Assembly (NCBI GenBank): GCA_947495685.1
Contig: CANLZY010000031.1
Location: 1 to 58,578, forward strand
DNA length: 58,578 nt
Origin: an uncultured Tropicimonas sp.
Lineage (GTDB): Bacteria > Pseudomonadota > Alphaproteobacteria > Rhodobacterales > Rhodobacteraceae
Direction of reading: 5' to 3'
Shown piece after piece: positions 1-58,578 of this stretch. Both the position numbers and the translations under genes were made by a program. The notes under the pieces were generated by a model that saw only the letters and a program-made list of their open reading frames with translations, was not told the DNA's origin and did no database searches. Position 1 is the stretch's first letter, and each line of letters starts with the position of its first letter.

Positions 1-34
1 CCAGACCGGCAGCGCAAATTCCTCTGAATGCCAT
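1..34 (-). CDS. Start of a leftward gene cut by the window edge (first 11 codons)
   Basis: Reading leftward, a GGGAGG ribosome binding site (positions 40-45) lies 5 nt before an ATG at 34-32. The first eleven codons give MAFRGICAAGL, which looks like the start of an exported protein signal sequence, but too little is visible to name it. The gene would be divergent from the GntR-type regulator at 591. FadR-type regulators often control a neighbouring transport or catabolic operon, so this gene is a plausible target; that is inference only. Confidence 0.5.
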   Translation of the reverse strand, partial: MAFRGICAAGL

Positions 35-590
35 GAAATCCTCCCTTCACTCATTCGGATCAGTTCGCGCACACTACATGTGTCACAAATATTTACAACA
101 TGGATTGATGCGACATTGAGGTCGATCCGCGCAACTTTGTCAGCGATGTCCACGGGACGGGAGGGGTCCGCCCATGAGAAACTGCCCGATGACCTCGGAA
201 AACGTGATCGTGCGAATGGACGTCGGTTGGACAAGTTTCGGTCTGTGTTATTAGTCGGCTAGCGCGGACATGCCGCAGGAAAGACCCGCTTTGAGACGCA
301 AGGACAAGCCATGACCCAATGCTTGGTGGCTGGCTCTGACCGGACGCGCATCCGTCAGCTGATGGTGGCGGATCGAAGCGCCGCACCTGAACAGGGGTCG
401 ACACGTCCTCGATTGTGGTTGTAAACAAAATATACAAATTTGATATCGCCTGGCCGGGAGAGAGTGCGACCTCGCAAGATGTCGTGTGCCGGGTATCGAA
501 TGACGGAACTTTGGCCGACCGTCTGGCTCCTGTCTACACACGAGCCGAACGTGCCGGAGCGCCCCACTGGGGTGATCGGAGGGAGGGAGT
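35..590. other. Intergenic region, no supported gene
   Basis: This 556-bp stretch separates the leftward gene at the window edge from the GntR-type regulator. Short open frames occur on both strands, but they lack convincing ribosome binding sites, have arginine/serine/histidine-rich compositions typical of GC-rich shadow frames, and overlap each other. The part around 420-450 is locally AT-rich and probably contains promoter or operator DNA. Nothing else recognisable was seen. Confidence 0.6.
419..428. promoter_or_regulatory. Possible FadR-type GntR operator
   Basis: The sequence TTGTAAACAA is a short near-palindrome (TTGT/ACAA arms) in an AT-rich patch about 165 bp before the GntR-type regulator. 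FadR-subfamily regulators commonly bind sites with a GT-N-AC core. The short length means it could arise by chance. Confidence 0.2.
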
Positions 591-1310
591 GTGATGGCTC
601 ATGTGACCGAAGACGCCGCGATCCGGCCCGTCAGATCAATGACGCTGTCGGATCAGGTCTATGACCGTATTCTCTCGCTCATTGCCGCAGATACCTTTCC
701 GGTCGGGAGCAAGCTCCCTGCGGAACACGCCTTGTGCGGCGAGATGGGCGTCTCGCGCCCGGTCCTGCGGCAAGCGTTGCGGCAGTTGCGCGACGATGAT
801 GTCATCCAGTCCCGGCAGGGCTCCGGGTCCTATGTGAAGCGCCGCCCGGAAGGGGCCGTTCTGGATTTCGCCCCCGTGGGGTCGATTGCCGACATCCAGC
901 GGACCTTCGAGTTCCGGGTCGCGATCGAGGGCGAAGCTGCAGGTCTGGCTGCCGGTCGCAGGACAGACAGCGACCTGGCAGCGATCCGCGCGGCGGTGAA
1001 AGAGCTGGACCGTTGTATCCGCGACGGCGATCTGGGTGCTGACGCGGATGAAGCGCTTCATGACGCGATTTGTCGTGCGTCCGACAATCAGTATTTTGTC
1101 GCGGCCCGCGCTTCGATGCGCGAGAATATCCTTACCGGCATGAACCTGACCCGAAACCTGTCCCTTTCGATGTCACAGCAACGGCTCGACCTGGTGCAAC
1201 AGGAGCATTACGCGATTCTGGATGCCATCGAGGCTCGGGACATTGGCAATGCCCGTGCGGCGATGCGAGATCATATCGAAAAGGCTCGCAAACGGGTTTT
1301 CGAGGGGTGA
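591..1310 (+). CDS. GntR-family transcriptional regulator, FadR subfamily (FCD domain)
   Basis: A 239-residue DNA-binding regulator. Residues about 17-85 form the GntR winged helix, with the typical PAEHALCGEMGVSRPVLRQA recognition region and the wing motif GSGSYV. The C-terminal part (about 100-230) is helical and fits the FCD ligand-binding domain, in which a metal and a small carboxylate are usually bound. Translation starts either at GTG 591 or at the adjacent ATG 594; GGGAGGGA lies just upstream. The ligand and target cannot be read from the sequence; the best candidate target is the divergent gene at the left edge of the window. The gene is convergent with the cation transporter that follows. 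Confidence 0.9.
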   Translation: MMAHVTEDAAIRPVRSMTLSDQVYDRILSLIAADTFPVGSKLPAEHALCGEMGVSRPVLRQALRQLRDDDVIQSRQGSGSYVKRRPEGAVLDFAPVGSIADIQRTFEFRVAIEGEAAGLAAGRRTDSDLAAIRAAVKELDRCIRDGDLGADADEALHDAICRASDNQYFVAARASMRENILTGMNLTRNLSLSMSQQRLDLVQQEHYAILDAIEARDIGNARAAMRDHIEKARKRVFEG

Positions 1311-1409
1311 CACGGCGACAGGGAAGGCTGCGCGGACTATATCGCTGATGATGGCGAGCGAGTGTTGAGGCATGGCCGCAACCCCACCGCGTCACCGTTA
1401 CAGCGGTCT

Positions 1410-2324
1410 TCAAGAGCCTTCAGCGGTGATGCTGGGTTCGATCCCGTCAGCCTTGGCCATAGCTTCGGGCTCAACGTGTATGGTCGTGAAAGCGCCGGGA
1501 AATTGCGCGGCGATGCCCTGCTCTATCCGGTCGCAGATGTCATGCGATTTGGCCACGGTCATCTCGCCCGGCACGACAAGGTGAAATTCGACAAACAGTT
1601 TCGGCCCTGCCTTGCGCGTTCGCAGATCGTGGATCTGCAGGGCCCCCGCCGCGCAATCGGCGACGATCCTGTCGATGTGTTCCTTGTCATCATCGTCGGC
1701 GGAAGCATCCATCAAGCCGTCAACCGACGCCATGATGACCACGAAGCCCTCTCGGAGGATGTTGACGCCCACCAGCATGGCGAGGATCGGGTCAAGGATG
1801 TGCCAGCCCGTCACCACCGCAAGCCCGACTCCGACAACGACACCGACCGAGGTCCAGACATCGGCAAACAGGTGTTTTCCACTGGCTTCCAGGGCTGGCG
1901 ACCTTCGCCGACGCCCCTGTCGCACAAGAACCGTCGCCCAGGCCGCGTTGGCGGCACCGGCCACCACGTTGACGGCCAGGCCGAGCCACGGCGCTTCTGC
2001 CAGTCGCGGCCGTGACAAGGCCGAAATCGCTTCCTGAAAGATCAGCAGCGCGGCCACGACGATCAGCACACCCTCGACGACGGCCGAGAGGTATTCGGCC
2101 TTGTGATGCCCGAATGGGTGCCGTTGGTCGGACGGCTGCGCGGCGATCGTCAGGGCATACCAGGCCACCAGCGCCGCGACCACGTTGACAATGGATTCCA
2201 GCGCATCCGACAGCAGAGCGACCGACCCGGTCATCTGCCAGGCCAGTGTCTTGATCAGCAGGATCGCGACGGCGACCGGAATCGACCATAGGGCAAGGTT
2301 CGACGAACTGCGGCTTTCGGTCAT
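1410..2324 (-). CDS. Cation diffusion facilitator family metal efflux transporter
   Basis: A 304-residue inner-membrane protein with about six transmembrane helices, of the normal CDF length. CDF proteins exchange a divalent metal (Zn, Fe, Mn, Co or Cd) for protons. Visible family features are LLSDALESI in helix 2 (D40), the HPFGHHKAEY loop (69-78) and HLFADVWTS in helix 5 (H151 and D155, the H-x3-D metal pair). The second acidic residue of the usual helix 2 D-x3-D metal site is replaced by Ser, which may alter metal preference. A cytoplasmic ferredoxin-like domain follows. It is convergent with the GntR regulator and has no obvious operon partner. The transported metal is not determined. Confidence 0.9.
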   Translation of the reverse strand: MTESRSSSNLALWSIPVAVAILLIKTLAWQMTGSVALLSDALESIVNVVAALVAWYALTIAAQPSDQRHPFGHHKAEYLSAVVEGVLIVVAALLIFQEAISALSRPRLAEAPWLGLAVNVVAGAANAAWATVLVRQGRRRRSPALEASGKHLFADVWTSVGVVVGVGLAVVTGWHILDPILAMLVGVNILREGFVVIMASVDGLMDASADDDDKEHIDRIVADCAAGALQIHDLRTRKAGPKLFVEFHLVVPGEMTVAKSHDICDRIEQGIAAQFPGAFTTIHVEPEAMAKADGIEPSITAEGS

Positions 2325-2435
2325 GGTCCGGTCCCGGCATCAAATGGCGCGATCCGGCACAGCGGCGGACCTCCGGCGCTCTGTACCGGCTGTGGTCCGG
2401 ATTGGCCAGTAAACCGTCGGACGGATGTCAGGGCC

Positions 2436-4691
2436 TCAGACGAAGTCGACATGCCGGTTCAGGGGTAACTCACGAATCCGTTGACCGGTGGCGGCAAAGA
2501 TTGCGTTGGCCAGTGCTGGCGCGGCGGGTGGCACCGGCGGTTCACCGATGCCGCGCAGCGCGTCGCTGTTTGTCAGCACGCCGATTTCGATCTGCGGTGC
2601 CTGGTACATCCGCATCCCCTCGTAGGCGTGAAAGTTGGTCTGCTCGGGGGCGTGATCCTCATAGGTCACCTCGCAGTTCATCGCATGGCCCAAGCCAAAG
2701 ATGACGCCGCCAAAGACCTGTGCCTCAAGGTTTCGAGGATCGATGACCTGCCCCACTTCGACCGCGACATAGACCTTGTCGATCCGAATGCCATCGGGCG
2801 TCTTCGTCACCTCGACGACCTCGGCTGTCGGAACGCCAAACGACAGCGTGAACCCGACGCCACGCCCGCGGTCCGGGCCCATCGATGGCCCATCCCATCC
2901 CGACATCTCGCCGACCTTTTCCAGCACCTTGCGGGACAGGCCGTGGTTGCACAGGCGGATGCGTTCGTTCAATGGATCGGCGGCGGCAGCATGGATCAGT
3001 TCGTCTAGGAAGCAGTCGTGCAAGAACCCGTTGCCCGACGCTCCGACCGACCGCCATGACGACACCGGCACCATTTCCGGTGCCCGGTAGCCCGACACCC
3101 GGTAGTTCGGGATCGCAAACGGTTGGTCCCAGGCCCCGGCGACGATGGTCGTGTCCGGCCCCGGCAGGCGCATCGGCAACGGTCCGACCATTCGGTCCAG
3201 CCAGGAAGCGGTCAGCGACGGAGCCGAGATATCAAGATCCATCGTGTCGACCTTGCCGCCCGAGACCTTGCCGCGCGCCCGCATCACCTGCGACGGACGT
3301 GGATAGTCGTGGGTCATGTCCTCCTCGCGGGACCAGGTCATCTTGACCGGCGTGCCCCTGACGGCCATCGCCAGTTCGACGGCCTGAAGAACATGGGTAT
3401 CTTCCAGGCGGCTGCCGAAACTGCCGCCCATCGGCATGACATGCACAAGGACCTGCTCTTCGGGCAACCCGGTCAGCGTCGCCGCGTGGGTGCGGACGAA
3501 CCCGGGGACCTGGGTGCCGGTCCAGATCTCGCAGCTATCGGGGGTGCACAGCACTGTGGCATTCATCGGCTCCAGCGGCGCGTGGGCAAGGTGCGGTATT
3601 CGGTATTCGGCCTCGATCACTTCACCAGCGCTCAACGCCTGCGTCGCATCGCCGTCGTCGCGTTTTCGACTGTCCCGCTGCGCTGCGATGATGCTGTTGC
3701 CCAGAACTTCGAAGATGGCCTCGGAGGTGGCTGGGTAGGTTGGGGTTCGCCATTCGATCTCGATCGCGTCGGCTGCCTGAAACGCCCGCCAGGTGTTATC
3801 GGCGATCACGCCAATTCCGTTCGTGACCGGCACGATCTTTTTCACGCCACGCATCGTGCGGGCGACCGTTGCGTCATAGGACCTGACCGGCGCCCCCATG
3901 CCCGGATTGGCCCGGACGGTTGCGTGCAGCAGGCCCTGCATCCGCTGGTCGATTCCGTAGGTTTCGGTCCCGGTGCATTTTCGGGTCATGTCGAGGCGTG
4001 GGACGTCCTTGCCCAGAAACCGCCATTGGCTCGGGTCTCGCAGGGACACGTCCGTCACGGGCGGGATGGCTGATGCGGCGACTGCCAGGCTGGTATAGCC
4101 GATCCGGCTGCCGTCCGGCAGGATCACGTGACCGTCTTCGGTCTTCAGGTCGCTTCGGGCAACGCCTGCCTGTTGTGCGGCGGCTTCCTTGAGTGTCTCG
4201 CGCGCCATGGCCCCGGCGACGCGCAATCGGACAAAGCTGTCGACCGTGGTCGAAGACCCTCCGGTTATCTGCACGCCGAGGAACTTGGGCAGCACCCGCA
4301 TCAGGTCTCGCACGGTCTCGGCCAACCAGCGTTCGTCATAGGCCGGAAACGGTGCGGCCTCTTCGATCACGGCGGCATTGTAATAGGCCGCATCTGGCAG
4401 TCCGGGGGACAGGATCATCTTGTCCGGACCGACGTCCAACTCTTCGGCAATCAGGTGGGCCTGAAGGGAATAGCTCCCTTGCCCCATGTCGGCGCGCGGT
4501 GTGATCAGGGTAATCCCGTTGGCGTCGATTTTCACGAAGGGCGTGATCGCGGCCTCACCGTCAGCCAGATCCTCCAGCAGCGGGTTGGGCAACGGCCTCT
4601 TCGCGGCATAGGTGCCAAAGGCGACGCCGCCGACGACGGCGGCAGAACCGATCAGAAACGTGCGGCGCGTGAAGGTGCCAAGGCGGCTCAT
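2436..4691 (-). CDS. Molybdopterin-binding large subunit of an isoquinoline 1-oxidoreductase-like hydroxylase
   Basis: A 751-residue xanthine oxidase-family large subunit. The N-terminus has a Tat signal with RR at 9-10 (TRRTFLIGS) followed by a hydrophobic stretch, so the folded cofactor-loaded enzyme should be exported to the periplasm. Two aldehyde oxidase/xanthine dehydrogenase-type domains follow. The C-terminal motif GIGEPPVPPAAPA contains the expected catalytic glutamate (about E717). The stop of the upstream 2Fe-2S subunit gene is only 3 bp before this start, so the two are cotranscribed and form one enzyme. The substrate is unknown; members of this type oxidise N-heterocycles or aldehydes. 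No cytochrome or accessory (XdhC-like) gene is adjacent. Confidence 0.9.
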   Translation of the reverse strand: MSRLGTFTRRTFLIGSAAVVGGVAFGTYAAKRPLPNPLLEDLADGEAAITPFVKIDANGITLITPRADMGQGSYSLQAHLIAEELDVGPDKMILSPGLPDAAYYNAAVIEEAAPFPAYDERWLAETVRDLMRVLPKFLGVQITGGSSTTVDSFVRLRVAGAMARETLKEAAAQQAGVARSDLKTEDGHVILPDGSRIGYTSLAVAASAIPPVTDVSLRDPSQWRFLGKDVPRLDMTRKCTGTETYGIDQRMQGLLHATVRANPGMGAPVRSYDATVARTMRGVKKIVPVTNGIGVIADNTWRAFQAADAIEIEWRTPTYPATSEAIFEVLGNSIIAAQRDSRKRDDGDATQALSAGEVIEAEYRIPHLAHAPLEPMNATVLCTPDSCEIWTGTQVPGFVRTHAATLTGLPEEQVLVHVMPMGGSFGSRLEDTHVLQAVELAMAVRGTPVKMTWSREEDMTHDYPRPSQVMRARGKVSGGKVDTMDLDISAPSLTASWLDRMVGPLPMRLPGPDTTIVAGAWDQPFAIPNYRVSGYRAPEMVPVSSWRSVGASGNGFLHDCFLDELIHAAAADPLNERIRLCNHGLSRKVLEKVGEMSGWDGPSMGPDRGRGVGFTLSFGVPTAEVVEVTKTPDGIRIDKVYVAVEVGQVIDPRNLEAQVFGGVIFGLGHAMNCEVTYEDHAPEQTNFHAYEGMRMYQAPQIEIGVLTNSDALRGIGEPPVPPAAPALANAIFAATGQRIRELPLNRHVDFV

Positions 4692-4694
4692 CGG

Positions 4695-5153
4695 TCAGCC
4701 CTCCCGCAGCATTTTTGCGGCGGCGTGGACCGCAATGCGAATGCGTGGATACGTTCCGCAACGACACAGGTTGCCTGACAGCGCCTCGTCGATGTCGCTG
4801 TCGGTCGGTTCGGAATTGAGGTCAAGCAGGGCTGCGGCCGACATGATCTGCCCCGATTGACAATAGCCGCACTGGGCGACCTGGTGTTCGACCCAGGCCT
4901 GCTGCACAGCATGCATCGCGTCCGGCGTGCCAAGGCCCTCGATCGTCGTCACCTTGCCCGTCACGTCCCCGACGGCCAACTGGCAGGAACGCTCTGCCAC
5001 CCCGTCGACATGCACGGTACAGGCGCCGCATAGCGCAACGCCGCAGCCGTATTTCGGGCCGGTGATGCCCAGTTCGTCCCGCAGGACCCACAGCAGGGGC
5101 ATTTCGGGCTCGACGTCTACCTCGTGGTCCGTGCCGTTGATCGTCAGTTTCAT
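4695..5153 (-). CDS. 2Fe-2S small subunit of an isoquinoline 1-oxidoreductase-like hydroxylase
   Basis: A 152-residue iron-sulfur protein carrying electrons from the molybdenum subunit encoded immediately downstream. Cysteines 37, 42, 45 and 57 make the N-terminal plant ferredoxin-type cluster ([10 protein letters not shown]), and cysteines 95, 98, 130 and 132 make the second [-CGYC- and -CRC-] helical cluster typical of molybdenum hydroxylases. The length is normal. It has no signal peptide of its own and is likely carried across the membrane with the Tat-bearing large subunit. It is first of a two-gene operon with a 3-bp gap. Confidence 0.92.
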
Positions 5154-5284
5154 GTCAAAAGCAGCCCCGTCCCTGCACGCATATCCCGAGCAAGCCTACT
5201 CTGCCGATGCCGGACTTGGCACCGGCAAACTGGCCATGAGGATGGTGGTTGGCGCCAAGTGACCCACCGTCACGGCGATATGGT

Positions 5285-6526
5285 TCAACGAGACAGTGCT
5301 GCCTTCATGCTAACTTTGGGGAAACAGGTGGCTGGCCGACCGGTTGCCTCCTGCCAGCGCCCGATGGAGCGCCGTGTCTTGAACCCGGGCAGGCCGTCGG
5401 CCCCGCCGACATCGTGTCCCTGCCTCTCCAGCGCTCGCTGCATTGCCGCCACGTCCGAGCGGTCGAGCCCACCAACCTTGCCCCAGCCTGTGGTGAAATC
5501 GCCCACACCATACTGGATCCGGTCGCCGACATGGCCGACGAACAGCGCATAGAGGTCGCTCTTGTTATACTCTTTCAGCACGTAGAAGTTGGGGGTGACG
5601 ACAAAGGCCGGACCATGCCGCCCGGCGGGCATCAGAAGAAACCCCTTGGCCTTGCGCTCTTGCGCCGGGAACGGTCGCCCCGAGACGCGCGTGATTCCCA
5701 TCGCTTCCCAGGTCCTGATCGGCTTGCCCTGGTCCGGCCCTTCCAGCGTACAGGAAACGCTCGCCGGCACCGTGACTTCGAAGCCCCAGTCCCGCCCGCC
5801 CTTCCAGCCATGACGCGCCAGGTAATTGCCGATCGACGCGATCGTGTCGGCTTCGCTGGCCCAGATGTCGGCCCGCCCGTCGCCATCGCCATCCGCAGCG
5901 TATTTCAGGAAGTTGCTCGGCATGAACTGCGGCTGCCCGAGCGCCCCGGCCCAACTGCTTTTCATCGTTCGCCCCGGCGCATGGCCTGCCTGCGCAATTC
6001 GAAGCGCCGCAATCAGCTCGTCGGTGAAATAGGGCGCTCGGGTGCTCATGAATCCCTTGGTCCCGAGCACTTCGAACACGTCATGGGATATGGCGACGCG
6101 TCCATAACCGCTCTCGCGCCCCCAGATCGCAAGGATGATACGGCCGGGCACCCCGGTCGCACGCTCGACCCGGGCCAGGGTCGCGGCGTGGCGTTTCGCC
6201 ATCTGCCGCCCAACCGAGGTCGCGCCGTCGATCGAACCACGGTTGAAATACTTGCCCGGCGAGCTGAATTCGGCCTGACGCTGCCGCTTGGGTGTCTTTG
6301 CGGGGGCACCGGGTGGGACGAGGTCGGGCAGATCCCAGTTCAGCGTCACTCCGGCGAAGGCCGACTCGAAGGTGCTGCGCGCAACGCGCTTCGACCTGGC
6401 CCTGGGCCAGACGGTCTGTTCCAGCCAGGTGCGGAATTGCCGTTCGACGGCGGCGCGATCCTGCGCAGGAGCCGGTGCTGGCAGGAGGGCCAGCGCCATG
6501 AGAAAGAAAAGGGTACGAAAAAACAC
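5285..6526 (-). CDS. Lytic murein transglycosylase (MltB type) with C-terminal peptidoglycan-binding domain
   Basis: A 413-residue exported enzyme predicted to cleave peptidoglycan non-hydrolytically, leaving 1,6-anhydro-muramyl ends. A signal peptide ends near PAPAQ (residues 1-22). The SLT/MltB catalytic domain spans about 25-325, with the catalytic glutamate in GRESGYG (E138) and the motif GALGQPQFMPS. A peptidoglycan-binding domain 1 repeat lies at about 345-405. There is no lipobox, so it is a soluble periplasmic form. The start is GTG, with GGAG about 10 nt upstream; a later ATG would cut the signal peptide short. Confidence 0.92.
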   Translation of the reverse strand: MFFRTLFFLMALALLPAPAPAQDRAAVERQFRTWLEQTVWPRARSKRVARSTFESAFAGVTLNWDLPDLVPPGAPAKTPKRQRQAEFSSPGKYFNRGSIDGATSVGRQMAKRHAATLARVERATGVPGRIILAIWGRESGYGRVAISHDVFEVLGTKGFMSTRAPYFTDELIAALRIAQAGHAPGRTMKSSWAGALGQPQFMPSNFLKYAADGDGDGRADIWASEADTIASIGNYLARHGWKGGRDWGFEVTVPASVSCTLEGPDQGKPIRTWEAMGITRVSGRPFPAQERKAKGFLLMPAGRHGPAFVVTPNFYVLKEYNKSDLYALFVGHVGDRIQYGVGDFTTGWGKVGGLDRSDVAAMQRALERQGHDVGGADGLPGFKTRRSIGRWQEATGRPATCFPKVSMKAALSR

Positions 6527-6609
6527 TGCGAGAGGCTCCGGTGCGATTGGCGGTCGGTTCGATCCATCCTAGCTGCCGCCGTCGGGTCTGTCGCGCTCAG
6601 AAACGTGTT

Positions 6610-6642
6610 CGAACGGGGCAGCGATCCGTGCCGCCCCGTTCG
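6610..6642 (-). terminator. Hairpin after katG
   Basis: A perfect 10-bp inverted repeat, CGAACGGGGC (6610-6619) and GCCCCGTTCG (6633-6642), begins 10 nt after the katG stop. The arms extend inward with some mismatches. The T-run on the minus strand is weak, so termination efficiency is uncertain. Confidence 0.5.
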
Positions 6643-6651
6643 ACATTGCAA

Positions 6652-8940
<2,289 letters not shown>

Positions 8941-9044
8941 TCAGGCAAGCATTGCCCTGCTTTGGCGGCCAATCTCCGCCGTACACGGGCATCCACATCG
9001 CCATGTCAAACCATCTACGGTGAACTGCTAGCACCGAAAACTTA

Positions 9045-9071
9045 TTGATGGAAATTGCAAGTTTTCATCAA
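9045..9071. promoter_or_regulatory. Inverted repeat in the katG-oxyR intergenic region
   Basis: TTGATGGAAA (9045-9054) and TTTTCATCAA (9062-9071) form an inverted repeat matching at 9 of 10 positions, with a 7-nt spacer TTGCAAG. The sequence AATTGCAAG recurs 25 bp downstream at 9078. The position between divergent katG and oxyR suggests a LysR-type regulator site. No binding data are available. Confidence 0.45.
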
Positions 9072-9075
9072 TGTG

Positions 9076-9090
9076 ATAATTGCAAGCTAT
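9076..9090. promoter_or_regulatory. Candidate OxyR half-site overlapping the oxyR start codon
   Basis: ATAATTGCAAGCTAT matches the classical OxyR element ATAGnTnnnAnCTAT at all specified positions except one (A for G at position 4). It ends on the oxyR start codon (ATG at 9089), so binding could block oxyR expression, consistent with the autorepression known for OxyR. The paired upstream element of the classical 37-bp site is poorly matched here. Confidence 0.45.
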
Positions 9091-10000
9091 GAGTGCGCTT
9101 ACCCTTCGACAGTTCCGGTATTTCGAGGCACTTGCCCTTCACGGTCATTTCGGCCGGGCGGCCGATGCCTGCTCGATCTCGCAGCCCGCGCTGTCGGTGC
9201 AGATCAAGGAGTTGGAGACATCGCTTGGGACTGCGTTGTTCGAACGCAGCACCCGGCACGTTCGTCTGACCGGCTTTGGCGAAGAGTTTGCGACCCGCGT
9301 CCGTGACATCCTGCGGGCGGTCGATGAACTGGGGGATCTGGCACGTACATCGCGGGACGGAATGGTCGGGCGCCTGCGACTTGGAGTGATTCCCACCATC
9401 GCGCCCTACCTCTTGCCGCGGATTGTCGGTGATCTCATCCGCTTGCATGCCGGGCTCGACATTCGGGTCCGCGAGACGCTGACGCCCCGGCTGATTCAGG
9501 AACTGGCCGAGGGCCGATTGGACGCAGCCATCGTGGCGCTGCCGGTGTCGGAGCCTTCCTTTACCGAAGTCGCGTTGTTTTCAGAGGAATTCGTTCTGGT
9601 CCGCCCAGCCGAAGACGCAGGCAAACCGGTGCCCGACCGCGAGACCCTGCGGGAGATGCGTCTGTTGCTGCTGGAGGAGGGGCATTGTTTTCGCGACCAG
9701 GCGCTGTCGTTCTGCAACCTGCGGTCCTCCCTGCCGCGTGAATTGCTGGATGGCAGTTCGCTCTCGACGCTGGTGCAGATGGTAGGAGCCGGAATCGGGG
9801 TGACCCTGATCCCGGAAATGGCTGTGAAGGTCGAGACACGATCCGCCAAGGTGTCTGTGGCGCGGTTCGGACCCCCACATCCGACCCGGACAATCGGCAT
9901 GGTCTGGCGAAAGACCACGCCGCTGGCCGACCAATTGATGCAGATTTCCGAAATCGTGCGGAAATCTGCACAACCGGTACCGGATCACCGGATGGTGTAG
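9089..10000 (+). CDS. oxyR: Hydrogen peroxide-sensing LysR-type regulator OxyR
   Basis: A 303-residue LysR-type activator. Residues 1-60 form the winged helix (TLRQFRYFEALALHGHFGRA). The redox switch of OxyR is clear: EGHCFRDQALSFC places cysteines at 200 and 209, the same spacing as C199/C208 of Escherichia coli OxyR. Oxidation to a disulfide should convert the tetramer to its activating form. I chose ATG 9089 over an upstream TTG at 9080 because the protein then begins right before the helix-turn-helix. It is divergent from katG, its expected main target. The 3' end overlaps the convergent gene at 9985-10527 by 16 bp. Confidence 0.95.
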   Translation: MSALTLRQFRYFEALALHGHFGRAADACSISQPALSVQIKELETSLGTALFERSTRHVRLTGFGEEFATRVRDILRAVDELGDLARTSRDGMVGRLRLGVIPTIAPYLLPRIVGDLIRLHAGLDIRVRETLTPRLIQELAEGRLDAAIVALPVSEPSFTEVALFSEEFVLVRPAEDAGKPVPDRETLREMRLLLLEEGHCFRDQALSFCNLRSSLPRELLDGSSLSTLVQMVGAGIGVTLIPEMAVKVETRSAKVSVARFGPPHPTRTIGMVWRKTTPLADQLMQISEIVRKSAQPVPDHRMV

Positions 10001-10527
10001 CCGTTGCTTTGCAGGCAGCCACGGTTCCAGCCGTGACGATCCTCCCGCTTGCCTGGCATATCCAGAATCCGTTCGCATTGGTCCGGCAGGCTGCTGGTGC
10101 GGATTCCGGCGTCTTTCAGGCAGGATTCCATGAAGTAGACGCGACGCCCTTCAGACACCTTGTAGCTGCGGCCACAACGAGACGGCACCACGCGGCTGAG
10201 CTGCACAGGCTTGCGGGTCTCGACCTTCTGGATCGGCCTGCGGACATCGACCCGCGGCGGAGGGGGCGGGGAGGGGGGGCGTTGGCGCACGATCCTGTTC
10301 ACCGTCTTGTGGTTGTGCACCTCCTTGGGGGGATAGTAGGTGCGGCGTGGGTCGTCGCGATCGTTGTCGTCCTGACTGGCGTTGACCGCAGCCGCGATGA
10401 TCGCAAGGACGCCGGCGCCAAAGATAATCCGGCCGATTTCATCGTTCCCGGCATGAGCAGCGGTCGGGGAAAGGCTGGTCAGGGCGATCGTCGCGGACAG
10501 GGCGGTTGCGCTGAGGATCTTGAACAT
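9985..10527 (-). CDS. Uncharacterised secreted or envelope protein with proline-rich linker
   Basis: A 180-residue protein I do not recognise. It has a Sec signal peptide ending at AHA (residue 26) and a second hydrophobic stretch (IIFGAGVLAIIAAAVNA), which may anchor it in the inner membrane. A charged segment and a proline-rich stretch (RPPSPPPPP) follow, then a C-terminal region of about 70 residues with four cysteines (RCGRS, ESC, QCERI, GCLQS) that could form two disulfides. The ATG at 10527 has AGGAG upstream; a longer frame reaching 11205 runs through the neighbouring genes and is rejected. It converges with oxyR and overlaps it by 16 bp. Confidence 0.8.
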   Translation of the reverse strand: MFKILSATALSATIALTSLSPTAAHAGNDEIGRIIFGAGVLAIIAAAVNASQDDNDRDDPRRTYYPPKEVHNHKTVNRIVRQRPPSPPPPPRVDVRRPIQKVETRKPVQLSRVVPSRCGRSYKVSEGRRVYFMESCLKDAGIRTSSLPDQCERILDMPGKREDRHGWNRGCLQSNGYTIR

Positions 10528-10707
10528 GGGGATCTCCTGTTGGGTCCGAGGTGTGGGTGCCCTTGCCGTGAGGCCATGGGCTGTGATGCCCCAACCCTGG
10601 GCCGACAGCGCGAAATCGGGCAATATCACTGGATTGCTATCGAATATCGTTTCGATCGGACCCCCGTTGTTATTGAATATCCGTGCGTTTCGACCCAGTC
10701 TCGCGGC

Positions 10708-11001
10708 ATGACACGCAAACCGTTTCTCCCCGCCCTCGTGGCCATGCTCGTCTTGCTCGCCGGTCCGGTTTCTGCGGGCTGCTATGCGGACTACAAGGCC
10801 AAACAGGATGACCCGCTGCGCCTGCATTATGGCACGATCGAACTGTCCGGCGGTGCCTGCACCAAGGCCGCCGCGAAGAAACAGATCCCGGACCGCATTG
10901 GTCGGGATGGGTGGAAGTTGCTGACCGTGCTGGGCGTGTTCGACGAGTCCGGCCTCGCTGAAAGGAAAGAGAGTGCCGGTAAGTTCCATCTCCGTTACTG
11001 A
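10708..11001 (+). CDS. Small uncharacterised exported protein
   Basis: A 97-residue protein of unknown function. A signal peptide (TRKPFLPALVAMLVLLAGPVSA, cleaved before GCYADYKAKQ) is followed by a compact domain with two cysteines and the motif DDPLRLHYGTIEL. The cysteine just after the signal peptide does not sit in a strong lipobox, so a lipoprotein is possible but not favoured. It is divergent from the gene at 10527. The next gene starts inside its 3' end (29-bp overlap), so the two are translationally coupled and probably function together in the envelope. Confidence 0.75.
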   Translation: MTRKPFLPALVAMLVLLAGPVSAGCYADYKAKQDDPLRLHYGTIELSGGACTKAAAKKQIPDRIGRDGWKLLTVLGVFDESGLAERKESAGKFHLRY

Positions 11002-11677
11002 GGCCCGCCGCGCGAGTGGCCGGGTCGTGACCATCGGGATTGCCGGGATCGTCGCCATCCTGGCTGTCGCGGCCGGCCTGCTGTTCCTGAACTTGCCGGA
11101 CGCCGGTGCGTTCAATGCGCGGGTGGAGCGGATCTTTGTCGAGAACGATTCCCTGACCTCGAATGCCGAGATCAAGCTGCTGGAGATCCTCGCGGAAAGC
11201 GGCACATCGTTTTCCGACGTCCTGCAGAGCTATCGCCAGATCATCTTCATCCTGCTGGTCTTTGCCGCCGCGTTGCTGATCGCGGCGCTGGTCCTGCTGG
11301 TGATGGTCGTGGCGCTGAACCGTCGGATGGGGGAGATCCAGCGTCAGGGTATCCAGGTGACGGACCTGATCATCAGCCGCGAGGAACGCCTGGTGTTGCT
11401 GAACAACATGGAATTCAAGCTGACCGAGGCCGCCATCGAAACCCTTGCGGTGCTGGCCGAGGCCCGGATGGACGAAGACGTGCTGACTGGTGCCGAGCTG
11501 GAGGCGGTCATTCAAGGCAAGCGGGCCGAGGATTGCGAGGAGGCCGCGGGCGCGACCCGCATCAAGCGCCTGCGGGATTCGCTGGGCAATCAGATGGTCA
11601 GCGAACTGCTGGTCCGGAACATCGCCCGGCGGGGCTATGTGCTGGCCATCAACAAGGATGTGATCCGGATGATCTGA
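10973..11677 (+). CDS. Membrane protein with C-terminal OmpR-like winged-helix domain
   Basis: A 234-residue protein with two transmembrane segments (about 18-40 and 90-115) enclosing a short periplasmic loop. The cytoplasmic C-terminal part (about 145-230) resembles an OmpR/PhoB-type winged helix: it begins FKLTEAAIETLAVLAEA, continues with LTGAELEAVIQGK, then RIKRLRDSLG, and ends RRGYVLAIN, in the order in which those elements occur in response-regulator effector domains. This suggests a membrane-anchored DNA-binding protein, in the broad style of ToxR or CadC but with the domain at the opposite end. The GTG start has AAAGGAAAGA upstream and overlaps the preceding gene. The function is unknown, and the winged helix could serve protein contacts instead. 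Confidence 0.8.
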   Translation: MPVSSISVTEARRASGRVVTIGIAGIVAILAVAAGLLFLNLPDAGAFNARVERIFVENDSLTSNAEIKLLEILAESGTSFSDVLQSYRQIIFILLVFAAALLIAALVLLVMVVALNRRMGEIQRQGIQVTDLIISREERLVLLNNMEFKLTEAAIETLAVLAEARMDEDVLTGAELEAVIQGKRAEDCEEAAGATRIKRLRDSLGNQMVSELLVRNIARRGYVLAINKDVIRMI

Positions 11678-11680
11678 CCG

Positions 11681-12439
11681 TCAGGCCAGCACAACCTCGG
11701 TGCCCCAGTCGCGACACATGCGGTCCAGCGACAAGGTCAGGGCCAGATCGGTGAAAAACGTGTCGATCTGGCCGAGCGATCCGATCCGGGCCGGCGCGGT
11801 GCGCTGGAACTTCGAGTGATCTGCCACGAGGAAGCTCTTGCGCGCCTGGCGCAGGATCGTTTGCGAGACCGAAACTTCCTGCATGTCGAAATCCAGCAGA
11901 TCTCCGTCATGATCCAGCGCCGAGCACCCGATTACGGCGACGTCGACCTTGAACTGTTCGATCAGCTCGGTCGTCATGGAGCCGGTCAGGCCACCGTCAG
12001 ACCGTCGCAGCATGCCGCCGGCAAGCATGATGTCGATCTCGGGGTTGGCGACAAGGATATTGGCAACGTTGATGTTGTTGGTGATCACCATCAAGTTGCG
12101 GTGTTGCAGCAGCGCGCGGGCGACGGCCTCGGTGCTGGTGCCGATGTTCAGGAACACCGAACAATCGTTGGGGATGTCCGCGGCACATCGCTGGGCTATG
12201 GCGGCCTTGGCGTCGGGATTAAGGTCGCGCCGATCCTCGTAACCGATGTTCGTGACCCCTGAGGGCATCATTGCCCCGCCGTGCACACGTTCCAACTGGC
12301 CGGATTCGGCCAATTCCGTCAGGTCGCGGCGGATGGTCTGCGGCGTCACGCCAAAGCGTGCCACGAGGTCTTCGACGGTGACCTTGCCCTGTTGCCGAGC
12401 GAGGTCGAGGATGTCGGTTTGTCTGAAACTCTGAGCCAT
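11681..12439 (-). CDS. glpR: DeoR-family repressor, probably GlpR for glycerol-3-phosphate genes
   Basis: A 252-residue DeoR-family regulator. Residues 1-60 hold the DeoR helix-turn-helix (VTVEDLVARFGVTPQTIRRD), followed by the sugar-phosphate-binding DeoR C-terminal domain with LNIGTSTEAVA and LLAGGMLRR-like motifs. The effector in GlpR proteins is glycerol-3-phosphate or glycerol. The gene is divergent from glpD, which is the main reason for the name. The start ATG at 12439 matches the usual N-terminus; a longer upstream frame would read into glpD. Candidate operators lie between the two genes. Confidence 0.85.
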   Translation of the reverse strand: MAQSFRQTDILDLARQQGKVTVEDLVARFGVTPQTIRRDLTELAESGQLERVHGGAMMPSGVTNIGYEDRRDLNPDAKAAIAQRCAADIPNDCSVFLNIGTSTEAVARALLQHRNLMVITNNINVANILVANPEIDIMLAGGMLRRSDGGLTGSMTTELIEQFKVDVAVIGCSALDHDGDLLDFDMQEVSVSQTILRQARKSFLVADHSKFQRTAPARIGSLGQIDTFFTDLALTLSLDRMCRDWGTEVVLA

Positions 12440-12531
12440 GGCGCGAAAATGTTCGATTTCACCCAAAAAGGGAAGATAAAAAATATTAGTTCCAGCTAAT
12501 GCGCGGGAATTGCCTGTAACTTTGTTCAAAA

Positions 12532-12547
12532 ACGAACGAAAACGAAC
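12532..12547. promoter_or_regulatory. Direct repeat ACGAAC in the glpR-glpD intergenic region
   Basis: ACGAAC occurs at 12532-12537 and again at 12542-12547, one helical turn apart, in the sequence AACGAACGAAAACGAACATT. It resembles GlpR-type operator elements (TTCG/CGAA-rich), read on either strand. The location between the divergent DeoR-family regulator and glpD supports a role in repression. Confidence 0.4.
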
Positions 12548-12581
12548 ATTCACAATTGACCGACTCACCTGAAACATGGTT

Positions 12582-12599
12582 CTTTCGAACAATCGAAAG
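12582..12599. promoter_or_regulatory. Perfect inverted repeat, candidate GlpR operator
   Basis: CTTTCGA (12582-12588) and TCGAAAG (12593-12599) form a perfect 7-bp inverted repeat with the spacer ACAA, 24 bp before the glpD start codon. The TTCG/CGAA arms are like those of known GlpR sites. It could be a repressor site placed over the glpD leader. Confidence 0.45.
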
Positions 12600-12623
12600 C
12601 ATGTGACCGGACCGGAGCCCGAA

Positions 12624-14222
12624 ATGACAGACGCCAGCGCACCCCGAGACGTCTTTGACCTGTTCGTCGTCGGAGGTGGAATCAACGGCTGTGGAATCGC
12701 CCGCGACGCTGCCGGGCGTGGGTTGAAGGTCGGATTGGCGGAAATGAACGACCTTGCGTCGGCAACCTCGTCATCTTCGACCAAACTGTTCCATGGCGGC
12801 CTTCGCTATCTGGAGTATTTCGAAGTGCGTCTGGTGCGCGAGGCCCTGATCGAGCGCGAGGTCCTGCTCAGGGCGATGCCGCACATCAGCTGGCCGATGC
12901 GCTTTGTCCTGCCGTATCACGCCGACATGCGCTTTGACGGGCAAACGCCCGCATCTAAATTGCTGAGCTGGACCATGCCCTGGACCAAGGGACGTCGTCC
13001 GGCGTGGATGATCCGGGCCGGGCTGTTCATGTACGACACTCTCGGCGGGCGGAAGATCCTGCCCGGAACGACCTCCGTCGACCTTCGGACAGATCCGGTT
13101 GGCGCCCCTATCAACGACAAGTTCCAAACGGCCTACGAATACTCTGATTGCTGGATAGAGGATTCGCGACTGGTGGTTCTGAACGCCCGCGACGCCGAGG
13201 CCCGTGGCGCGCAGATCATGACCCGAACCCGCGTCTCCAAGGCGGAGCGTTTGGGCGACGTCTGGGTCATCACCTTGAGCGACACCGAAACCGGCGCCGA
13301 ACGCCAGGTCCAGGCCTCGATGCTGGTGAACGCGGCTGGCCCATGGGTCAAAGACGTGATCGACGGCGTGGCCCACGTGGACACCGCCGAAAGCGTGCGG
13401 TTGGTGCGGGGCAGTCACATCGTCACCCGCAAGCTGTTTGACCACGACAAATGCTATTTCTTTCAGGGCGCCGATGGACGGATCATCTTTGCCATCCCCT
13501 ATGAGACCGATTTTACCCTGATCGGAACGACCGATCAGGAACACGACACGGCGGATCACAAACCGGTCTGCACCCCGGAAGAACAGCAATACCTGATCGA
13601 CCTCGCGTCGGGGTATTTCAAGCAGCCCATCACCAACGAAGATGTGGTCTGGACCTATTCGGGCGTGCGGCCACTGTATGATGACGGTGCAAAGTCGGCG
13701 ACCGCCGCGACCCGAGACTATGTTCTGAGTGTGAACAAGGCCGGCGGCGCGCCGTTGCTGAACGTCTTTGGCGGAAAGATCACGACCTATCGCAAGCTGG
13801 CCGAGGCCGCGATGGAGAAGATCGCGGCGAGCATTCCGGGCGCGACGGGAGAGTGGACGGCGGGCGTGCCGCTGCCGGGCGGCGATTTCCCGGTGGATGG
13901 GGTCAATGACCTGATCGCGCGGACCCGCGCTGACTATCCGTTTGTCGACGGGCCTTGGGCGCGACGACTGGTACGTGCCTATGGAACCGAGGTCCCACAG
14001 GTTCTGGGCGATGCCACCGATGTATCGGACCTTGGGATGCTGTTTGGGTCGAACCTGACAGCGCGCGAGGTCGAATGGCTGATGGATCGGGAGTATGCCC
14101 AAACCGCCGAAGACGTGCTGTGGCGGCGCTCCAAGCTTGGCCTGAGGCTGAGCACGGAGGAGGCTGCGGCGCTGGAGACCTGGATGGGGCAACGCCGCGA
14201 CGTCCGGACGACGACCGCGTGA
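12624..14222 (+). CDS. glpD: Aerobic glycerol-3-phosphate dehydrogenase
   Basis: A 532-residue FAD enzyme of the inner-membrane surface that oxidises sn-glycerol-3-phosphate to dihydroxyacetone phosphate and feeds electrons to ubiquinone. The N-terminal dinucleotide fold (FVVGGGINGCGIARDAAGRG), the SSSTKLFHGGLRYLE motif and the C-terminal domain typical of GlpD are all present at normal length. I chose ATG 12624 (GGAG 7 nt upstream) rather than an in-frame ATG 48 bp earlier, because GlpD proteins begin just before the FAD-binding strand. It is followed by glpK after 116 bp. Confidence 0.95.
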   Translation: MTDASAPRDVFDLFVVGGGINGCGIARDAAGRGLKVGLAEMNDLASATSSSSTKLFHGGLRYLEYFEVRLVREALIEREVLLRAMPHISWPMRFVLPYHADMRFDGQTPASKLLSWTMPWTKGRRPAWMIRAGLFMYDTLGGRKILPGTTSVDLRTDPVGAPINDKFQTAYEYSDCWIEDSRLVVLNARDAEARGAQIMTRTRVSKAERLGDVWVITLSDTETGAERQVQASMLVNAAGPWVKDVIDGVAHVDTAESVRLVRGSHIVTRKLFDHDKCYFFQGADGRIIFAIPYETDFTLIGTTDQEHDTADHKPVCTPEEQQYLIDLASGYFKQPITNEDVVWTYSGVRPLYDDGAKSATAATRDYVLSVNKAGGAPLLNVFGGKITTYRKLAEAAMEKIAASIPGATGEWTAGVPLPGGDFPVDGVNDLIARTRADYPFVDGPWARRLVRAYGTEVPQVLGDATDVSDLGMLFGSNLTAREVEWLMDREYAQTAEDVLWRRSKLGLRLSTEEAAALETWMGQRRDVRTTTA

Positions 14223-14338
14223 CGGGGGATGGCGCAAGGCTCTTTTCGGGCGACGCAGGACGTGCCACCTTCGCCAGACCACTGAATGCGCGCCACCCCG
14301 CAGGATGGCGCTGAACTCGACCACGACAGGGCAGACAA

Positions 14339-15826
14339 ATGACCCACATCCTTGCCATCGACCAAGGCACCACTTCAAGTCGCGCGATCCTCTTCAATCG
14401 AGAGATGCGCATCGTCGCAAGTTGCCAGGAGGAGTTCCCGCAGCATTTTCCGGCATCGGGATGGGTCGAACACGATCCTGCCGACATCTGGAACACGGTG
14501 GTCCGCACTTGCCGGGAGGTCATCGAGCAGGGAGCCCGCAAGGCATCCGATGTGGTGGCGATCGGCATCACCAACCAGCGGGAAACCACGCTTGTCTGGG
14601 ACAGGGCCACCGGAGAGACGATTCACAACGCGATTGTCTGGCAGGATCGTCGCACCGCCGAAACCTGCGAGACACTGCGCGCAGCTGGGCACGAGGCCAT
14701 GGTGACGGAAAAGACCGGCCTGTTGCTGGACCCTTATTTCTCGGGGACCAAGCTGAAATGGTTGCTGGACAATGTCGCGGGGGCCCGGGCCCGGGCTGAT
14801 GCCGGCGAACTGCTGTTCGGGACGGTGGATTGTTATCTGATCTGGAAGCTGACCGGTGGCAAGGTTCATGCCACCGATGCAACCAATGCTGCGCGCACCC
14901 TGATGTACGACATTCACAAGGGTGGGTGGAGTCGCTCCATTTGCGCCCTGCTGGATATCCCGCTCGCCATGCTGCCCGACGTGCGCGATTGCGCCGCCGA
15001 TTTTGGCGAGACCGACCCGGAGTTGTTCGGCGAGGCGATCCCGATCCTGGGGGTTGCGGGTGATCAACAGGCCGCCACGATCGGGCAGGCCTGTTTCGAG
15101 CCGGGCATGATGAAGTCCACCTATGGCACCGGGTGCTTTGCACTGTTGAACACCGGCGACCGCGCTGTGACCTCCCAAAACCGGTTGCTGACGACGATTG
15201 CCTACCAGTTTGGCGGCAAGCCGACCTATGCACTGGAAGGTTCGATCTTTATCGCCGGTGCCGTGGTGCAGTGGCTGCGGGACGGGCTGAAGATCATCAA
15301 GGCCGCGCCCGAAACCCAGCCGTTGGCCGAATCTGCCGATCCCACGCAGAACGTGATTCTTGTCCCGGCCTTCACCGGTCTGGGCGCGCCGTACTGGAAT
15401 GCCGAATGCCGGGGGGCGATCTTTGGCCTGACGCGCAATTCCGGCCCGGCCGAACTGGCGCGGGCGGCATTGGAGAGCGTCGGCTTTCAGACCCGCGATC
15501 TCCTGGAGGCGATGCAGGCCGATTGGCCCGACCGTGATGCCTCTGCCGTACTGCGAGTTGATGGGGGCATGACGGCGAGCGACTGGGCTATGCAATTCCT
15601 GGCCGACATCATCGGTGCGCCGGTTGACCGGCCAGATATCCTGGAGACCACGGCGCTGGGGGCCGCGTGGCTGGCCGGCATGGAAGCAGGGCTTTACCCG
15701 TCACAAGACGAGTTTGCGAAGAGCTGGTCCCGGGACCATCGATTCGAGCCAGCACTGGATGACGGAACACGGGGCAGGAAATACGCGGCCTGGAAGCGGG
15801 CCGTTCAGGCAACCATGTCTGCGTAG
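14339..15826 (+). CDS. glpK: Glycerol kinase
   Basis: A 495-residue FGGY-family sugar kinase that phosphorylates glycerol with ATP to make the substrate for GlpD. It has the N-terminal phosphate-1 loop ([11 protein letters not shown]), the [11 protein letters not shown] and [13 protein letters not shown] motifs and the C-terminal [17 protein letters not shown] segment expected of GlpK. The length is normal. It lies downstream of glpD on the same strand and is probably coregulated by the DeoR-type repressor. No glycerol facilitator gene is in the window. The gene is convergent with the sugar epimerase at 15844. Confidence 0.96.
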
Positions 15827-15843
15827 GTCGCCGCAACCGCCTG

Positions 15844-16800
15844 TCAGGATCCGGTGGCGCGATGGGTTTCGTGTTTGAGCTCGGTGCCGGAAATCATCCG
15901 GGCGATGCCCTCTTCGATCGTCATGCAGGATCGGAAACCGATCAGCGCTTCGGCCTGGGATGGATCTCCGGTCGAATGCCGGATGTCGCCAAGGCGCGAT
16001 GGCCCGAAGGCGATCGGTATCTGCGATCCGACAAGTCGATTCACCAGGCGCGCCAGGTCGAGGATCGAGATGTTCTGCCCCGAACAGATGTTCACGACCG
16101 AGAATGTTCCCGGCGCAGCAGCCATCGCTGTGGTCATCGCCGACATCAACGCCACTGAGACTTCGTCCACATGGATGAAGTCGCGGGTCTGTCCGCCATC
16201 ACCGTTTACCGTGAGTGGCGCCCCTTGGCGGGCACCCTGAACGAATCGTGTCAGCACACCGGAATATGGCGAGGTCGCGGACTGGCCCTCCCCAAAGATG
16301 TTGAAGGGGCGAACGGCGATGCCGCGGGCCCCCCACAAGGACGTGGCTTCCTGAAGGTGCCGTTCGCTGCCCAACTTGTCGATGGCGTAGGACGAGATCG
16401 GGGCTGGCACCGAGGCTTCGCCAACAGGCAGGTCCGATTGTTCGCCGTAGACCGCCGCCGACGAGGTAAAGACAACCGGCAGGTCGCCAGTGGCCTCCAG
16501 CAGCGTGACCGTTCCCTGAAGGTTGGTCCGGCTGGCCTCCGCGCGATGATTGGTGCACATCTCGACCGATGAAATCGCGGCGAGGTGGAACACGCCGGAC
16601 ACCTCTCTCAGGGCACGATCGATGGCGCGCCTGTCGCAAATATCGCCCGTGATCAGTTCCACCCCGTCAGGAAGACGCGACGCGTCGCCCGAAGACAGGT
16701 TGTCCAGCACCACCACGTCGGCGCCGCTTTCCACCAACAGGCGGCACAGTGACGACCCGACGAAACCGCAGCCGCCGGTAACCAGAAGGCGTTTGGTCAT
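15844..16800 (-). CDS. NAD-dependent nucleotide-sugar epimerase/dehydratase
   Basis: A 318-residue extended short-chain dehydrogenase. The NAD-binding motif TGGCGFVGSS is at 8-17, the catalytic serine region FTSSAAVYG at 111-119 and the YxxxK pair at Y138/K142. It looks like a UDP-glucose/UDP-N-acetylglucosamine 4-epimerase-like enzyme or a related sugar dehydratase; the exact sugar cannot be read. It lies 10 bp downstream of the capsule exporter ATPase gene and ends a three-gene leftward operon (kpsE-like, kpsT-like, epimerase), which ties it to polysaccharide precursor synthesis. Confidence 0.88.
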   Translation of the reverse strand: MTKRLLVTGGCGFVGSSLCRLLVESGADVVVLDNLSSGDASRLPDGVELITGDICDRRAIDRALREVSGVFHLAAISSVEMCTNHRAEASRTNLQGTVTLLEATGDLPVVFTSSAAVYGEQSDLPVGEASVPAPISSYAIDKLGSERHLQEATSLWGARGIAVRPFNIFGEGQSATSPYSGVLTRFVQGARQGAPLTVNGDGGQTRDFIHVDEVSVALMSAMTTAMAAAPGTFSVVNICSGQNISILDLARLVNRLVGSQIPIAFGPSRLGDIRHSTGDPSQAEALIGFRSCMTIEEGIARMISGTELKHETHRATGS

Positions 16801-16810
16801 GTCCAGTTCC

Positions 16811-17491
16811 TCACACGTCGTCCTCTTCGTCTTCAGAGCTGTTCATGTTGTACTCGTGGTGCGCGATCGCATCCGCTATCTTGTCGTAGTACACCAGCTT
16901 GCCATTCTCCAGAACCGCTCCGGATGTGCAAATTTGGCGCAGGAGCTTGAGACCGTGGCTGACAACGATAGCACTGCTGTTGTTCATCCGGTCGAGAAAA
17001 TACAAACGGCTCTTTTCGCGAAAGGCCGCGTCCCCGACCGAGGTGCTTTCATCCACCAGGTAGGTGTCGAAATGCACGCCCATGGACAGCCCAAAGGCCA
17101 GGCGGGATCGCATGCCCGAGGAATATGTCCGGACCGGCATGTGAAAATGGTCACCCAGTTCAGCGAACTGAGCGACGAATTCCAGCAATTCGTCTGTATC
17201 GATGCCGTAGACCCGCGCGATGAAGCGGACGTTCTGAGCGCCCGTCAGCTCGCCGTGAAAGCTGCCGGCAAACCCGACCGGCCAGGAGATCGTGCCATCC
17301 GAGCTCACCACACCGTGATCGGGTTCCATGGTGCCGGCGATGATCTTCATCAGGCTCGATTTGCCCGCGCCGTTGCGTCCCACAAGGCCGACGCTCTCGC
17401 CGGTGGGGAAAACCACGTTCAGATCGTCGAGCACCACCTTGCGGTGCCCGGCGGCGTTGAACGTCTTTGTGATATTGGTCAATCGTATCAC
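16811..17491 (-). CDS. kpsT: Capsular polysaccharide ABC exporter ATP-binding protein (KpsT/Wzt type)
   Basis: A 226-residue ATPase. The Walker A motif GRNGAGKS is at 38-45, the signature YSSGMRSR at 123-130 and the Walker B FDTYLVDE at 141-148, the last with the D-E-x-T-S-V-G-D pattern typical of KpsT/Wzt. It lacks the long C-terminal carbohydrate-binding domain of O-antigen Wzt proteins, so it is the short KpsT form, which is not coupled to terminal-modification recognition. It pairs with the permease at 19191-19994 and with the periplasm-spanning protein encoded just upstream (12-bp gap). Confidence 0.93.
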
Positions 17492-17502
17492 GGTGACAGG
17501 CC

Positions 17503-19125
17503 CTAACGACGGTCCCGGACGCTGTAATAAATCAGGGCCCCGATTGCCCAGACGGCAAAGGCGAACAAGCTGAACACGCCGAGGATGATATCTCGTTGCG
17601 GATATTCAGAGCTTTGCGCCAGTGTCGGCTCGGCATAGGCGGCCAGGTATCTGGTTTTGCGCTGCGCTTCGGCCAAGGCCGCGTCGAAATTGGCGAGCGC
17701 CGACAGGTAGGATGTCTCTGCGAATTGACGGTCCACGGTGAGGATCTCGTATTCTCCGACGAGCGAAGCATAGGCGCGACCACTGGCACCGGTTTCACCA
17801 ATTCCGAACTTCTTGCGTTCCTCGGCAATTCGATTCTCGATCACGTCGATCCGTTGTTCGGCCTGTCTCAGGCGCGGATCGCCCTCACGGGTGTTGTCCA
17901 TCAGCAAGTCGAGTTCGATCAACGCCTCGGCCAATTGCGCCTGCAGGTTGGTCAACAGCCCCATCTGGCCCTGGATATCGATGTTCGGGTCGACGATCTG
18001 GGTGCGCGCGCGGAAGTCGGTCAGCGCGTTGCGAGCCGTTCGAAGACGTTCCTTTGCCACTTCCAGCTCGTTGCGGGCTGCTGCCGTGACATCGTCGCGG
18101 GCGACCGTGGTCAACCCGTTGATCATCGAGGAGCTTTCCTCGAAGATCGCTCGCGAAATTGCCTGTGCGTCGTCAGGGGTGAAGGCCAGAGATCGCGTCT
18201 CGATCAGTCCGGTGCCCCCGTCGTAGTAGATGGTGATCATACGCTTCCAGTAGCTGACAAGCTTTTCGATCGGCGCATCGGGCTCGATGGTAAAGACCGG
18301 ATCGTTGTCGGGCTTTGAGAACATCGTGCGCAGGTCAAGCTTCTGGTCGATGCTTTCCACCAGGCCCTGGCTCTGAATGAATTCGTACAGAACGTCGGTG
18401 TCCGAGGTATTTCCCGACCCGAAATCGACGATCCCGCTGATGGCCTCGGCGGCACTGGCGGTCTCTTCCTTGCGGACGGAGAACCCCATGACCGATGCGT
18501 ATTGATCGGCCGCCCGTTCGTACAGATACCAGCCTGCGACCGCCACCGGCGCAACGACAAACAGGAAGAAGCTGACAACGATCCCGATGTGACGACCCTT
18601 GCGTCGAGCCGCCGAGGCGGTTGGCAGTACCTCGATGGGCGGAGCGCCGGGCCTGGGGGGCGAGACGTTCAGCTTGTTCTTCTTGCCCCCGCCCTTGTTT
18701 CGGTTGCCCCTGTTATTTTTGTTGCCCCGATTTCCACTATTATCGTTGTTCTGACGGTTTCTGGCCGGAAGCTTGGTGCCACGTGTCGTCATGGCGCCGG
18801 CATCGCCGTCAGGCCCAGTCTTGGTCGGCAGATTGGAGCGCAGATGCGGGCGCCGTCGACCGTCAGCATTGCGTCGGTCCTTGCCCTCCGAGGGTGATCC
18901 GTCATCTGGTTCGTTCGTTATTCCTGCGCCTTTCGCATCCGGCGCGGATGGATCGGCGACGAGTCGCTCCGTCGGACCTTCAGGCGAGCCGGAATCGGCC
19001 ACAGGCGCCGATGTGGGCACTTCCTGCAGTTCCGGTGATGTATCAGATTGGCGGTGTTCGGCCTTGATGGGCCGGACGACAGTTGTTTTCTTCACGGTTC
19101 GTTCCTGCAAACCCAACAAAGTCAT
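17503..19125 (-). CDS. kpsE: KpsE-type capsule export inner-membrane protein with long disordered N-terminus
   Basis: A 540-residue polysaccharide co-polymerase-like protein. The last ~360 residues are the usual KpsE/BexC body: a transmembrane helix at about 180-200, a long periplasmic part rich in coiled coil (around EERKKFG and preceding heptads), and a C-terminal helix [20 protein letters not shown]. It should link the ABC exporter to the outer-membrane Wza-type channel. The first ~175 residues are unusual: low complexity, Pro/Ser/Asp-rich and then Asn/Gly/Arg/Lys-rich (about 122-152), predicted disordered and cytoplasmic. ATG 19125 is preferred over GTG 19140 because AGGAAG lies 6 nt upstream. 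It is divergent from the permease, with only 65 bp between. Confidence 0.88.
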
Positions 19126-19190
19126 GGAAGACTTCCTCACCTTCCTACATATTCCCGCCGAAGTAATCCAGCCTCACGGGTTCATAGCCT

Positions 19191-19994
19191 ATGACCGAAA
19201 TCATCGAACCTGCATCTCGACCGCGGTCTCACAAGAGCGCCAGAACGATTCTTGCCCTGATCCTGCGCGAAATGCAGACGACCTACGGGCGCAGCCCTGG
19301 TGGTTACCTTTGGGCAATTCTAGAGCCGGTCGGGGCCATCGCGGTGTTTACCACCGTCATCGCGATCGGCCTGAAGGTGCGCAACCCAGGACTGGGCTCA
19401 AACTTTGCTCTGTTTTACGCGACGGGCTTCATGCCATTCACCCTTACAATGGCGATGTCGAACAAGATCGCGAACTCGCTGAAGTTCTCTCGACCGCTGC
19501 TGTTCTATCCCGGCGTGCAGTTCACAGATGCCATCATCGCGCGCTTCCTGCTTACCTTCCTGACCAGTACGCTGGTCTTTTTCATCATCATGGCAGGCAC
19601 CCATATCGTATTTGACCTGTCCACCATTCGGGATGTCCCCGCGATTGTCATGGCCTGGTTGATGGCCGGATTGTTCGGTCTGGGCCTTGGAACGATGAAT
19701 TGTTTCCTGTTCTCAGTCGCGCCGCTCTGGGAATCGGCTTACTCAATGCTGACCCGACCACTGTTGCTGCTGTCCTGTGTCCTGTACATTTTCGAGGACG
19801 TGCCGTCACAATACCAGGATGTTGTCTGGCTGAACCCATTGGTGCACATCACAGGCCTGATGCGGGTCGGGTTCTATGCCACTTACGACGGCACCTACGT
19901 TTCGGTCATCTATGTCATGGCGCTGTCGGTGTCGCTCCTCTTCTTTGGGCTGTTGTTCTTGCAACGTTTCCACAGCCAGATCCTGAACCGATAA
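19191..19994 (+). CDS. kpsM: Capsular polysaccharide ABC exporter permease (KpsM/Wzm type)
   Basis: A 267-residue ABC-2 family inner-membrane protein with about six transmembrane helices. The N-terminal amphipathic segment ILALILREMQTTYGRSPGGY and the following LWAILEPVGAIAVFTTV are characteristic of KpsM/Wzm. It forms the translocation path with the ATPase at 16811-17491, although the two are on opposite strands and share a 65-bp divergent promoter region through the kpsE-like gene. It heads the rightward glycosyltransferase block. Confidence 0.92.
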   Translation: MTEIIEPASRPRSHKSARTILALILREMQTTYGRSPGGYLWAILEPVGAIAVFTTVIAIGLKVRNPGLGSNFALFYATGFMPFTLTMAMSNKIANSLKFSRPLLFYPGVQFTDAIIARFLLTFLTSTLVFFIIMAGTHIVFDLSTIRDVPAIVMAWLMAGLFGLGLGTMNCFLFSVAPLWESAYSMLTRPLLLLSCVLYIFEDVPSQYQDVVWLNPLVHITGLMRVGFYATYDGTYVSVIYVMALSVSLLFFGLLFLQRFHSQILNR

Positions 19995-20057
19995 CCACAG
20001 GTGATCCGAATGGCGTTGGACGGTGTTCCTGCGCCAAGAAACGACCGGAAGGCAACG

Positions 20058-21578
20058 ATGAAGGTTCTGTTCTACAACTGGGTCGACTATTCTGACGAAC
20101 TGAACCGAGGCGGCGGTGTCACCCATTATCTGCGCAACGTCCTGCACCAGATGGACGCGCGCGACGACGTGGCCTGCACGTTCCTCTCCAGCGGTATTTC
20201 CTATGACCTGCGTTCCCGGCCACCGCGCTGGAGCCGGGTGGTTCATGGCGCCGCCAAAGGGCGCGAGCGCCGGTTCGAGATCGTCAATTCGGGCTGCCTG
20301 TCGCCGTCGCACCATTCCTTCGGGCATCCCGCTCAGGTGTCGGACCCGGACACCGAGGCCGTCTTTGCGGACTTTCTGCAATCGGTGGGGCCGTTCGATG
20401 TCGTTCACTTCAACAACCTCGAGGGATTGCCGGCCACGGTGCTCGACCTGAAGGCGCAGATGCCCGGTACACGCTTCATTCTGTCCCTGCACAACTACTA
20501 TCCCTTTTGCCCTCAAGTGAACTTCTGGCACCGGGAAGAGGCGCATTGCGATGACTTCGCGAACGGCGAACGCTGTGTGGGATGCCTGCCGTACAAGCCG
20601 AACCCCCGCATGGTCCGGCTGGCAAATTCGGCCAATTTCAGCCTGCAGAAGCGGGGCGTCGGACCGGGCACCGTTGTCTATGACCGCGGCGCGGGGCCGG
20701 CCATGCGCATGGGGGTGCGAACCCTGCGAAAGATCGCCAGCGCCCGTCGCAGCGCGGCTGTGCAACCCACCCCACCCCCTGTATCTGCGCCGGTGATCGC
20801 CGAGCCGATTGACCCGTCCGACGCTGGAGGTTTTCGCGACCGCAGGGATCAGTTCGTTGAGCTGATCAACCGGAACTGTGACACAGTGCTGTGCGTCTCG
20901 GACCGGGTGGCCGAGATTGCCCGGCGTCACGGTGTGTCGGACGCGAAGCTGAGGACAAGTTATATCGGCAGCGACCATGCCGTGCATTTCGACCAGACCC
21001 GGCCGAAATCAGCGATCCTGCGCCCGGATGGGACGGCGCAGATGGCCTTTCTGGGCTACATGCGTCGCGACAAAGGATTCTTTTTCCTGCTGGAGGCGCT
21101 GGAAACGCTCGATCCCACGCTGGCCTCCCGGCTGCATCTGGTTTTTGCCGCAGCAGGACGAGACCCGCTGGCGCTGGCCGCGTTTGATCGGCTGCGCCCG
21201 CGGTTTGCCTCGCTGACCTGGCACGACGGGTATCGGCGCCACGAGATGGACCGCATGTTGTCCGAGGTGGATTTCGGTATCGTGCCCGTCCTGTGGGAGG
21301 ACAACCTGCCCCAGGTCGCCATCGAGATGCACAGCCGCCACATCCCTCTGTTGACCAGCCATCGTGGGGGTGCCAGCGAATTGGGCCGTTGTCCGGGCAT
21401 GGTCTTTCGGGCCGGTGATATTGACGACCTGCATCGCCGCCTGGCCCAGATCCTGAACGGCGATGTCGACCTGGAGGGCTATTGGGCCGGAGCCATGCCG
21501 CCCGTGTCGATGGACCAGCATCTGGCGGATCTGCTGGACGTGTTCGGCGGCCAACCGCCCGATCCAGAGGCCGAGTGA
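20058..21578 (+). CDS. GT4-like glycosyltransferase, first of a tandem pair
   Basis: A 506-residue GT-B fold glycosyltransferase. The N-terminal domain has a GGGVTHYLRN acceptor loop and DVVHFNNLEG, and the C-terminal domain shows MAFLGYMRRDKGFFFLLEAL and DNLPQVAIEMHSRHIPLL, where GT4 enzymes bind the nucleotide sugar. Four cysteines (C151, C164, C173, C176, the last two as CxxC) in the segment after NYYPFCPQ could bind a structural metal. It is clearly paralogous to the next gene. ATG 20058 has GGAAGG upstream; an in-frame ATG 57 bp earlier has no such site. The sugar donor is unknown. It probably acts at the cytoplasmic face on a capsule or O-chain intermediate. Confidence 0.85.
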   Translation: MKVLFYNWVDYSDELNRGGGVTHYLRNVLHQMDARDDVACTFLSSGISYDLRSRPPRWSRVVHGAAKGRERRFEIVNSGCLSPSHHSFGHPAQVSDPDTEAVFADFLQSVGPFDVVHFNNLEGLPATVLDLKAQMPGTRFILSLHNYYPFCPQVNFWHREEAHCDDFANGERCVGCLPYKPNPRMVRLANSANFSLQKRGVGPGTVVYDRGAGPAMRMGVRTLRKIASARRSAAVQPTPPPVSAPVIAEPIDPSDAGGFRDRRDQFVELINRNCDTVLCVSDRVAEIARRHGVSDAKLRTSYIGSDHAVHFDQTRPKSAILRPDGTAQMAFLGYMRRDKGFFFLLEALETLDPTLASRLHLVFAAAGRDPLALAAFDRLRPRFASLTWHDGYRRHEMDRMLSEVDFGIVPVLWEDNLPQVAIEMHSRHIPLLTSHRGGASELGRCPGMVFRAGDIDDLHRRLAQILNGDVDLEGYWAGAMPPVSMDQHLADLLDVFGGQPPDPEAE

Positions 21579-21715
21579 CCAAAAATGCTGCCATTGAGAC
21601 ATTCTGACCCGGCCTGTTGCATTGTGCGAGTGGACCTGTCGGCTAGAGGTAGGTAGATGCGGTTTCCATATGCGATTGCCGGGTGGGCAAACAAAATAGC
21701 GACGGGCGTTGGTCA

Positions 21716-23527
21716 ATGAAGATTCTTTACTACAACTGGGTGGATTACCTGGATCCGGAAACACGGGGCGGTGGGGTCACTGTTTACCAGAAAAACCTGA
21801 TTACCGAACTGAGCGAGAAGGAAGATCTCGACATCTACTTCCTTGCCTCCGGCATTTCCTTCGACCCTTTCAAAAGCAAGCCTCGTTGGGAGCGGGTCAA
21901 GCATGGCCCGCGGGAGAACCGCAGCCGCCGGTTCGAACTGATCAACTCGGGGGTCCTGTCGCCCGGGCACCATTCGTTCTGGCACGGATCGCAGGTCGAC
22001 CACGCCCCTACCACGGAAGCCTTCTTCGATTTCATCGAGAAGATGGGACCGTTCGATATCGTGCATTTCAACAACCTCGAAGGTATTCCTGCCTCTGCCC
22101 TGGCGTTGAAAGAACGGTTTCCGGACACACGTGTCGTCTACAGCTTCCACAACTATTATCCGGTCTGCCCGCAGGTGAACCTGTGGCGGCAGGAAAAGGA
22201 AAACTGCCTCGACTATGGTGATGGCAGCAAATGTGCGAACTGCCTGATGTGGCTGCCCGATGCCGACGAGGTGCGCAACGCCAACGCGGTGGCCTACAGT
22301 CTCAAGAAGGTCGGAGTGTCGCCTGACTCGGTCATCTTTCGCCGCGGGTTCGGCCTGAGTGCGCGTGCGGCAGGCAAGTGGGTGCGCACGTCGCGCCGTT
22401 GGTCCAAGGAAAGCAAGAACGTCCTCAAATATGCGCAGGACGCCTACGACGCGCTGGACGATGACAGCCCCTATCGCCGGATCGTCTCCAACCGGAAACG
22501 CTTTTCCCGTCGGCGCGAGATGATCACCGATATCCTGAACGAGAACTGCGACAGGATCCTGTGCGTGTCGGATCGGGTGGCTGAGGTTGCCGCGAAATTC
22601 GGCGTCGATCCAGACTTGCTCCAGACCAGCTATATCGGCACGAAACACGCAAAGCTTTTCGAAGAGACCGAGCCCAAACCGTCGATCCTGAGGGAAGATG
22701 GCACCGTGACGCTGGCCTACATGGGATACATGCGGCGCGACAAGGGTTACTATTTCCTGATGGAGGCGCTGAAATCGCTGCCGAAATCGCTGGCCAGCAA
22801 GGTTCGGCTCCTGATCTGCGCCAAGACCGGTGACGGCGAGGCGATGTATCTGCTGGAGCAACTGGGCGGGCACCTCAAGGAGGTGTTCCATGCCGATGGT
22901 TACACTCACAAGCAGATCGATGCCCTGCTGGCCGACGTTGATGTCGGTGTGGTGCCGGTTCAGTGGGAAGACAACCTGCCCCAGGTCGCCATCGAAATGC
23001 ACGCTCGCCATATCCCGTTGCTGACCAGCGATCTGGGCGGTGCGCGCGAGCTTGGCAACACCCCGGAAATGGTGTTCGAGGCCAGTCGGGAGAGCAGTTT
23101 CGTCGCCCGGCTTCGGGACATCCTGGACGGAAAGATCGATCTGGACGCCTATTGGGCGAATGCAATGGCCCCGGTGTCGATGGCCGAGCACGAAGAAGAA
23201 CTGCTGGAAATCTACAAGGAGCTGCTTGATCCGAACGCAGTGCCAGGGAGTGCCAGCGCTCGTATTCAGACGACTCGGGATCGGGCGAAGGCCGCCCGCG
23301 TGAAGGCAGAGGCCGCGCAGAAAGGTCGCCGTGTCGCCGAGGAGCGGCGCGAAAAGATGTTGGCTCAGAAGTCGGGATCGCTTCGCAAGCCGCTTCCCAC
23401 GAGCCAGACGGCGACGCCCGAAGCGCTGCGCAAGGTCACCAGTCGCGGCAGAAAGCTGCCGCGTCACGTATTGAATAAACTCAATACCGGACCTCGGGCT
23501 CTGGCCGGCAGGCCGAAGTCCTCGTAA
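21716..23527 (+). CDS. GT4-like glycosyltransferase, second of a tandem pair, with charged C-terminal tail
   Basis: A 603-residue paralogue of the preceding protein. It shares the start (MKILYYNWVDY), the GGGVTVYQKN loop, DIVHFNNLEGIPA, the NYYPVCPQ segment with the same cysteine pattern (…C…C…CxxC) and the C-terminal DNLPQVAIEMHARHIPLL block. It differs by a C-terminal extension of about 100 residues that is rich in Ala, Arg, Lys and Glu (for example RDRAKAARVKAEAAQKGRR), probably a basic coiled or disordered tail that could contact membrane lipids or partner enzymes. The pair probably arose by gene duplication and may add similar sugars in succession. Donor and acceptor are unknown. Confidence 0.85.
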   Translation: MKILYYNWVDYLDPETRGGGVTVYQKNLITELSEKEDLDIYFLASGISFDPFKSKPRWERVKHGPRENRSRRFELINSGVLSPGHHSFWHGSQVDHAPTTEAFFDFIEKMGPFDIVHFNNLEGIPASALALKERFPDTRVVYSFHNYYPVCPQVNLWRQEKENCLDYGDGSKCANCLMWLPDADEVRNANAVAYSLKKVGVSPDSVIFRRGFGLSARAAGKWVRTSRRWSKESKNVLKYAQDAYDALDDDSPYRRIVSNRKRFSRRREMITDILNENCDRILCVSDRVAEVAAKFGVDPDLLQTSYIGTKHAKLFEETEPKPSILREDGTVTLAYMGYMRRDKGYYFLMEALKSLPKSLASKVRLLICAKTGDGEAMYLLEQLGGHLKEVFHADGYTHKQIDALLADVDVGVVPVQWEDNLPQVAIEMHARHIPLLTSDLGGARELGNTPEMVFEASRESSFVARLRDILDGKIDLDAYWANAMAPVSMAEHEEELLEIYKELLDPNAVPGSASARIQTTRDRAKAARVKAEAAQKGRRVAEERREKMLAQKSGSLRKPLPTSQTATPEALRKVTSRGRKLPRHVLNKLNTGPRALAGRPKSS

Positions 23528-24799
<1,272 letters not shown>

Positions 24800-24836
24800 T
24801 CGCGGCGTATCGGGCAGGGTCACGCAAGGAGAGCCG

Positions 24837-26615
<1,779 letters not shown>

Positions 26616-26687
26616 AACCGTGCCCGCGTTGTACGTCGGCTGCCGTTGTGCTCATAAGGGGCCGAACTACAGAAAGGAGCCTGTAAA

Positions 26688-29600
26688 ATGCTGCTTGGAT
26701 TTCGTGAAACCGGGGGCGCTCGTTGGGACTGCAGGCTCGACTTCGACCGTTTCGATTATGCGAACCTGTCATTCTTCGACGCGACGGGTACCGACATCCT
26801 GTTTCACCTGTCGTTCCGACCGACCGACCAGATGGTGGCGTTCAACCGTCGGTTCGCAGATGTCTGGGAGACAGAACAGAACCTGCCTTGTACGCTTGCG
26901 CCCGAAGGCAACGCGGTACAGATCGACTTTGCCGATGACACGATCCGCGTCTTGCTGAACGATTCAGAGATCCTCACACATACCCGCGGCGCAGACGATG
27001 CGGCGATCGAGCAATTCGATATTCACGGGGGGGCCTTCGATGTGCGCATCGACGGCCCTGCGAACCAGGACCGGCCCGGCGCAGGAGAGCTGTCGCTGAT
27101 CTCGCCGTTCCTGCTGGCAGGGTGGGGCTTCGAGCTTGGAGCACAGGCTCAGGACCTTGTCATCACGATCGACGGGTTGGCCACGACAATCCCGGTGGCA
27201 CGCTTGCCGCGTCCCGACCTTGCCGCGGCTGCGGGTCTGAACGATGCCAATCTCGGTGTGACCGCGGTGCTGCCGGGGCGGATTTGGCGCGGACAGGACT
27301 CCGACAGCGCGCTGCGCCTGCAACTGGTCAGCAACGGCCGCCCCTGTGGGGCACCGCTAACCATCGACCGCGCGGCTCTCATCGAGATGATCGAGACGGT
27401 GGCGTCCACCGAAGACGCCCGCGACGCCTTTGCGATGGTATCGGCTGTCGAGCACGTGGCCTGTGCCGGGCTGATCCCGGAGCTGAGCCACGCCGCCCGG
27501 AGACGGTTGTCACTGGCCATCGACATCTACAAGCTCAACGACCTTCTGAACCCGGAGGACCTGGTGCTGGACGGTGATGCCGAGACAGGTATCGCGACGT
27601 CGGTTGACCCGGATATCGCCGCGGTCGAGGCCGTCCAGAAGGCCTTTGCCCGAAGCATGCGTGGCGGCGACCGCCTGTCACCCGCCGAGGCTCTGGAGGG
27701 GGTGGCCCCCGAGATTGCCGATTTGACGTCCAATCAGAAACGCCTGCTGGTGATGCGGCTCGTCGAGGTCTGTGCCGAGGCGGATCAGGTTGCAGCATTG
27801 CAACCGCTGGCCAAGACCTGTGGCCTGCTGGACAGCCCCGCCAGCGATGCTCCATGGGAGCGGTCGTTCCGGCTTCCGTTCGAGATGCTGGTCGAAGATT
27901 CCGACGCCGTTCTGGAGTTCTTTCAATGGCTGGCACAGCGCCCGGAAGGCTGGGTGTCGACCCCGGCGATCTGCTGGAGCCTGGACCGCATTGTGCGTGA
28001 CTGCCCGTTGTTCCTGTCGGATTCCGCCCGCGAGAGCATCGCGCGCGCGTTCTTGGACTATGTCGATTGGCACGCCTGGAACTATTGGGGGCGGACCAGT
28101 TGTACCTTCATGACGCGCTCGGTCGTCGGTTTGCTGGAACACGTGCACCTGTTTTCACAATGGTTCGGCGACTGGGCCGTCGACCGTGCATTGCGCAGTC
28201 ACTGGCTCGCCCCATCGTTTTGGGCTGGCATCGACGCGGGCGCACCGGATGCGCCCTATCGTTCTGACCCGCGGCTGGTATCTGCACGCGCGGCTTTTGA
28301 CGCGGTCGTCGCCGTTGTCGAGAGCGGAGCCGACACCCATGCGCTGGAGGCGCTACCGCCCCCAACGGCCATCGAGGGGGATCGCGTGATGCGCGAGATG
28401 CTCGCCGTCGGCTGGTCCGGCGACCGGCTGGCCACGCTGGAGATGCACCGGCGCAACGACCTTGCGGTGCGCCGACATGCTCTGCCGGGTGGCACAGCCG
28501 ATGGCGCAATCGAAGCGCCCCAGGTTGCGCGGGCGATCCGCGCGCTGTCGCCGATGCTGCCGCGCAGCGAATACCTGGAACTGCAAACCATGGCGAGCCA
28601 GGCGGCCACCGATCTTCTGGCGGCGCTTGGCACGGCAGAAGAAACCGACCTGTTGCCGGACTTGCGGGCGCTTCATCCGCAGTTGCGTGTACTCGGCGGG
28701 CGGCGCGCGGGTTTTGTCGGCGTTGCCACGGCGCTCAACCTTGCCAATGGGCTGCTTCGGGCCGGGGTTGCGGACCTCGCCCAAGCGGCGGTCGAGATGA
28801 TCCAGGACCTGGTGGCCGCCGTCCCGGATATCGACCGTGCGGAGTTGCCGATTGCCCCTGCCGTGCGAATGGCCGTGTTCGGGCTGCGGCAGACGGCGCA
28901 GACCGACCCGACCGGGCGGGCGTGGACGCTTGTTCGGCTGTTGTCGGAGGCCGAAGCTGCCATTCCGCCCGCTGCTGACCCTGCCGCTGAAACCCTGCTG
29001 GCGCGCGATGCGCGGGCGATGTTCTTTGACACGGTGGTGGTGATCTTTTCCTGCAAGCCGCTCCTTGAAACACGGGTGAAACAACAACGCGAGACGTGGC
29101 TCAAGGACCTTCAGGCGCTTGGCGTGCCTTACCTGATCGTCGTCGGGGACGGTGACAACACGGTGCGCGGTGACATTCTGCACATCGATGCCCCTGACAG
29201 CTACGAGGGCCTGCCCGCCAAGGTGCTCGCCACGATCCGTTGGGTGTATCGCAATACGCCCTTCAGCCACATTTTGAAGATCGACGACGATTGCTTCCTG
29301 GACGTCGACCGGTTTTTCCACAGCCAGAGCTATCGCAAGTTTGCCTACTATGGGCGTCGCCTGCACCGGACCGAGGGCCAGACTGACCGGACCTGGCACT
29401 TGACGCGGGCCAACACCGATCTGGCGGAACTCGACATCGACAAGTCGCCGGAACCATCGACCTATGCCGAGGGTGGTTCTGGCTACGTGCTGAACCGGGC
29501 CATAATGGACCTGCTGATCCGCAATGCCGAAACGCCCGAGGGCGCGCGTCTGGTCCTGACCTCGATCATGGAGGACAAGCTGATCGGGGACCTGCTTGGC

Positions 29601-30749
29601 CTCAGCGGCGTTCTGCCCGACAGCGAGGACTATGACGCCTGCGTGCTGCGCCGGTCTCATTCCAAGGGCACACCGGTCAGCCGGTGGGAAAATGCCTTCC
29701 TGCCCAGCCGGGTCAGCCCGGCCAAGATGGTGCACCTGGACACGCCCGACCTGCAGACCTGGGCCGCGCAGGTGCATGACAGCGCCGAGTTGTGGCCCAA
29801 GAAGGTCTGGCCGACCTATGCGCCCGCACGGATGGGCTGGAACACCAACGCCGTGGATCTGGTCAGTTCGCCCGAGCATCTGGTGCGCATCAACGCCGAG
29901 CCGTTGGTGGTGATCTGCTGCATCCGCAACGAATTGACGATGCTTCCGATGTTCCTCGAGCACTACCGGACGCTCGGCGTGAAGGGTTTCTTCTGTGTCG
30001 ACAATTGCTCGGACGACGGAACACTCGAATTCCTGATGGAACAACCCGACGTTGTGACGTTCTCGGCCGACACCGATTACTGGGCGTCTGTCTATGGCGT
30101 GGCATGGCAGCAGGCGCTGATGGCCAACTTCCGGTTGAACCGCTGGTCGCTGATCGCGGATGCGGATGAATTCCTCGCGCTGCGGGACGATGAGCACAAC
30201 CTGCCCGATCTTCTGGAAACGCCCGAATTCCGTGACGCCGACGCGGCGCGCGTCTTCATGCTGGACCTCTATCCCAAGGGGCACCTGTCGCAGGCTGACC
30301 TCAGTGCGGCGGACCCGTTCAGTGTGGCCGATCACGTCGACCGCGAGCCGTTCCTGGCCGAATCCACCGCGACCGGGCCGTTCTGCAACGCCGAGACCTG
30401 GACCAGCAGCCTGCGCCACCGGTTGCTGCCCGGCTCGCGATCCGAATTGTTCGTGGCACAGAAGTACGCCCTGTTGAGGTATCGCCCGTGGATGCACCTG
30501 TCGGCGGGGCTGCACTATTTGTCGGAGGGCCGGGTGGCGACGCGCGATATGATTTTTGCGCATTTCAAGTACCACGCCGCGTTCCATGCCAAGGTCGCCG
30601 AGGAAACCCGCCGCCGCCAGCACTTCAACGATGCCGAGGAATACCGCCGCTATCTGGCGTTGATTTCCGAAGGGCGCGACGTGATGTTCGAAGAGGATGT
30701 GTCGGTGCCATGGCGCAACTGCGACTGGGTGCGGGAGCGGTTGGGCTAG
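26688..30749 (+). CDS. Multidomain glycosyltransferase: galectin-like domain, helical region, GT31-like and GT92/GT2-like domains
   Basis: A 1353-residue protein. Residues about 20-122 resemble a galectin carbohydrate-recognition domain: H40-x-S42-x-R44, then N53, W60, E63 and N65, matching galectin-1 H44-N46-R48 / N61-W68-E71-R73 in spacing (4; 7; 3; 2), with Asn-to-Ser and Arg-to-Asn changes. Residues about 128-230 (FLLAGWGFELG) look like the beta-rich domain seen in other bacterial glycosyltransferases. A helical region of about 500 residues follows. About 780-1040 is like GT31 beta-1,3-galactosyltransferases: DSYEGLPAKVLATIRWVYRN and the metal motif DDD at 866-868. From 1072 a GT2_4/GT92-like domain has CCIRNELTMLPMFLEHY, DNCSDDGT and DADEF (1158-1162). 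AGGAG precedes the ATG. The domain calls are by eye. Confidence 0.82.
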   Translation: MLLGFRETGGARWDCRLDFDRFDYANLSFFDATGTDILFHLSFRPTDQMVAFNRRFADVWETEQNLPCTLAPEGNAVQIDFADDTIRVLLNDSEILTHTRGADDAAIEQFDIHGGAFDVRIDGPANQDRPGAGELSLISPFLLAGWGFELGAQAQDLVITIDGLATTIPVARLPRPDLAAAAGLNDANLGVTAVLPGRIWRGQDSDSALRLQLVSNGRPCGAPLTIDRAALIEMIETVASTEDARDAFAMVSAVEHVACAGLIPELSHAARRRLSLAIDIYKLNDLLNPEDLVLDGDAETGIATSVDPDIAAVEAVQKAFARSMRGGDRLSPAEALEGVAPEIADLTSNQKRLLVMRLVEVCAEADQVAALQPLAKTCGLLDSPASDAPWERSFRLPFEMLVEDSDAVLEFFQWLAQRPEGWVSTPAICWSLDRIVRDCPLFLSDSARESIARAFLDYVDWHAWNYWGRTSCTFMTRSVVGLLEHVHLFSQWFGDWAVDRALRSHWLAPSFWAGIDAGAPDAPYRSDPRLVSARAAFDAVVAVVESGADTHALEALPPPTAIEGDRVMREMLAVGWSGDRLATLEMHRRNDLAVRRHALPGGTADGAIEAPQVARAIRALSPMLPRSEYLELQTMASQAATDLLAALGTAEETDLLPDLRALHPQLRVLGGRRAGFVGVATALNLANGLLRAGVADLAQAAVEMIQDLVAAVPDIDRAELPIAPAVRMAVFGLRQTAQTDPTGRAWTLVRLLSEAEAAIPPAADPAAETLLARDARAMFFDTVVVIFSCKPLLETRVKQQRETWLKDLQALGVPYLIVVGDGDNTVRGDILHIDAPDSYEGLPAKVLATIRWVYRNTPFSHILKIDDDCFLDVDRFFHSQSYRKFAYYGRRLHRTEGQTDRTWHLTRANTDLAELDIDKSPEPSTYAEGGSGYVLNRAIMDLLIRNAETPEGARLVLTSIMEDKLIGDLLGLSGVLPDSEDYDACVLRRSHSKGTPVSRWENAFLPSRVSPAKMVHLDTPDLQTWAAQVHDSAELWPKKVWPTYAPARMGWNTNAVDLVSSPEHLVRINAEPLVVICCIRNELTMLPMFLEHYRTLGVKGFFCVDNCSDDGTLEFLMEQPDVVTFSADTDYWASVYGVAWQQALMANFRLNRWSLIADADEFLALRDDEHNLPDLLETPEFRDADAARVFMLDLYPKGHLSQADLSAADPFSVADHVDREPFLAESTATGPFCNAETWTSSLRHRLLPGSRSELFVAQKYALLRYRPWMHLSAGLHYLSEGRVATRDMIFAHFKYHAAFHAKVAEETRRRQHFNDAEEYRRYLALISEGRDVMFEEDVSVPWRNCDWVRERLG

Positions 30750-30753
30750 GGCG

Positions 30754-31491
30754 TCAGAATTCGATGCCTGCGGACAGTCGGGCAGAGGTTGTCGCCTCGG
30801 GAAAATGGCGCACCTCGCCACGCAGGACGACCCGGTGCCCCCGGCTGTCCGAAGGCAACAACAGCTCGCTTGCCAGATAGACCAGCGGCATTTCCACGGT
30901 CGAAACCTGGTCGGCGTCGATCAAGGCTGACTGGACGCGCGTTCGGACCCGGGTCACGGCATAGCCACCGCCGACTTCCATTCGCATGTCGGAGCCGCCC
31001 GGAGCTTCGAACTTCCAGGCCAATCCTGCCTTGGGCTCCAATTGGACTGCCCGAAAGGTCACGGTGATCGGGTCGGGCAATTCGGTGCCCACATCCGGGA
31101 TGACAATTCCCTCGGGCAGACGGTACTGCGCGCCGCCGTACCGCCCGGTGATCCCGACGACCGCGTAGGTTCCGCGAGCGATCGGGTGCTCGGTCCGCAC
31201 CTCCAGCGACAATTGACCTTGCCCCGCGCGGTGGTAGGGGATGTCCGAGATATCGCGCGGCTCATCGTCGCCGTCGCCGTTGCTGTCGCCCCTTTCCGGA
31301 TCGTCGCGACTGATCTGAAAGGCGGCACCATCGGTGAAACCGTCACCAAGAAACTCCAACACCGTAGCTTCGAGCGCGGCCTCCTGATAATGGATATCCT
31401 CCTGCCCAAACAACAGGCGTGCCTGCGGCTCGACCGGTGCGCAAGCCACCGTGGCAAGACCCAGACACAACACGGGCCACGATTCATTCAC
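30754..31491 (-). CDS. Uncharacterised lipoprotein-like protein
   Basis: A protein of about 245 residues that I do not recognise. The N-terminus VNESWPVLCLGLATVAC has a hydrophobic stretch ending in a possible lipobox (TVAC), so it may be an outer-membrane or periplasmic lipoprotein. The rest is beta-rich and ends in SARLSAGIEF, a terminal aromatic residue as seen in outer-membrane proteins. The start is uncertain: GTG 31491 is used here, but AAGGAG lies 15 nt upstream of it and at the ideal 6-nt distance from a CTG at 31500, which would add MPK. A frame extending to 31638 overlaps the divergent RTX gene promoter and is less likely. It is convergent with the large transferase, 4 bp away. Confidence 0.65.
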   Translation of the reverse strand: MNESWPVLCLGLATVACAPVEPQARLLFGQEDIHYQEAALEATVLEFLGDGFTDGAAFQISRDDPERGDSNGDGDDEPRDISDIPYHRAGQGQLSLEVRTEHPIARGTYAVVGITGRYGGAQYRLPEGIVIPDVGTELPDPITVTFRAVQLEPKAGLAWKFEAPGGSDMRMEVGGGYAVTRVRTRVQSALIDADQVSTVEMPLVYLASELLLPSDSRGHRVVLRGEVRHFPEATTSARLSAGIEF

Positions 31492-31658
31492 CTTTGGCAG
31501 GATAGTCTCCTTGCTGATCGCCTCGAGGCCGGGAGTAGCAGGTTTTTGGGCACCGGGGGAAACAACACTGGAAAGATGGCATGATCCATGCTTTTCCTGA
31601 ACAAAATTCGTATGCTCTGAGCCAGTGGGCACAAGCACATTTCAAGAAGGACATCGAC

Positions 31659-34163
31659 ATGATTGAAATCATCGCTGCCGCGCGGTTGCTCGATTTTGAC
31701 ACCGACACAAAGCTGGAAGAAGCCAGTGGCCTGGAGGACTTCGTTCTCGACCATCAGGCACGTCTTGATTTCCTTTTCGATGACGCTTCCGTGCTGGGTG
31801 GGTTGTTGACGGGCGCACCCGCGGTCCTGTCGAGCAGCCTGATCGCCTGGCAGAAGACCGTTTCAAGCCCGATGGGCGACGCCAAGGTCCGCGTCGAACT
31901 GGGTGGCAGCGGTATTGACCCGGTCTCCAGCCTGGGTGACCTGCTGGTCGCGGTGGACAAGGGGGTCGCGAACGGAACGCTGGACAGCCTGAAGATCAAG
32001 ATGACCGATGGCGGCAAGACCCGCACTGTCATGGATGTCGATATCGCTCCGACCGGGCTGGTCGTGACCTCGGGCAATCAATCGATCGAGTTGGCGGGAG
32101 TCATTCCGACGGGGATCGCGGACGCCGTTGGCGCGGTTGCTGCACTGACGGGCCTTCAGGATTTCGAGGCGCTGAGCAACAAGGAATTCAACCAGCTTGT
32201 CGCCCAGTTGCAAGGGATTGGTCTGTCCGGACTGACCGTCAAGGATGGTGATGACACGGTTCTGTCGTTGTCCCTGTCCGGAAGCAAGATCACCCTGGCC
32301 GCAGGGGAGTTGACTCTGGTTGCGAACGGCACCTTCCCGGCTGGAAGCCTGGGGCAGGTCGTCGATCTGGCCCGTGACCTTCTGCTGGACGCCGAAGACG
32401 GCACGCTGAAGCTGTCGGATTATCCGGATCTGGATCTGACGTCGCTGACCCTGTCGGACGCCAAGGGAAAGCTTCTGGAAGTCGAGGGCGAGATCGGCAA
32501 CATCCTCGACGAAACGCTGACCAAGGTTACGGTCAAGGGGACGGGCGGCAATGACAACATCCTGATCTATGACGACATCTCCGGGGAAACAGTGCTTGTC
32601 CAGGCCGGCAATGGCGATGACAGGGTTCTGATCGGCGGACCGGAATATGGCGAGTACTTCGGCTCCGGCGAGGTATATCCCGCCCCCCGTCTGCTGGGCG
32701 AAAGCAACCTGTTCCAAGGTGGCAAGGGGCACGACACCCTGATCATCGATGATTCCGATTTTACTTTTGCTTCTCAGGTCATCGACCTGAACCTCGTCAA
32801 AGGGCGCGTTTTCGGCGCTCAATACGATGGCGATACCTTCAAGGTTGGCGACAAGAGCTATCAGGTCAAGTTCCAGCAGTTCGAGCAGTACGGCATTCTG
32901 GCGACCGGAGATATCCGGGTCACCGGCAGCGACGGCCCCGATCGGCTGGACCTCTACAATGCAGACGGCTACGTCGACATCGACGGCGGCAAGGGATTTG
33001 ACCGTCTTGGGTTGGACAAGCTGTTTGATGGCGATGGCTTCAACGGAATGACCAAGACCGAGTTCCGCTCGACAGTGACGCTGTCGCAGGATGGTCGGGG
33101 GGGCGTGAGTCTGTTCGACAATGAAAGCAAAGACTACGTGGGCATGTTCAACCGCATTGAGCAGATCCGTTTCATCGCCAACCGGAACACCGGCGCGACA
33201 GAGGACGTCGACATGGATCTGCTGGTCGATTTCGACCTTCGCGGAACGACGGGCGACGATTCGATCAACGGTTCGAGGTTCGACGACATGATCCTTGGCC
33301 GGACCGGAAACGATGTCATCAACGGTTTTGGTGGTTCTGACCTGTTGAACGGCGGCGTCGGCGCGGACACGATCAAGGGGGGGCTCGGGGCCGACTTTAT
33401 CTATGGCAACGATGGCCCGGACAAGCTTGACGGCGAGGATGGCAACGACGTGATCATCGGCGGCCTTGGCGACGATACCGTCAAGGGCGGCCGCGGAAAC
33501 GACACCCTGGAAGGGGGCATTGGCAAGGACTCCGTCCTGGGTGGCGCCGGCAAGGATTCCCTCAAGGGGGGCGACGGCAACGACACCATGTCAGGCGGCA
33601 CTGGCAACGACGAGATGGGCGGCGGCACCGGCAGCGACACGATGGACGGTGATAACGGCAACGACTTCATGGAAGGTCACGCCGGCAAGGACGTGATGTC
33701 AGGCGGCAAGGGCAACGACGTCATGGACGGTGGAACGGATAACGACACCCTCAAAGGCAACGCGGGCAACGACATCATTTCCGGGGGCATCGGCAACGAT
33801 GTTCTGGAAGGCGGCTCTGGCGACGACAAGTTGTACGGCGATGGCGGCAATGACACCCTGCGTGGTGATGCCGGGAACGACGTGCTTGATGGGCATTTCG
33901 GTGCAGATACCTACGTGTTCGGTGCAAACTTTGGCAACGACACGATCCTGACGTTCAAGGCCGCCAAGTCGTCAGCGGCCCATGATGTGATCGAGTTCGA
34001 GAGCTCTCTGGGCGAGGTTTCGGATCTGGCAGGCTTCAAGGCGGCGTCCACCCAGGATGGCACCTCGATCGTCTATGACTACCTTGATGACGGCGTGAAT
34101 GTTCTCGTCATCGAGAACACCAACCTGAACAAACTCACGGCAGACGATTTCGACTTCGGTTGA
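31659..34163 (+). CDS. RTX-family calcium-binding protein with large non-repetitive N-terminal region
   Basis: An 834-residue acidic protein, probably secreted by a type I system without a cleaved signal peptide. Residues 529-744 hold 24 nonapeptide repeats of the GGxGxDxUx type that fold into a calcium-bound beta roll. The last ~90 residues (ADTYVFGANFG, then DVIEFESS) resemble the C-terminal RTX secretion region. The first ~500 residues have no motif I can name; they contain further glycine/aspartate clusters such as GTGGNDNILIYDD. ATG 31659 has AAGGA upstream; an in-frame ATG at 31581 lacks one. No type I exporter is in the window. Location among polysaccharide genes suggests a matrix or surface-layer role. 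Confidence 0.85.
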   Translation: MIEIIAAARLLDFDTDTKLEEASGLEDFVLDHQARLDFLFDDASVLGGLLTGAPAVLSSSLIAWQKTVSSPMGDAKVRVELGGSGIDPVSSLGDLLVAVDKGVANGTLDSLKIKMTDGGKTRTVMDVDIAPTGLVVTSGNQSIELAGVIPTGIADAVGAVAALTGLQDFEALSNKEFNQLVAQLQGIGLSGLTVKDGDDTVLSLSLSGSKITLAAGELTLVANGTFPAGSLGQVVDLARDLLLDAEDGTLKLSDYPDLDLTSLTLSDAKGKLLEVEGEIGNILDETLTKVTVKGTGGNDNILIYDDISGETVLVQAGNGDDRVLIGGPEYGEYFGSGEVYPAPRLLGESNLFQGGKGHDTLIIDDSDFTFASQVIDLNLVKGRVFGAQYDGDTFKVGDKSYQVKFQQFEQYGILATGDIRVTGSDGPDRLDLYNADGYVDIDGGKGFDRLGLDKLFDGDGFNGMTKTEFRSTVTLSQDGRGGVSLFDNESKDYVGMFNRIEQIRFIANRNTGATEDVDMDLLVDFDLRGTTGDDSINGSRFDDMILGRTGNDVINGFGGSDLLNGGVGADTIKGGLGADFIYGNDGPDKLDGEDGNDVIIGGLGDDTVKGGRGNDTLEGGIGKDSVLGGAGKDSLKGGDGNDTMSGGTGNDEMGGGTGSDTMDGDNGNDFMEGHAGKDVMSGGKGNDVMDGGTDNDTLKGNAGNDIISGGIGNDVLEGGSGDDKLYGDGGNDTLRGDAGNDVLDGHFGADTYVFGANFGNDTILTFKAAKSSAAHDVIEFESSLGEVSDLAGFKAASTQDGTSIVYDYLDDGVNVLVIENTNLNKLTADDFDFG
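33243..33890 (+). repeat. Tandem 27-bp repeats encoding 24 RTX nonapeptides
   Basis: A continuous run of 24 diverged 27-bp units coding for glycine- and aspartate-rich nonapeptides such as GGDGNDTMS and GGTGSDTMD. The units are in frame with the RTX gene and are protein-coding repeats, not a CRISPR array. Confidence 0.92.
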
Positions 34164-34182
34164 TGTCGCTTGCATGAACCTC

Positions 34183-34209
34183 GCACCTCGAACCTGGCGT
34201 TCGAGGTGC
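34183..34209 (+). terminator. Rho-independent-like terminator after the RTX gene
   Basis: GCACCTCGAAC (34183-34193) and GTTCGAGGTGC (34199-34209) form a perfect 11-bp stem with the loop CTGGC, 20 nt after the RTX stop codon, followed by CTTTC. The stem is strong and the T-run short. It may also serve the convergent gene that ends at 34324. Confidence 0.7.
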
Positions 34210-34323
34210 CTTTCACGCCATGCTTGGGAAATCTCGGGCTGAGTCGGCTACCTGGCAGGTCGGGCGCGCTCCATACGGGGGTGCCTGATCGGTGATCAGG
34301 CCGTGAAGGTCACGTAAGCCTTT

Positions 34324-35319
34324 TCAGGCGTCGGTTGTCGCGAGCGACGTTATCTCGCTGTGGGGGCGGCTTCGTTTTCCGCCCAGACCGTCCTTCACGC
34401 CGTGCCACATCATCCGGTAATAGGCCTTGCGTCCGTCGCCGTAGTGGCGGCCCGCAGATACCCATTTCAGCAGAATGAACAAGAACGCGGGCCAGAACAT
34501 CACGCCAGCGGCAAAGCGATAGACCAGTAGCCCATTCCGGGCCGTGTAGTAGGCCTTCCAGATCGGGCTGTAGAGACCAACCTTGCCGTTGAAGGCACGG
34601 TTGTAATCGTGTTCAAATCGCAGGTCGGGCAGGAACCCGATGCGCATCCCCGCCTTTCGCAGCCCCAACGTATACAGCACATCATCGCCATAGATGAACA
34701 GGCTACCGTCCGGATACCCGACCTTCTGGATCGTCTCGCGTGATACGAACAGGCCGACAAAGGAGGTCGCGTCGATCTCGATTGCGTCGGACTCATAGGC
34801 CTCGTCCGGGATGTGAAACCCCCCGCGCGATTTACCGACAAGGCTGCCCGCAAGGGTCCGCATGAAAGTCGGCATGTGCCAGAACGGGTTGATGGTTGGG
34901 CGGTTCATCTCGCAGATGCGACCGTCCTTGAGGTAGACAGCCGCCGAAATGGCATCCCACTTCGACAGGTCTTTTTCCAGGAACTCGGACAGGCAGCCAG
35001 GGTCCGGCCGCGCATCGTCGTCCATGATGACCATCCACTCCGGATCGTCCAGTTCCACCGCCTTGCGCAGACCCAACTCAAACCCGCCGGCGCCACCAAG
35101 ATTCCCGGGTGCGCAGATGGCGCGGATGCGGTCATCCGTCAGCGTTTCAAGCCACTCGCGTGTGCCATCGTTGGAGCCGTTGTCGATGATGAAGATGCGG
35201 TCGCACGGCTCTTCCAGCAAGCGGGCAACGGTGCGTTTGATTTGAAGCAGGCGGTTGAACGTAACCACGATAGCCGCAAGGCGTATGCCGTTGCGTCGCT
35301 CGTCTCCGCTTGGTGTCAT
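34324..35319 (-). CDS. GT2-family glycosyltransferase, probably galactofuranosyltransferase-like
   Basis: A 331-residue cytoplasmic enzyme (GT-A fold). Motifs: AAIVVTFNRL near the N-terminus, IIDNGSNDGT, NLGGAGGF at 73-80 and the metal-binding MDDDARPD with D100-D102. The GGAGGF motif is shared with galactofuranosyl- and rhamnosyltransferases of the GlfT/COG1216 type, and the window also holds glf, so transfer of galactofuranose is a reasonable guess. The C-terminus has a hydrophobic segment (VMFWPAFLFILLKW) that may associate with the membrane. The start is uncertain: ATG 35319 is used because it directly precedes the conserved fold, though its ribosome binding site is poor; a TTG at 35541 would add 74 non-conserved residues. 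Confidence 0.8.
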   Translation of the reverse strand: MTPSGDERRNGIRLAAIVVTFNRLLQIKRTVARLLEEPCDRIFIIDNGSNDGTREWLETLTDDRIRAICAPGNLGGAGGFELGLRKAVELDDPEWMVIMDDDARPDPGCLSEFLEKDLSKWDAISAAVYLKDGRICEMNRPTINPFWHMPTFMRTLAGSLVGKSRGGFHIPDEAYESDAIEIDATSFVGLFVSRETIQKVGYPDGSLFIYGDDVLYTLGLRKAGMRIGFLPDLRFEHDYNRAFNGKVGLYSPIWKAYYTARNGLLVYRFAAGVMFWPAFLFILLKWVSAGRHYGDGRKAYYRMMWHGVKDGLGGKRSRPHSEITSLATTDA

Positions 35320-35549
35320 GTCAGTCTGAACCAACGAAGAATTCGTGGAACGCTCACTGTCGTAACTACCATCGGTATCCTGAAAATGCCGGACCACCCG
35401 TCCCCCACTCTCTGTACAAACCAATGAATCTATCGCACTCGAAATGCCGCATTGCGGCAACCAATAAATTACGTGCGGGAAAGGCACAACCGACTCTTCT
35501 TCCCTTACGGGATTGGTCGCAGGAATGGGCTCGTTTGTCAAAAGGTATA

Positions 35550-35578
35550 CCGGCGGTTTCTAGGCGAATAACCGCCGG
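35550..35578 (-). terminator. Hairpin after the Wza-type gene
   Basis: CCGGCGGTT (35550-35558) and AACCGCCGG (35570-35578) form a perfect 9-bp stem with an 11-nt loop, about 24 nt after the stop of the leftward Wza-type gene. On the minus strand TATACCTTTTG follows, giving a weak T-run. Confidence 0.5.
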
Positions 35579-35601
35579 ATTTCTGTTGTATATGCCTTAT
35601 G

Positions 35602-36699
35602 TTACTGCGCGAACTGGTCGGTGATCCCAACCACGGTTCCAAGCAGGCCAAAGACGGTACGTGCGGCATTGATCGGGGACTCCGTTACCAGCACGGTGTC
35701 ACCGGAATAGACCGGGAAGCGACCGGCGCTGAACAGCCCATCCGCAGAGGTCAGGTCAACCGTGAAGACCGTTCTGGAATTCGTCGGTCCGGTTCCATTC
35801 GTCCGCACGGCCGAAGCCGGATACTCCCGCAGAACGAGCACGCCTTGCGGGTTGGCACGATTGTCAGCAATTCCGCCCATCAGGGACATCGCATCCAGGA
35901 CAGAGATCTTGTTTTCGGTAAAGTAGATGACCTCTTCCTGGCCAGCCGCACCGAGAGCCCGGAAGTAGCGATCATCCTCGACCAGCGCGACCTTGTCGCC
36001 GCCCAGCAGAACGGTGTCCTGTTCTGGCGAGTCGTAGAGTGTGTCGAGCGAGGTGGAATAGGCTTTTCCGGCACGGATGAGTCGAACTTGCGGATTGCGC
36101 AGGGCCTCTGGTCCGCCGCCCTTGCTGATCAGGTTCAGAACTGTGAAGTGGCCTTCGGGGAGCGGGACGGTGCCTGGCGTCTTGACGCCACCCACAAGAC
36201 TGACCGAGCCGCGCGTTCCGGGTGTCACGTTCAACTGCACCTGGGCCGAGGGGACGATGGACAGCATCTCCGCTTCGACGAGGCGACGCGCAGCGTCCGG
36301 TGTCTTGTCGGAGACCTTGAGGTATCCAAGGTAGGGGATGAAGACTTGGCCGGTCTCTGTGACCCGCATGTTGCTGACATCGACCAGCTTTTCAGACGGC
36401 GCCGTAATGAGGGAGTTTTCTTCGGTGTCCCAGATCACAAGGTCGATCCGGTCGAATGGCTTGATCCGGATTTCGTTGGCGACGTGCCGATGTGCCACCC
36501 AGCCGAAAGATTTCACGTTGTGCGTTGTCGGCCAGCGCGAAAATGTCGACAGATTGTTCCGTGTCACGGCGTACACGGCGAAATTCGGTTGTTCCGAGTT
36601 AACTTCGGTCAGCACTTCGGACTCGATCGGAGCGCCGCGCGGCAAAGCACAGGCCCCAAGCAACACAACGGCCACCAACGACCGGAAAAGTTTCAGCAC
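35602..36699 (-). CDS. Outer-membrane polysaccharide export lipoprotein (Wza/KpsD family)
   Basis: A 365-residue outer-membrane lipoprotein. The lipobox LLGAC gives a lipidated C17. A Poly_export domain begins near NEIRIKPFDRIDLVIWDTEE, followed by SLBB-type domains (VSLVGGVKTPGTVPLPEGHF and a later repeat with GDKVALVEDDRYF). Proteins of this family form the octameric channel through which capsule or exopolysaccharide leaves. It could partner the KpsE-like protein at 17503 or the Wzc-like protein at 54670. It is transcribed leftward after the RTX protease gene, 154 bp apart. Confidence 0.92.
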   Translation of the reverse strand: MLKLFRSLVAVVLLGACALPRGAPIESEVLTEVNSEQPNFAVYAVTRNNLSTFSRWPTTHNVKSFGWVAHRHVANEIRIKPFDRIDLVIWDTEENSLITAPSEKLVDVSNMRVTETGQVFIPYLGYLKVSDKTPDAARRLVEAEMLSIVPSAQVQLNVTPGTRGSVSLVGGVKTPGTVPLPEGHFTVLNLISKGGGPEALRNPQVRLIRAGKAYSTSLDTLYDSPEQDTVLLGGDKVALVEDDRYFRALGAAGQEEVIYFTENKISVLDAMSLMGGIADNRANPQGVLVLREYPASAVRTNGTGPTNSRTVFTVDLTSADGLFSAGRFPVYSGDTVLVTESPINAARTVFGLLGTVVGITDQFAQ

Positions 36700-36853
36700 T
36701 CTGTCCCCCAGAATCGCTTTTTGGGCGCGGTTTGGCAGAACACGCCTCAGAGACAGATAGCGTCAGGCTTGGCGAGGGGTCAACCGTTCAGCCTGCGACC
36801 CAGAGCGCCGTTTGGCGACTCCGTGCCGAATGTCCTGTCCGTCGGGATGGAGA

Positions 36854-38653
36854 TCAGACGAGGATCAGGTCCGATGGGTCCAGCTGGCTTTCGAGGAGCC
36901 CGCGAATCTCGACGAGGTCACCGGTATCTGACAGCGAGATCTCGAGCCCGAGCGCGGTTGGCGTGACCTTGGCCGCGACCTCCCGAAATGTGGAAAGCCC
37001 CCAGTCGGACAGGTCGAGTCTATCCTTGCCGTCTTCCCAGTCGAGGATGATATCTTTCGCGCCGCCGCGTTCGAAGACAAAGACGTCGCTCCCATTTCCA
37101 CCGTCGAGCGTGTCCGTGCCGGAATCGCCGTTCAACCGGTCCACACCGTTGCCGCCGCGCAGGATGTCATTCCCGATGCCGCCGTTCAGAATGTCATTCT
37201 GGTCGCCGCCCTTGAGGACGTCCTTTCCGGCCCCACCGGTCAACGTGTCGGTGCCGTCCCCGCCGTCGAGCTTGTCATTCCCGTTGCCGCCAAGCAGGGC
37301 GTCGTTGCCAGCTGCGCCATAGATCTTGTCGTCGCCAGCCTCGCCCTTGATCGTGTCGTTGCCGTTGTTGCCATAGAGCTTGTCGGCCTGGGTGCCGCCA
37401 AAGATCCTGTCGTCGCCGCCTTCGCCCTTCACGATATCCGTGCCGGCATTTCCGTACAGGACATCGTTGTCGGTGCCGCCAAGAAGCGTGTCATTGCCGC
37501 GTTCGCCCTTCAGGGTGTCCGCCCCAGCGAAGCCCTTGAGCGTATCCGTGTCGTTGCCGCCGAACAGCTTGTCGTTGCCCTTGCTGCCGATCAGGGTGTC
37601 ATTTCCATCACCACCCTTGAGGATGTCGTTGCCGTCCAGCCCGTCGATGATGTCGTTGCCCGCCCCACCGGAGATAACGTTGGCTCCGATGTTTCCGGTC
37701 AGCCTGTCGTTGCCGCCACCCGAAACGAGATTCTCGATAACGGTTCCCTCGGCGATCGCCATGTTCCCGATATGGTTGCCGACATTCGAAAAGACTCCCG
37801 ATTGCAGGGTGATCTTCTGGTCGTGCGCGGTCCTGGAGAAGTTGAGGGTGTCGATGCCACCGTCGTCGATGATGGTGAAGGCCATCGTCTGCCACACCTC
37901 TTCGAGATGGTCGTAGAAGTCGCCCGCCGTCGAGCCGACGCCATAGGTCGTGTTCCCGGTTCGCAGTGTTCCGACGGTGCCATAGAGCATCTGTGCGGCC
38001 AGGATATCGGCTGGCATGAGGGTCAGGACGTTTGCCTGGGATGCCTTGACCAAGGGGTTCTCGTCCTGATCGAAATACGACATCACGGTCGCTTGCCAAC
38101 TGTCGTTGGCGTACTCTGCATCCGTGGCGAAATCCTTGCCCTTGCCGGGCGTGCTGCCGTAGTCGGTCGGATGCTCGAACCCCAGGGCATGCCCCAGTTC
38201 GTGCACGAAGGTGCGGAAGACATAGCTGTCAAAGGCCGGACCGTCCTCAGGCAGCCAGGATTGGGCCACGTTCACATCTGCCTTGGAGATCGTATAGTCG
38301 GTGCCGCGCACCGTTGCGCTTGTGGAGGTGTTGGCTCCGCTGCGCTCGTCGTCAAATGAGATCTTGACGCTCTGCCCTGAGGGCGGATTGGCGGCGGAAA
38401 ACTGGATACCTGTGGTCGCGGTCCAGGCTTCGAGCGCGTATTTTGCATACCACTGCCCGTCCTTGGTCAGGTCGGAGTAATCGACATAAACGATCTGATC
38501 GGGGTTCCGGTCGAGGTCAATTGGCAACGACCAGGAATACCCTTTGTGAACTGCCCAATCAGGATAGGCCAAGGTATTGGCGATCTCGGTAACGGTCAGG
38601 GTCGGTAGGTCTGATGTGCTCGAGGCTGCGGCCTCAGTTGTGGAAAGTGCCAT
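36854..38653 (-). CDS. Serralysin-like (M10) zinc metalloprotease with RTX repeats
   Basis: A 599-residue secreted metalloprotease. The zinc motif HELGHALGFEHP places ligands at H151, H155 and H161, and VMSYFDQ supplies the Met-turn. Residues about 310-525 contain some 23 RTX nonapeptides that bind calcium; a C-terminal region (DVFVFERGGAKDIILDWEDG) resembles type I secretion signals. There is no Sec signal peptide, as expected for type I secretion. An inactive propeptide is not obvious. The type I exporter genes are not in the window. Location between a sugar transferase and wza-type gene suggests it acts on the extracellular matrix or surface proteins. Confidence 0.92.
   Translation of the reverse strand: MALSTTEAAASSTSDLPTLTVTEIANTLAYPDWAVHKGYSWSLPIDLDRNPDQIVYVDYSDLTKDGQWYAKYALEAWTATTGIQFSAANPPSGQSVKISFDDERSGANTSTSATVRGTDYTISKADVNVAQSWLPEDGPAFDSYVFRTFVHELGHALGFEHPTDYGSTPGKGKDFATDAEYANDSWQATVMSYFDQDENPLVKASQANVLTLMPADILAAQMLYGTVGTLRTGNTTYGVGSTAGDFYDHLEEVWQTMAFTIIDDGGIDTLNFSRTAHDQKITLQSGVFSNVGNHIGNMAIAEGTVIENLVSGGGNDRLTGNIGANVISGGAGNDIIDGLDGNDILKGGDGNDTLIGSKGNDKLFGGNDTDTLKGFAGADTLKGERGNDTLLGGTDNDVLYGNAGTDIVKGEGGDDRIFGGTQADKLYGNNGNDTIKGEAGDDKIYGAAGNDALLGGNGNDKLDGGDGTDTLTGGAGKDVLKGGDQNDILNGGIGNDILRGGNGVDRLNGDSGTDTLDGGNGSDVFVFERGGAKDIILDWEDGKDRLDLSDWGLSTFREVAAKVTPTALGLEISLSDTGDLVEIRGLLESQLDPSDLILV
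37073..37720 (-). repeat. Tandem 27-bp repeats encoding RTX nonapeptides of the metalloprotease
   Basis: About 23 diverged in-frame 27-bp units encode nonapeptides such as GGDGNDTLI and GGAGKDVLK on the minus strand. The base sequence differs from that of the RTX repeats at 33243-33890, although the protein pattern is the same. Confidence 0.9.
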
Positions 38654-38903
38654 ATCTGCGTCCTTCTTAGGATCGAGCGGTCGTGCCGCCGCGGCGTCTG
38701 GTTGTCGTCATTCGTTGTCTCTCAGGCCATTTCTCTCAAGCCAGCAAGTCCAATCGAGAAACCCTGACGGCGCTGCGGCTTGTCCGGATTCCCTGACGAC
38801 GATTTTACCACGAACCATCTCACGTGAAACGATTTCGTTCGGGTCCGATACAAATTCAAGATTGTGATGTGTTCGCGTTACAAATCCGGCGCACAGGTGG
38901 CGA

Positions 38904-39623
38904 TCATAGACGATCTGCTTTTCTTTTGAGCCGATTCACGCGCCGTCCCGGCAGTGGCAAGATTTTGCCAGCGGTCAGGTAGATCAGGTAGAGGTCCAGC
39001 CCCAAGGACCAGTTTTCCCGATACATGCGGTCGAGCCGGGCCTTTCGAGGGATGCAACGTCGAATGTAGATCTCTTCGGTCTCTTCCGGCGTGGAGGTAT
39101 CCCGCAGCAGCAGTTCCTCGTGGGCGTGAAACATCACGGTGGCGAGGCCCGTGATGCCGGTCCGTGACCGAAGCACATCGGCATAGAGATCCGGAAACAT
39201 GGCGACATAACGCGGCGCCGGCGGACGCGGTCCGACAAAGGACATGTCTCCGATCAGGACGTTCGCCAGTTGTGGCAGCTCATCCAGCCGGGTCTTGCGC
39301 AGACGATGCCCCAGACGGGTGATCCGGTGGGCCTTGTCGCCGCCCGAAACGCCCGCCTCCGGCCCCGAGGTATCGACCTCCATCGTGCGGAACTTCCAGA
39401 GGGTAAAGGTCGCGTTCGGCGCTTTCATCCGCACGCCCGGGTAGATCACGGGGCGACCATCGCGCAACAGCACACAGATCCAGATGATCGTCCCGATAGG
39501 TATGCCTGGAACCAGAAGCACAAGGGCAAGCACAATGTCGAACAGCCGCTTGGAGGCGGGGACCAACCCGAATCCGGGTTCAGACCTGGCGGGGCTCACG
39601 CCGCTGCTTGCGGTCTCGGGCAT
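38904..39623 (-). CDS. Undecaprenyl-phosphate sugar-phosphate transferase (WbaP/ExoY family)
   Basis: A 239-residue membrane enzyme of the short bacterial sugar transferase class. An N-terminal helix (about 30-52) anchors the catalytic domain, which shows [21 protein letters not shown] and [11 protein letters not shown]. Such enzymes move a sugar-1-phosphate from a nucleotide sugar to undecaprenyl phosphate and so start repeat-unit synthesis. It lies directly downstream of ugd (9-bp gap), so the two are one leftward operon. Length is normal for the family without the large membrane extension of WbaP. The sugar is not determined. Confidence 0.92.
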
Positions 39624-39632
39624 GGATCGGGC

Positions 39633-40937
39633 TCAGCGACCAACGGCCACGTAAACCGCGAACCCGGCGGCCTTTGCATCCTGCGCGGAGTAGACATTGC
39701 GAAGATCCGCCATCCTGGCAGTCGCCATGCTGGAAGCGATCCGCGACAGGTCCAGCGCACGGAACTCGTTCCATTCGGTCAGGAGAACAATCGCATCGGC
39801 GCCATCGGCGGCAGAATAAGCGTCATCCATCCAGTCCGCGCCTGGCAGCAACGCTTCGCCTTCGCGGCGCCCCTGCGGATCGACAACCCTGACTCGCGCA
39901 CCGCCACCGATCAGCGCCGGTACGATGGTGAGCGAGGGCGCTTCGCGCATGTCGTCAGTGTTCGGTTTGAATGTCACGCCCAAAACCGCAATCGTCTTGC
40001 CATTGAAACTGCCGTCGCACATGTCCTGCAACTTGACGATCATCCGACGCTTCACGTCCTCGTTCACCTTGATGACGGTCTCGGTCAGTTGAAGCGGCAC
40101 GGAAAAATCCTGCCCGATCCGCGCCAACGCGTGGGTATCCTTCGGGAAGCAGGAACCGCCGTACCCAGGACCCGCATGCAGGAACTTGTTGCCGATACGA
40201 TTGTCCAGGCCCATGCCCTTGGACACCGCCTTGATATCGGCTCCGGTCCGCTCGCACAGGGCAGCGATCTCGTTGATGAAGGTGATCTTGGTCGCGAGGA
40301 ATGCGTTGGCGGCGTATTTGATCATCTCGGCCGATTCCAGATCGGTATAGACGATCGGAAAGTCCCGCAGGAACAGAGGTCGATAGACCTCGCCCATCAG
40401 ATCCTGTGCCCGGTCGGATTCGACGCCGACAACCACGCGGTCGGGACGCATGAAATCGTCAATCGCGGCGCCTTCGCGCAGGAATTCCGGGTTGGATGCC
40501 ACGTCGAAGCCCAAGTCGGGGCGTGCGGTGCGGATGATCTCCTCGACCTTCCGGTTGGTGCCAACCGGGACCGTCGATTTCGTCACCACCACGGCATAGT
40601 CGGACATGCAATGGGCGACCGCTTCCGCTGCGGCGTAAACATAGGTCAGATCCGCATGGCCATCGCCACGCCGGGTCGGTGTGCCCACAGCGATGAAGAT
40701 CGCGCCGGCACCCTTGACCGCTTCGGCCAGATCGCCGGTAAAGGACAGCCGGCCCGCATCGACATTGGTCTTCATCAATTGGTCGAGCCCGGGTTCAAAG
40801 ATCGGAACTTCGCCGCGCCGGAGCATGTCTACCTTGGCCGGATTGTTGTCCACACAGACAACCTCGTGCCCGAAATCCGAGAAGCACACGCCGGAGACGA
40901 GCCCGACATAACCCGTACCAATCATCGCAATCTTCAT
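39633..40937 (-). CDS. ugd: UDP-glucose 6-dehydrogenase
   Basis: A 434-residue cytosolic dehydrogenase that oxidises UDP-glucose twice with NAD to UDP-glucuronate. The N-terminal NAD-binding motif IGTGYVGL, the catalytic cysteine in GGSCFPKDTHAL (C263) and the C-terminal UDP-binding domain are present, and length is normal. The product feeds the UDP-glucuronate 4-epimerase encoded at 42285-43295 and the sugar transferase downstream. The gene is transcribed leftward, and the CAP-domain gene lies divergently 149 bp away. Confidence 0.96.
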   Translation of the reverse strand: MKIAMIGTGYVGLVSGVCFSDFGHEVVCVDNNPAKVDMLRRGEVPIFEPGLDQLMKTNVDAGRLSFTGDLAEAVKGAGAIFIAVGTPTRRGDGHADLTYVYAAAEAVAHCMSDYAVVVTKSTVPVGTNRKVEEIIRTARPDLGFDVASNPEFLREGAAIDDFMRPDRVVVGVESDRAQDLMGEVYRPLFLRDFPIVYTDLESAEMIKYAANAFLATKITFINEIAALCERTGADIKAVSKGMGLDNRIGNKFLHAGPGYGGSCFPKDTHALARIGQDFSVPLQLTETVIKVNEDVKRRMIVKLQDMCDGSFNGKTIAVLGVTFKPNTDDMREAPSLTIVPALIGGGARVRVVDPQGRREGEALLPGADWMDDAYSAADGADAIVLLTEWNEFRALDLSRIASSMATARMADLRNVYSAQDAKAAGFAVYVAVGR

Positions 40938-41086
40938 GTTCCTGCCTCTGTTCGGCTAAACTGTTGGCACGCGAATGGGCCAATCTGCCAAAACTGTCAA
41001 TGTGACGACCTCTATTCGGTCGATCCTGTTGCAGGGAAAAGGCGAAAAAACCATTCGTCAGAGGCAGATCCGAGGGTACCGCAAAC

Positions 41087-41755
41087 ATGATTCCGTGGGT
41101 GACAAAAACCGTATCAACAGCATGTCTCATTGCAGCGCTGGGAGCTCCTGCATGGCTGCTTGGCAGCCCTGGCGCTGCCGAAGCCGCTGGCCGGTGCGCG
41201 CGCGCCGTGGTTTCCGGCGGGAATCGGCCGATCGACCCGGCGCGAATCGACAAGGGCCTGCTGAACGCTGCCGTGGTGGCCGAGGTCAATTATTACCGGT
41301 GCCTTGAAGGGGTGCAATCCGTGTCGGCCTCGCGAGGGCTGCGCAAGGCGGCGCAGTATCAGGCCGACTGGATGGCGCGCACCCGGGACGTAACGCATCA
41401 ATCAGGCTTCAAGGGCAAGCGCACGCTGCTCGACCGGTTGATGTCCTCCGGGGTGAAACTGTCCACCGGCTACGAAAACATCGCACGTGTTTCGTTGTAC
41501 CAGATCGATGGAATTGGCCGATTCGTCGTGAAGGACAGGTCCGCATGCCATTTCGAGACCCGTCGGGGCACGCCTTTGCCGCGCCACAGCTACACGTCGC
41601 TGGCCCAATACATCACCAAGGCGTGGTATGAATCACCAACGCACCATCACAACATGATGGCACGAGAGGTTGACCGGACCGGATTCGCAGTGGAATTCGA
41701 CGCTGGTGCCCGTTTGTGTGGTGTTTTCTACATCTCTCAGACCCTTGCCGGCTGA
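41087..41755 (+). CDS. Secreted CAP-domain (SCP/PR-1-like) protein
   Basis: A 222-residue exported protein. A signal peptide of about 33 residues ends at EAA. The CAP domain follows: HQSGFKGKRT, GYENIARVS (with the conserved Glu-Asn) and the C-terminal AWYESPTHHHNMMA block typical of the family. Bacterial CAP proteins are poorly understood; some act in the envelope or extracellular matrix. It carries a charged insert after ENIARVS. The gene is divergent from ugd and followed by the small YjbE-like gene on the same strand. Its polysaccharide link is by position only. Confidence 0.88.
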   Translation: MIPWVTKTVSTACLIAALGAPAWLLGSPGAAEAAGRCARAVVSGGNRPIDPARIDKGLLNAAVVAEVNYYRCLEGVQSVSASRGLRKAAQYQADWMARTRDVTHQSGFKGKRTLLDRLMSSGVKLSTGYENIARVSLYQIDGIGRFVVKDRSACHFETRRGTPLPRHSYTSLAQYITKAWYESPTHHHNMMAREVDRTGFAVEFDAGARLCGVFYISQTLAG

Positions 41756-41903
41756 ACTTCGTGGCATCCTGGAAACAATGCGTGGTCTGAACGGCACAAC
41801 TTTGCTGATGAACATTCAGAAAGCTTGCCTTTGTGTGCAGTTGTGCGATGTTCAGGGGGAACGCCGGGCACTGAGTCCGGTCTGCGCTACAGGAGTCATT
41901 ATT

Positions 41904-42176
41904 ATGCAGAAGTTTCTCATCTCGACCGCGATGATCGTGGCCATGGCCGCCCCCGCTTTGGCTGGTGGTTATGATGGTGCCGTTGCCGAATCCGACGTTC
42001 AGGGCGCCGCTGTTGTCGTCCCTGCCAGCGTTGCAAGCCTCGGCGGCTTTGGTGCCGCTGCGACCGTTCTGGGCGGCGCTGCCCTTATTGCCATTCTCGC
42101 CAATAGCGATGATGATGACGATTCGGGTTCCTCGTCCACCACGAGCACCCCGACTTCGTCTGCGCCGGGTACCTGA
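41904..42176 (+). CDS. Small YjbE-like exported protein
   Basis: A 90-residue protein with an N-terminal signal peptide (QKFLISTAMIVAMAAPALAG), a hydrophobic, glycine/alanine-rich central stretch (SLGGFGAAATVLGGAALIAIL) and an acidic then Ser/Thr-rich tail. This profile recalls the small first gene of yjb-type exopolysaccharide operons (YjbE), which in Escherichia coli precedes yjbF, yjbG and yjbH. Genes similar to yjbF and yjbH lie nearby on the opposite strand. The start has AGGAG 9 nt upstream. A strong terminator follows. The family call is tentative. Confidence 0.7.
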   Translation: MQKFLISTAMIVAMAAPALAGGYDGAVAESDVQGAAVVVPASVASLGGFGAAATVLGGAALIAILANSDDDDDSGSSSTTSTPTSSAPGT

Positions 42177-42208
42177 TCCGAACCGCGTCACGAACGTCTA
42201 ATTAGATG

Positions 42209-42235
42209 CGGCCGCCTGTTTTGGGCGGCCGTTTT
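42209..42235 (+). terminator. Rho-independent terminator after the small YjbE-like gene
   Basis: CGGCCGCC (42209-42216) and GGCGGCCG (42224-42231) form a perfect 8-bp GC-rich stem with the loop TGTTTTG, followed by TTTT and a further TTTTT at about 42239-42243. It is the clearest intrinsic terminator of the window. It ends the rightward transcript and may also stop transcripts from the convergent epimerase gene. Confidence 0.85.
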
Positions 42236-42284
42236 AGGTTTTTGATATGGTCTGATTTAGGCGCTTTCCCGCGCTTGCGCCCGG

Positions 42285-43295
42285 TCAATACCGTTCACGA
42301 TACCAGGAGACAAACGCATCGACGCCCGTCTGAAGCGGCGTTGCCGGGATCTCCCCGACCAGTTGGATCAGGAGGGTCGTGTCGGCCCAGGTCGCAGGAA
42401 CATCGCCGGGTTGAATATCCATGAAGTTCTTCTGTGCGGTTTCGCCCATGGAGGTCTCGATGGCTGTGATGAAATCACCCAACTCGGTTGGTTGGGACAA
42501 TCCGACATTCACTACTCGCCAGGGCGCGACTGGCGACAGGCTGTCACCAGCAAGCGGCGTACTTTGTTGCGCTACCGTTGGGGGAACGGCGTCCATCAGC
42601 CGGACGATGCCCTCGACGAGGTCGTCGATATAGGTGAAATCCCGGCGCATCTTGCCATGGTTGTAGACGTCGATCGGTTGTCCTTCGCGGATGGCCCGCA
42701 CGAACTTGAACAGCGCCATGTCCGGACGCCCCCAGGGTCCATAGACCGTAAAGAAACGGAACATGGTGACCGGCACGCCGAACAGATGCGCATAGGAATG
42801 CGACATCGCCTCGTTCGCCTTCTTGGTGGCCGCATAGAACGACATCTGTGTGTCGGCCTTGTCAATCTCGGCATAAGGCATGTCCGTGTTGGCGCCGTAG
42901 ACGGACGAGGTGGACGCCATCAGAAGGTGTTTCGGGGGCGTCGCGCGGGCGGCTTCGAGCAGTTCGAAGGTGCCGACAAGATTGGAGTCCACATAGGATC
43001 GGGGCGCTTCCAGGGAATATCGCACGCCCGCCTGGGCGGCGAGGTGAACAACAATCTCGGGCCGATGCTCTGCCAGCAGATCTGCCAGAACGCCAGGTGT
43101 TTCCAGACGGTCCACCACATTCGTGAAATCGGGAAACTCCGCCAGAAGTTCCAGCCTGCGATGTTTGAGAGCCACATCGTAGTAGTCGGTGATCGCGTCG
43201 AACCCGATCACCCGGAATCCTTCGTTCAGCAATCGGCGGCTCAGGTGAAAGCCGATGAACCCGGCGGCCCCCGTCACAAGCGCAGTCCGTGACAT
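42285..43295 (-). CDS. UDP-glucuronate 4-epimerase (LspL/GAE type)
   Basis: A 336-residue extended short-chain dehydrogenase that converts UDP-glucuronate to UDP-galacturonate. The NAD motif GAAGFIGFH (9-17), the catalytic STSSVYG, the YxxxK (YAATKK) and the long-family signature (RFFTVYGPWGRPDMALF, DFTYIDDLVEG) are those of UDP-glucuronate 4-epimerases. The ATG at 43295 has AGGAGG upstream; a frame running further up has no support. It uses the ugd product. It sits downstream of the YjbF-like gene on the minus strand. Confidence 0.9.
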   Translation of the reverse strand: MSRTALVTGAAGFIGFHLSRRLLNEGFRVIGFDAITDYYDVALKHRRLELLAEFPDFTNVVDRLETPGVLADLLAEHRPEIVVHLAAQAGVRYSLEAPRSYVDSNLVGTFELLEAARATPPKHLLMASTSSVYGANTDMPYAEIDKADTQMSFYAATKKANEAMSHSYAHLFGVPVTMFRFFTVYGPWGRPDMALFKFVRAIREGQPIDVYNHGKMRRDFTYIDDLVEGIVRLMDAVPPTVAQQSTPLAGDSLSPVAPWRVVNVGLSQPTELGDFITAIETSMGETAQKNFMDIQPGDVPATWADTTLLIQLVGEIPATPLQTGVDAFVSWYRERY

Positions 43296-43359
43296 CCGTG
43301 TCCTCCTGTTGCCGCAAACGCCCTGTTTCGGCCATCGGCCCCGACTGACACCAATTCCG

Positions 43360-44091
43360 TCAGTGGCGCAACACCTGCAGAACCACGGGGCCGATCTGTT
43401 CGCTGACCCATTGGCGCGATTGCGGGATCTGGCCCGACCCTGACACCCAGTAGGTATTGGACACCGAAAGATCCGGCGCAACGCAGGTTTCCCGCATGCG
43501 GGTTGTTGAAATCCGGGCGCCAGACAGGAGAGTCACGGTTTCAGCGCCGTCGGGACCGATCGAACAGGTCATTCGAGTCGGAACCTCATGATTCTCGCCG
43601 TCGATATGGCGATAAATCCGCTCGACACTGCCGGAGCGGCGCGCGGTCACGAGATTCATGGCGGCGGTGGCCTCCGATGACATCAGGTCAAACCCCAGCC
43701 CGCGCGTGCCGGTCAACACCCCATTGCGCGTGACAAGGGTTTGGCGGCTCCCGGTGATCCAGGTGCGATAGGGGCCGTTCTGTCCGGCGAAACCCAGGAC
43801 TGCGGTCTGGTCTTCATCGACAACCACAGCGACAAGTACCGGGCCTTCGATTGATTTGAGCGCCAACTGGACCTGTTGGCGCGTCCCAGGCGCGACATTG
43901 GCCCCCGCACCAATCGGAACAGACGCCACGGCAGTGTTTTCGCGCAGCCGAATTTCGTCGTAGGCTGCGTTGAGCGCCCGCAGTCCCTGCGCCTTGGTGG
44001 GGGCGTTTCCACATCCGGACAAGCCGAATACAGCAGTCATGGCGAGCAGAACCAGCCCGGCACCGCGGAGCCGTGAAAGTGTGTTGATCAT
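43360..44091 (-). CDS. YjbF/GfcB-family polysaccharide lipoprotein
   Basis: A 243-residue lipoprotein. The signal peptide ends in the lipobox LSGC (C27). The body resembles the YjbF/GfcB family associated with group 4 capsule or Yjb exopolysaccharide, with strands such as TAVLGFAGQNGPYRTWITGS and a region RQTLVTRNGVLTGTRGLGFD. The start overlaps the end of the YjbH-like gene by four bases (ATGA), so both are translationally coupled. The equivalent of YjbG, which normally lies between them or next to them, is not present. Function is unknown beyond exopolysaccharide export or assembly. Confidence 0.85.
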   Translation of the reverse strand: MINTLSRLRGAGLVLLAMTAVFGLSGCGNAPTKAQGLRALNAAYDEIRLRENTAVASVPIGAGANVAPGTRQQVQLALKSIEGPVLVAVVVDEDQTAVLGFAGQNGPYRTWITGSRQTLVTRNGVLTGTRGLGFDLMSSEATAAMNLVTARRSGSVERIYRHIDGENHEVPTRMTCSIGPDGAETVTLLSGARISTTRMRETCVAPDLSVSNTYWVSGSGQIPQSRQWVSEQIGPVVLQVLRH

Positions 44092-46211
44092 CTCCAGAAT
44101 CTCCCACCGGAGGCTTCAACTTCAGGTTGATGCGTATCCCGCACCCGTCCAAAAAGCCGGCCCCTGACGTTCACCTTTGCGCCACCGTCCCGCGTCAGCG
44201 GTCGAATCAGGGTGCCGTACTTGGATCGGCTTGCCTGCCCACTGGCCCAGGCCAGTGGGACCTTGATGAAGATGCCCTTGTCGAAAGAGCCTTCGCCAAA
44301 ATCCTCGGCCGACACGTCGGTCATCGTGGCGAAGGCGCCGACAAGCCACCCGTTGTCGAATTCCCGAGCAAGCTGCAGCGTTGCGCCATAGTCGCCCGCG
44401 AGATACCGGCCAGCATCCACGCTGCCCATGTAGCCCGCGCCGAAATCGTAGTAGACCGATGCGTGCCCGGACACGATATCATAGTCCAGCGTTCCGAACC
44501 CGCCGTCGTAATCGCGCTGAACCACGTAGTTGAGTTCGCCGCCAAGGGCCAGGCGGCTGTCCACCGGCATCCAAAGAAGTTCGCCGGACACGCCGCTGTA
44601 CATCTTTTCAAGCACACCGGCTGTCACGCGGCCATAGACGTTCTTGATCGGGCGGTTGTAGTAGGCCAGCGTCAGGTCGTTGATATAGGTGTCCGTTGCT
44701 TTTGAGTATTTCGCGAAATCCGTCCGCACAGGCGGAAGCGCCGAAGCCGGATCGCGGTCGATCTGGTCGATGTTTCCGGCCAACTTGTGCTTGAGCGTGC
44801 CTGTCGCGACGATGCCGGGTGCCAGCTTGTATTCGGCGCCCAGTTGCAATCCGAAGTCGGCCCGGATCGGGTCTTCGGGATCGAACAGGCTGTAGTCCAG
44901 GTAGGGTGCGAAATACCATGTGAACTGGGGGAAATACCCCGGGGTACGGACCATATCGGCCGGCAGCGGCCCGGCACCATCGGCAAAAACGGCCCGCTGA
45001 AGGATCGCCTGGGAGGAGGCGTGTTCAAGCTGTTCCAGGTCCGACCTTTGGAAGCTGACCTTGGTTTCGGCCACGCCGTCGGTCGCTTGCGTGATCGTGA
45101 ACGTCTCGACTGAAGCGGGCAGCGCCCGTGTCAGAATGCGCGCCGTGCGCCCCAGGGCCTGGCTTTGCGCCAGGTATTGATTGTTCTCGATCCGGATCTC
45201 GGCGCGGGTGCCAGACATCGACATCCCTTCGACCTCGATCCCCTCCTTGCTGAGTACATTTGTTATGACTGTCTGGATCTGCTGCTTGCGCGGCTGATCT
45301 GCTGTCCACGCCTGCGACCAGGCCGCAGGGTCCGAGCCGCGTGGCGGCCGCGGGCGGATCGGCGCAGGGGCGGGCTCGTTGCCGGGGCCCAGGAGCGGGT
45401 CCTTGGGATTGAGGGTAAAGTTCAGTTGAAGGCCGATTTCCGACCCGTAGAGATAGGCAGCCGACAGGCTGACGCCGGGGTTGAACCGGTATTCGGCCCC
45501 AAAGTTCCACGGGGTTTGAATGTCGATCTCGCCGTGCTCTGTCTCGATCAGGTAGGCGTCCGACGAATATTCGGCCTTGAGAGTCAGCTTGTCCGTGGCG
45601 TTCCAAGACGCGCCGCCAAAGACCCCGACCGGCCCGGTAAAGAAGCGGTCGAATTCGAGGGTGCCGCCGTTGCTGTCGGTGCTGTATTCCCGATCGCCAA
45701 AACTGGTGATCTCGTTGCCGGTTCCAAGGCGGCCCCAGCCCAGACCAGCGGTCACGCGGACGTCTTCCCAGAAGGTCTTGGTCGCGACCAGGTATTCAGC
45801 GCTGTAGATTCCTGTTCCGATGAAATCCTGAAAGCCCACCGCCATGGACGGCAGCCACTTGGTCTCGTCCAGGAACTGGAACCGCAGATCAAAACTGCGG
45901 TCGTAAAGATCGTCGCCATCGATATCGAGATTGGGGATCTTGGAGTATCGGAACGAGCCCGACAAACGCGGCGCGAACTGGAATGTCAGGGTCGTGCGGT
46001 TCTGCTTGCCGGACTTGGAGAAACTGCCGGACAGTTCCGCATCCCGTGCATTCTCGGCGGTCGGCATTTCGAGCAGACCGGGCACGCCGTAGAGGTTGTA
46101 ACTGGACGTCACCATCGGTTCGGCGGACATCCCCACGGGATAGGCCGCGCCGTACACGGCTATGACCGCGGCAACCGTCCGCCGCGTCGCTTTTCGTCGC
46201 TGCTCAGGCAT
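44088..46211 (-). CDS. YjbH-family outer-membrane protein
   Basis: A 707-residue protein with a signal peptide after a basic N-terminus (RRKATRRTVAAVIAVYGAAYPV), then a beta-rich body with many aromatic-alternating strands typical of an outer-membrane barrel or barrel pair. The N-terminal part starts YNLYGVPGLLEMPTAENARDAEL, a recognisable YjbH/DUF940 beginning. YjbH proteins form porin-like export channels for exopolysaccharide in yjb operons. The internal ATG at 46211 has GGGGA upstream and gives the signal peptide, so it is preferred to one 48 bp earlier. It precedes the YjbF-like gene with a 4-bp overlap. Confidence 0.87.
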   Translation of the reverse strand: MPEQRRKATRRTVAAVIAVYGAAYPVGMSAEPMVTSSYNLYGVPGLLEMPTAENARDAELSGSFSKSGKQNRTTLTFQFAPRLSGSFRYSKIPNLDIDGDDLYDRSFDLRFQFLDETKWLPSMAVGFQDFIGTGIYSAEYLVATKTFWEDVRVTAGLGWGRLGTGNEITSFGDREYSTDSNGGTLEFDRFFTGPVGVFGGASWNATDKLTLKAEYSSDAYLIETEHGEIDIQTPWNFGAEYRFNPGVSLSAAYLYGSEIGLQLNFTLNPKDPLLGPGNEPAPAPIRPRPPRGSDPAAWSQAWTADQPRKQQIQTVITNVLSKEGIEVEGMSMSGTRAEIRIENNQYLAQSQALGRTARILTRALPASVETFTITQATDGVAETKVSFQRSDLEQLEHASSQAILQRAVFADGAGPLPADMVRTPGYFPQFTWYFAPYLDYSLFDPEDPIRADFGLQLGAEYKLAPGIVATGTLKHKLAGNIDQIDRDPASALPPVRTDFAKYSKATDTYINDLTLAYYNRPIKNVYGRVTAGVLEKMYSGVSGELLWMPVDSRLALGGELNYVVQRDYDGGFGTLDYDIVSGHASVYYDFGAGYMGSVDAGRYLAGDYGATLQLAREFDNGWLVGAFATMTDVSAEDFGEGSFDKGIFIKVPLAWASGQASRSKYGTLIRPLTRDGGAKVNVRGRLFGRVRDTHQPEVEASGGRFWR

Positions 46212-46371
46212 GAAGGGTCCCCGCCCTGACAAGAAATTCAACGTCACTATAATACCCAATGTTGGTCAGCGCGAAACCTGCCCCGACGTGTCGACATCAA
46301 ATTGCCCGGCCTGTCGCCCGGATGACGCAGATTGCGGCAACCTTTCGCCGAACTGCGTGACAACGGGCAGG

Positions 46372-47859
46372 TCATCCGGCGGTCGCAGGCAACTGCAGGC
46401 ACTCGGCCGGTACGATAAACAGCTTCTGTGTGCGGTGCGCATAGGCGCCATCCTTCGGTGCCAGGCGGCCGAGCGAATCCAGTGGACATCCTTCCGGTGG
46501 TTTGCTGCGCTTCGTGACCAGTAGCACCGGACCGGTTACCTCGACCGGTAAGGCGTATTTCAGCGCGTAGTGGTCAGGTGCTCGTCCGGCGCGCGGCCTT
46601 GCATACAGGGCGAGCGGCCCGCCCGAGGCACCGTAGAACATGTCGGCCAGAACGTCACGATCATCGGCCACGACCGTTGTCAGCCCCTTGTCATCCGCCA
46701 CCGATAGGATCGCCTGGGTCATTTCCTTTCGCCCGAGGTAGCGCTCCAGCAGCAGGGCGTCATCAGGGCCGAACCGCCAGCCAGTGCCAAAGACCGTTGC
46801 GATCGGAAGAAGGATCGACAGGAAAACATGAAACGCCATCGATCCCGTCAGCCAGCGCGGATGCCCGTCCAGAAGCCACGGGACAACCGCCAGCGTTCCG
46901 GCCAGATAGGCGGTCGCGGCCCAGTTCGGATAGGCTTGGCTCAGCAGGGCCTGAACGCAGACGATTCCGAGGATCGGGAGCGAAAACAGCAGCAGCATTT
47001 GCCGTCCGGTATCGCAACGTCGATAGCGCAAAGCCAGGATCAGCAAGCCGGCAAACAGCACCGGGCCAAAGACCATGAATTGCGCCGCCAGGAATTCTGC
47101 CAGCCCGGCAAGGTTGAGGCTCGCCCGTTCGCCCGGTGCGCGCACCCAGTCTGCATTGTCGAGCGTGTGCTCGACCGTGGTGAGGCCGTTGGCCAGGTTC
47201 CAGTAGATATTGGGCGAAATGGCGATCAGGAAGGTCACCAGCCCAGCCGCCGCCGGGCGCCAACCCGGGCGCGCGCGCCAGCTGGCCAGCGCGGCAAGTG
47301 CCGCGCAGATGATGAAGTAGATCGCAGCGTATTTGGCCATGAACGCCACGCCCAGCGACAGCCCGGCAAGCGCGGCCCAACCGACAACGCCGCCGCGGTC
47401 GAGGCACCGTAGCCAAGCCCAGAAAGCCAACGCAAGGAAAGGCACCATGATCGTGTCGGTCGAAATCAACAGCGAGCCGACCGTCACCATTGGCAGGGTG
47501 ACATAGGTGGCCGTGACCCAGATCGCGGCTCGGTGGCCGGCCCGCGGTGCTGCAATGGCGCCCAGGATCAACGCGGTCGCCATGTGAAACAGGGGGGCGG
47601 GCAGGCGAACCCAAAAGGGGGCGTCCGACCCGGCCAGCTCGGTCGAGGCCCGAATGACCCAACCGATCAATGGTGGTTTGGAGTAATACCCCAGGGCCAT
47701 TTCCTGCCCCCAGAGCCAGTATTGCGCCTCGTCCACGAACAGATCGGTCCGGTTGAAGGCCAGCATCACGACGCGAAAGGCCGTTACCGCCAAGGCGATC
47801 ACGAGGGCAGGGCCGATCCAGTCGGTGCGATCAGCTGGTTTGTCGGCGGCGTTCAGCAT
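46372..47859 (-). CDS. GT39-family (ArnT/PMT-like) membrane glycosyltransferase
   Basis: A 495-residue inner-membrane enzyme with about twelve hydrophobic segments. The family motif near the N-terminus, DLFVDEAQYWLWGQEM followed by YSKPPLIGW, marks the acidic catalytic site of ArnT/PMT-like transferases that use a polyprenyl-phosphate sugar. It overlaps the LAB_N-domain gene by 29 bp and is last of a three-gene set with a GT2 enzyme and that protein; together these resemble a lipid A or other surface glycan decorating module. The sugar and acceptor are not known. Confidence 0.9.
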   Translation of the reverse strand: MLNAADKPADRTDWIGPALVIALAVTAFRVVMLAFNRTDLFVDEAQYWLWGQEMALGYYSKPPLIGWVIRASTELAGSDAPFWVRLPAPLFHMATALILGAIAAPRAGHRAAIWVTATYVTLPMVTVGSLLISTDTIMVPFLALAFWAWLRCLDRGGVVGWAALAGLSLGVAFMAKYAAIYFIICAALAALASWRARPGWRPAAAGLVTFLIAISPNIYWNLANGLTTVEHTLDNADWVRAPGERASLNLAGLAEFLAAQFMVFGPVLFAGLLILALRYRRCDTGRQMLLLFSLPILGIVCVQALLSQAYPNWAATAYLAGTLAVVPWLLDGHPRWLTGSMAFHVFLSILLPIATVFGTGWRFGPDDALLLERYLGRKEMTQAILSVADDKGLTTVVADDRDVLADMFYGASGGPLALYARPRAGRAPDHYALKYALPVEVTGPVLLVTKRSKPPEGCPLDSLGRLAPKDGAYAHRTQKLFIVPAECLQLPATAG

Positions 47860-48142
47860 GGATCAGCCAGAGGTTTCGGCAATAGATGAACAGGCCCATC
47901 GACTGGCCGAGGATAAAGACAGGATCCTTGCGGAAGAGGGCATAGGCAAACAGGATGATTCCGCCGCCGATGGACAGGTACCAGAACGCCAGGGGCACGA
48001 CAGACCGGCCCGCCCGCTCGGAGGCGATCCACTGTACCAGGAACCGCGCGGTGAACAGGATTTGCCCGCCCAGGCCGACCATGACCCACCAGAACTCGAA
48101 CCAGTTGTCGACCGCCAGCCAGCGGAACACCTGTTCAGACAT
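47831..48142 (-). CDS. Lipid A biosynthesis N-terminal (LAB_N) domain membrane protein
   Basis: A 103-residue membrane protein with three hydrophobic segments. Motifs LGGQILFTARFLVQWIASER and the tail YCRNLWLIHAERR are typical of the LAB_N family, named after the N-terminus of some lipid A biosynthesis proteins and often encoded next to ArnC/ArnT-like pairs. It may act as a flippase or scaffold for the polyprenyl-linked sugar. ATG 48142 overlaps the end of the GT2 gene by 8 bp, and its own 3' end overlaps the GT39 gene by 29 bp, so the three are tightly coupled. Confidence 0.88.
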   Translation of the reverse strand: MSEQVFRWLAVDNWFEFWWVMVGLGGQILFTARFLVQWIASERAGRSVVPLAFWYLSIGGGIILFAYALFRKDPVFILGQSMGLFIYCRNLWLIHAERRRQTS

Positions 48143-48884
48143 TGGTGGGCTCCTGTCGGGACGACCTCGCATCCTCGACCGGGGCTGCCTTTTTTCGCCG
48201 CTTGATCAGCCAGGCAACGGCCAGGAGGTCGGGGATGCCGACCAGCGCACGACGGAAGTTGGTGTAGTTCGACGACCCCGCCTGCCGTTCGCGATGGCTG
48301 ACATCGACCAGCAGGATCTCCCATCCGTCGCGCTTGAACAGCGCGGGCAGGTAGCGGTGCATGTGATCGAAATACGGAAGACCCAGAAACGCGTCACGGC
48401 GGAACCCCTTGAGCCCGCAGCCGGTGTCGCGTGTTCCGTCCTTGAGGATGCGCGCCCGCAGCCCGTTGGCAAACTTGGAGCCCCATTTCTTTGACAAGGT
48501 GTCCTGACGGTCGACCCGCTGCCCCGCCACAAGTCCGAACCGCCCGGTCGTGTCATCCAGCAACGGTCGAAACAGTTTGGGCAATTCTGCGGGCGGGTTC
48601 TGGCCATCGCCGTCCAGCGTACAGATCACCCGGCCGAGTGCGGCCTGAACACCGCTGTGAACGGCAGCGCTTTGCCCACCAGAACTGGCATGGGTCAGCA
48701 CCCGGACCCGGCCGGTGGCCTCGGCCACCTGCAGTGCGCGTTCCACCGTTGCGTCCGTGGAGCCATCATTGACGACGATCACCTCGAAGTCTTCGCCGGC
48801 GCAGGCCTCCACAATGCCATCAAGAAGCGGGCCGACGTTGCCCTCTTCGTTCTTCATCGGAATGACAATCGACAGCTCGATCAT
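48135..48884 (-). CDS. GT2-family polyprenyl-phosphate glycosyltransferase (ArnC/DPM-like)
   Basis: A 249-residue GT-A enzyme. It has the GT2 opening LSIVIPMKNEEGNV, VIVVNDGSTDAT, the metal-binding DGDGQNPP and a conserved RDTGCGLKGFRRDAF region typical of dolichol-phosphate mannose synthase-like enzymes such as ArnC. It should transfer a sugar to undecaprenyl phosphate on the cytoplasmic face. Unlike many ArnC homologues it lacks two C-terminal transmembrane helices, ending in a basic tail. ATG 48884 is used because it starts right before the conserved strand. It heads the GT2/LAB_N/GT39 operon. Confidence 0.9.
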   Translation of the reverse strand: MIELSIVIPMKNEEGNVGPLLDGIVEACAGEDFEVIVVNDGSTDATVERALQVAEATGRVRVLTHASSGGQSAAVHSGVQAALGRVICTLDGDGQNPPAELPKLFRPLLDDTTGRFGLVAGQRVDRQDTLSKKWGSKFANGLRARILKDGTRDTGCGLKGFRRDAFLGLPYFDHMHRYLPALFKRDGWEILLVDVSHRERQAGSSNYTNFRRALVGIPDLLAVAWLIKRRKKAAPVEDARSSRQEPTNV

Positions 48885-48969
48885 GACGGCCTCGTTAGGA
48901 AACACCCGGACCCGATCCGGTGGTTGCCGGGGTTAAACTGCATCGGTCGCGCCATGTCCACCGGCGCTG

Positions 48970-50037
48970 TCACCGTTGGCGCAAGGTGTCGCCCGGAGTG
49001 ACCCTGGGGATCAGGACGACCTGTTCGCTGGTAAAGCTGTCGGCGTTGGCCTGTTCCGCGATGATGCGGGCAGCGGCTTCTCCGACCTCGCGCCGACAGG
49101 AATCCATCGTCGCCAGCCGACACGGCAAGCCGTCCAGAAGTTCGATCGCATTGAAGCCCGCCAGGCCAAGCGTGCCGGGCACATCCAGCCCCTTGTCGAG
49201 GCAGTACAGCAGCCCGCCGGCACCGATCAGATCGTTGGAGTAGTACAGGAAATCGAGGTCCGGAGTGCGCCCAAGCATCGCCTCCGTCATTTCGCGTCCC
49301 TTGGCAAATCCGGAGCCGCCTTCATAGAATTCCTGATCCGCCAGCTCCAACCCGGCCTTGGCCAGCGTTTCGGTGAAGCCTTCCAGGCGTTTCTTGGCGC
49401 GGTGATCCTGTGGCATCTTGGTGCCCATGAAACCGATGCGGCGATACCCGGCGTCGATGATTTCCTGGGCCATCATCCGGCCCGCGCGATGATGCGAGAT
49501 CCCGACGACCGAGTCCACCGGATCGCCATCGACATCCATGATCTCGACAACCGGAATGCCGGCATTCGAAAGCATGGCACGTCCGGCTTCGGAGCGCTCA
49601 AGGCCCGCGATGATGACCCCGGACGGCCGCCAGCTGAGCATCTCGTAGAGGACCTTGTCCTCCTGCTCAGGATTGTAGTGCGTGACGCCCAGAACCGGTT
49701 GCAGTTCGGTGTCTTCGAGAATCTTGGAGATTCCGTTGATCACCTCTGGAAAGACCATGTTGGACAACGACGGGATGATCACGGCGACAAGGTTGACCCG
49801 GCTGGAGGCCAGTGCCCCGGCGATCTTATTGGGAACGTATCCCAGCCGCTTCGCCGCCGCGAGCACCCGCTCGCGGGTTCCGGCACTGACGTCCCCGCGG
49901 TTTCGCAAGACACGGCTGACGGTCATTTCGCTGACACCGGACGCTTCGGAAACGTCCCGCAGGGTCAGGGGGCGGCGCTGCTCGGTCTGGCCTGGCGAAC
50001 CCCGTCGGGCTGCCGGGGTAAAATCATCATTGCTCAT
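48970..50037 (-). CDS. LacI-family transcriptional regulator
   Basis: A 355-residue regulator. The N-terminal helix-turn-helix (TLRDVSEASGVSEMTVSRVL, then the hinge LGYVPNKIAGAL) is preceded by a short 20-residue extension. The periplasmic-binding-protein-like ligand domain follows at normal length, with VIIPSLSNMVFPEVI and the later DLIGAGGLLYCLDKGLDVPG. Its ligand is not known; GntR-like gluconate regulators share this style. It is divergent from manC, with 251 bp between, and a near-perfect 22-bp palindrome lies 32 bp upstream of its start, which suggests autoregulation and possibly control of manC. Confidence 0.9.
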   Translation of the reverse strand: MSNDDFTPAARRGSPGQTEQRRPLTLRDVSEASGVSEMTVSRVLRNRGDVSAGTRERVLAAAKRLGYVPNKIAGALASSRVNLVAVIIPSLSNMVFPEVINGISKILEDTELQPVLGVTHYNPEQEDKVLYEMLSWRPSGVIIAGLERSEAGRAMLSNAGIPVVEIMDVDGDPVDSVVGISHHRAGRMMAQEIIDAGYRRIGFMGTKMPQDHRAKKRLEGFTETLAKAGLELADQEFYEGGSGFAKGREMTEAMLGRTPDLDFLYYSNDLIGAGGLLYCLDKGLDVPGTLGLAGFNAIELLDGLPCRLATMDSCRREVGEAAARIIAEQANADSFTSEQVVLIPRVTPGDTLRQR

Positions 50038-50068
50038 GGTTTCCTGTTAGCGTCAATTTCACGCCTGC

Positions 50069-50090
50069 GAAAGCGTTCCGGACCGCTTTC
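50069..50090. promoter_or_regulatory. 22-bp near-perfect palindrome, candidate LacI-type operator
   Basis: GAAAGCGTTCC and GGACCGCTTTC are complementary halves with one mismatch in eleven, centred between the LacI-type regulator and manC. The GAAAGCG/CGCTTTC arms resemble the halves of classical LacI-family sites (AAGCGCTT-type), although the centre is longer than usual. It is 32 bp upstream of the regulator's start codon. Confidence 0.5.
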
Positions 50091-50149
50091 TTTGGTGTTT
50101 TCGCCGCACCCTGGCGCTGCTTCTCCTCGCTTGATGGACGGGGGCCGCT

Positions 50150-50194
50150 CGCTCCGAAGCGACCAAGGCAGTGCCCCGCAACCACTTCGGAGCG
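50150..50194. repeat. Perfect 10-bp inverted repeat in the regulator-manC intergenic region
   Basis: CGCTCCGAAG (50150-50159) and CTTCGGAGCG (50185-50194) are perfectly complementary and 25 bp apart. Each arm itself is nearly palindromic (CGCTCCGAAGCG), so they could be a pair of protein-binding sites. No T-run in the right place suggests a terminator. Confidence 0.4.
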
Positions 50195-50288
50195 ACCGCG
50201 TGGGCGTCTTTTTGAGATGACTCCCGTGCAAATCCTCGTGATAAAGGAGCGTGTGTTCGCGCAACCCGATGCTATCAGAGGTTTTTCC

Positions 50289-51710
50289 ATGATTCATTCT
50301 GTAATTCTGTGCGGTGGCTCAGGCACCCGGCTCTGGCCATCGTCCCGCAAGGCATATCCCAAGCAGTTTGCGCCTCTTCTCGGCGACGAAAGCCTTTACC
50401 AGACGACGTTGCGTCGGCTCACCGGCGAAGGGTTTTCCCACCCGTTGGTCATGACCAACGAAAGCTTCCGGTTTCTTGCATCGCAACAGGCCCGCCAGAT
50501 CGGGCTCGCGGATGCGCAGATCGTCGTGGAACCCTGCCTGCGTGACACTGCCCCGGCCATTCTGACGGCAGCGCTGTTGATTGCCCGCGACGAGGGGGAG
50601 ACGGCGCTGATGCTCGTGGCGCCGTCCGATCACGTCATCGCGGATGTTCCGGCGTTTCTGGCTGCAATCGAAAACGGCGTTGCGGCGGCCGAGGCCGGTG
50701 CATTGGTGACCTTCGGGGTCACGCCCGATCGACCGGAAACCGGGTATGGCTACCTGGAGCTGTCTGACAAGCCGGACGGGACAGGTCAGGCGATCCCGCT
50801 GGCAAGTTTCCGCGAGAAGCCTGATGCCGTCACCGCGGCAGAGTTCGTGGCTGCGGGGACCTACCTCTGGAATGGCGGGATTTTCCTGTTCCGGGCCGGC
50901 GACGTGATTGCGGCTTTCGAGGCGCATGCGCCTCAGCTGGTGGCACCCTGCCGGGCGGCCCTTGAGAACGGGGCGCAGGATCTGGAACTGTTCCGCCTGG
51001 ACGTCGAGGCTTATGGTGCGGCGGAAGCAATTTCCTTCGACTACGCCGTGATGGAAAAGGCCGATCGGGTGGCCGCCGTTCCCTTGACGTGCAAATGGTC
51101 GGATCTCGGGTCCTGGGATGCGCTCTGGCAGGAGGCCGGCCCAAACGAAAACGGTGTGTCGACCCACGGTGCTGTCACCACGGTCGATTGCCACGACAGC
51201 TATCTGCGGTCCGAGGATGACAACGTGCGCCTGGTTGGCCTCGGCCTGAAGGACACCGTGGTCGTCGCCATGCGGGACGCGGTTCTGGTCGCGGACAAGT
51301 CACGGGCACAGGAAGTGAAGGGCCTGGTATCGACACTGCGTGCCGCCAAGGTCGAACAGGCAGACGATTACCCCCGTTTTCATCGTCCCTGGGGTTGGTA
51401 TGAAACGCTGTGCATCGACACCCGGTTCCAGGTGAAGCGGATCATGGTCCACCCCGGTGGTGTTCTCAGCCTGCAAAGCCATCACCACCGATCCGAGCAT
51501 TGGGTGGTGGTATCGGGTACAGCGGAAGTGACCGTGGGGGACGACGTCAAGCTGCTGACCGAAAACCAGTCGGTCTATATCCCGCTTGGCGCGGTCCACC
51601 GCATGGCAAACCCGGGCAAGCTGCCGATGTACCTGATCGAAGTGCAGACGGGCGCCTATCTGGGAGAGGATGATATTGTCCGGTATGAAGACGTGTATGG
51701 GCGCGGCTGA
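50289..51710 (+). CDS. manC: Mannose-1-phosphate guanylyltransferase / mannose-6-phosphate isomerase
   Basis: A 473-residue bifunctional enzyme making GDP-mannose. The N-terminal nucleotidyltransferase has LCGGSGTRLWPSSRKAYPKQ, SFREKPDAVTA and NGGIFLFRAGD. The C-terminal type II phosphomannose isomerase is a cupin with QSHHHRSEHWVVVSGTAEV and the metal-binding histidines. Full length fits the family. ATG 50289 has AGAGG upstream; an in-frame start at 50217 is rejected because conserved sequence begins right at 50289. It faces the LacI-type regulator. GDP-mannose may feed the polysaccharide or fucose-type sugars, whose genes are not here. Confidence 0.95.
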   Translation: MIHSVILCGGSGTRLWPSSRKAYPKQFAPLLGDESLYQTTLRRLTGEGFSHPLVMTNESFRFLASQQARQIGLADAQIVVEPCLRDTAPAILTAALLIARDEGETALMLVAPSDHVIADVPAFLAAIENGVAAAEAGALVTFGVTPDRPETGYGYLELSDKPDGTGQAIPLASFREKPDAVTAAEFVAAGTYLWNGGIFLFRAGDVIAAFEAHAPQLVAPCRAALENGAQDLELFRLDVEAYGAAEAISFDYAVMEKADRVAAVPLTCKWSDLGSWDALWQEAGPNENGVSTHGAVTTVDCHDSYLRSEDDNVRLVGLGLKDTVVVAMRDAVLVADKSRAQEVKGLVSTLRAAKVEQADDYPRFHRPWGWYETLCIDTRFQVKRIMVHPGGVLSLQSHHHRSEHWVVVSGTAEVTVGDDVKLLTENQSVYIPLGAVHRMANPGKLPMYLIEVQTGAYLGEDDIVRYEDVYGRG

Positions 51711-52028
51711 CGCTACCGATTTTGCCAGGAGAGACAACGGCGAAGCCGGGACCGTCGTGCGAGCCTCCAGCCCAGCATCCGAAGCGAATCGGTGGTAGCG
51801 CCGGCGTCGATCCGGGACATTCCGTATCCGAACTTGAAACCCCATATTGCCGTTGCGGCATGTTTTTGGCGCGCAAAGTTTTGGCAAATCATTAAGATTT
51901 CGCCAACATGCTCAAGGGTAAGGGAAATTTCGGGCTGTCTCCAAGCCAATGACCCGTCATCCAGCCGCGCCAGCCTTGTTCCGACCATGATTAGCAGGTA
52001 AGGTTATCCGGAATTAATAGGTGGATTA
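51711..52028. other. Intergenic region before the peptide cassette
   Basis: This 318-bp stretch between manC and the small peptide gene has no supported gene. Its second half (about 51860-52028) is AT-rich compared with the neighbours and probably contains the promoter for the peptide cassette, but no convincing -35/-10 pair was found. AGGTGG at 52019-52024 is the ribosome binding site of the next gene. Short frames on both strands lack coding features. Confidence 0.6.
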
Positions 52029-52283
52029 ATGGGTCATAAGATGACTGATAAAGTCAAAATTGATTGTGGACGAGACGACATCAGGGCGAGCGGTACCGAG
52101 AGTGTCGACCTTTCTCGTCGCAAAGCTCTTTCAAAGATAGGTGCATTGGCAGGGGCAGCTCCTGCAGTTGTTCTGCTTTTGACGCCTTCCGAGACTCGGG
52201 CTGAATTTCGGGGTGGTTCCTGTATCGATGCGTCCTGTGGGGACATTCAGGACCCGGATTCGCCTTCCTTGAACCAATTGTAG
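52029..52283 (+). CDS. Small Tat-signal-like peptide with two C-terminal cysteines, possible modification substrate
   Basis: An 84-residue protein I do not recognise. Residues 1-28 are polar; SRRKAL (29-34) with RR at 30-31 and the hydrophobic run 36-52 resemble a Tat signal. The mature end would be about 25 residues, GGSCIDASCGDIQDPDSP and so on, with cysteines at 65 and 70 and many acidic and Ser residues. The gene is more AT-rich than its neighbours. AGGTGG precedes the ATG. It is 16 bp upstream of a nucleotidyltransferase gene and then a PqqD-HPr-kinase-like fusion, so it is a good candidate for a modified precursor peptide; that is inference. An internal ATG at 52041 is possible. Confidence 0.7.
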   Translation: MGHKMTDKVKIDCGRDDIRASGTESVDLSRRKALSKIGALAGAAPAVVLLLTPSETRAEFRGGSCIDASCGDIQDPDSPSLNQL

Positions 52284-52299
52284 GCGCGCACCTGTCCTG

Positions 52300-53376
52300 A
52301 TGTCGTCATTTCTTCAGGTTCAGGCCTGTCTGGGGCATGTGATCGCCGGCAGCGCGGCTGAGGAATTGAACTTCGACGATCCACTCTTCCTTGCACGGAC
52401 GGGCGTTCTGCTCCCGTCCGTTTGGCCGTTTGTGCCAGATGAACTCCGACAAGGCGAAGATCAGGTGTTCGAGGGGTTGGCGGTTGCTCATGATCTGAAC
52501 ACGGACCGAAACACGGCTATATTGGAACAACTTGAAAGGGTTGTGCAGACGCTCAATATGATCGGCGTAGAGCCGGTTCTCCTGAAGGGGAGCAGCCATC
52601 TGGCAGCTGGGCTGTGGCCGGATTTCGGGGCGCGGCTGTTGGGCGATATTGATATTCTCCTCCCGTTTGACGATGTGCTGCCTGCATTCGATGCACTGGC
52701 CGCCCTTTCCGGTGTAGGAGAGCAGACCCCCGGCAACCAGGAGCTGACGGATCGCCACAAGCATGCGCTGCCGGTCCAGGGCGCCGGTGGGGCAGCGCCG
52801 GTGGAACTGCACCATTCGATTTACAACGAGGCGCATAGAAAGATCGCTCCCGCGCAGGCCCTGATCGAACGGTCCGCGCCGCTTGCGGTGGGATCCGGGC
52901 GGGCAAGGGTTCTGTCGCCGACGGATCAGGTCCTTGTTGCAATGCTGCATGGATTGGTGGGTGGCGGCGCCTACTTGGCACCCCTGATCCAGATGCGGGA
53001 TCTGCTGGATATCGTGTTCCTGGATCGCCGATATGGCGCCGACATCGATTGGTCCGGGCTGGAAACGCACCTGATCAACAACAGGTGGTCGGTCGCGGTA
53101 GAGATCACCCGTCGTTGCCTGCTGGATTATACTGGAATGGAGGCGCCTTTCTCGCCGATGGGGAGGGCCGCTGCGTTGGATGCATCCCGCTGGGAATGGC
53201 AGCTCGCGCATCCCTGGGCACAGCGCTTGGGGTCTTTTGCGAACCTTTCGATAGACGCCGTCGGAAGCCTGTCGGCTGGCGGAGAACCTCGGCGGCGCGC
53301 GCTCAGGTATCTATGGGACGTTGAAACGTACAAGCGCGCGTACCGGCGCTATATCCGGGGCGAGGCGCGACACTAG
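52300..53376 (+). CDS. PF14907-type nucleotidyltransferase family protein
   Basis: A 358-residue protein with the NTP_transf_5 style core PVLLKGSSHLAAGLWPD followed by GDIDILL, matching the nucleotidyltransferase fold G-S/D-x-D metal site, and a helical C-terminal half. Such proteins occur next to HPr-kinase-like proteins in some lasso-peptide clusters and in polysaccharide loci; their substrate is generally unknown. The start ATG lies 16 bp after the peptide gene stop, without a good ribosome binding site, so it is probably translationally coupled. Its stop TAG overlaps the GTG start of the next gene by one base (TAGTG). Confidence 0.85.
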   Translation: MSSFLQVQACLGHVIAGSAAEELNFDDPLFLARTGVLLPSVWPFVPDELRQGEDQVFEGLAVAHDLNTDRNTAILEQLERVVQTLNMIGVEPVLLKGSSHLAAGLWPDFGARLLGDIDILLPFDDVLPAFDALAALSGVGEQTPGNQELTDRHKHALPVQGAGGAAPVELHHSIYNEAHRKIAPAQALIERSAPLAVGSGRARVLSPTDQVLVAMLHGLVGGGAYLAPLIQMRDLLDIVFLDRRYGADIDWSGLETHLINNRWSVAVEITRRCLLDYTGMEAPFSPMGRAAALDASRWEWQLAHPWAQRLGSFANLSIDAVGSLSAGGEPRRRALRYLWDVETYKRAYRRYIRGEARH

Positions 53377-54539
53377 TGAGCTCGCCAGAGATCGAATCGT
53401 GCCGTTTCTGGCGCAAGAGCATTGCCGTGGAAGACGGTCTGATCGGTCTGTATCCAGCATGGAATGCAGTCGTCGCGTTGAACACTGCCGCCGCCGCTGT
53501 CTGGGACAGCCTTCGGGAGACCGGCAACCGCGACGAGACGGTCGCAGACTACGCGATCCGAGTGCCTGATCGCGCAGCAATGGCCCAGGAGGACGTGGAT
53601 GCATGCGTATCTCTCTGGCGGCAGGCCGGTTTGCTGCGCTTGCCGCCGTCGCCCGAAGGCCCCCGAAGGGGCGGCCTGCCCGGTGTGAGCGGTTATGAAA
53701 CTTGTGCCCTGAACATTTGCATCGATGTCTTGGGCCAATCGGTCGAAATCAGTGTGCAGGACCCAGTGCTCGGCGCAGCCATGGAGGACCTGCTGGCAGA
53801 TTTTCCCCGATCCGCTGTTTCCCCCGGGGTGCGTCTTGCTGCCCTTGGTCCGTCTGGCGGGTGGCGTTTGTGTCAGGATGGTTTCTTCCACCGAGCGGCC
53901 GCAGATCTCGTCGAGCTTCGTGGGGTCCTGGTCGGCGAAATCATCCGCATGGCGGCCGGCACCGTGCCGTGGAGGGCCGTCGTTCATGGCGCCGTCCTGT
54001 CCAAGGGGGGCAAGACGGTACTGCTCACCGGGCAGAGTGGATCTGGGAAATCCACCTTGTCCGCCGAGATGCTGGCGCGCGGCTGGAAGCTGATCGCGGA
54101 GGATTGTGCCGCCTTTGATGCGGAAATGCGTGTCGCCCCCATGCCGTTCGCCTTCAGTTTCAAGGCTGGATCCTGGTCGGTCCTCGCCCCGGCATTCCCG
54201 TCGGTCGGCGCCGCGCAGACCCATTCTATCGGTCAGCGGCGCGTCCGGTATCAGGGGGTACCTGCCAAATTACGGGCGACACGCTCGTGCCGGCCGGACC
54301 TGTTGGTGGATGTGCGGTTCCGTGAGGACCTTCCAGAGGGGGTCTGCGACCCTGTGAAGCTTTGCGCAATTGAAAGCCTGCAACTTTTTCTGAATGAAGA
54401 AAGCTTCGTTGATTTCGAGGCCGATGTGGACGACCGCTTTCTGAACTTTGCCATCGGGACGCCGGCCTGGAGGCTGCGCTACGGAAGTTCGGACGCGGCG
54501 ATCCGGTTCCTGGGTGAATGCCTGGGGGATGCGGAATGA
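53376..54539 (+). CDS. Fusion of a PqqD-like peptide-binding domain and an HPr-kinase-like kinase
   Basis: A 387-residue protein. Residues about 20-90 resemble PqqD: LYPAWNAVVALNTAAAAVWD, then ETVADYAIR, ending DACVSLWRQAGLL, the winged-helix RiPP recognition fold that grips leader peptides. Residues about 110-370 resemble HPr kinase: the P-loop GQSGSGKS is at 219-226 (K225), preceded by HGAVLSKGGKTVLLT and followed by LIAEDCAAFD. HPr-like substrates are usually phosphorylated on Ser. The two parts are normally separate proteins in related systems, so the fusion ties peptide recognition directly to the kinase. The GTG start overlaps the previous stop. Substrate may be the peptide at 52029. 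Confidence 0.85.
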   Translation: MSSPEIESCRFWRKSIAVEDGLIGLYPAWNAVVALNTAAAAVWDSLRETGNRDETVADYAIRVPDRAAMAQEDVDACVSLWRQAGLLRLPPSPEGPRRGGLPGVSGYETCALNICIDVLGQSVEISVQDPVLGAAMEDLLADFPRSAVSPGVRLAALGPSGGWRLCQDGFFHRAAADLVELRGVLVGEIIRMAAGTVPWRAVVHGAVLSKGGKTVLLTGQSGSGKSTLSAEMLARGWKLIAEDCAAFDAEMRVAPMPFAFSFKAGSWSVLAPAFPSVGAAQTHSIGQRRVRYQGVPAKLRATRSCRPDLLVDVRFREDLPEGVCDPVKLCAIESLQLFLNEESFVDFEADVDDRFLNFAIGTPAWRLRYGSSDAAIRFLGECLGDAE

Positions 54540-54669
54540 TTTTCGTTTGCATACACATGCTAACGCAACACCGGTCGTCGCACTTGCCTCCGCCCGGTCG
54601 ATGCCAAATAACCATTTCGTAGGCCGCCCTGAAACGCTCGCAACGTTGAGCGTCCAATGCTACTGACAG

Positions 54670-56964
54670 ATGAAACCTTTGCGAGTCGAAATGCTTGATA
54701 TGACAATACCTTCAGACCGCCCAGAGACCCAGTCTTCGCCTCAGGTTGCGGATCAGGACGACGATGTCATCGACCTTCGCGCTATTTTCAGCACCCTTTG
54801 GCGTGGGAAATGGATTATCCTGATCTGCGCTCTTTTTGGGGCTGTCATGGGGTTTCTTTCTGCATCGCAGATCGAGCCCAGATATCGCGCGACGGCGAAA
54901 TTGCTGATCGGCGTCCCGACAGCAGATGTCCTGAAAAACGAAGGCGTCATGGTGCAGGCCAGTTTCGGCAGTACCACGATCCAGACCCATTCTGAAATCC
55001 TGAAATCTTCCAAGCTTATCACCCGCGTGATCGACCAGTTGAACCTTCAGAGCCACCCGGAATTCCTGCCCAAGCCCAAGGAACAGGCCAAGTGGTGGCA
55101 GTTCCGCCCATCCGTCCCGGTCGAGGTGCAGGAATTCATGTTGAATGTTGGCCTGAAATCCCCGCCGGGGCCGCCGTTGCCGGTCGAGGAGATAGAACGG
55201 CGCAGGCGGTTGGCGCTCATATCGCGCGTCACCAGAGGAACATCGCTGTCGCCCGTACCCGAGAGCCGAGTCATTGCCGTGTCGTTCACTTCGGGCAATC
55301 CCCGGTTGTCGGCCTCCATCGCCAACGAGATCACCGAGCAATACCTGGTTGACCAGCTCGAAGGGAAACTTGAAACGACCCGCTCAGCGGCGGAATGGCT
55401 GGCCGAACGGGTCGATCAGCTTCAGGTGAAGGTCAACGAAGCCGAACGTGCCGTGGAAGAGGCCTATGCGCGCCTGTCCGTCGACACCGGCCAAAGCGTC
55501 GAGATTACCCAACAACAGTTGCAGGCCCTGAATTCCTCGCTTGCCGTGACACGAAACGAACTTTCGATAAAGGAGGCGCAATTCGAACGTCTGTCTCGGG
55601 CCGTCGCGGAAGGTCGTGATCTGGGTGCTCTGACGGAGTTTCGTGCCTCGTCCATCGTGGCGGGCTTTCGTCAGGAAGAGGTCGAACTGCTGTCCAACCT
55701 GGCGACATTGGAGGCCACTGTCCCAGAAGGACATCCGGCGCGCGCACGGCTTGCAAGCCAGATCGAGGATGTCCGCAAGAACATCAGGGAAGAGGCGGAT
55801 CGTATCGTACAGGCAATCCAGGTCGATATCGAAGCAATGCAGGCAACCGAGGCAAGTCTTGTGGCCGATGTTCGCGCTCTGGAAGACAAGGCGGCCGAAC
55901 AGGCACGCAGCACTGTCGAGATTCGCCAGCTGGAACGGCAGGCCGAGGCCGGAAAGGTGCTTTACGAAAACCTGCTGTCCCGACTTCAGGAAACCGCAGC
56001 AGAGGAAAGCCTGCAGGCGCCTGACGCCCGGGTGCTGTCTCCGGCCGAGATTCCCCTGGGTCCTCTGACCTCGTCCGCCCGCAGAACGCAGTATCTTACC
56101 ATTATTGTCGGCCTGTTTGCCGGTGTCGGAATCGTCTTCCTGTTGGATCGATTGAACAACACGTTCCGATCGCCACAGCAGCTGGAACAGATCTCGGGCC
56201 AAAACGTGCTGGCGACCATTCCGCTGGCAGGGAGCCGGATGAAGCGATACGACGTTGTGCGGCTTCTGCGCGAAAAGCCCAATTCGTCGCTTTCGGAATC
56301 AATCAGGAACCTCAGAACATCGATCCTGTTCTCCAATGTCGACAAGCCGCCAAAGGTCATCATGTTCACGTCGTCGGTGCCGCGCGAGGGAAAGTCGACC
56401 ACATCGATGCTGACCGCGCTGACCAGCCAGCAAATGGGACGGTCCGCAATCATCGTCGACTGTGACCTTCGCATGCCGGCCCTGGCCAAGGTTCTAAAGG
56501 TCAATGACAACGATCAGGGCCTGCTGTCGGTCATCGATGGGACCGCCTCGATCGAAGACGCGGTTTTCACCGAGCCGAACACAGGTCTGCATGTTCTGAT
56601 GACAAAATCGTCGGAACGAAACGCCAATATCAACGCGGCAGACGTGCTTGCGTCACACAGGTTCGAGGAATTGGTCAAGGAATTGGGCAAGACCTATGAT
56701 CTGGTCATTCTGGACTTGCCGCCGACCTTGGTCGTCACGGATGCGCGGATCGTCGCCTCCATGGCGGATGCAATCATATTTGCCGTTCGATGGGACAAGA
56801 CTCCACGGGCCGCCGTGCTTGAGGGGCTGCGGGAGTTGACCTCGCTGGATGCGAAGCTGACCGGCGTGGTCATGACAATGGTGAACGAATCCAAGGCCGC
56901 ACGGTACTCTTATGATGGCTATGGGTATTACAAAGGTCGCTATCGGGACTATTATGAGAGCTGA
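54670..56964 (+). CDS. Wzc-type polysaccharide co-polymerase and tyrosine autokinase
   Basis: A 764-residue inner-membrane protein. Transmembrane helices at about 48-65 and 475-493 flank a long periplasmic domain with coiled coil (240-430). The cytoplasmic BY-kinase domain has Walker A SSVPREGKSTTS (K575), Walker A' IIVDCDLRMP and Walker B LVILDLPP. The C-terminus is tyrosine-rich (YSYDGYGYYKGRYRDYY), the autophosphorylation cluster. It controls chain length and assembly in Wzx/Wzy-type exopolysaccharide pathways, although no Wzy or Wzx is in the window. The start is uncertain: ATGs at 54670, 54691 and 54700 all lack strong ribosome binding sites. Confidence 0.92.
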   Translation: MKPLRVEMLDMTIPSDRPETQSSPQVADQDDDVIDLRAIFSTLWRGKWIILICALFGAVMGFLSASQIEPRYRATAKLLIGVPTADVLKNEGVMVQASFGSTTIQTHSEILKSSKLITRVIDQLNLQSHPEFLPKPKEQAKWWQFRPSVPVEVQEFMLNVGLKSPPGPPLPVEEIERRRRLALISRVTRGTSLSPVPESRVIAVSFTSGNPRLSASIANEITEQYLVDQLEGKLETTRSAAEWLAERVDQLQVKVNEAERAVEEAYARLSVDTGQSVEITQQQLQALNSSLAVTRNELSIKEAQFERLSRAVAEGRDLGALTEFRASSIVAGFRQEEVELLSNLATLEATVPEGHPARARLASQIEDVRKNIREEADRIVQAIQVDIEAMQATEASLVADVRALEDKAAEQARSTVEIRQLERQAEAGKVLYENLLSRLQETAAEESLQAPDARVLSPAEIPLGPLTSSARRTQYLTIIVGLFAGVGIVFLLDRLNNTFRSPQQLEQISGQNVLATIPLAGSRMKRYDVVRLLREKPNSSLSESIRNLRTSILFSNVDKPPKVIMFTSSVPREGKSTTSMLTALTSQQMGRSAIIVDCDLRMPALAKVLKVNDNDQGLLSVIDGTASIEDAVFTEPNTGLHVLMTKSSERNANINAADVLASHRFEELVKELGKTYDLVILDLPPTLVVTDARIVASMADAIIFAVRWDKTPRAAVLEGLRELTSLDAKLTGVVMTMVNESKAARYSYDGYGYYKGRYRDYYES

Positions 56965-56992
56965 CACGTCCTGACAGGGAACTCTTTTCATC

Positions 56993-57763
56993 ATGCTAGG
57001 CAGGCTCTTCAAAAAGAAGCACGCTGCTCCGGAGCCGAAACCGTTGCGGCCGTCGGACTCTGAACGGCTCTATGTTGTCGGAGACATTCATGGACGTTTC
57101 GACCTGTTGCGGCTCTTGATGAAGGTCCTGGCCCGCGACTTTGACGCCGTCCCTGACGATGGTCGGTCCCCGAGGCTCGTGTTTCTTGGCGACTACGTGG
57201 ATCGCGGTGACAACTCCCGAGATGTTCTGGAGACCATGATCCGACTCGGTGAGAACGCTGTCTTTCTGAAGGGAAACCACGAGGCGGCGCTCCTGGGGTT
57301 TCTGGAGGCCCCGGAACGGAACAAGTCCTGGCTTCGCTATGGTGGCTTGCAAACCCTCGCCAGCTATGGCGTCAAGGTTCCGAACCTGGACGCGGGGGAG
57401 GCGACGCTGTTTGATGCTGCGGTCGAGTTGCGCAATCGAATGGGACCCCATGTAGAGTTCTTGCAAGAAATGCCGGTTGTGTACCGTTCAGGTGATGTCG
57501 TTTGCGTCCATGCGGGCCTAGACCCGGCCAACCCGGACAGTACCAGCGAAGACGCCCTGCTCTGGGGGCGCTCCGGGTTCATCGAGGCCGGCGGTGTGGC
57601 GGGGGTGTGCGTGATTCATGGCCATTATGATGATCCAGAGCCCGTCGTGACCCGCAACCGGATCTGCGTGGACACCGGGGCATACTATTCGGGTCGTCTT
57701 ACCGCTGCGCGGATCGACGACCAGGTCCGGATCCTCACGGCGGATATCCTTGATGCAGCTTGA
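56993..57763 (+). CDS. PPP-family (serine/threonine-type) metallophosphatase
   Basis: A 256-residue metallophosphoesterase. The three signature motifs of PPP phosphatases are intact: GDIHGR at 30-35, GDYVDRG at 66-72 and GNHE at 94-97, with later VHAGL and IHGHYD supplying further metal ligands. A short basic N-terminus (GRLFKKKH) precedes the domain. It follows the tyrosine kinase gene by 28 bp, and the HPr-kinase-like fusion is also in this run, so it may dephosphorylate one of their products. Bacterial members can also act on nucleotides (ApaH-like), so the substrate is open. Confidence 0.88.
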   Translation: MLGRLFKKKHAAPEPKPLRPSDSERLYVVGDIHGRFDLLRLLMKVLARDFDAVPDDGRSPRLVFLGDYVDRGDNSRDVLETMIRLGENAVFLKGNHEAALLGFLEAPERNKSWLRYGGLQTLASYGVKVPNLDAGEATLFDAAVELRNRMGPHVEFLQEMPVVYRSGDVVCVHAGLDPANPDSTSEDALLWGRSGFIEAGGVAGVCVIHGHYDDPEPVVTRNRICVDTGAYYSGRLTAARIDDQVRILTADILDAA

Positions 57764-58163
57764 TCCCGGAGCAAAGGCCGCACCGTATCCGCGACCCGCA
57801 TTCAGTGGGCTCAGGTTCATGGCCCTCGGGTTCCTGACTCTGATCGCTTTGGTCATAATCTGGCTCAGCCTTTCGGACAGCCTTCCCAAGGCAGTTCGCA
57901 CCGGAGTTCACAACCAGCAGTTACTTGCACATTTCTCGATGCATTTCGTCCTCGCCTTGGGAGCGCTGCTTCTGATCCGATCGCGGCTATGGCTCACGGT
58001 GGCACTGCTGGCCTTTTTTGCGGCAGGGCTTGAGTTTGCCCAAGTTGAAACACTCACCCGGACTGTTTCGCTGGAAGACCTGATGGCGAACTTGATCGGG
58101 ACGACGACAGGAGTTGCCCTCGGGTTGGCACTTCGCTTCTGTATCAACCGGTTCATCCGCTAA
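57753..58163 (+). CDS. VanZ-family membrane protein
   Basis: A 136-residue inner-membrane protein with about four hydrophobic helices. The segment HFSMHFVLALGALLLI and the later GLEFAQVETLTRTVSLEDLM with following ANLIGTTTG are typical of VanZ-like proteins, which are widespread but poorly understood and often found in polysaccharide loci. The ATG at 57753 overlaps the end of the phosphatase gene by 11 bp (a TTG codon precedes it), so the two are coupled. It is the last gene of the run. Confidence 0.85.
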   Translation: MQLDPGAKAAPYPRPAFSGLRFMALGFLTLIALVIIWLSLSDSLPKAVRTGVHNQQLLAHFSMHFVLALGALLLIRSRLWLTVALLAFFAAGLEFAQVETLTRTVSLEDLMANLIGTTTGVALGLALRFCINRFIR

Positions 58164-58578
58164 CGGGCAGTCGACAAGCGCTGCGGTCGACGCCGCCCCG
58201 CCCTTGCGGCACCAATGTGCCGAAGTCGCATGATTTGAAACACCGCATCGAAGGAAGACGCCACCGGGCAGCGGTTGGCATCGTCCGTGTGAAATTGGCA
58301 AAGAACGTGTTTCAAGCACGCGACGCCGAAATCAGACAGGGCGGTGGTCTTCCGTCGCAATCCGTGAGCGGGCCCACTTGGGTGGTTCAAGACACATATT
58401 CAAGGACCTCGTCACAACTTCAACCTGCCAAAACGTGTGACGATCTCTTCGGGCCTTGATCTGCTGGTGGCCATCAATGGTTCGCCACTTCCCCAGACAA
58501 TTGTAAGCGACGGCTGAGGCCCACGTTGTAGGATCGACCGTCGGCTGCGAGATCTCTGCCATCTCATGATGGGGAGTG
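58164..58578. other. Right-edge region with no supported gene
   Basis: These 415 bp follow the VanZ-like gene. A small hairpin CGGCAC-CAAT-GTGCCG at 58207-58222 and a repeated GTCGAC near 58168-58190 are visible, but no T-run makes a clear terminator. Short frames on both strands lack ribosome binding sites or coding character. The upstream gene's terminator or a promoter for a gene beyond the window may be here. Confidence 0.55.

Follow-up and report, generated by a model that had tools for sequence, protein, structure and literature searches.

A galectin-like domain joined to GT31- and GT2-type transferase modules in a putative bacterial surface-polysaccharide locus

Galectins are usually regarded as eukaryotic lectins. 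The plant GALTs carry a type II membrane anchor and consist of a galectin domain and a GT31 domain; they are not known to contain any further transferase. The accessible parts of two publications describe both families, PF00337 and PF01762, in a single chain of these plant enzymes (PMC8667403, PMC5225481). The available portion of one of them, a survey of 153 genomes (52 of them bacterial), reports the PF00337-PF01762 fusion only from land plants (PMC5225481); the other, likewise in its accessible part, gives lengths of 338-741 aa for eight plant Hyp-GALTs and states that the function of the galectin domain in plant GALTs is not known (PMC8667403). A bacterial galectin domain is not mentioned in the accessible parts of PMC5225481, PMC4202792, PMC8667403, PMC13084444, PMC10767822 and PMC11766507, and no report of a bacterial galectin-GT31 enzyme, or of a galectin domain in an alphaproteobacterial glycosyltransferase, was found in the open-licence PMC full texts, a scope that leaves room for reports elsewhere. 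The one paper retrieved there for bacterial galectins concerns, to judge by its title, galectin-3 and infection.

The window (the whole stretch of DNA analysed here, 58,578 nucleotides from an uncultured Tropicimonas sp.) encodes a protein, P0001, in which such a pairing is predicted. Its parts are the following:

26688..30749, + strand: galectin-GT31-GT2 protein P0001, an ORF of 1353 aa with an ATG start
26688..27056, + strand: predicted N-terminal galectin domain, residues 1-123 (PF00337, PDB profile matches, AlphaFold model)
26784-27032, + strand: PF00337 match within the galectin domain, residues 33-115 (Pfam)
26805..26876, + strand: putative sugar-site signature H40-x-S42-x-R44, N53, W60, E63 (motif positions and conservation)
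27078..27365, + strand: second beta module, residues 131-226, GW ... RPDL ... LPGRIW (predicted structure and alignments)
27369..28997, + strand: middle region, residues 228-770, almost all-helical in the model and without Pfam match
29010..29822, + strand: GT31-like catalytic domain, residues 775-1045 (PF01762, profiles, predicted fold)
29283..29291, + strand: DDD 866-868, a D-x-D type motif (alignment of 81 rows)
29568..29588, + strand: MEDKLIG 961-967 (alignment of 81 rows)
29925..30215, + strand: GT2-like domain PF13704, residues 1080-1176, in a module that extends to residue 1353 (Pfam and model)

Sequence and predicted structure give the chain order as galectin, small beta module, helical spacer, GT31-type and GT2-type domain, the galectin and GT31 parts being separated by about 650 residues (beta module and helical region). 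Three Pfam families exceed their curated cut-offs in P0001 (PF00337, PF01762 and PF13704), and an NCBIfam search at E ≤ 0.001 matched no family. Since the highest 19-residue hydropathy mean is only 1.52, the protein has no clear membrane segment; it is, as predicted from its sequence, a cytoplasmic enzyme.

The N-terminal galectin domain that the earlier note had read by eye is recognized by PF00337 (Gal-bind_lectin, cut-off 22.1), with 23.5 bits on the whole of P0001 and 28.9 bits (E = 8.8e-7) on residues 1-134 alone. As a control, 14 well-known genomes were compared with PF00337: none matched at E ≤ 0.001, and the matches that appeared in 6 of the 14 at E ≤ 1 all stayed under the cut-off. 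A family profile was also made from 11 members, whose aligned columns average 42% identity; this seed left out three of 13 regions, namely L036 (split open frames), L039 and L043 (neither galectin nor GT31 match), and longest-ORF picks that ran antisense to glf or GT4, in DNA of high G+C content, were not used as genes. Compared with the PDB, the profile retrieved 178 distinct sequences at E ≤ 0.01 (best E = 1.9e-19), and the best 60 of these 178 comprise 58 named galectin, one LEC-6 and one 'putative fiber protein'. The predicted structure points in the same direction. Residues 1-140 are modelled as all-beta (pLDDT of 10-residue blocks, 87-97) in accordance with the jelly roll expected by the earlier note, and the AlphaFold models, with pLDDT of 90.4 and 90.7, yield galectin and GT31 structural matches. 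The best 50 of the 265 PDB matches to the galectin-domain model (E ≤ 0.001) are all galectin-family chains. Single-domain galectin chains align over about 123-138 columns with TM scores (normalised to the target) of 0.62-0.78 and rmsd of 2.6-3.5 Å, the exception being the fungal CGL2 (TM 0.62, rmsd 5.8 Å). The domain thus looks like a true galectin domain, with a predicted galectin beta-sandwich fold.

GT31 enzymes are characterized by D-x-D and E-D-x-x-x-G motifs. PF01762 (Galactosyl_T) matches residues 827-949 of P0001 with 34.8 bits (cut-off 23), which bears out the GT31-like region proposed around DDD 866-868. D866, D867 and D868 are invariant in all 81 aligned rows, as are M, E, D, K and G of MEDKLIG 961-967, which we take to sit at the position of the E-D-x-x-x-G motif. 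The DDD region is modelled as a glycosyltransferase domain resembling B3GalT6, C1GalT1 and Manic Fringe, so that the fold anticipated by the earlier note is also the predicted one; the structural matches include 9sp7 (TMt 0.62, rmsd 6.3 Å), 7q4i (0.59, 7.8-8.0 Å) and 2j0a (0.58, 5.0 Å), and a profile comparison with the PDB retrieved B3GalT6 and B3GalT5. UDP-sugar beta-1,3 transfer, with galactose as the sugar, would be the putative activity of this module. PF01762 is also over cut-off in the relatives L052, L059, L079, L080, L085, L106 and L121, among which PF00337 exceeds its own cut-off in L052, L085 and L106, stays under it in L079 (18.4 bits) and has no match in L059, L080 and L121. The C-terminal domain had been labelled 'GT92/GT2-like': the GT2 half of the label holds (PF13704 Glyco_tranf_2_4, residues 1080-1176, 73.1 bits, cut-off 27.5) and the GT92 half was rejected, the Pfam search giving no GT92 family at E ≤ 1. 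In its DADEF sequence at 1158-1162, D1158, D1160 and E1161 are invariant in 81 of 81 rows. Judging from these residues (DDD 866-868, E962, D963, D1158 and D1160), both predicted transferase sites are intact.

Upstream and downstream of P0001, the window contains the following genes:

15844..16800, - strand: GalE-like sugar-nucleotide epimerase (below cut-off)
16811..17491, - strand: polysaccharide-export-type ABC ATPase, KpsT/TagH-like (below equivalog cut-offs)
17503..19140, - strand: BexC/CtrB/KpsE-like export protein (below cut-off)
19191..19994, + strand: ABC-2 export permease, KpsM-like (PF01061 over cut-off, KpsM below NCBIfam cut-off)
20001..21578, + strand: GT4-type glycosyltransferase (profile search)
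21683..23527, + strand: GT4-type glycosyltransferase (Pfam)
23645..24799, + strand: glf, UDP-galactopyranose mutase (TIGR00031, 315.1 bits, cut-off 303.75), a neighbour correctly named in the earlier note
24756..26615, + strand: partner GT2 gene (Pfam)
31581-34163 and 36854-38653: RTX-repeat genes near P0001 (profile search)

By this gene content, P0001 belongs to a predicted surface-polysaccharide locus. Relatives were recruited by GT31 peptides only, which yielded 80 loci, some of them cut by contig ends, with hosts mostly in the Rhodobacterales. Their neighbourhoods include glf (27 loci), KpsT-like (36), KpsM-like (32), KpsE-like (32) and GT4 (49) genes. The partner GT2 is in the same open frame in 23 loci, adjacent or just upstream in 34, not found in 19 and at a contig edge in 4. 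In the relative on plasmid pS3B, the neighbours are annotated as glf, gmd, GDP-L-fucose synthase, sulfotransferase and ABC genes. P0001 would be best explained, with a probability of roughly 0.6, as a multi-domain transferase of this locus, the galectin domain of which keeps a galactose-bearing chain in place for both catalytic sites. On the growing chain or its primer, the domain would bind a beta-galactoside (or related) unit and keep it near the GT31 and GT2 sites; these would transfer two sugars in succession, one or both of them probably galactose, and the upstream partner GT2, fused in some relatives, would add a further residue. The finished chain would then leave through the neighbouring KpsM/T/E-type ABC system. 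Export after completion would account for an intracellular lectin domain. Nevertheless, glf occurs in just 27 and the Kps-type genes in 32-36 of the 80 loci, which speaks against this reading. An alternative is that the galectin domain does not hold the acceptor and senses the finished or correct chain instead, controlling how long it grows, where it ends or how it passes to the ABC exporter. In O-antigen ABC ATPases, lectin-like domains are known to recognise the end of the chain, an analogy that fits the ABC-type export genes adjoining P0001. Yet, among the 79 proteins whose N-terminus could be examined (the one in the window counted, L089 and L115 left aside), the 66 with an intact galectin domain have it fused to a transferase and not to a transporter, and the low frequency of Kps-type genes, under half of the loci, weighs on this scenario as well, making it unlikely.

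The holding of a chain also presupposes a working sugar site. The motifs FHLSFRP, FNRRF, VWETEQ and DDDCF start at residues 39, 52, 59 and 866 of the translation, which verifies H40, S42, R44, N53, W60, E63 and N65 as the earlier note had placed them, its two substitutions included. Their counterparts in galectin-1 are presumably H44, N46, R48, N61, W68, E71 and R73. The core H-R-N-W-E (H40, R44, N53, W60, E63) is present, and the classical Asn46 and Arg73 are both absent, replaced by Ser and Asn, the Pfam cut-off being passed regardless. In a 70-row alignment collected by profile from the 11 seed members, Ser occupies the Asn46 position in 67 rows and H-R-N-W-E is complete in 66. The six most conserved of the 119 columns are N53, W60, R44, S42, H40 and E63, all galectin sugar-site positions, and the variable Arg73 position ranks 115th; this ranking is not independent, because 9 of the 11 seed members are among the rows. 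Binding of a beta-galactoside or related sugar by the domain is therefore suggested by its sequence, and affinity and second-sugar preference may differ from the classical ones given the exchanged Asn46 and the exchanged, unconserved Arg73. These two positions, together with the four rows in which the site is broken and the existence of galectin-less relatives, could also mean that the fold is a purely structural or dimerisation module that has lost sugar binding. In that case, the concentration of the strongest conservation in the sugar site would be unexpected. Domain 1 of the Toxascaris leonina galectin, which binds sugar, has the same H-x-S-x-R in the profile alignment with PDB sequences. 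A structural role seems unlikely, slightly more so than chain sensing.

The galectin-less relatives, nine of the 79 testable proteins (the other four outside the intact set being those with a broken site), have the same GT31-GT2 body and a different N-terminus. That this N-terminus is a hidden galectin is unsupported (hhalign probability 0.4%); it is weakly related to the second beta module (match probability 72.5%), in which W200 is invariant in 80 of 80 rows. Residues 137-300 alone gave no clear match against PDB profiles (best E = 0.089). The intact galectin state requires 7 changes on the tree which, with these nine proteins and the 4 broken sites among 70 rows, indicates that not all enzymes of this kind need the galectin. 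In L113, a separate 170-aa galectin-like ORF without Pfam match was observed.

A third possibility is that GT31 and GT2 make no polymer and instead decorate a substrate, perhaps a secreted protein such as the products of the RTX neighbours, with one or two sugars. The two RTX-repeat regions of the window and an M10-type gene near the pS3B relative could be read in this sense, but many neighbours encode sugar-nucleotide enzymes, transferases and components of polysaccharide export, which makes decoration improbable. Finally, galectins are rare in the sampled genomes (10 of 394 in the family, 3 of 385 in the class and 2 of 398 in the phylum sample, the window's own genome being in each), as eukaryotic contamination or a misassembly fusing a galectin to a bacterial gene would produce, an origin refuted by the same architecture in dozens of assemblies and on the complete plasmid pS3B, and by a full-length relative in the same genus with 65% identity.

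If the chain-holding reading is correct, intracellular galectins may be built-in acceptor clamps of bacterial multi-transferase polysaccharide synthases, in at least two architectures (galectin-GT31-GT2 and galectin-GT2-GT25), and the plant fusion may follow the same principle, independently or in a related way; this generalization is tentative, and we would not yet bet on it. With this family, the range of galectins would come to include bacterial enzymes that conserve the sugar site, and new galactose-recognising or two-site enzymes might be obtained from it. As the family has the plant pairing and is apparently anchor-free, it makes the question of the galectin's role in plants directly testable.

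The animal and fungal galectins (galectin-7, galectin-9, Toxascaris Tl-gal, CGL2) share with P0001 the profile, the predicted fold and the H-R-N-W-E pattern, whereas the domain of P0001 sits in a large bacterial enzyme, has Ser for Asn46 and leaves the Arg73 position free. For the C-terminal half, the best structural matches are the chondroitin synthase CHSY3/CHPF (ranks 1-4; TM about 0.3, rmsd 21-25 Å), and the E. coli K4 chondroitin polymerase K4CP follows at ranks 7 and 9, with TM of 0.2-0.3 and large rmsd overall. Like P0001, these enzymes have two transferase domains per chain; the CHSY3/CHPF values imply that the two domains are placed differently in P0001, the second of which is PF13704, and neither system is known to contain a lectin domain. 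The proteins of L128 and L129, from two alphaproteobacterial genomes of one genus, also have PF00337 over cut-off at the N-terminus and transferases after it; these are GT2 and GT25, without a GT31 match. The plant counterpart suggested by the earlier note stands as far as the pairing goes: by published description, in the parts accessible (PMC8667403, PMC5225481), Arabidopsis GALT1-GALT6 also have PF00337 and PF01762 in one chain. A likely role in galactose-related glycan building is a further common point. The layout does not correspond, since P0001 is bacterial, lies in a predicted polysaccharide locus, has no clear membrane segment and, at 1353 aa, contains a spacer of about 650 residues, an additional C-terminal GT2 and HxSxR in place of the classical HxNxR. 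P0001 is a variant of the galectin-GT31 pairing and not a plant-type GALT.

The open reading frame at 26688-30749 on the forward strand encodes, from an ATG start, a protein of 1353 residues in which no clear membrane segment was found. Its parts are:

residues 33-115: galectin domain (PF00337), Pfam match over the curated cut-off
residues 131-226: beta module between galectin and GT31, without a Pfam name, from the predicted model
residues 228-770: helical region between galectin and GT31, without a Pfam name, from the predicted model
residues 827-949: GT31 domain (Galactosyl_T), Pfam match over the curated cut-off
residues 1080-1176: GT2-type domain (PF13704), Pfam match over the curated cut-off

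The galectin identity of the N-terminal domain is supported by both its profile and its predicted fold. The sugar-site residues named in the earlier note do occur at the positions claimed, and H40, S42, R44, N53, W60 and E63, like N26, F29 and G114, are invariant in a seed alignment of 11 full-length proteins (this one and those of 10 other genomes). The N-terminal profile from this seed retrieved 178 distinct PDB matches (E<=0.01); 58 of the 60 listed carry the name galectin, the other two being LEC-6 and a putative fiber protein. The earlier note had named structure prediction in advance as the refuting test of its galectin fold, and the predicted model bears the fold out. Residues 1-781 were modelled with AlphaFold from 80 aligned rows (pLDDT 90.4, pTM 0.60); block pLDDT is 87-97 over residues 1-140, and the best 50 of 265 Foldseek matches (E<=0.001) are all galectin-family chains, GRIFIN, LEC-6 and CGL2 included, with TM values of 0.62-0.78 when normalised to single-domain targets.

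The scan of genome contigs that recruited relatives used just two query peptides, both from GT31, one around MEDK and the other around YEGLP. The best 80 of the 122 found were kept, making 81 proteins with the present one. The N-terminus was long enough for testing in 79, of which 68 match the seed galectin profile directly and 70 after iteration. Ranked by conservation, the top six of the 119 columns across these 70 rows are N53, W60, R44, S42, H40 and E63 (hypergeometric value 4e-7, only a guide because nine rows are seed members and the rows were gathered by profile), and the whole H-R-N-W-E core is kept in 66 rows. Serine replaces Asn46 of galectin-1 in 67 rows, as it does, in the profile-to-PDB alignment, in a PDB sequence which we take to be Toxascaris leonina galectin domain 1. 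The seventh classical position, Arg73 (N65 here), ranks 115th of the 119 columns. The core sugar-site residues are intact, and sugar binding is predicted.

The nine other testable N-termini do not match the seed profile, even after iteration:

L059, L080, L083, L092, L097, L099, L102, L112, L121 (DNA regions from relatives' genomes): same GT31-GT2 body, with a GW/RxDV beta module replacing galectin

A hidden galectin was not supported for these N-termini, which do not resemble the galectin domain; they resemble the beta module at 131-226. One of the nine is from Pararhodobacter and the other eight are gamma- or betaproteobacterial, their classes being assigned from their families. In a quick unrooted tree of the catalytic half, the nine form one supported group together with a galectin-bearing Azonexus protein, and the label "galectin intact" changes seven times (shuffled mean 14.0; 0/500 shuffles as low). 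This mixed group and the seven changes suggest that the N-terminal domain was exchanged or lost more than once.

The catalytic half (residues 775-1353; 81-row alignment) is modelled with a pLDDT of 90.7 and a pTM of 0.90. Among the best 50 of 888 Foldseek matches (E<=10), chondroitin synthase CHSY3-CHPF chains take ranks 1-4, B3GalT6 rank 5, C1GalT1 ranks 14-15 and Manic Fringe rank 21, with LARGE1, K4 chondroitin polymerase and lysyl hydroxylase LH3 interspersed; GlfT2 and an Aspergillus galactofuranosyltransferase come later. B3GalT6 (2.6e-7) and B3GalT5 (1.2e-4) are the sole PDB matches of the GT31 profile at E<=0.1. All 81 rows share DDD 866-868, M961, E962, D963, K964 and G967, and D1158, D1160 and E1161 in the GT2 part. 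The PF01762 match and the structural matches to B3GalT6, C1GalT1 and Manic Fringe support the GT31-like region proposed around the DDD motif. Of the "GT92/GT2-like" C-terminal domain proposed with it, the GT2 part stands (PF13704) and GT92 was dropped, being absent from the Pfam listing.

Counting the window's own genome, where it has a single place, PF00337 occurs in 10/394 family, 3/385 class and 2/398 phylum genomes, the same two phylum genomes being matched by the galectin-domain profile. The GT31 profile matches 11/310 family genomes, two of them weakly. With the whole protein as query, 55/100 relatives gave matches, near full-length in five (own genome counted) and nearly all others confined to the GT2 part. 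A second architecture, galectin-GT2-GT25, occurs in two class genomes of one genus from another alphaproteobacterial family, and no GT31 match was found in its proteins:

L128:7475-11146: galectin-GT2-GT25 protein, N-terminal PF00337 at 37.1 bits
L129:4701-8534: galectin-GT2-GT25 protein, N-terminal PF00337 at 31.2 bits

A stand-alone 170-aa galectin-like frame in Gemmobacter nectariphilus (L113:1619-2131, reverse strand; 29.4 bits to the family profile) has no Pfam match and its motif His is replaced; it overlaps the start of a 540-aa frame that looks glycosyltransferase-like by eye. Elsewhere, a second, more distant GT31 relative (G302:C3:39931-40731, reverse strand; 275.9 bits, 1205-aa frame) shares a replicon with a galectin-GT31-GT2 gene.

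The gene lies near glf, as the earlier note had it, and near two GT4 genes, a GT2 gene and GalE-, KpsT-, KpsE- and KpsM-like genes (epimerase and export), the GalE- and Kps-like names scoring below NCBIfam cut-offs. Farther off are genes for an initiating sugar transferase, UDP-glucose dehydrogenase, a ManC-type enzyme, YjbF/YjbH and Wzz. Also close to polysaccharide genes are an RTX-repeat protein (31581-34163) and a serralysin-like M10 RTX protein (36854-38653). The group 4 capsule-type genes yjbF and yjbH (43360-46259) share the window with KpsM/T/E-like and Wzz-type genes, which suggests two export routes next to each other.

Across the loci of the 80 relatives, taken to a maximum of 10 kb on either flank and in some cases truncated where the contig stops, the GT2 partner shares the stop-free frame in 23 and lies just upstream in 34; the position rule did not find it in 19, and the contig ends there in four. 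As raw counts (tblastn matches of at least 60 bits), glf is nearby in 27 loci, a GT4 match in 49 and KpsT/M/E-like genes in 36/32/32. Twenty plasmid records match the protein, 15 in the GT2 part only and five over 67-100% of the query; of the latter, four are annotated as "glycosyltransferase" and the fifth as "glycosyltransferase family 2 protein" plus "hypothetical protein". Annotated neighbours of the relative on Thalassococcus plasmid pS3B are glf, gmd, GDP-L-fucose synthase, a sulfotransferase, an ABC permease, a sugar transporter and an ABC ATPase; an M10-type gene is also near it (L140).

The favoured scenario is that, in the cytoplasm, the galectin domain would hold a chain bearing galactose for GT31 and GT2 to extend with sugars, ABC-type export following. 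Alternatively, the domain may sense chain length, the enzyme may decorate proteins, or the domain may be a structural relic.

Searches of open-licence PMC papers turned up none that describes a galectin-GT31 protein from bacteria. A survey including 52 bacteria reports proteins with both PF01762 and PF00337 from land plants only (PMC5225481), and an account of plant GALTs calls the function of their galectin domain not known (PMC8667403). The bacterial counterpart of these plant enzymes foreseen in the earlier note is found in the domain pairing, not in the plant layout. Since the pairing is shared but the layout differs, we class the bacterial protein, by layout alone, as a variant of the plant-type pairing and not as one of the plant family's members.
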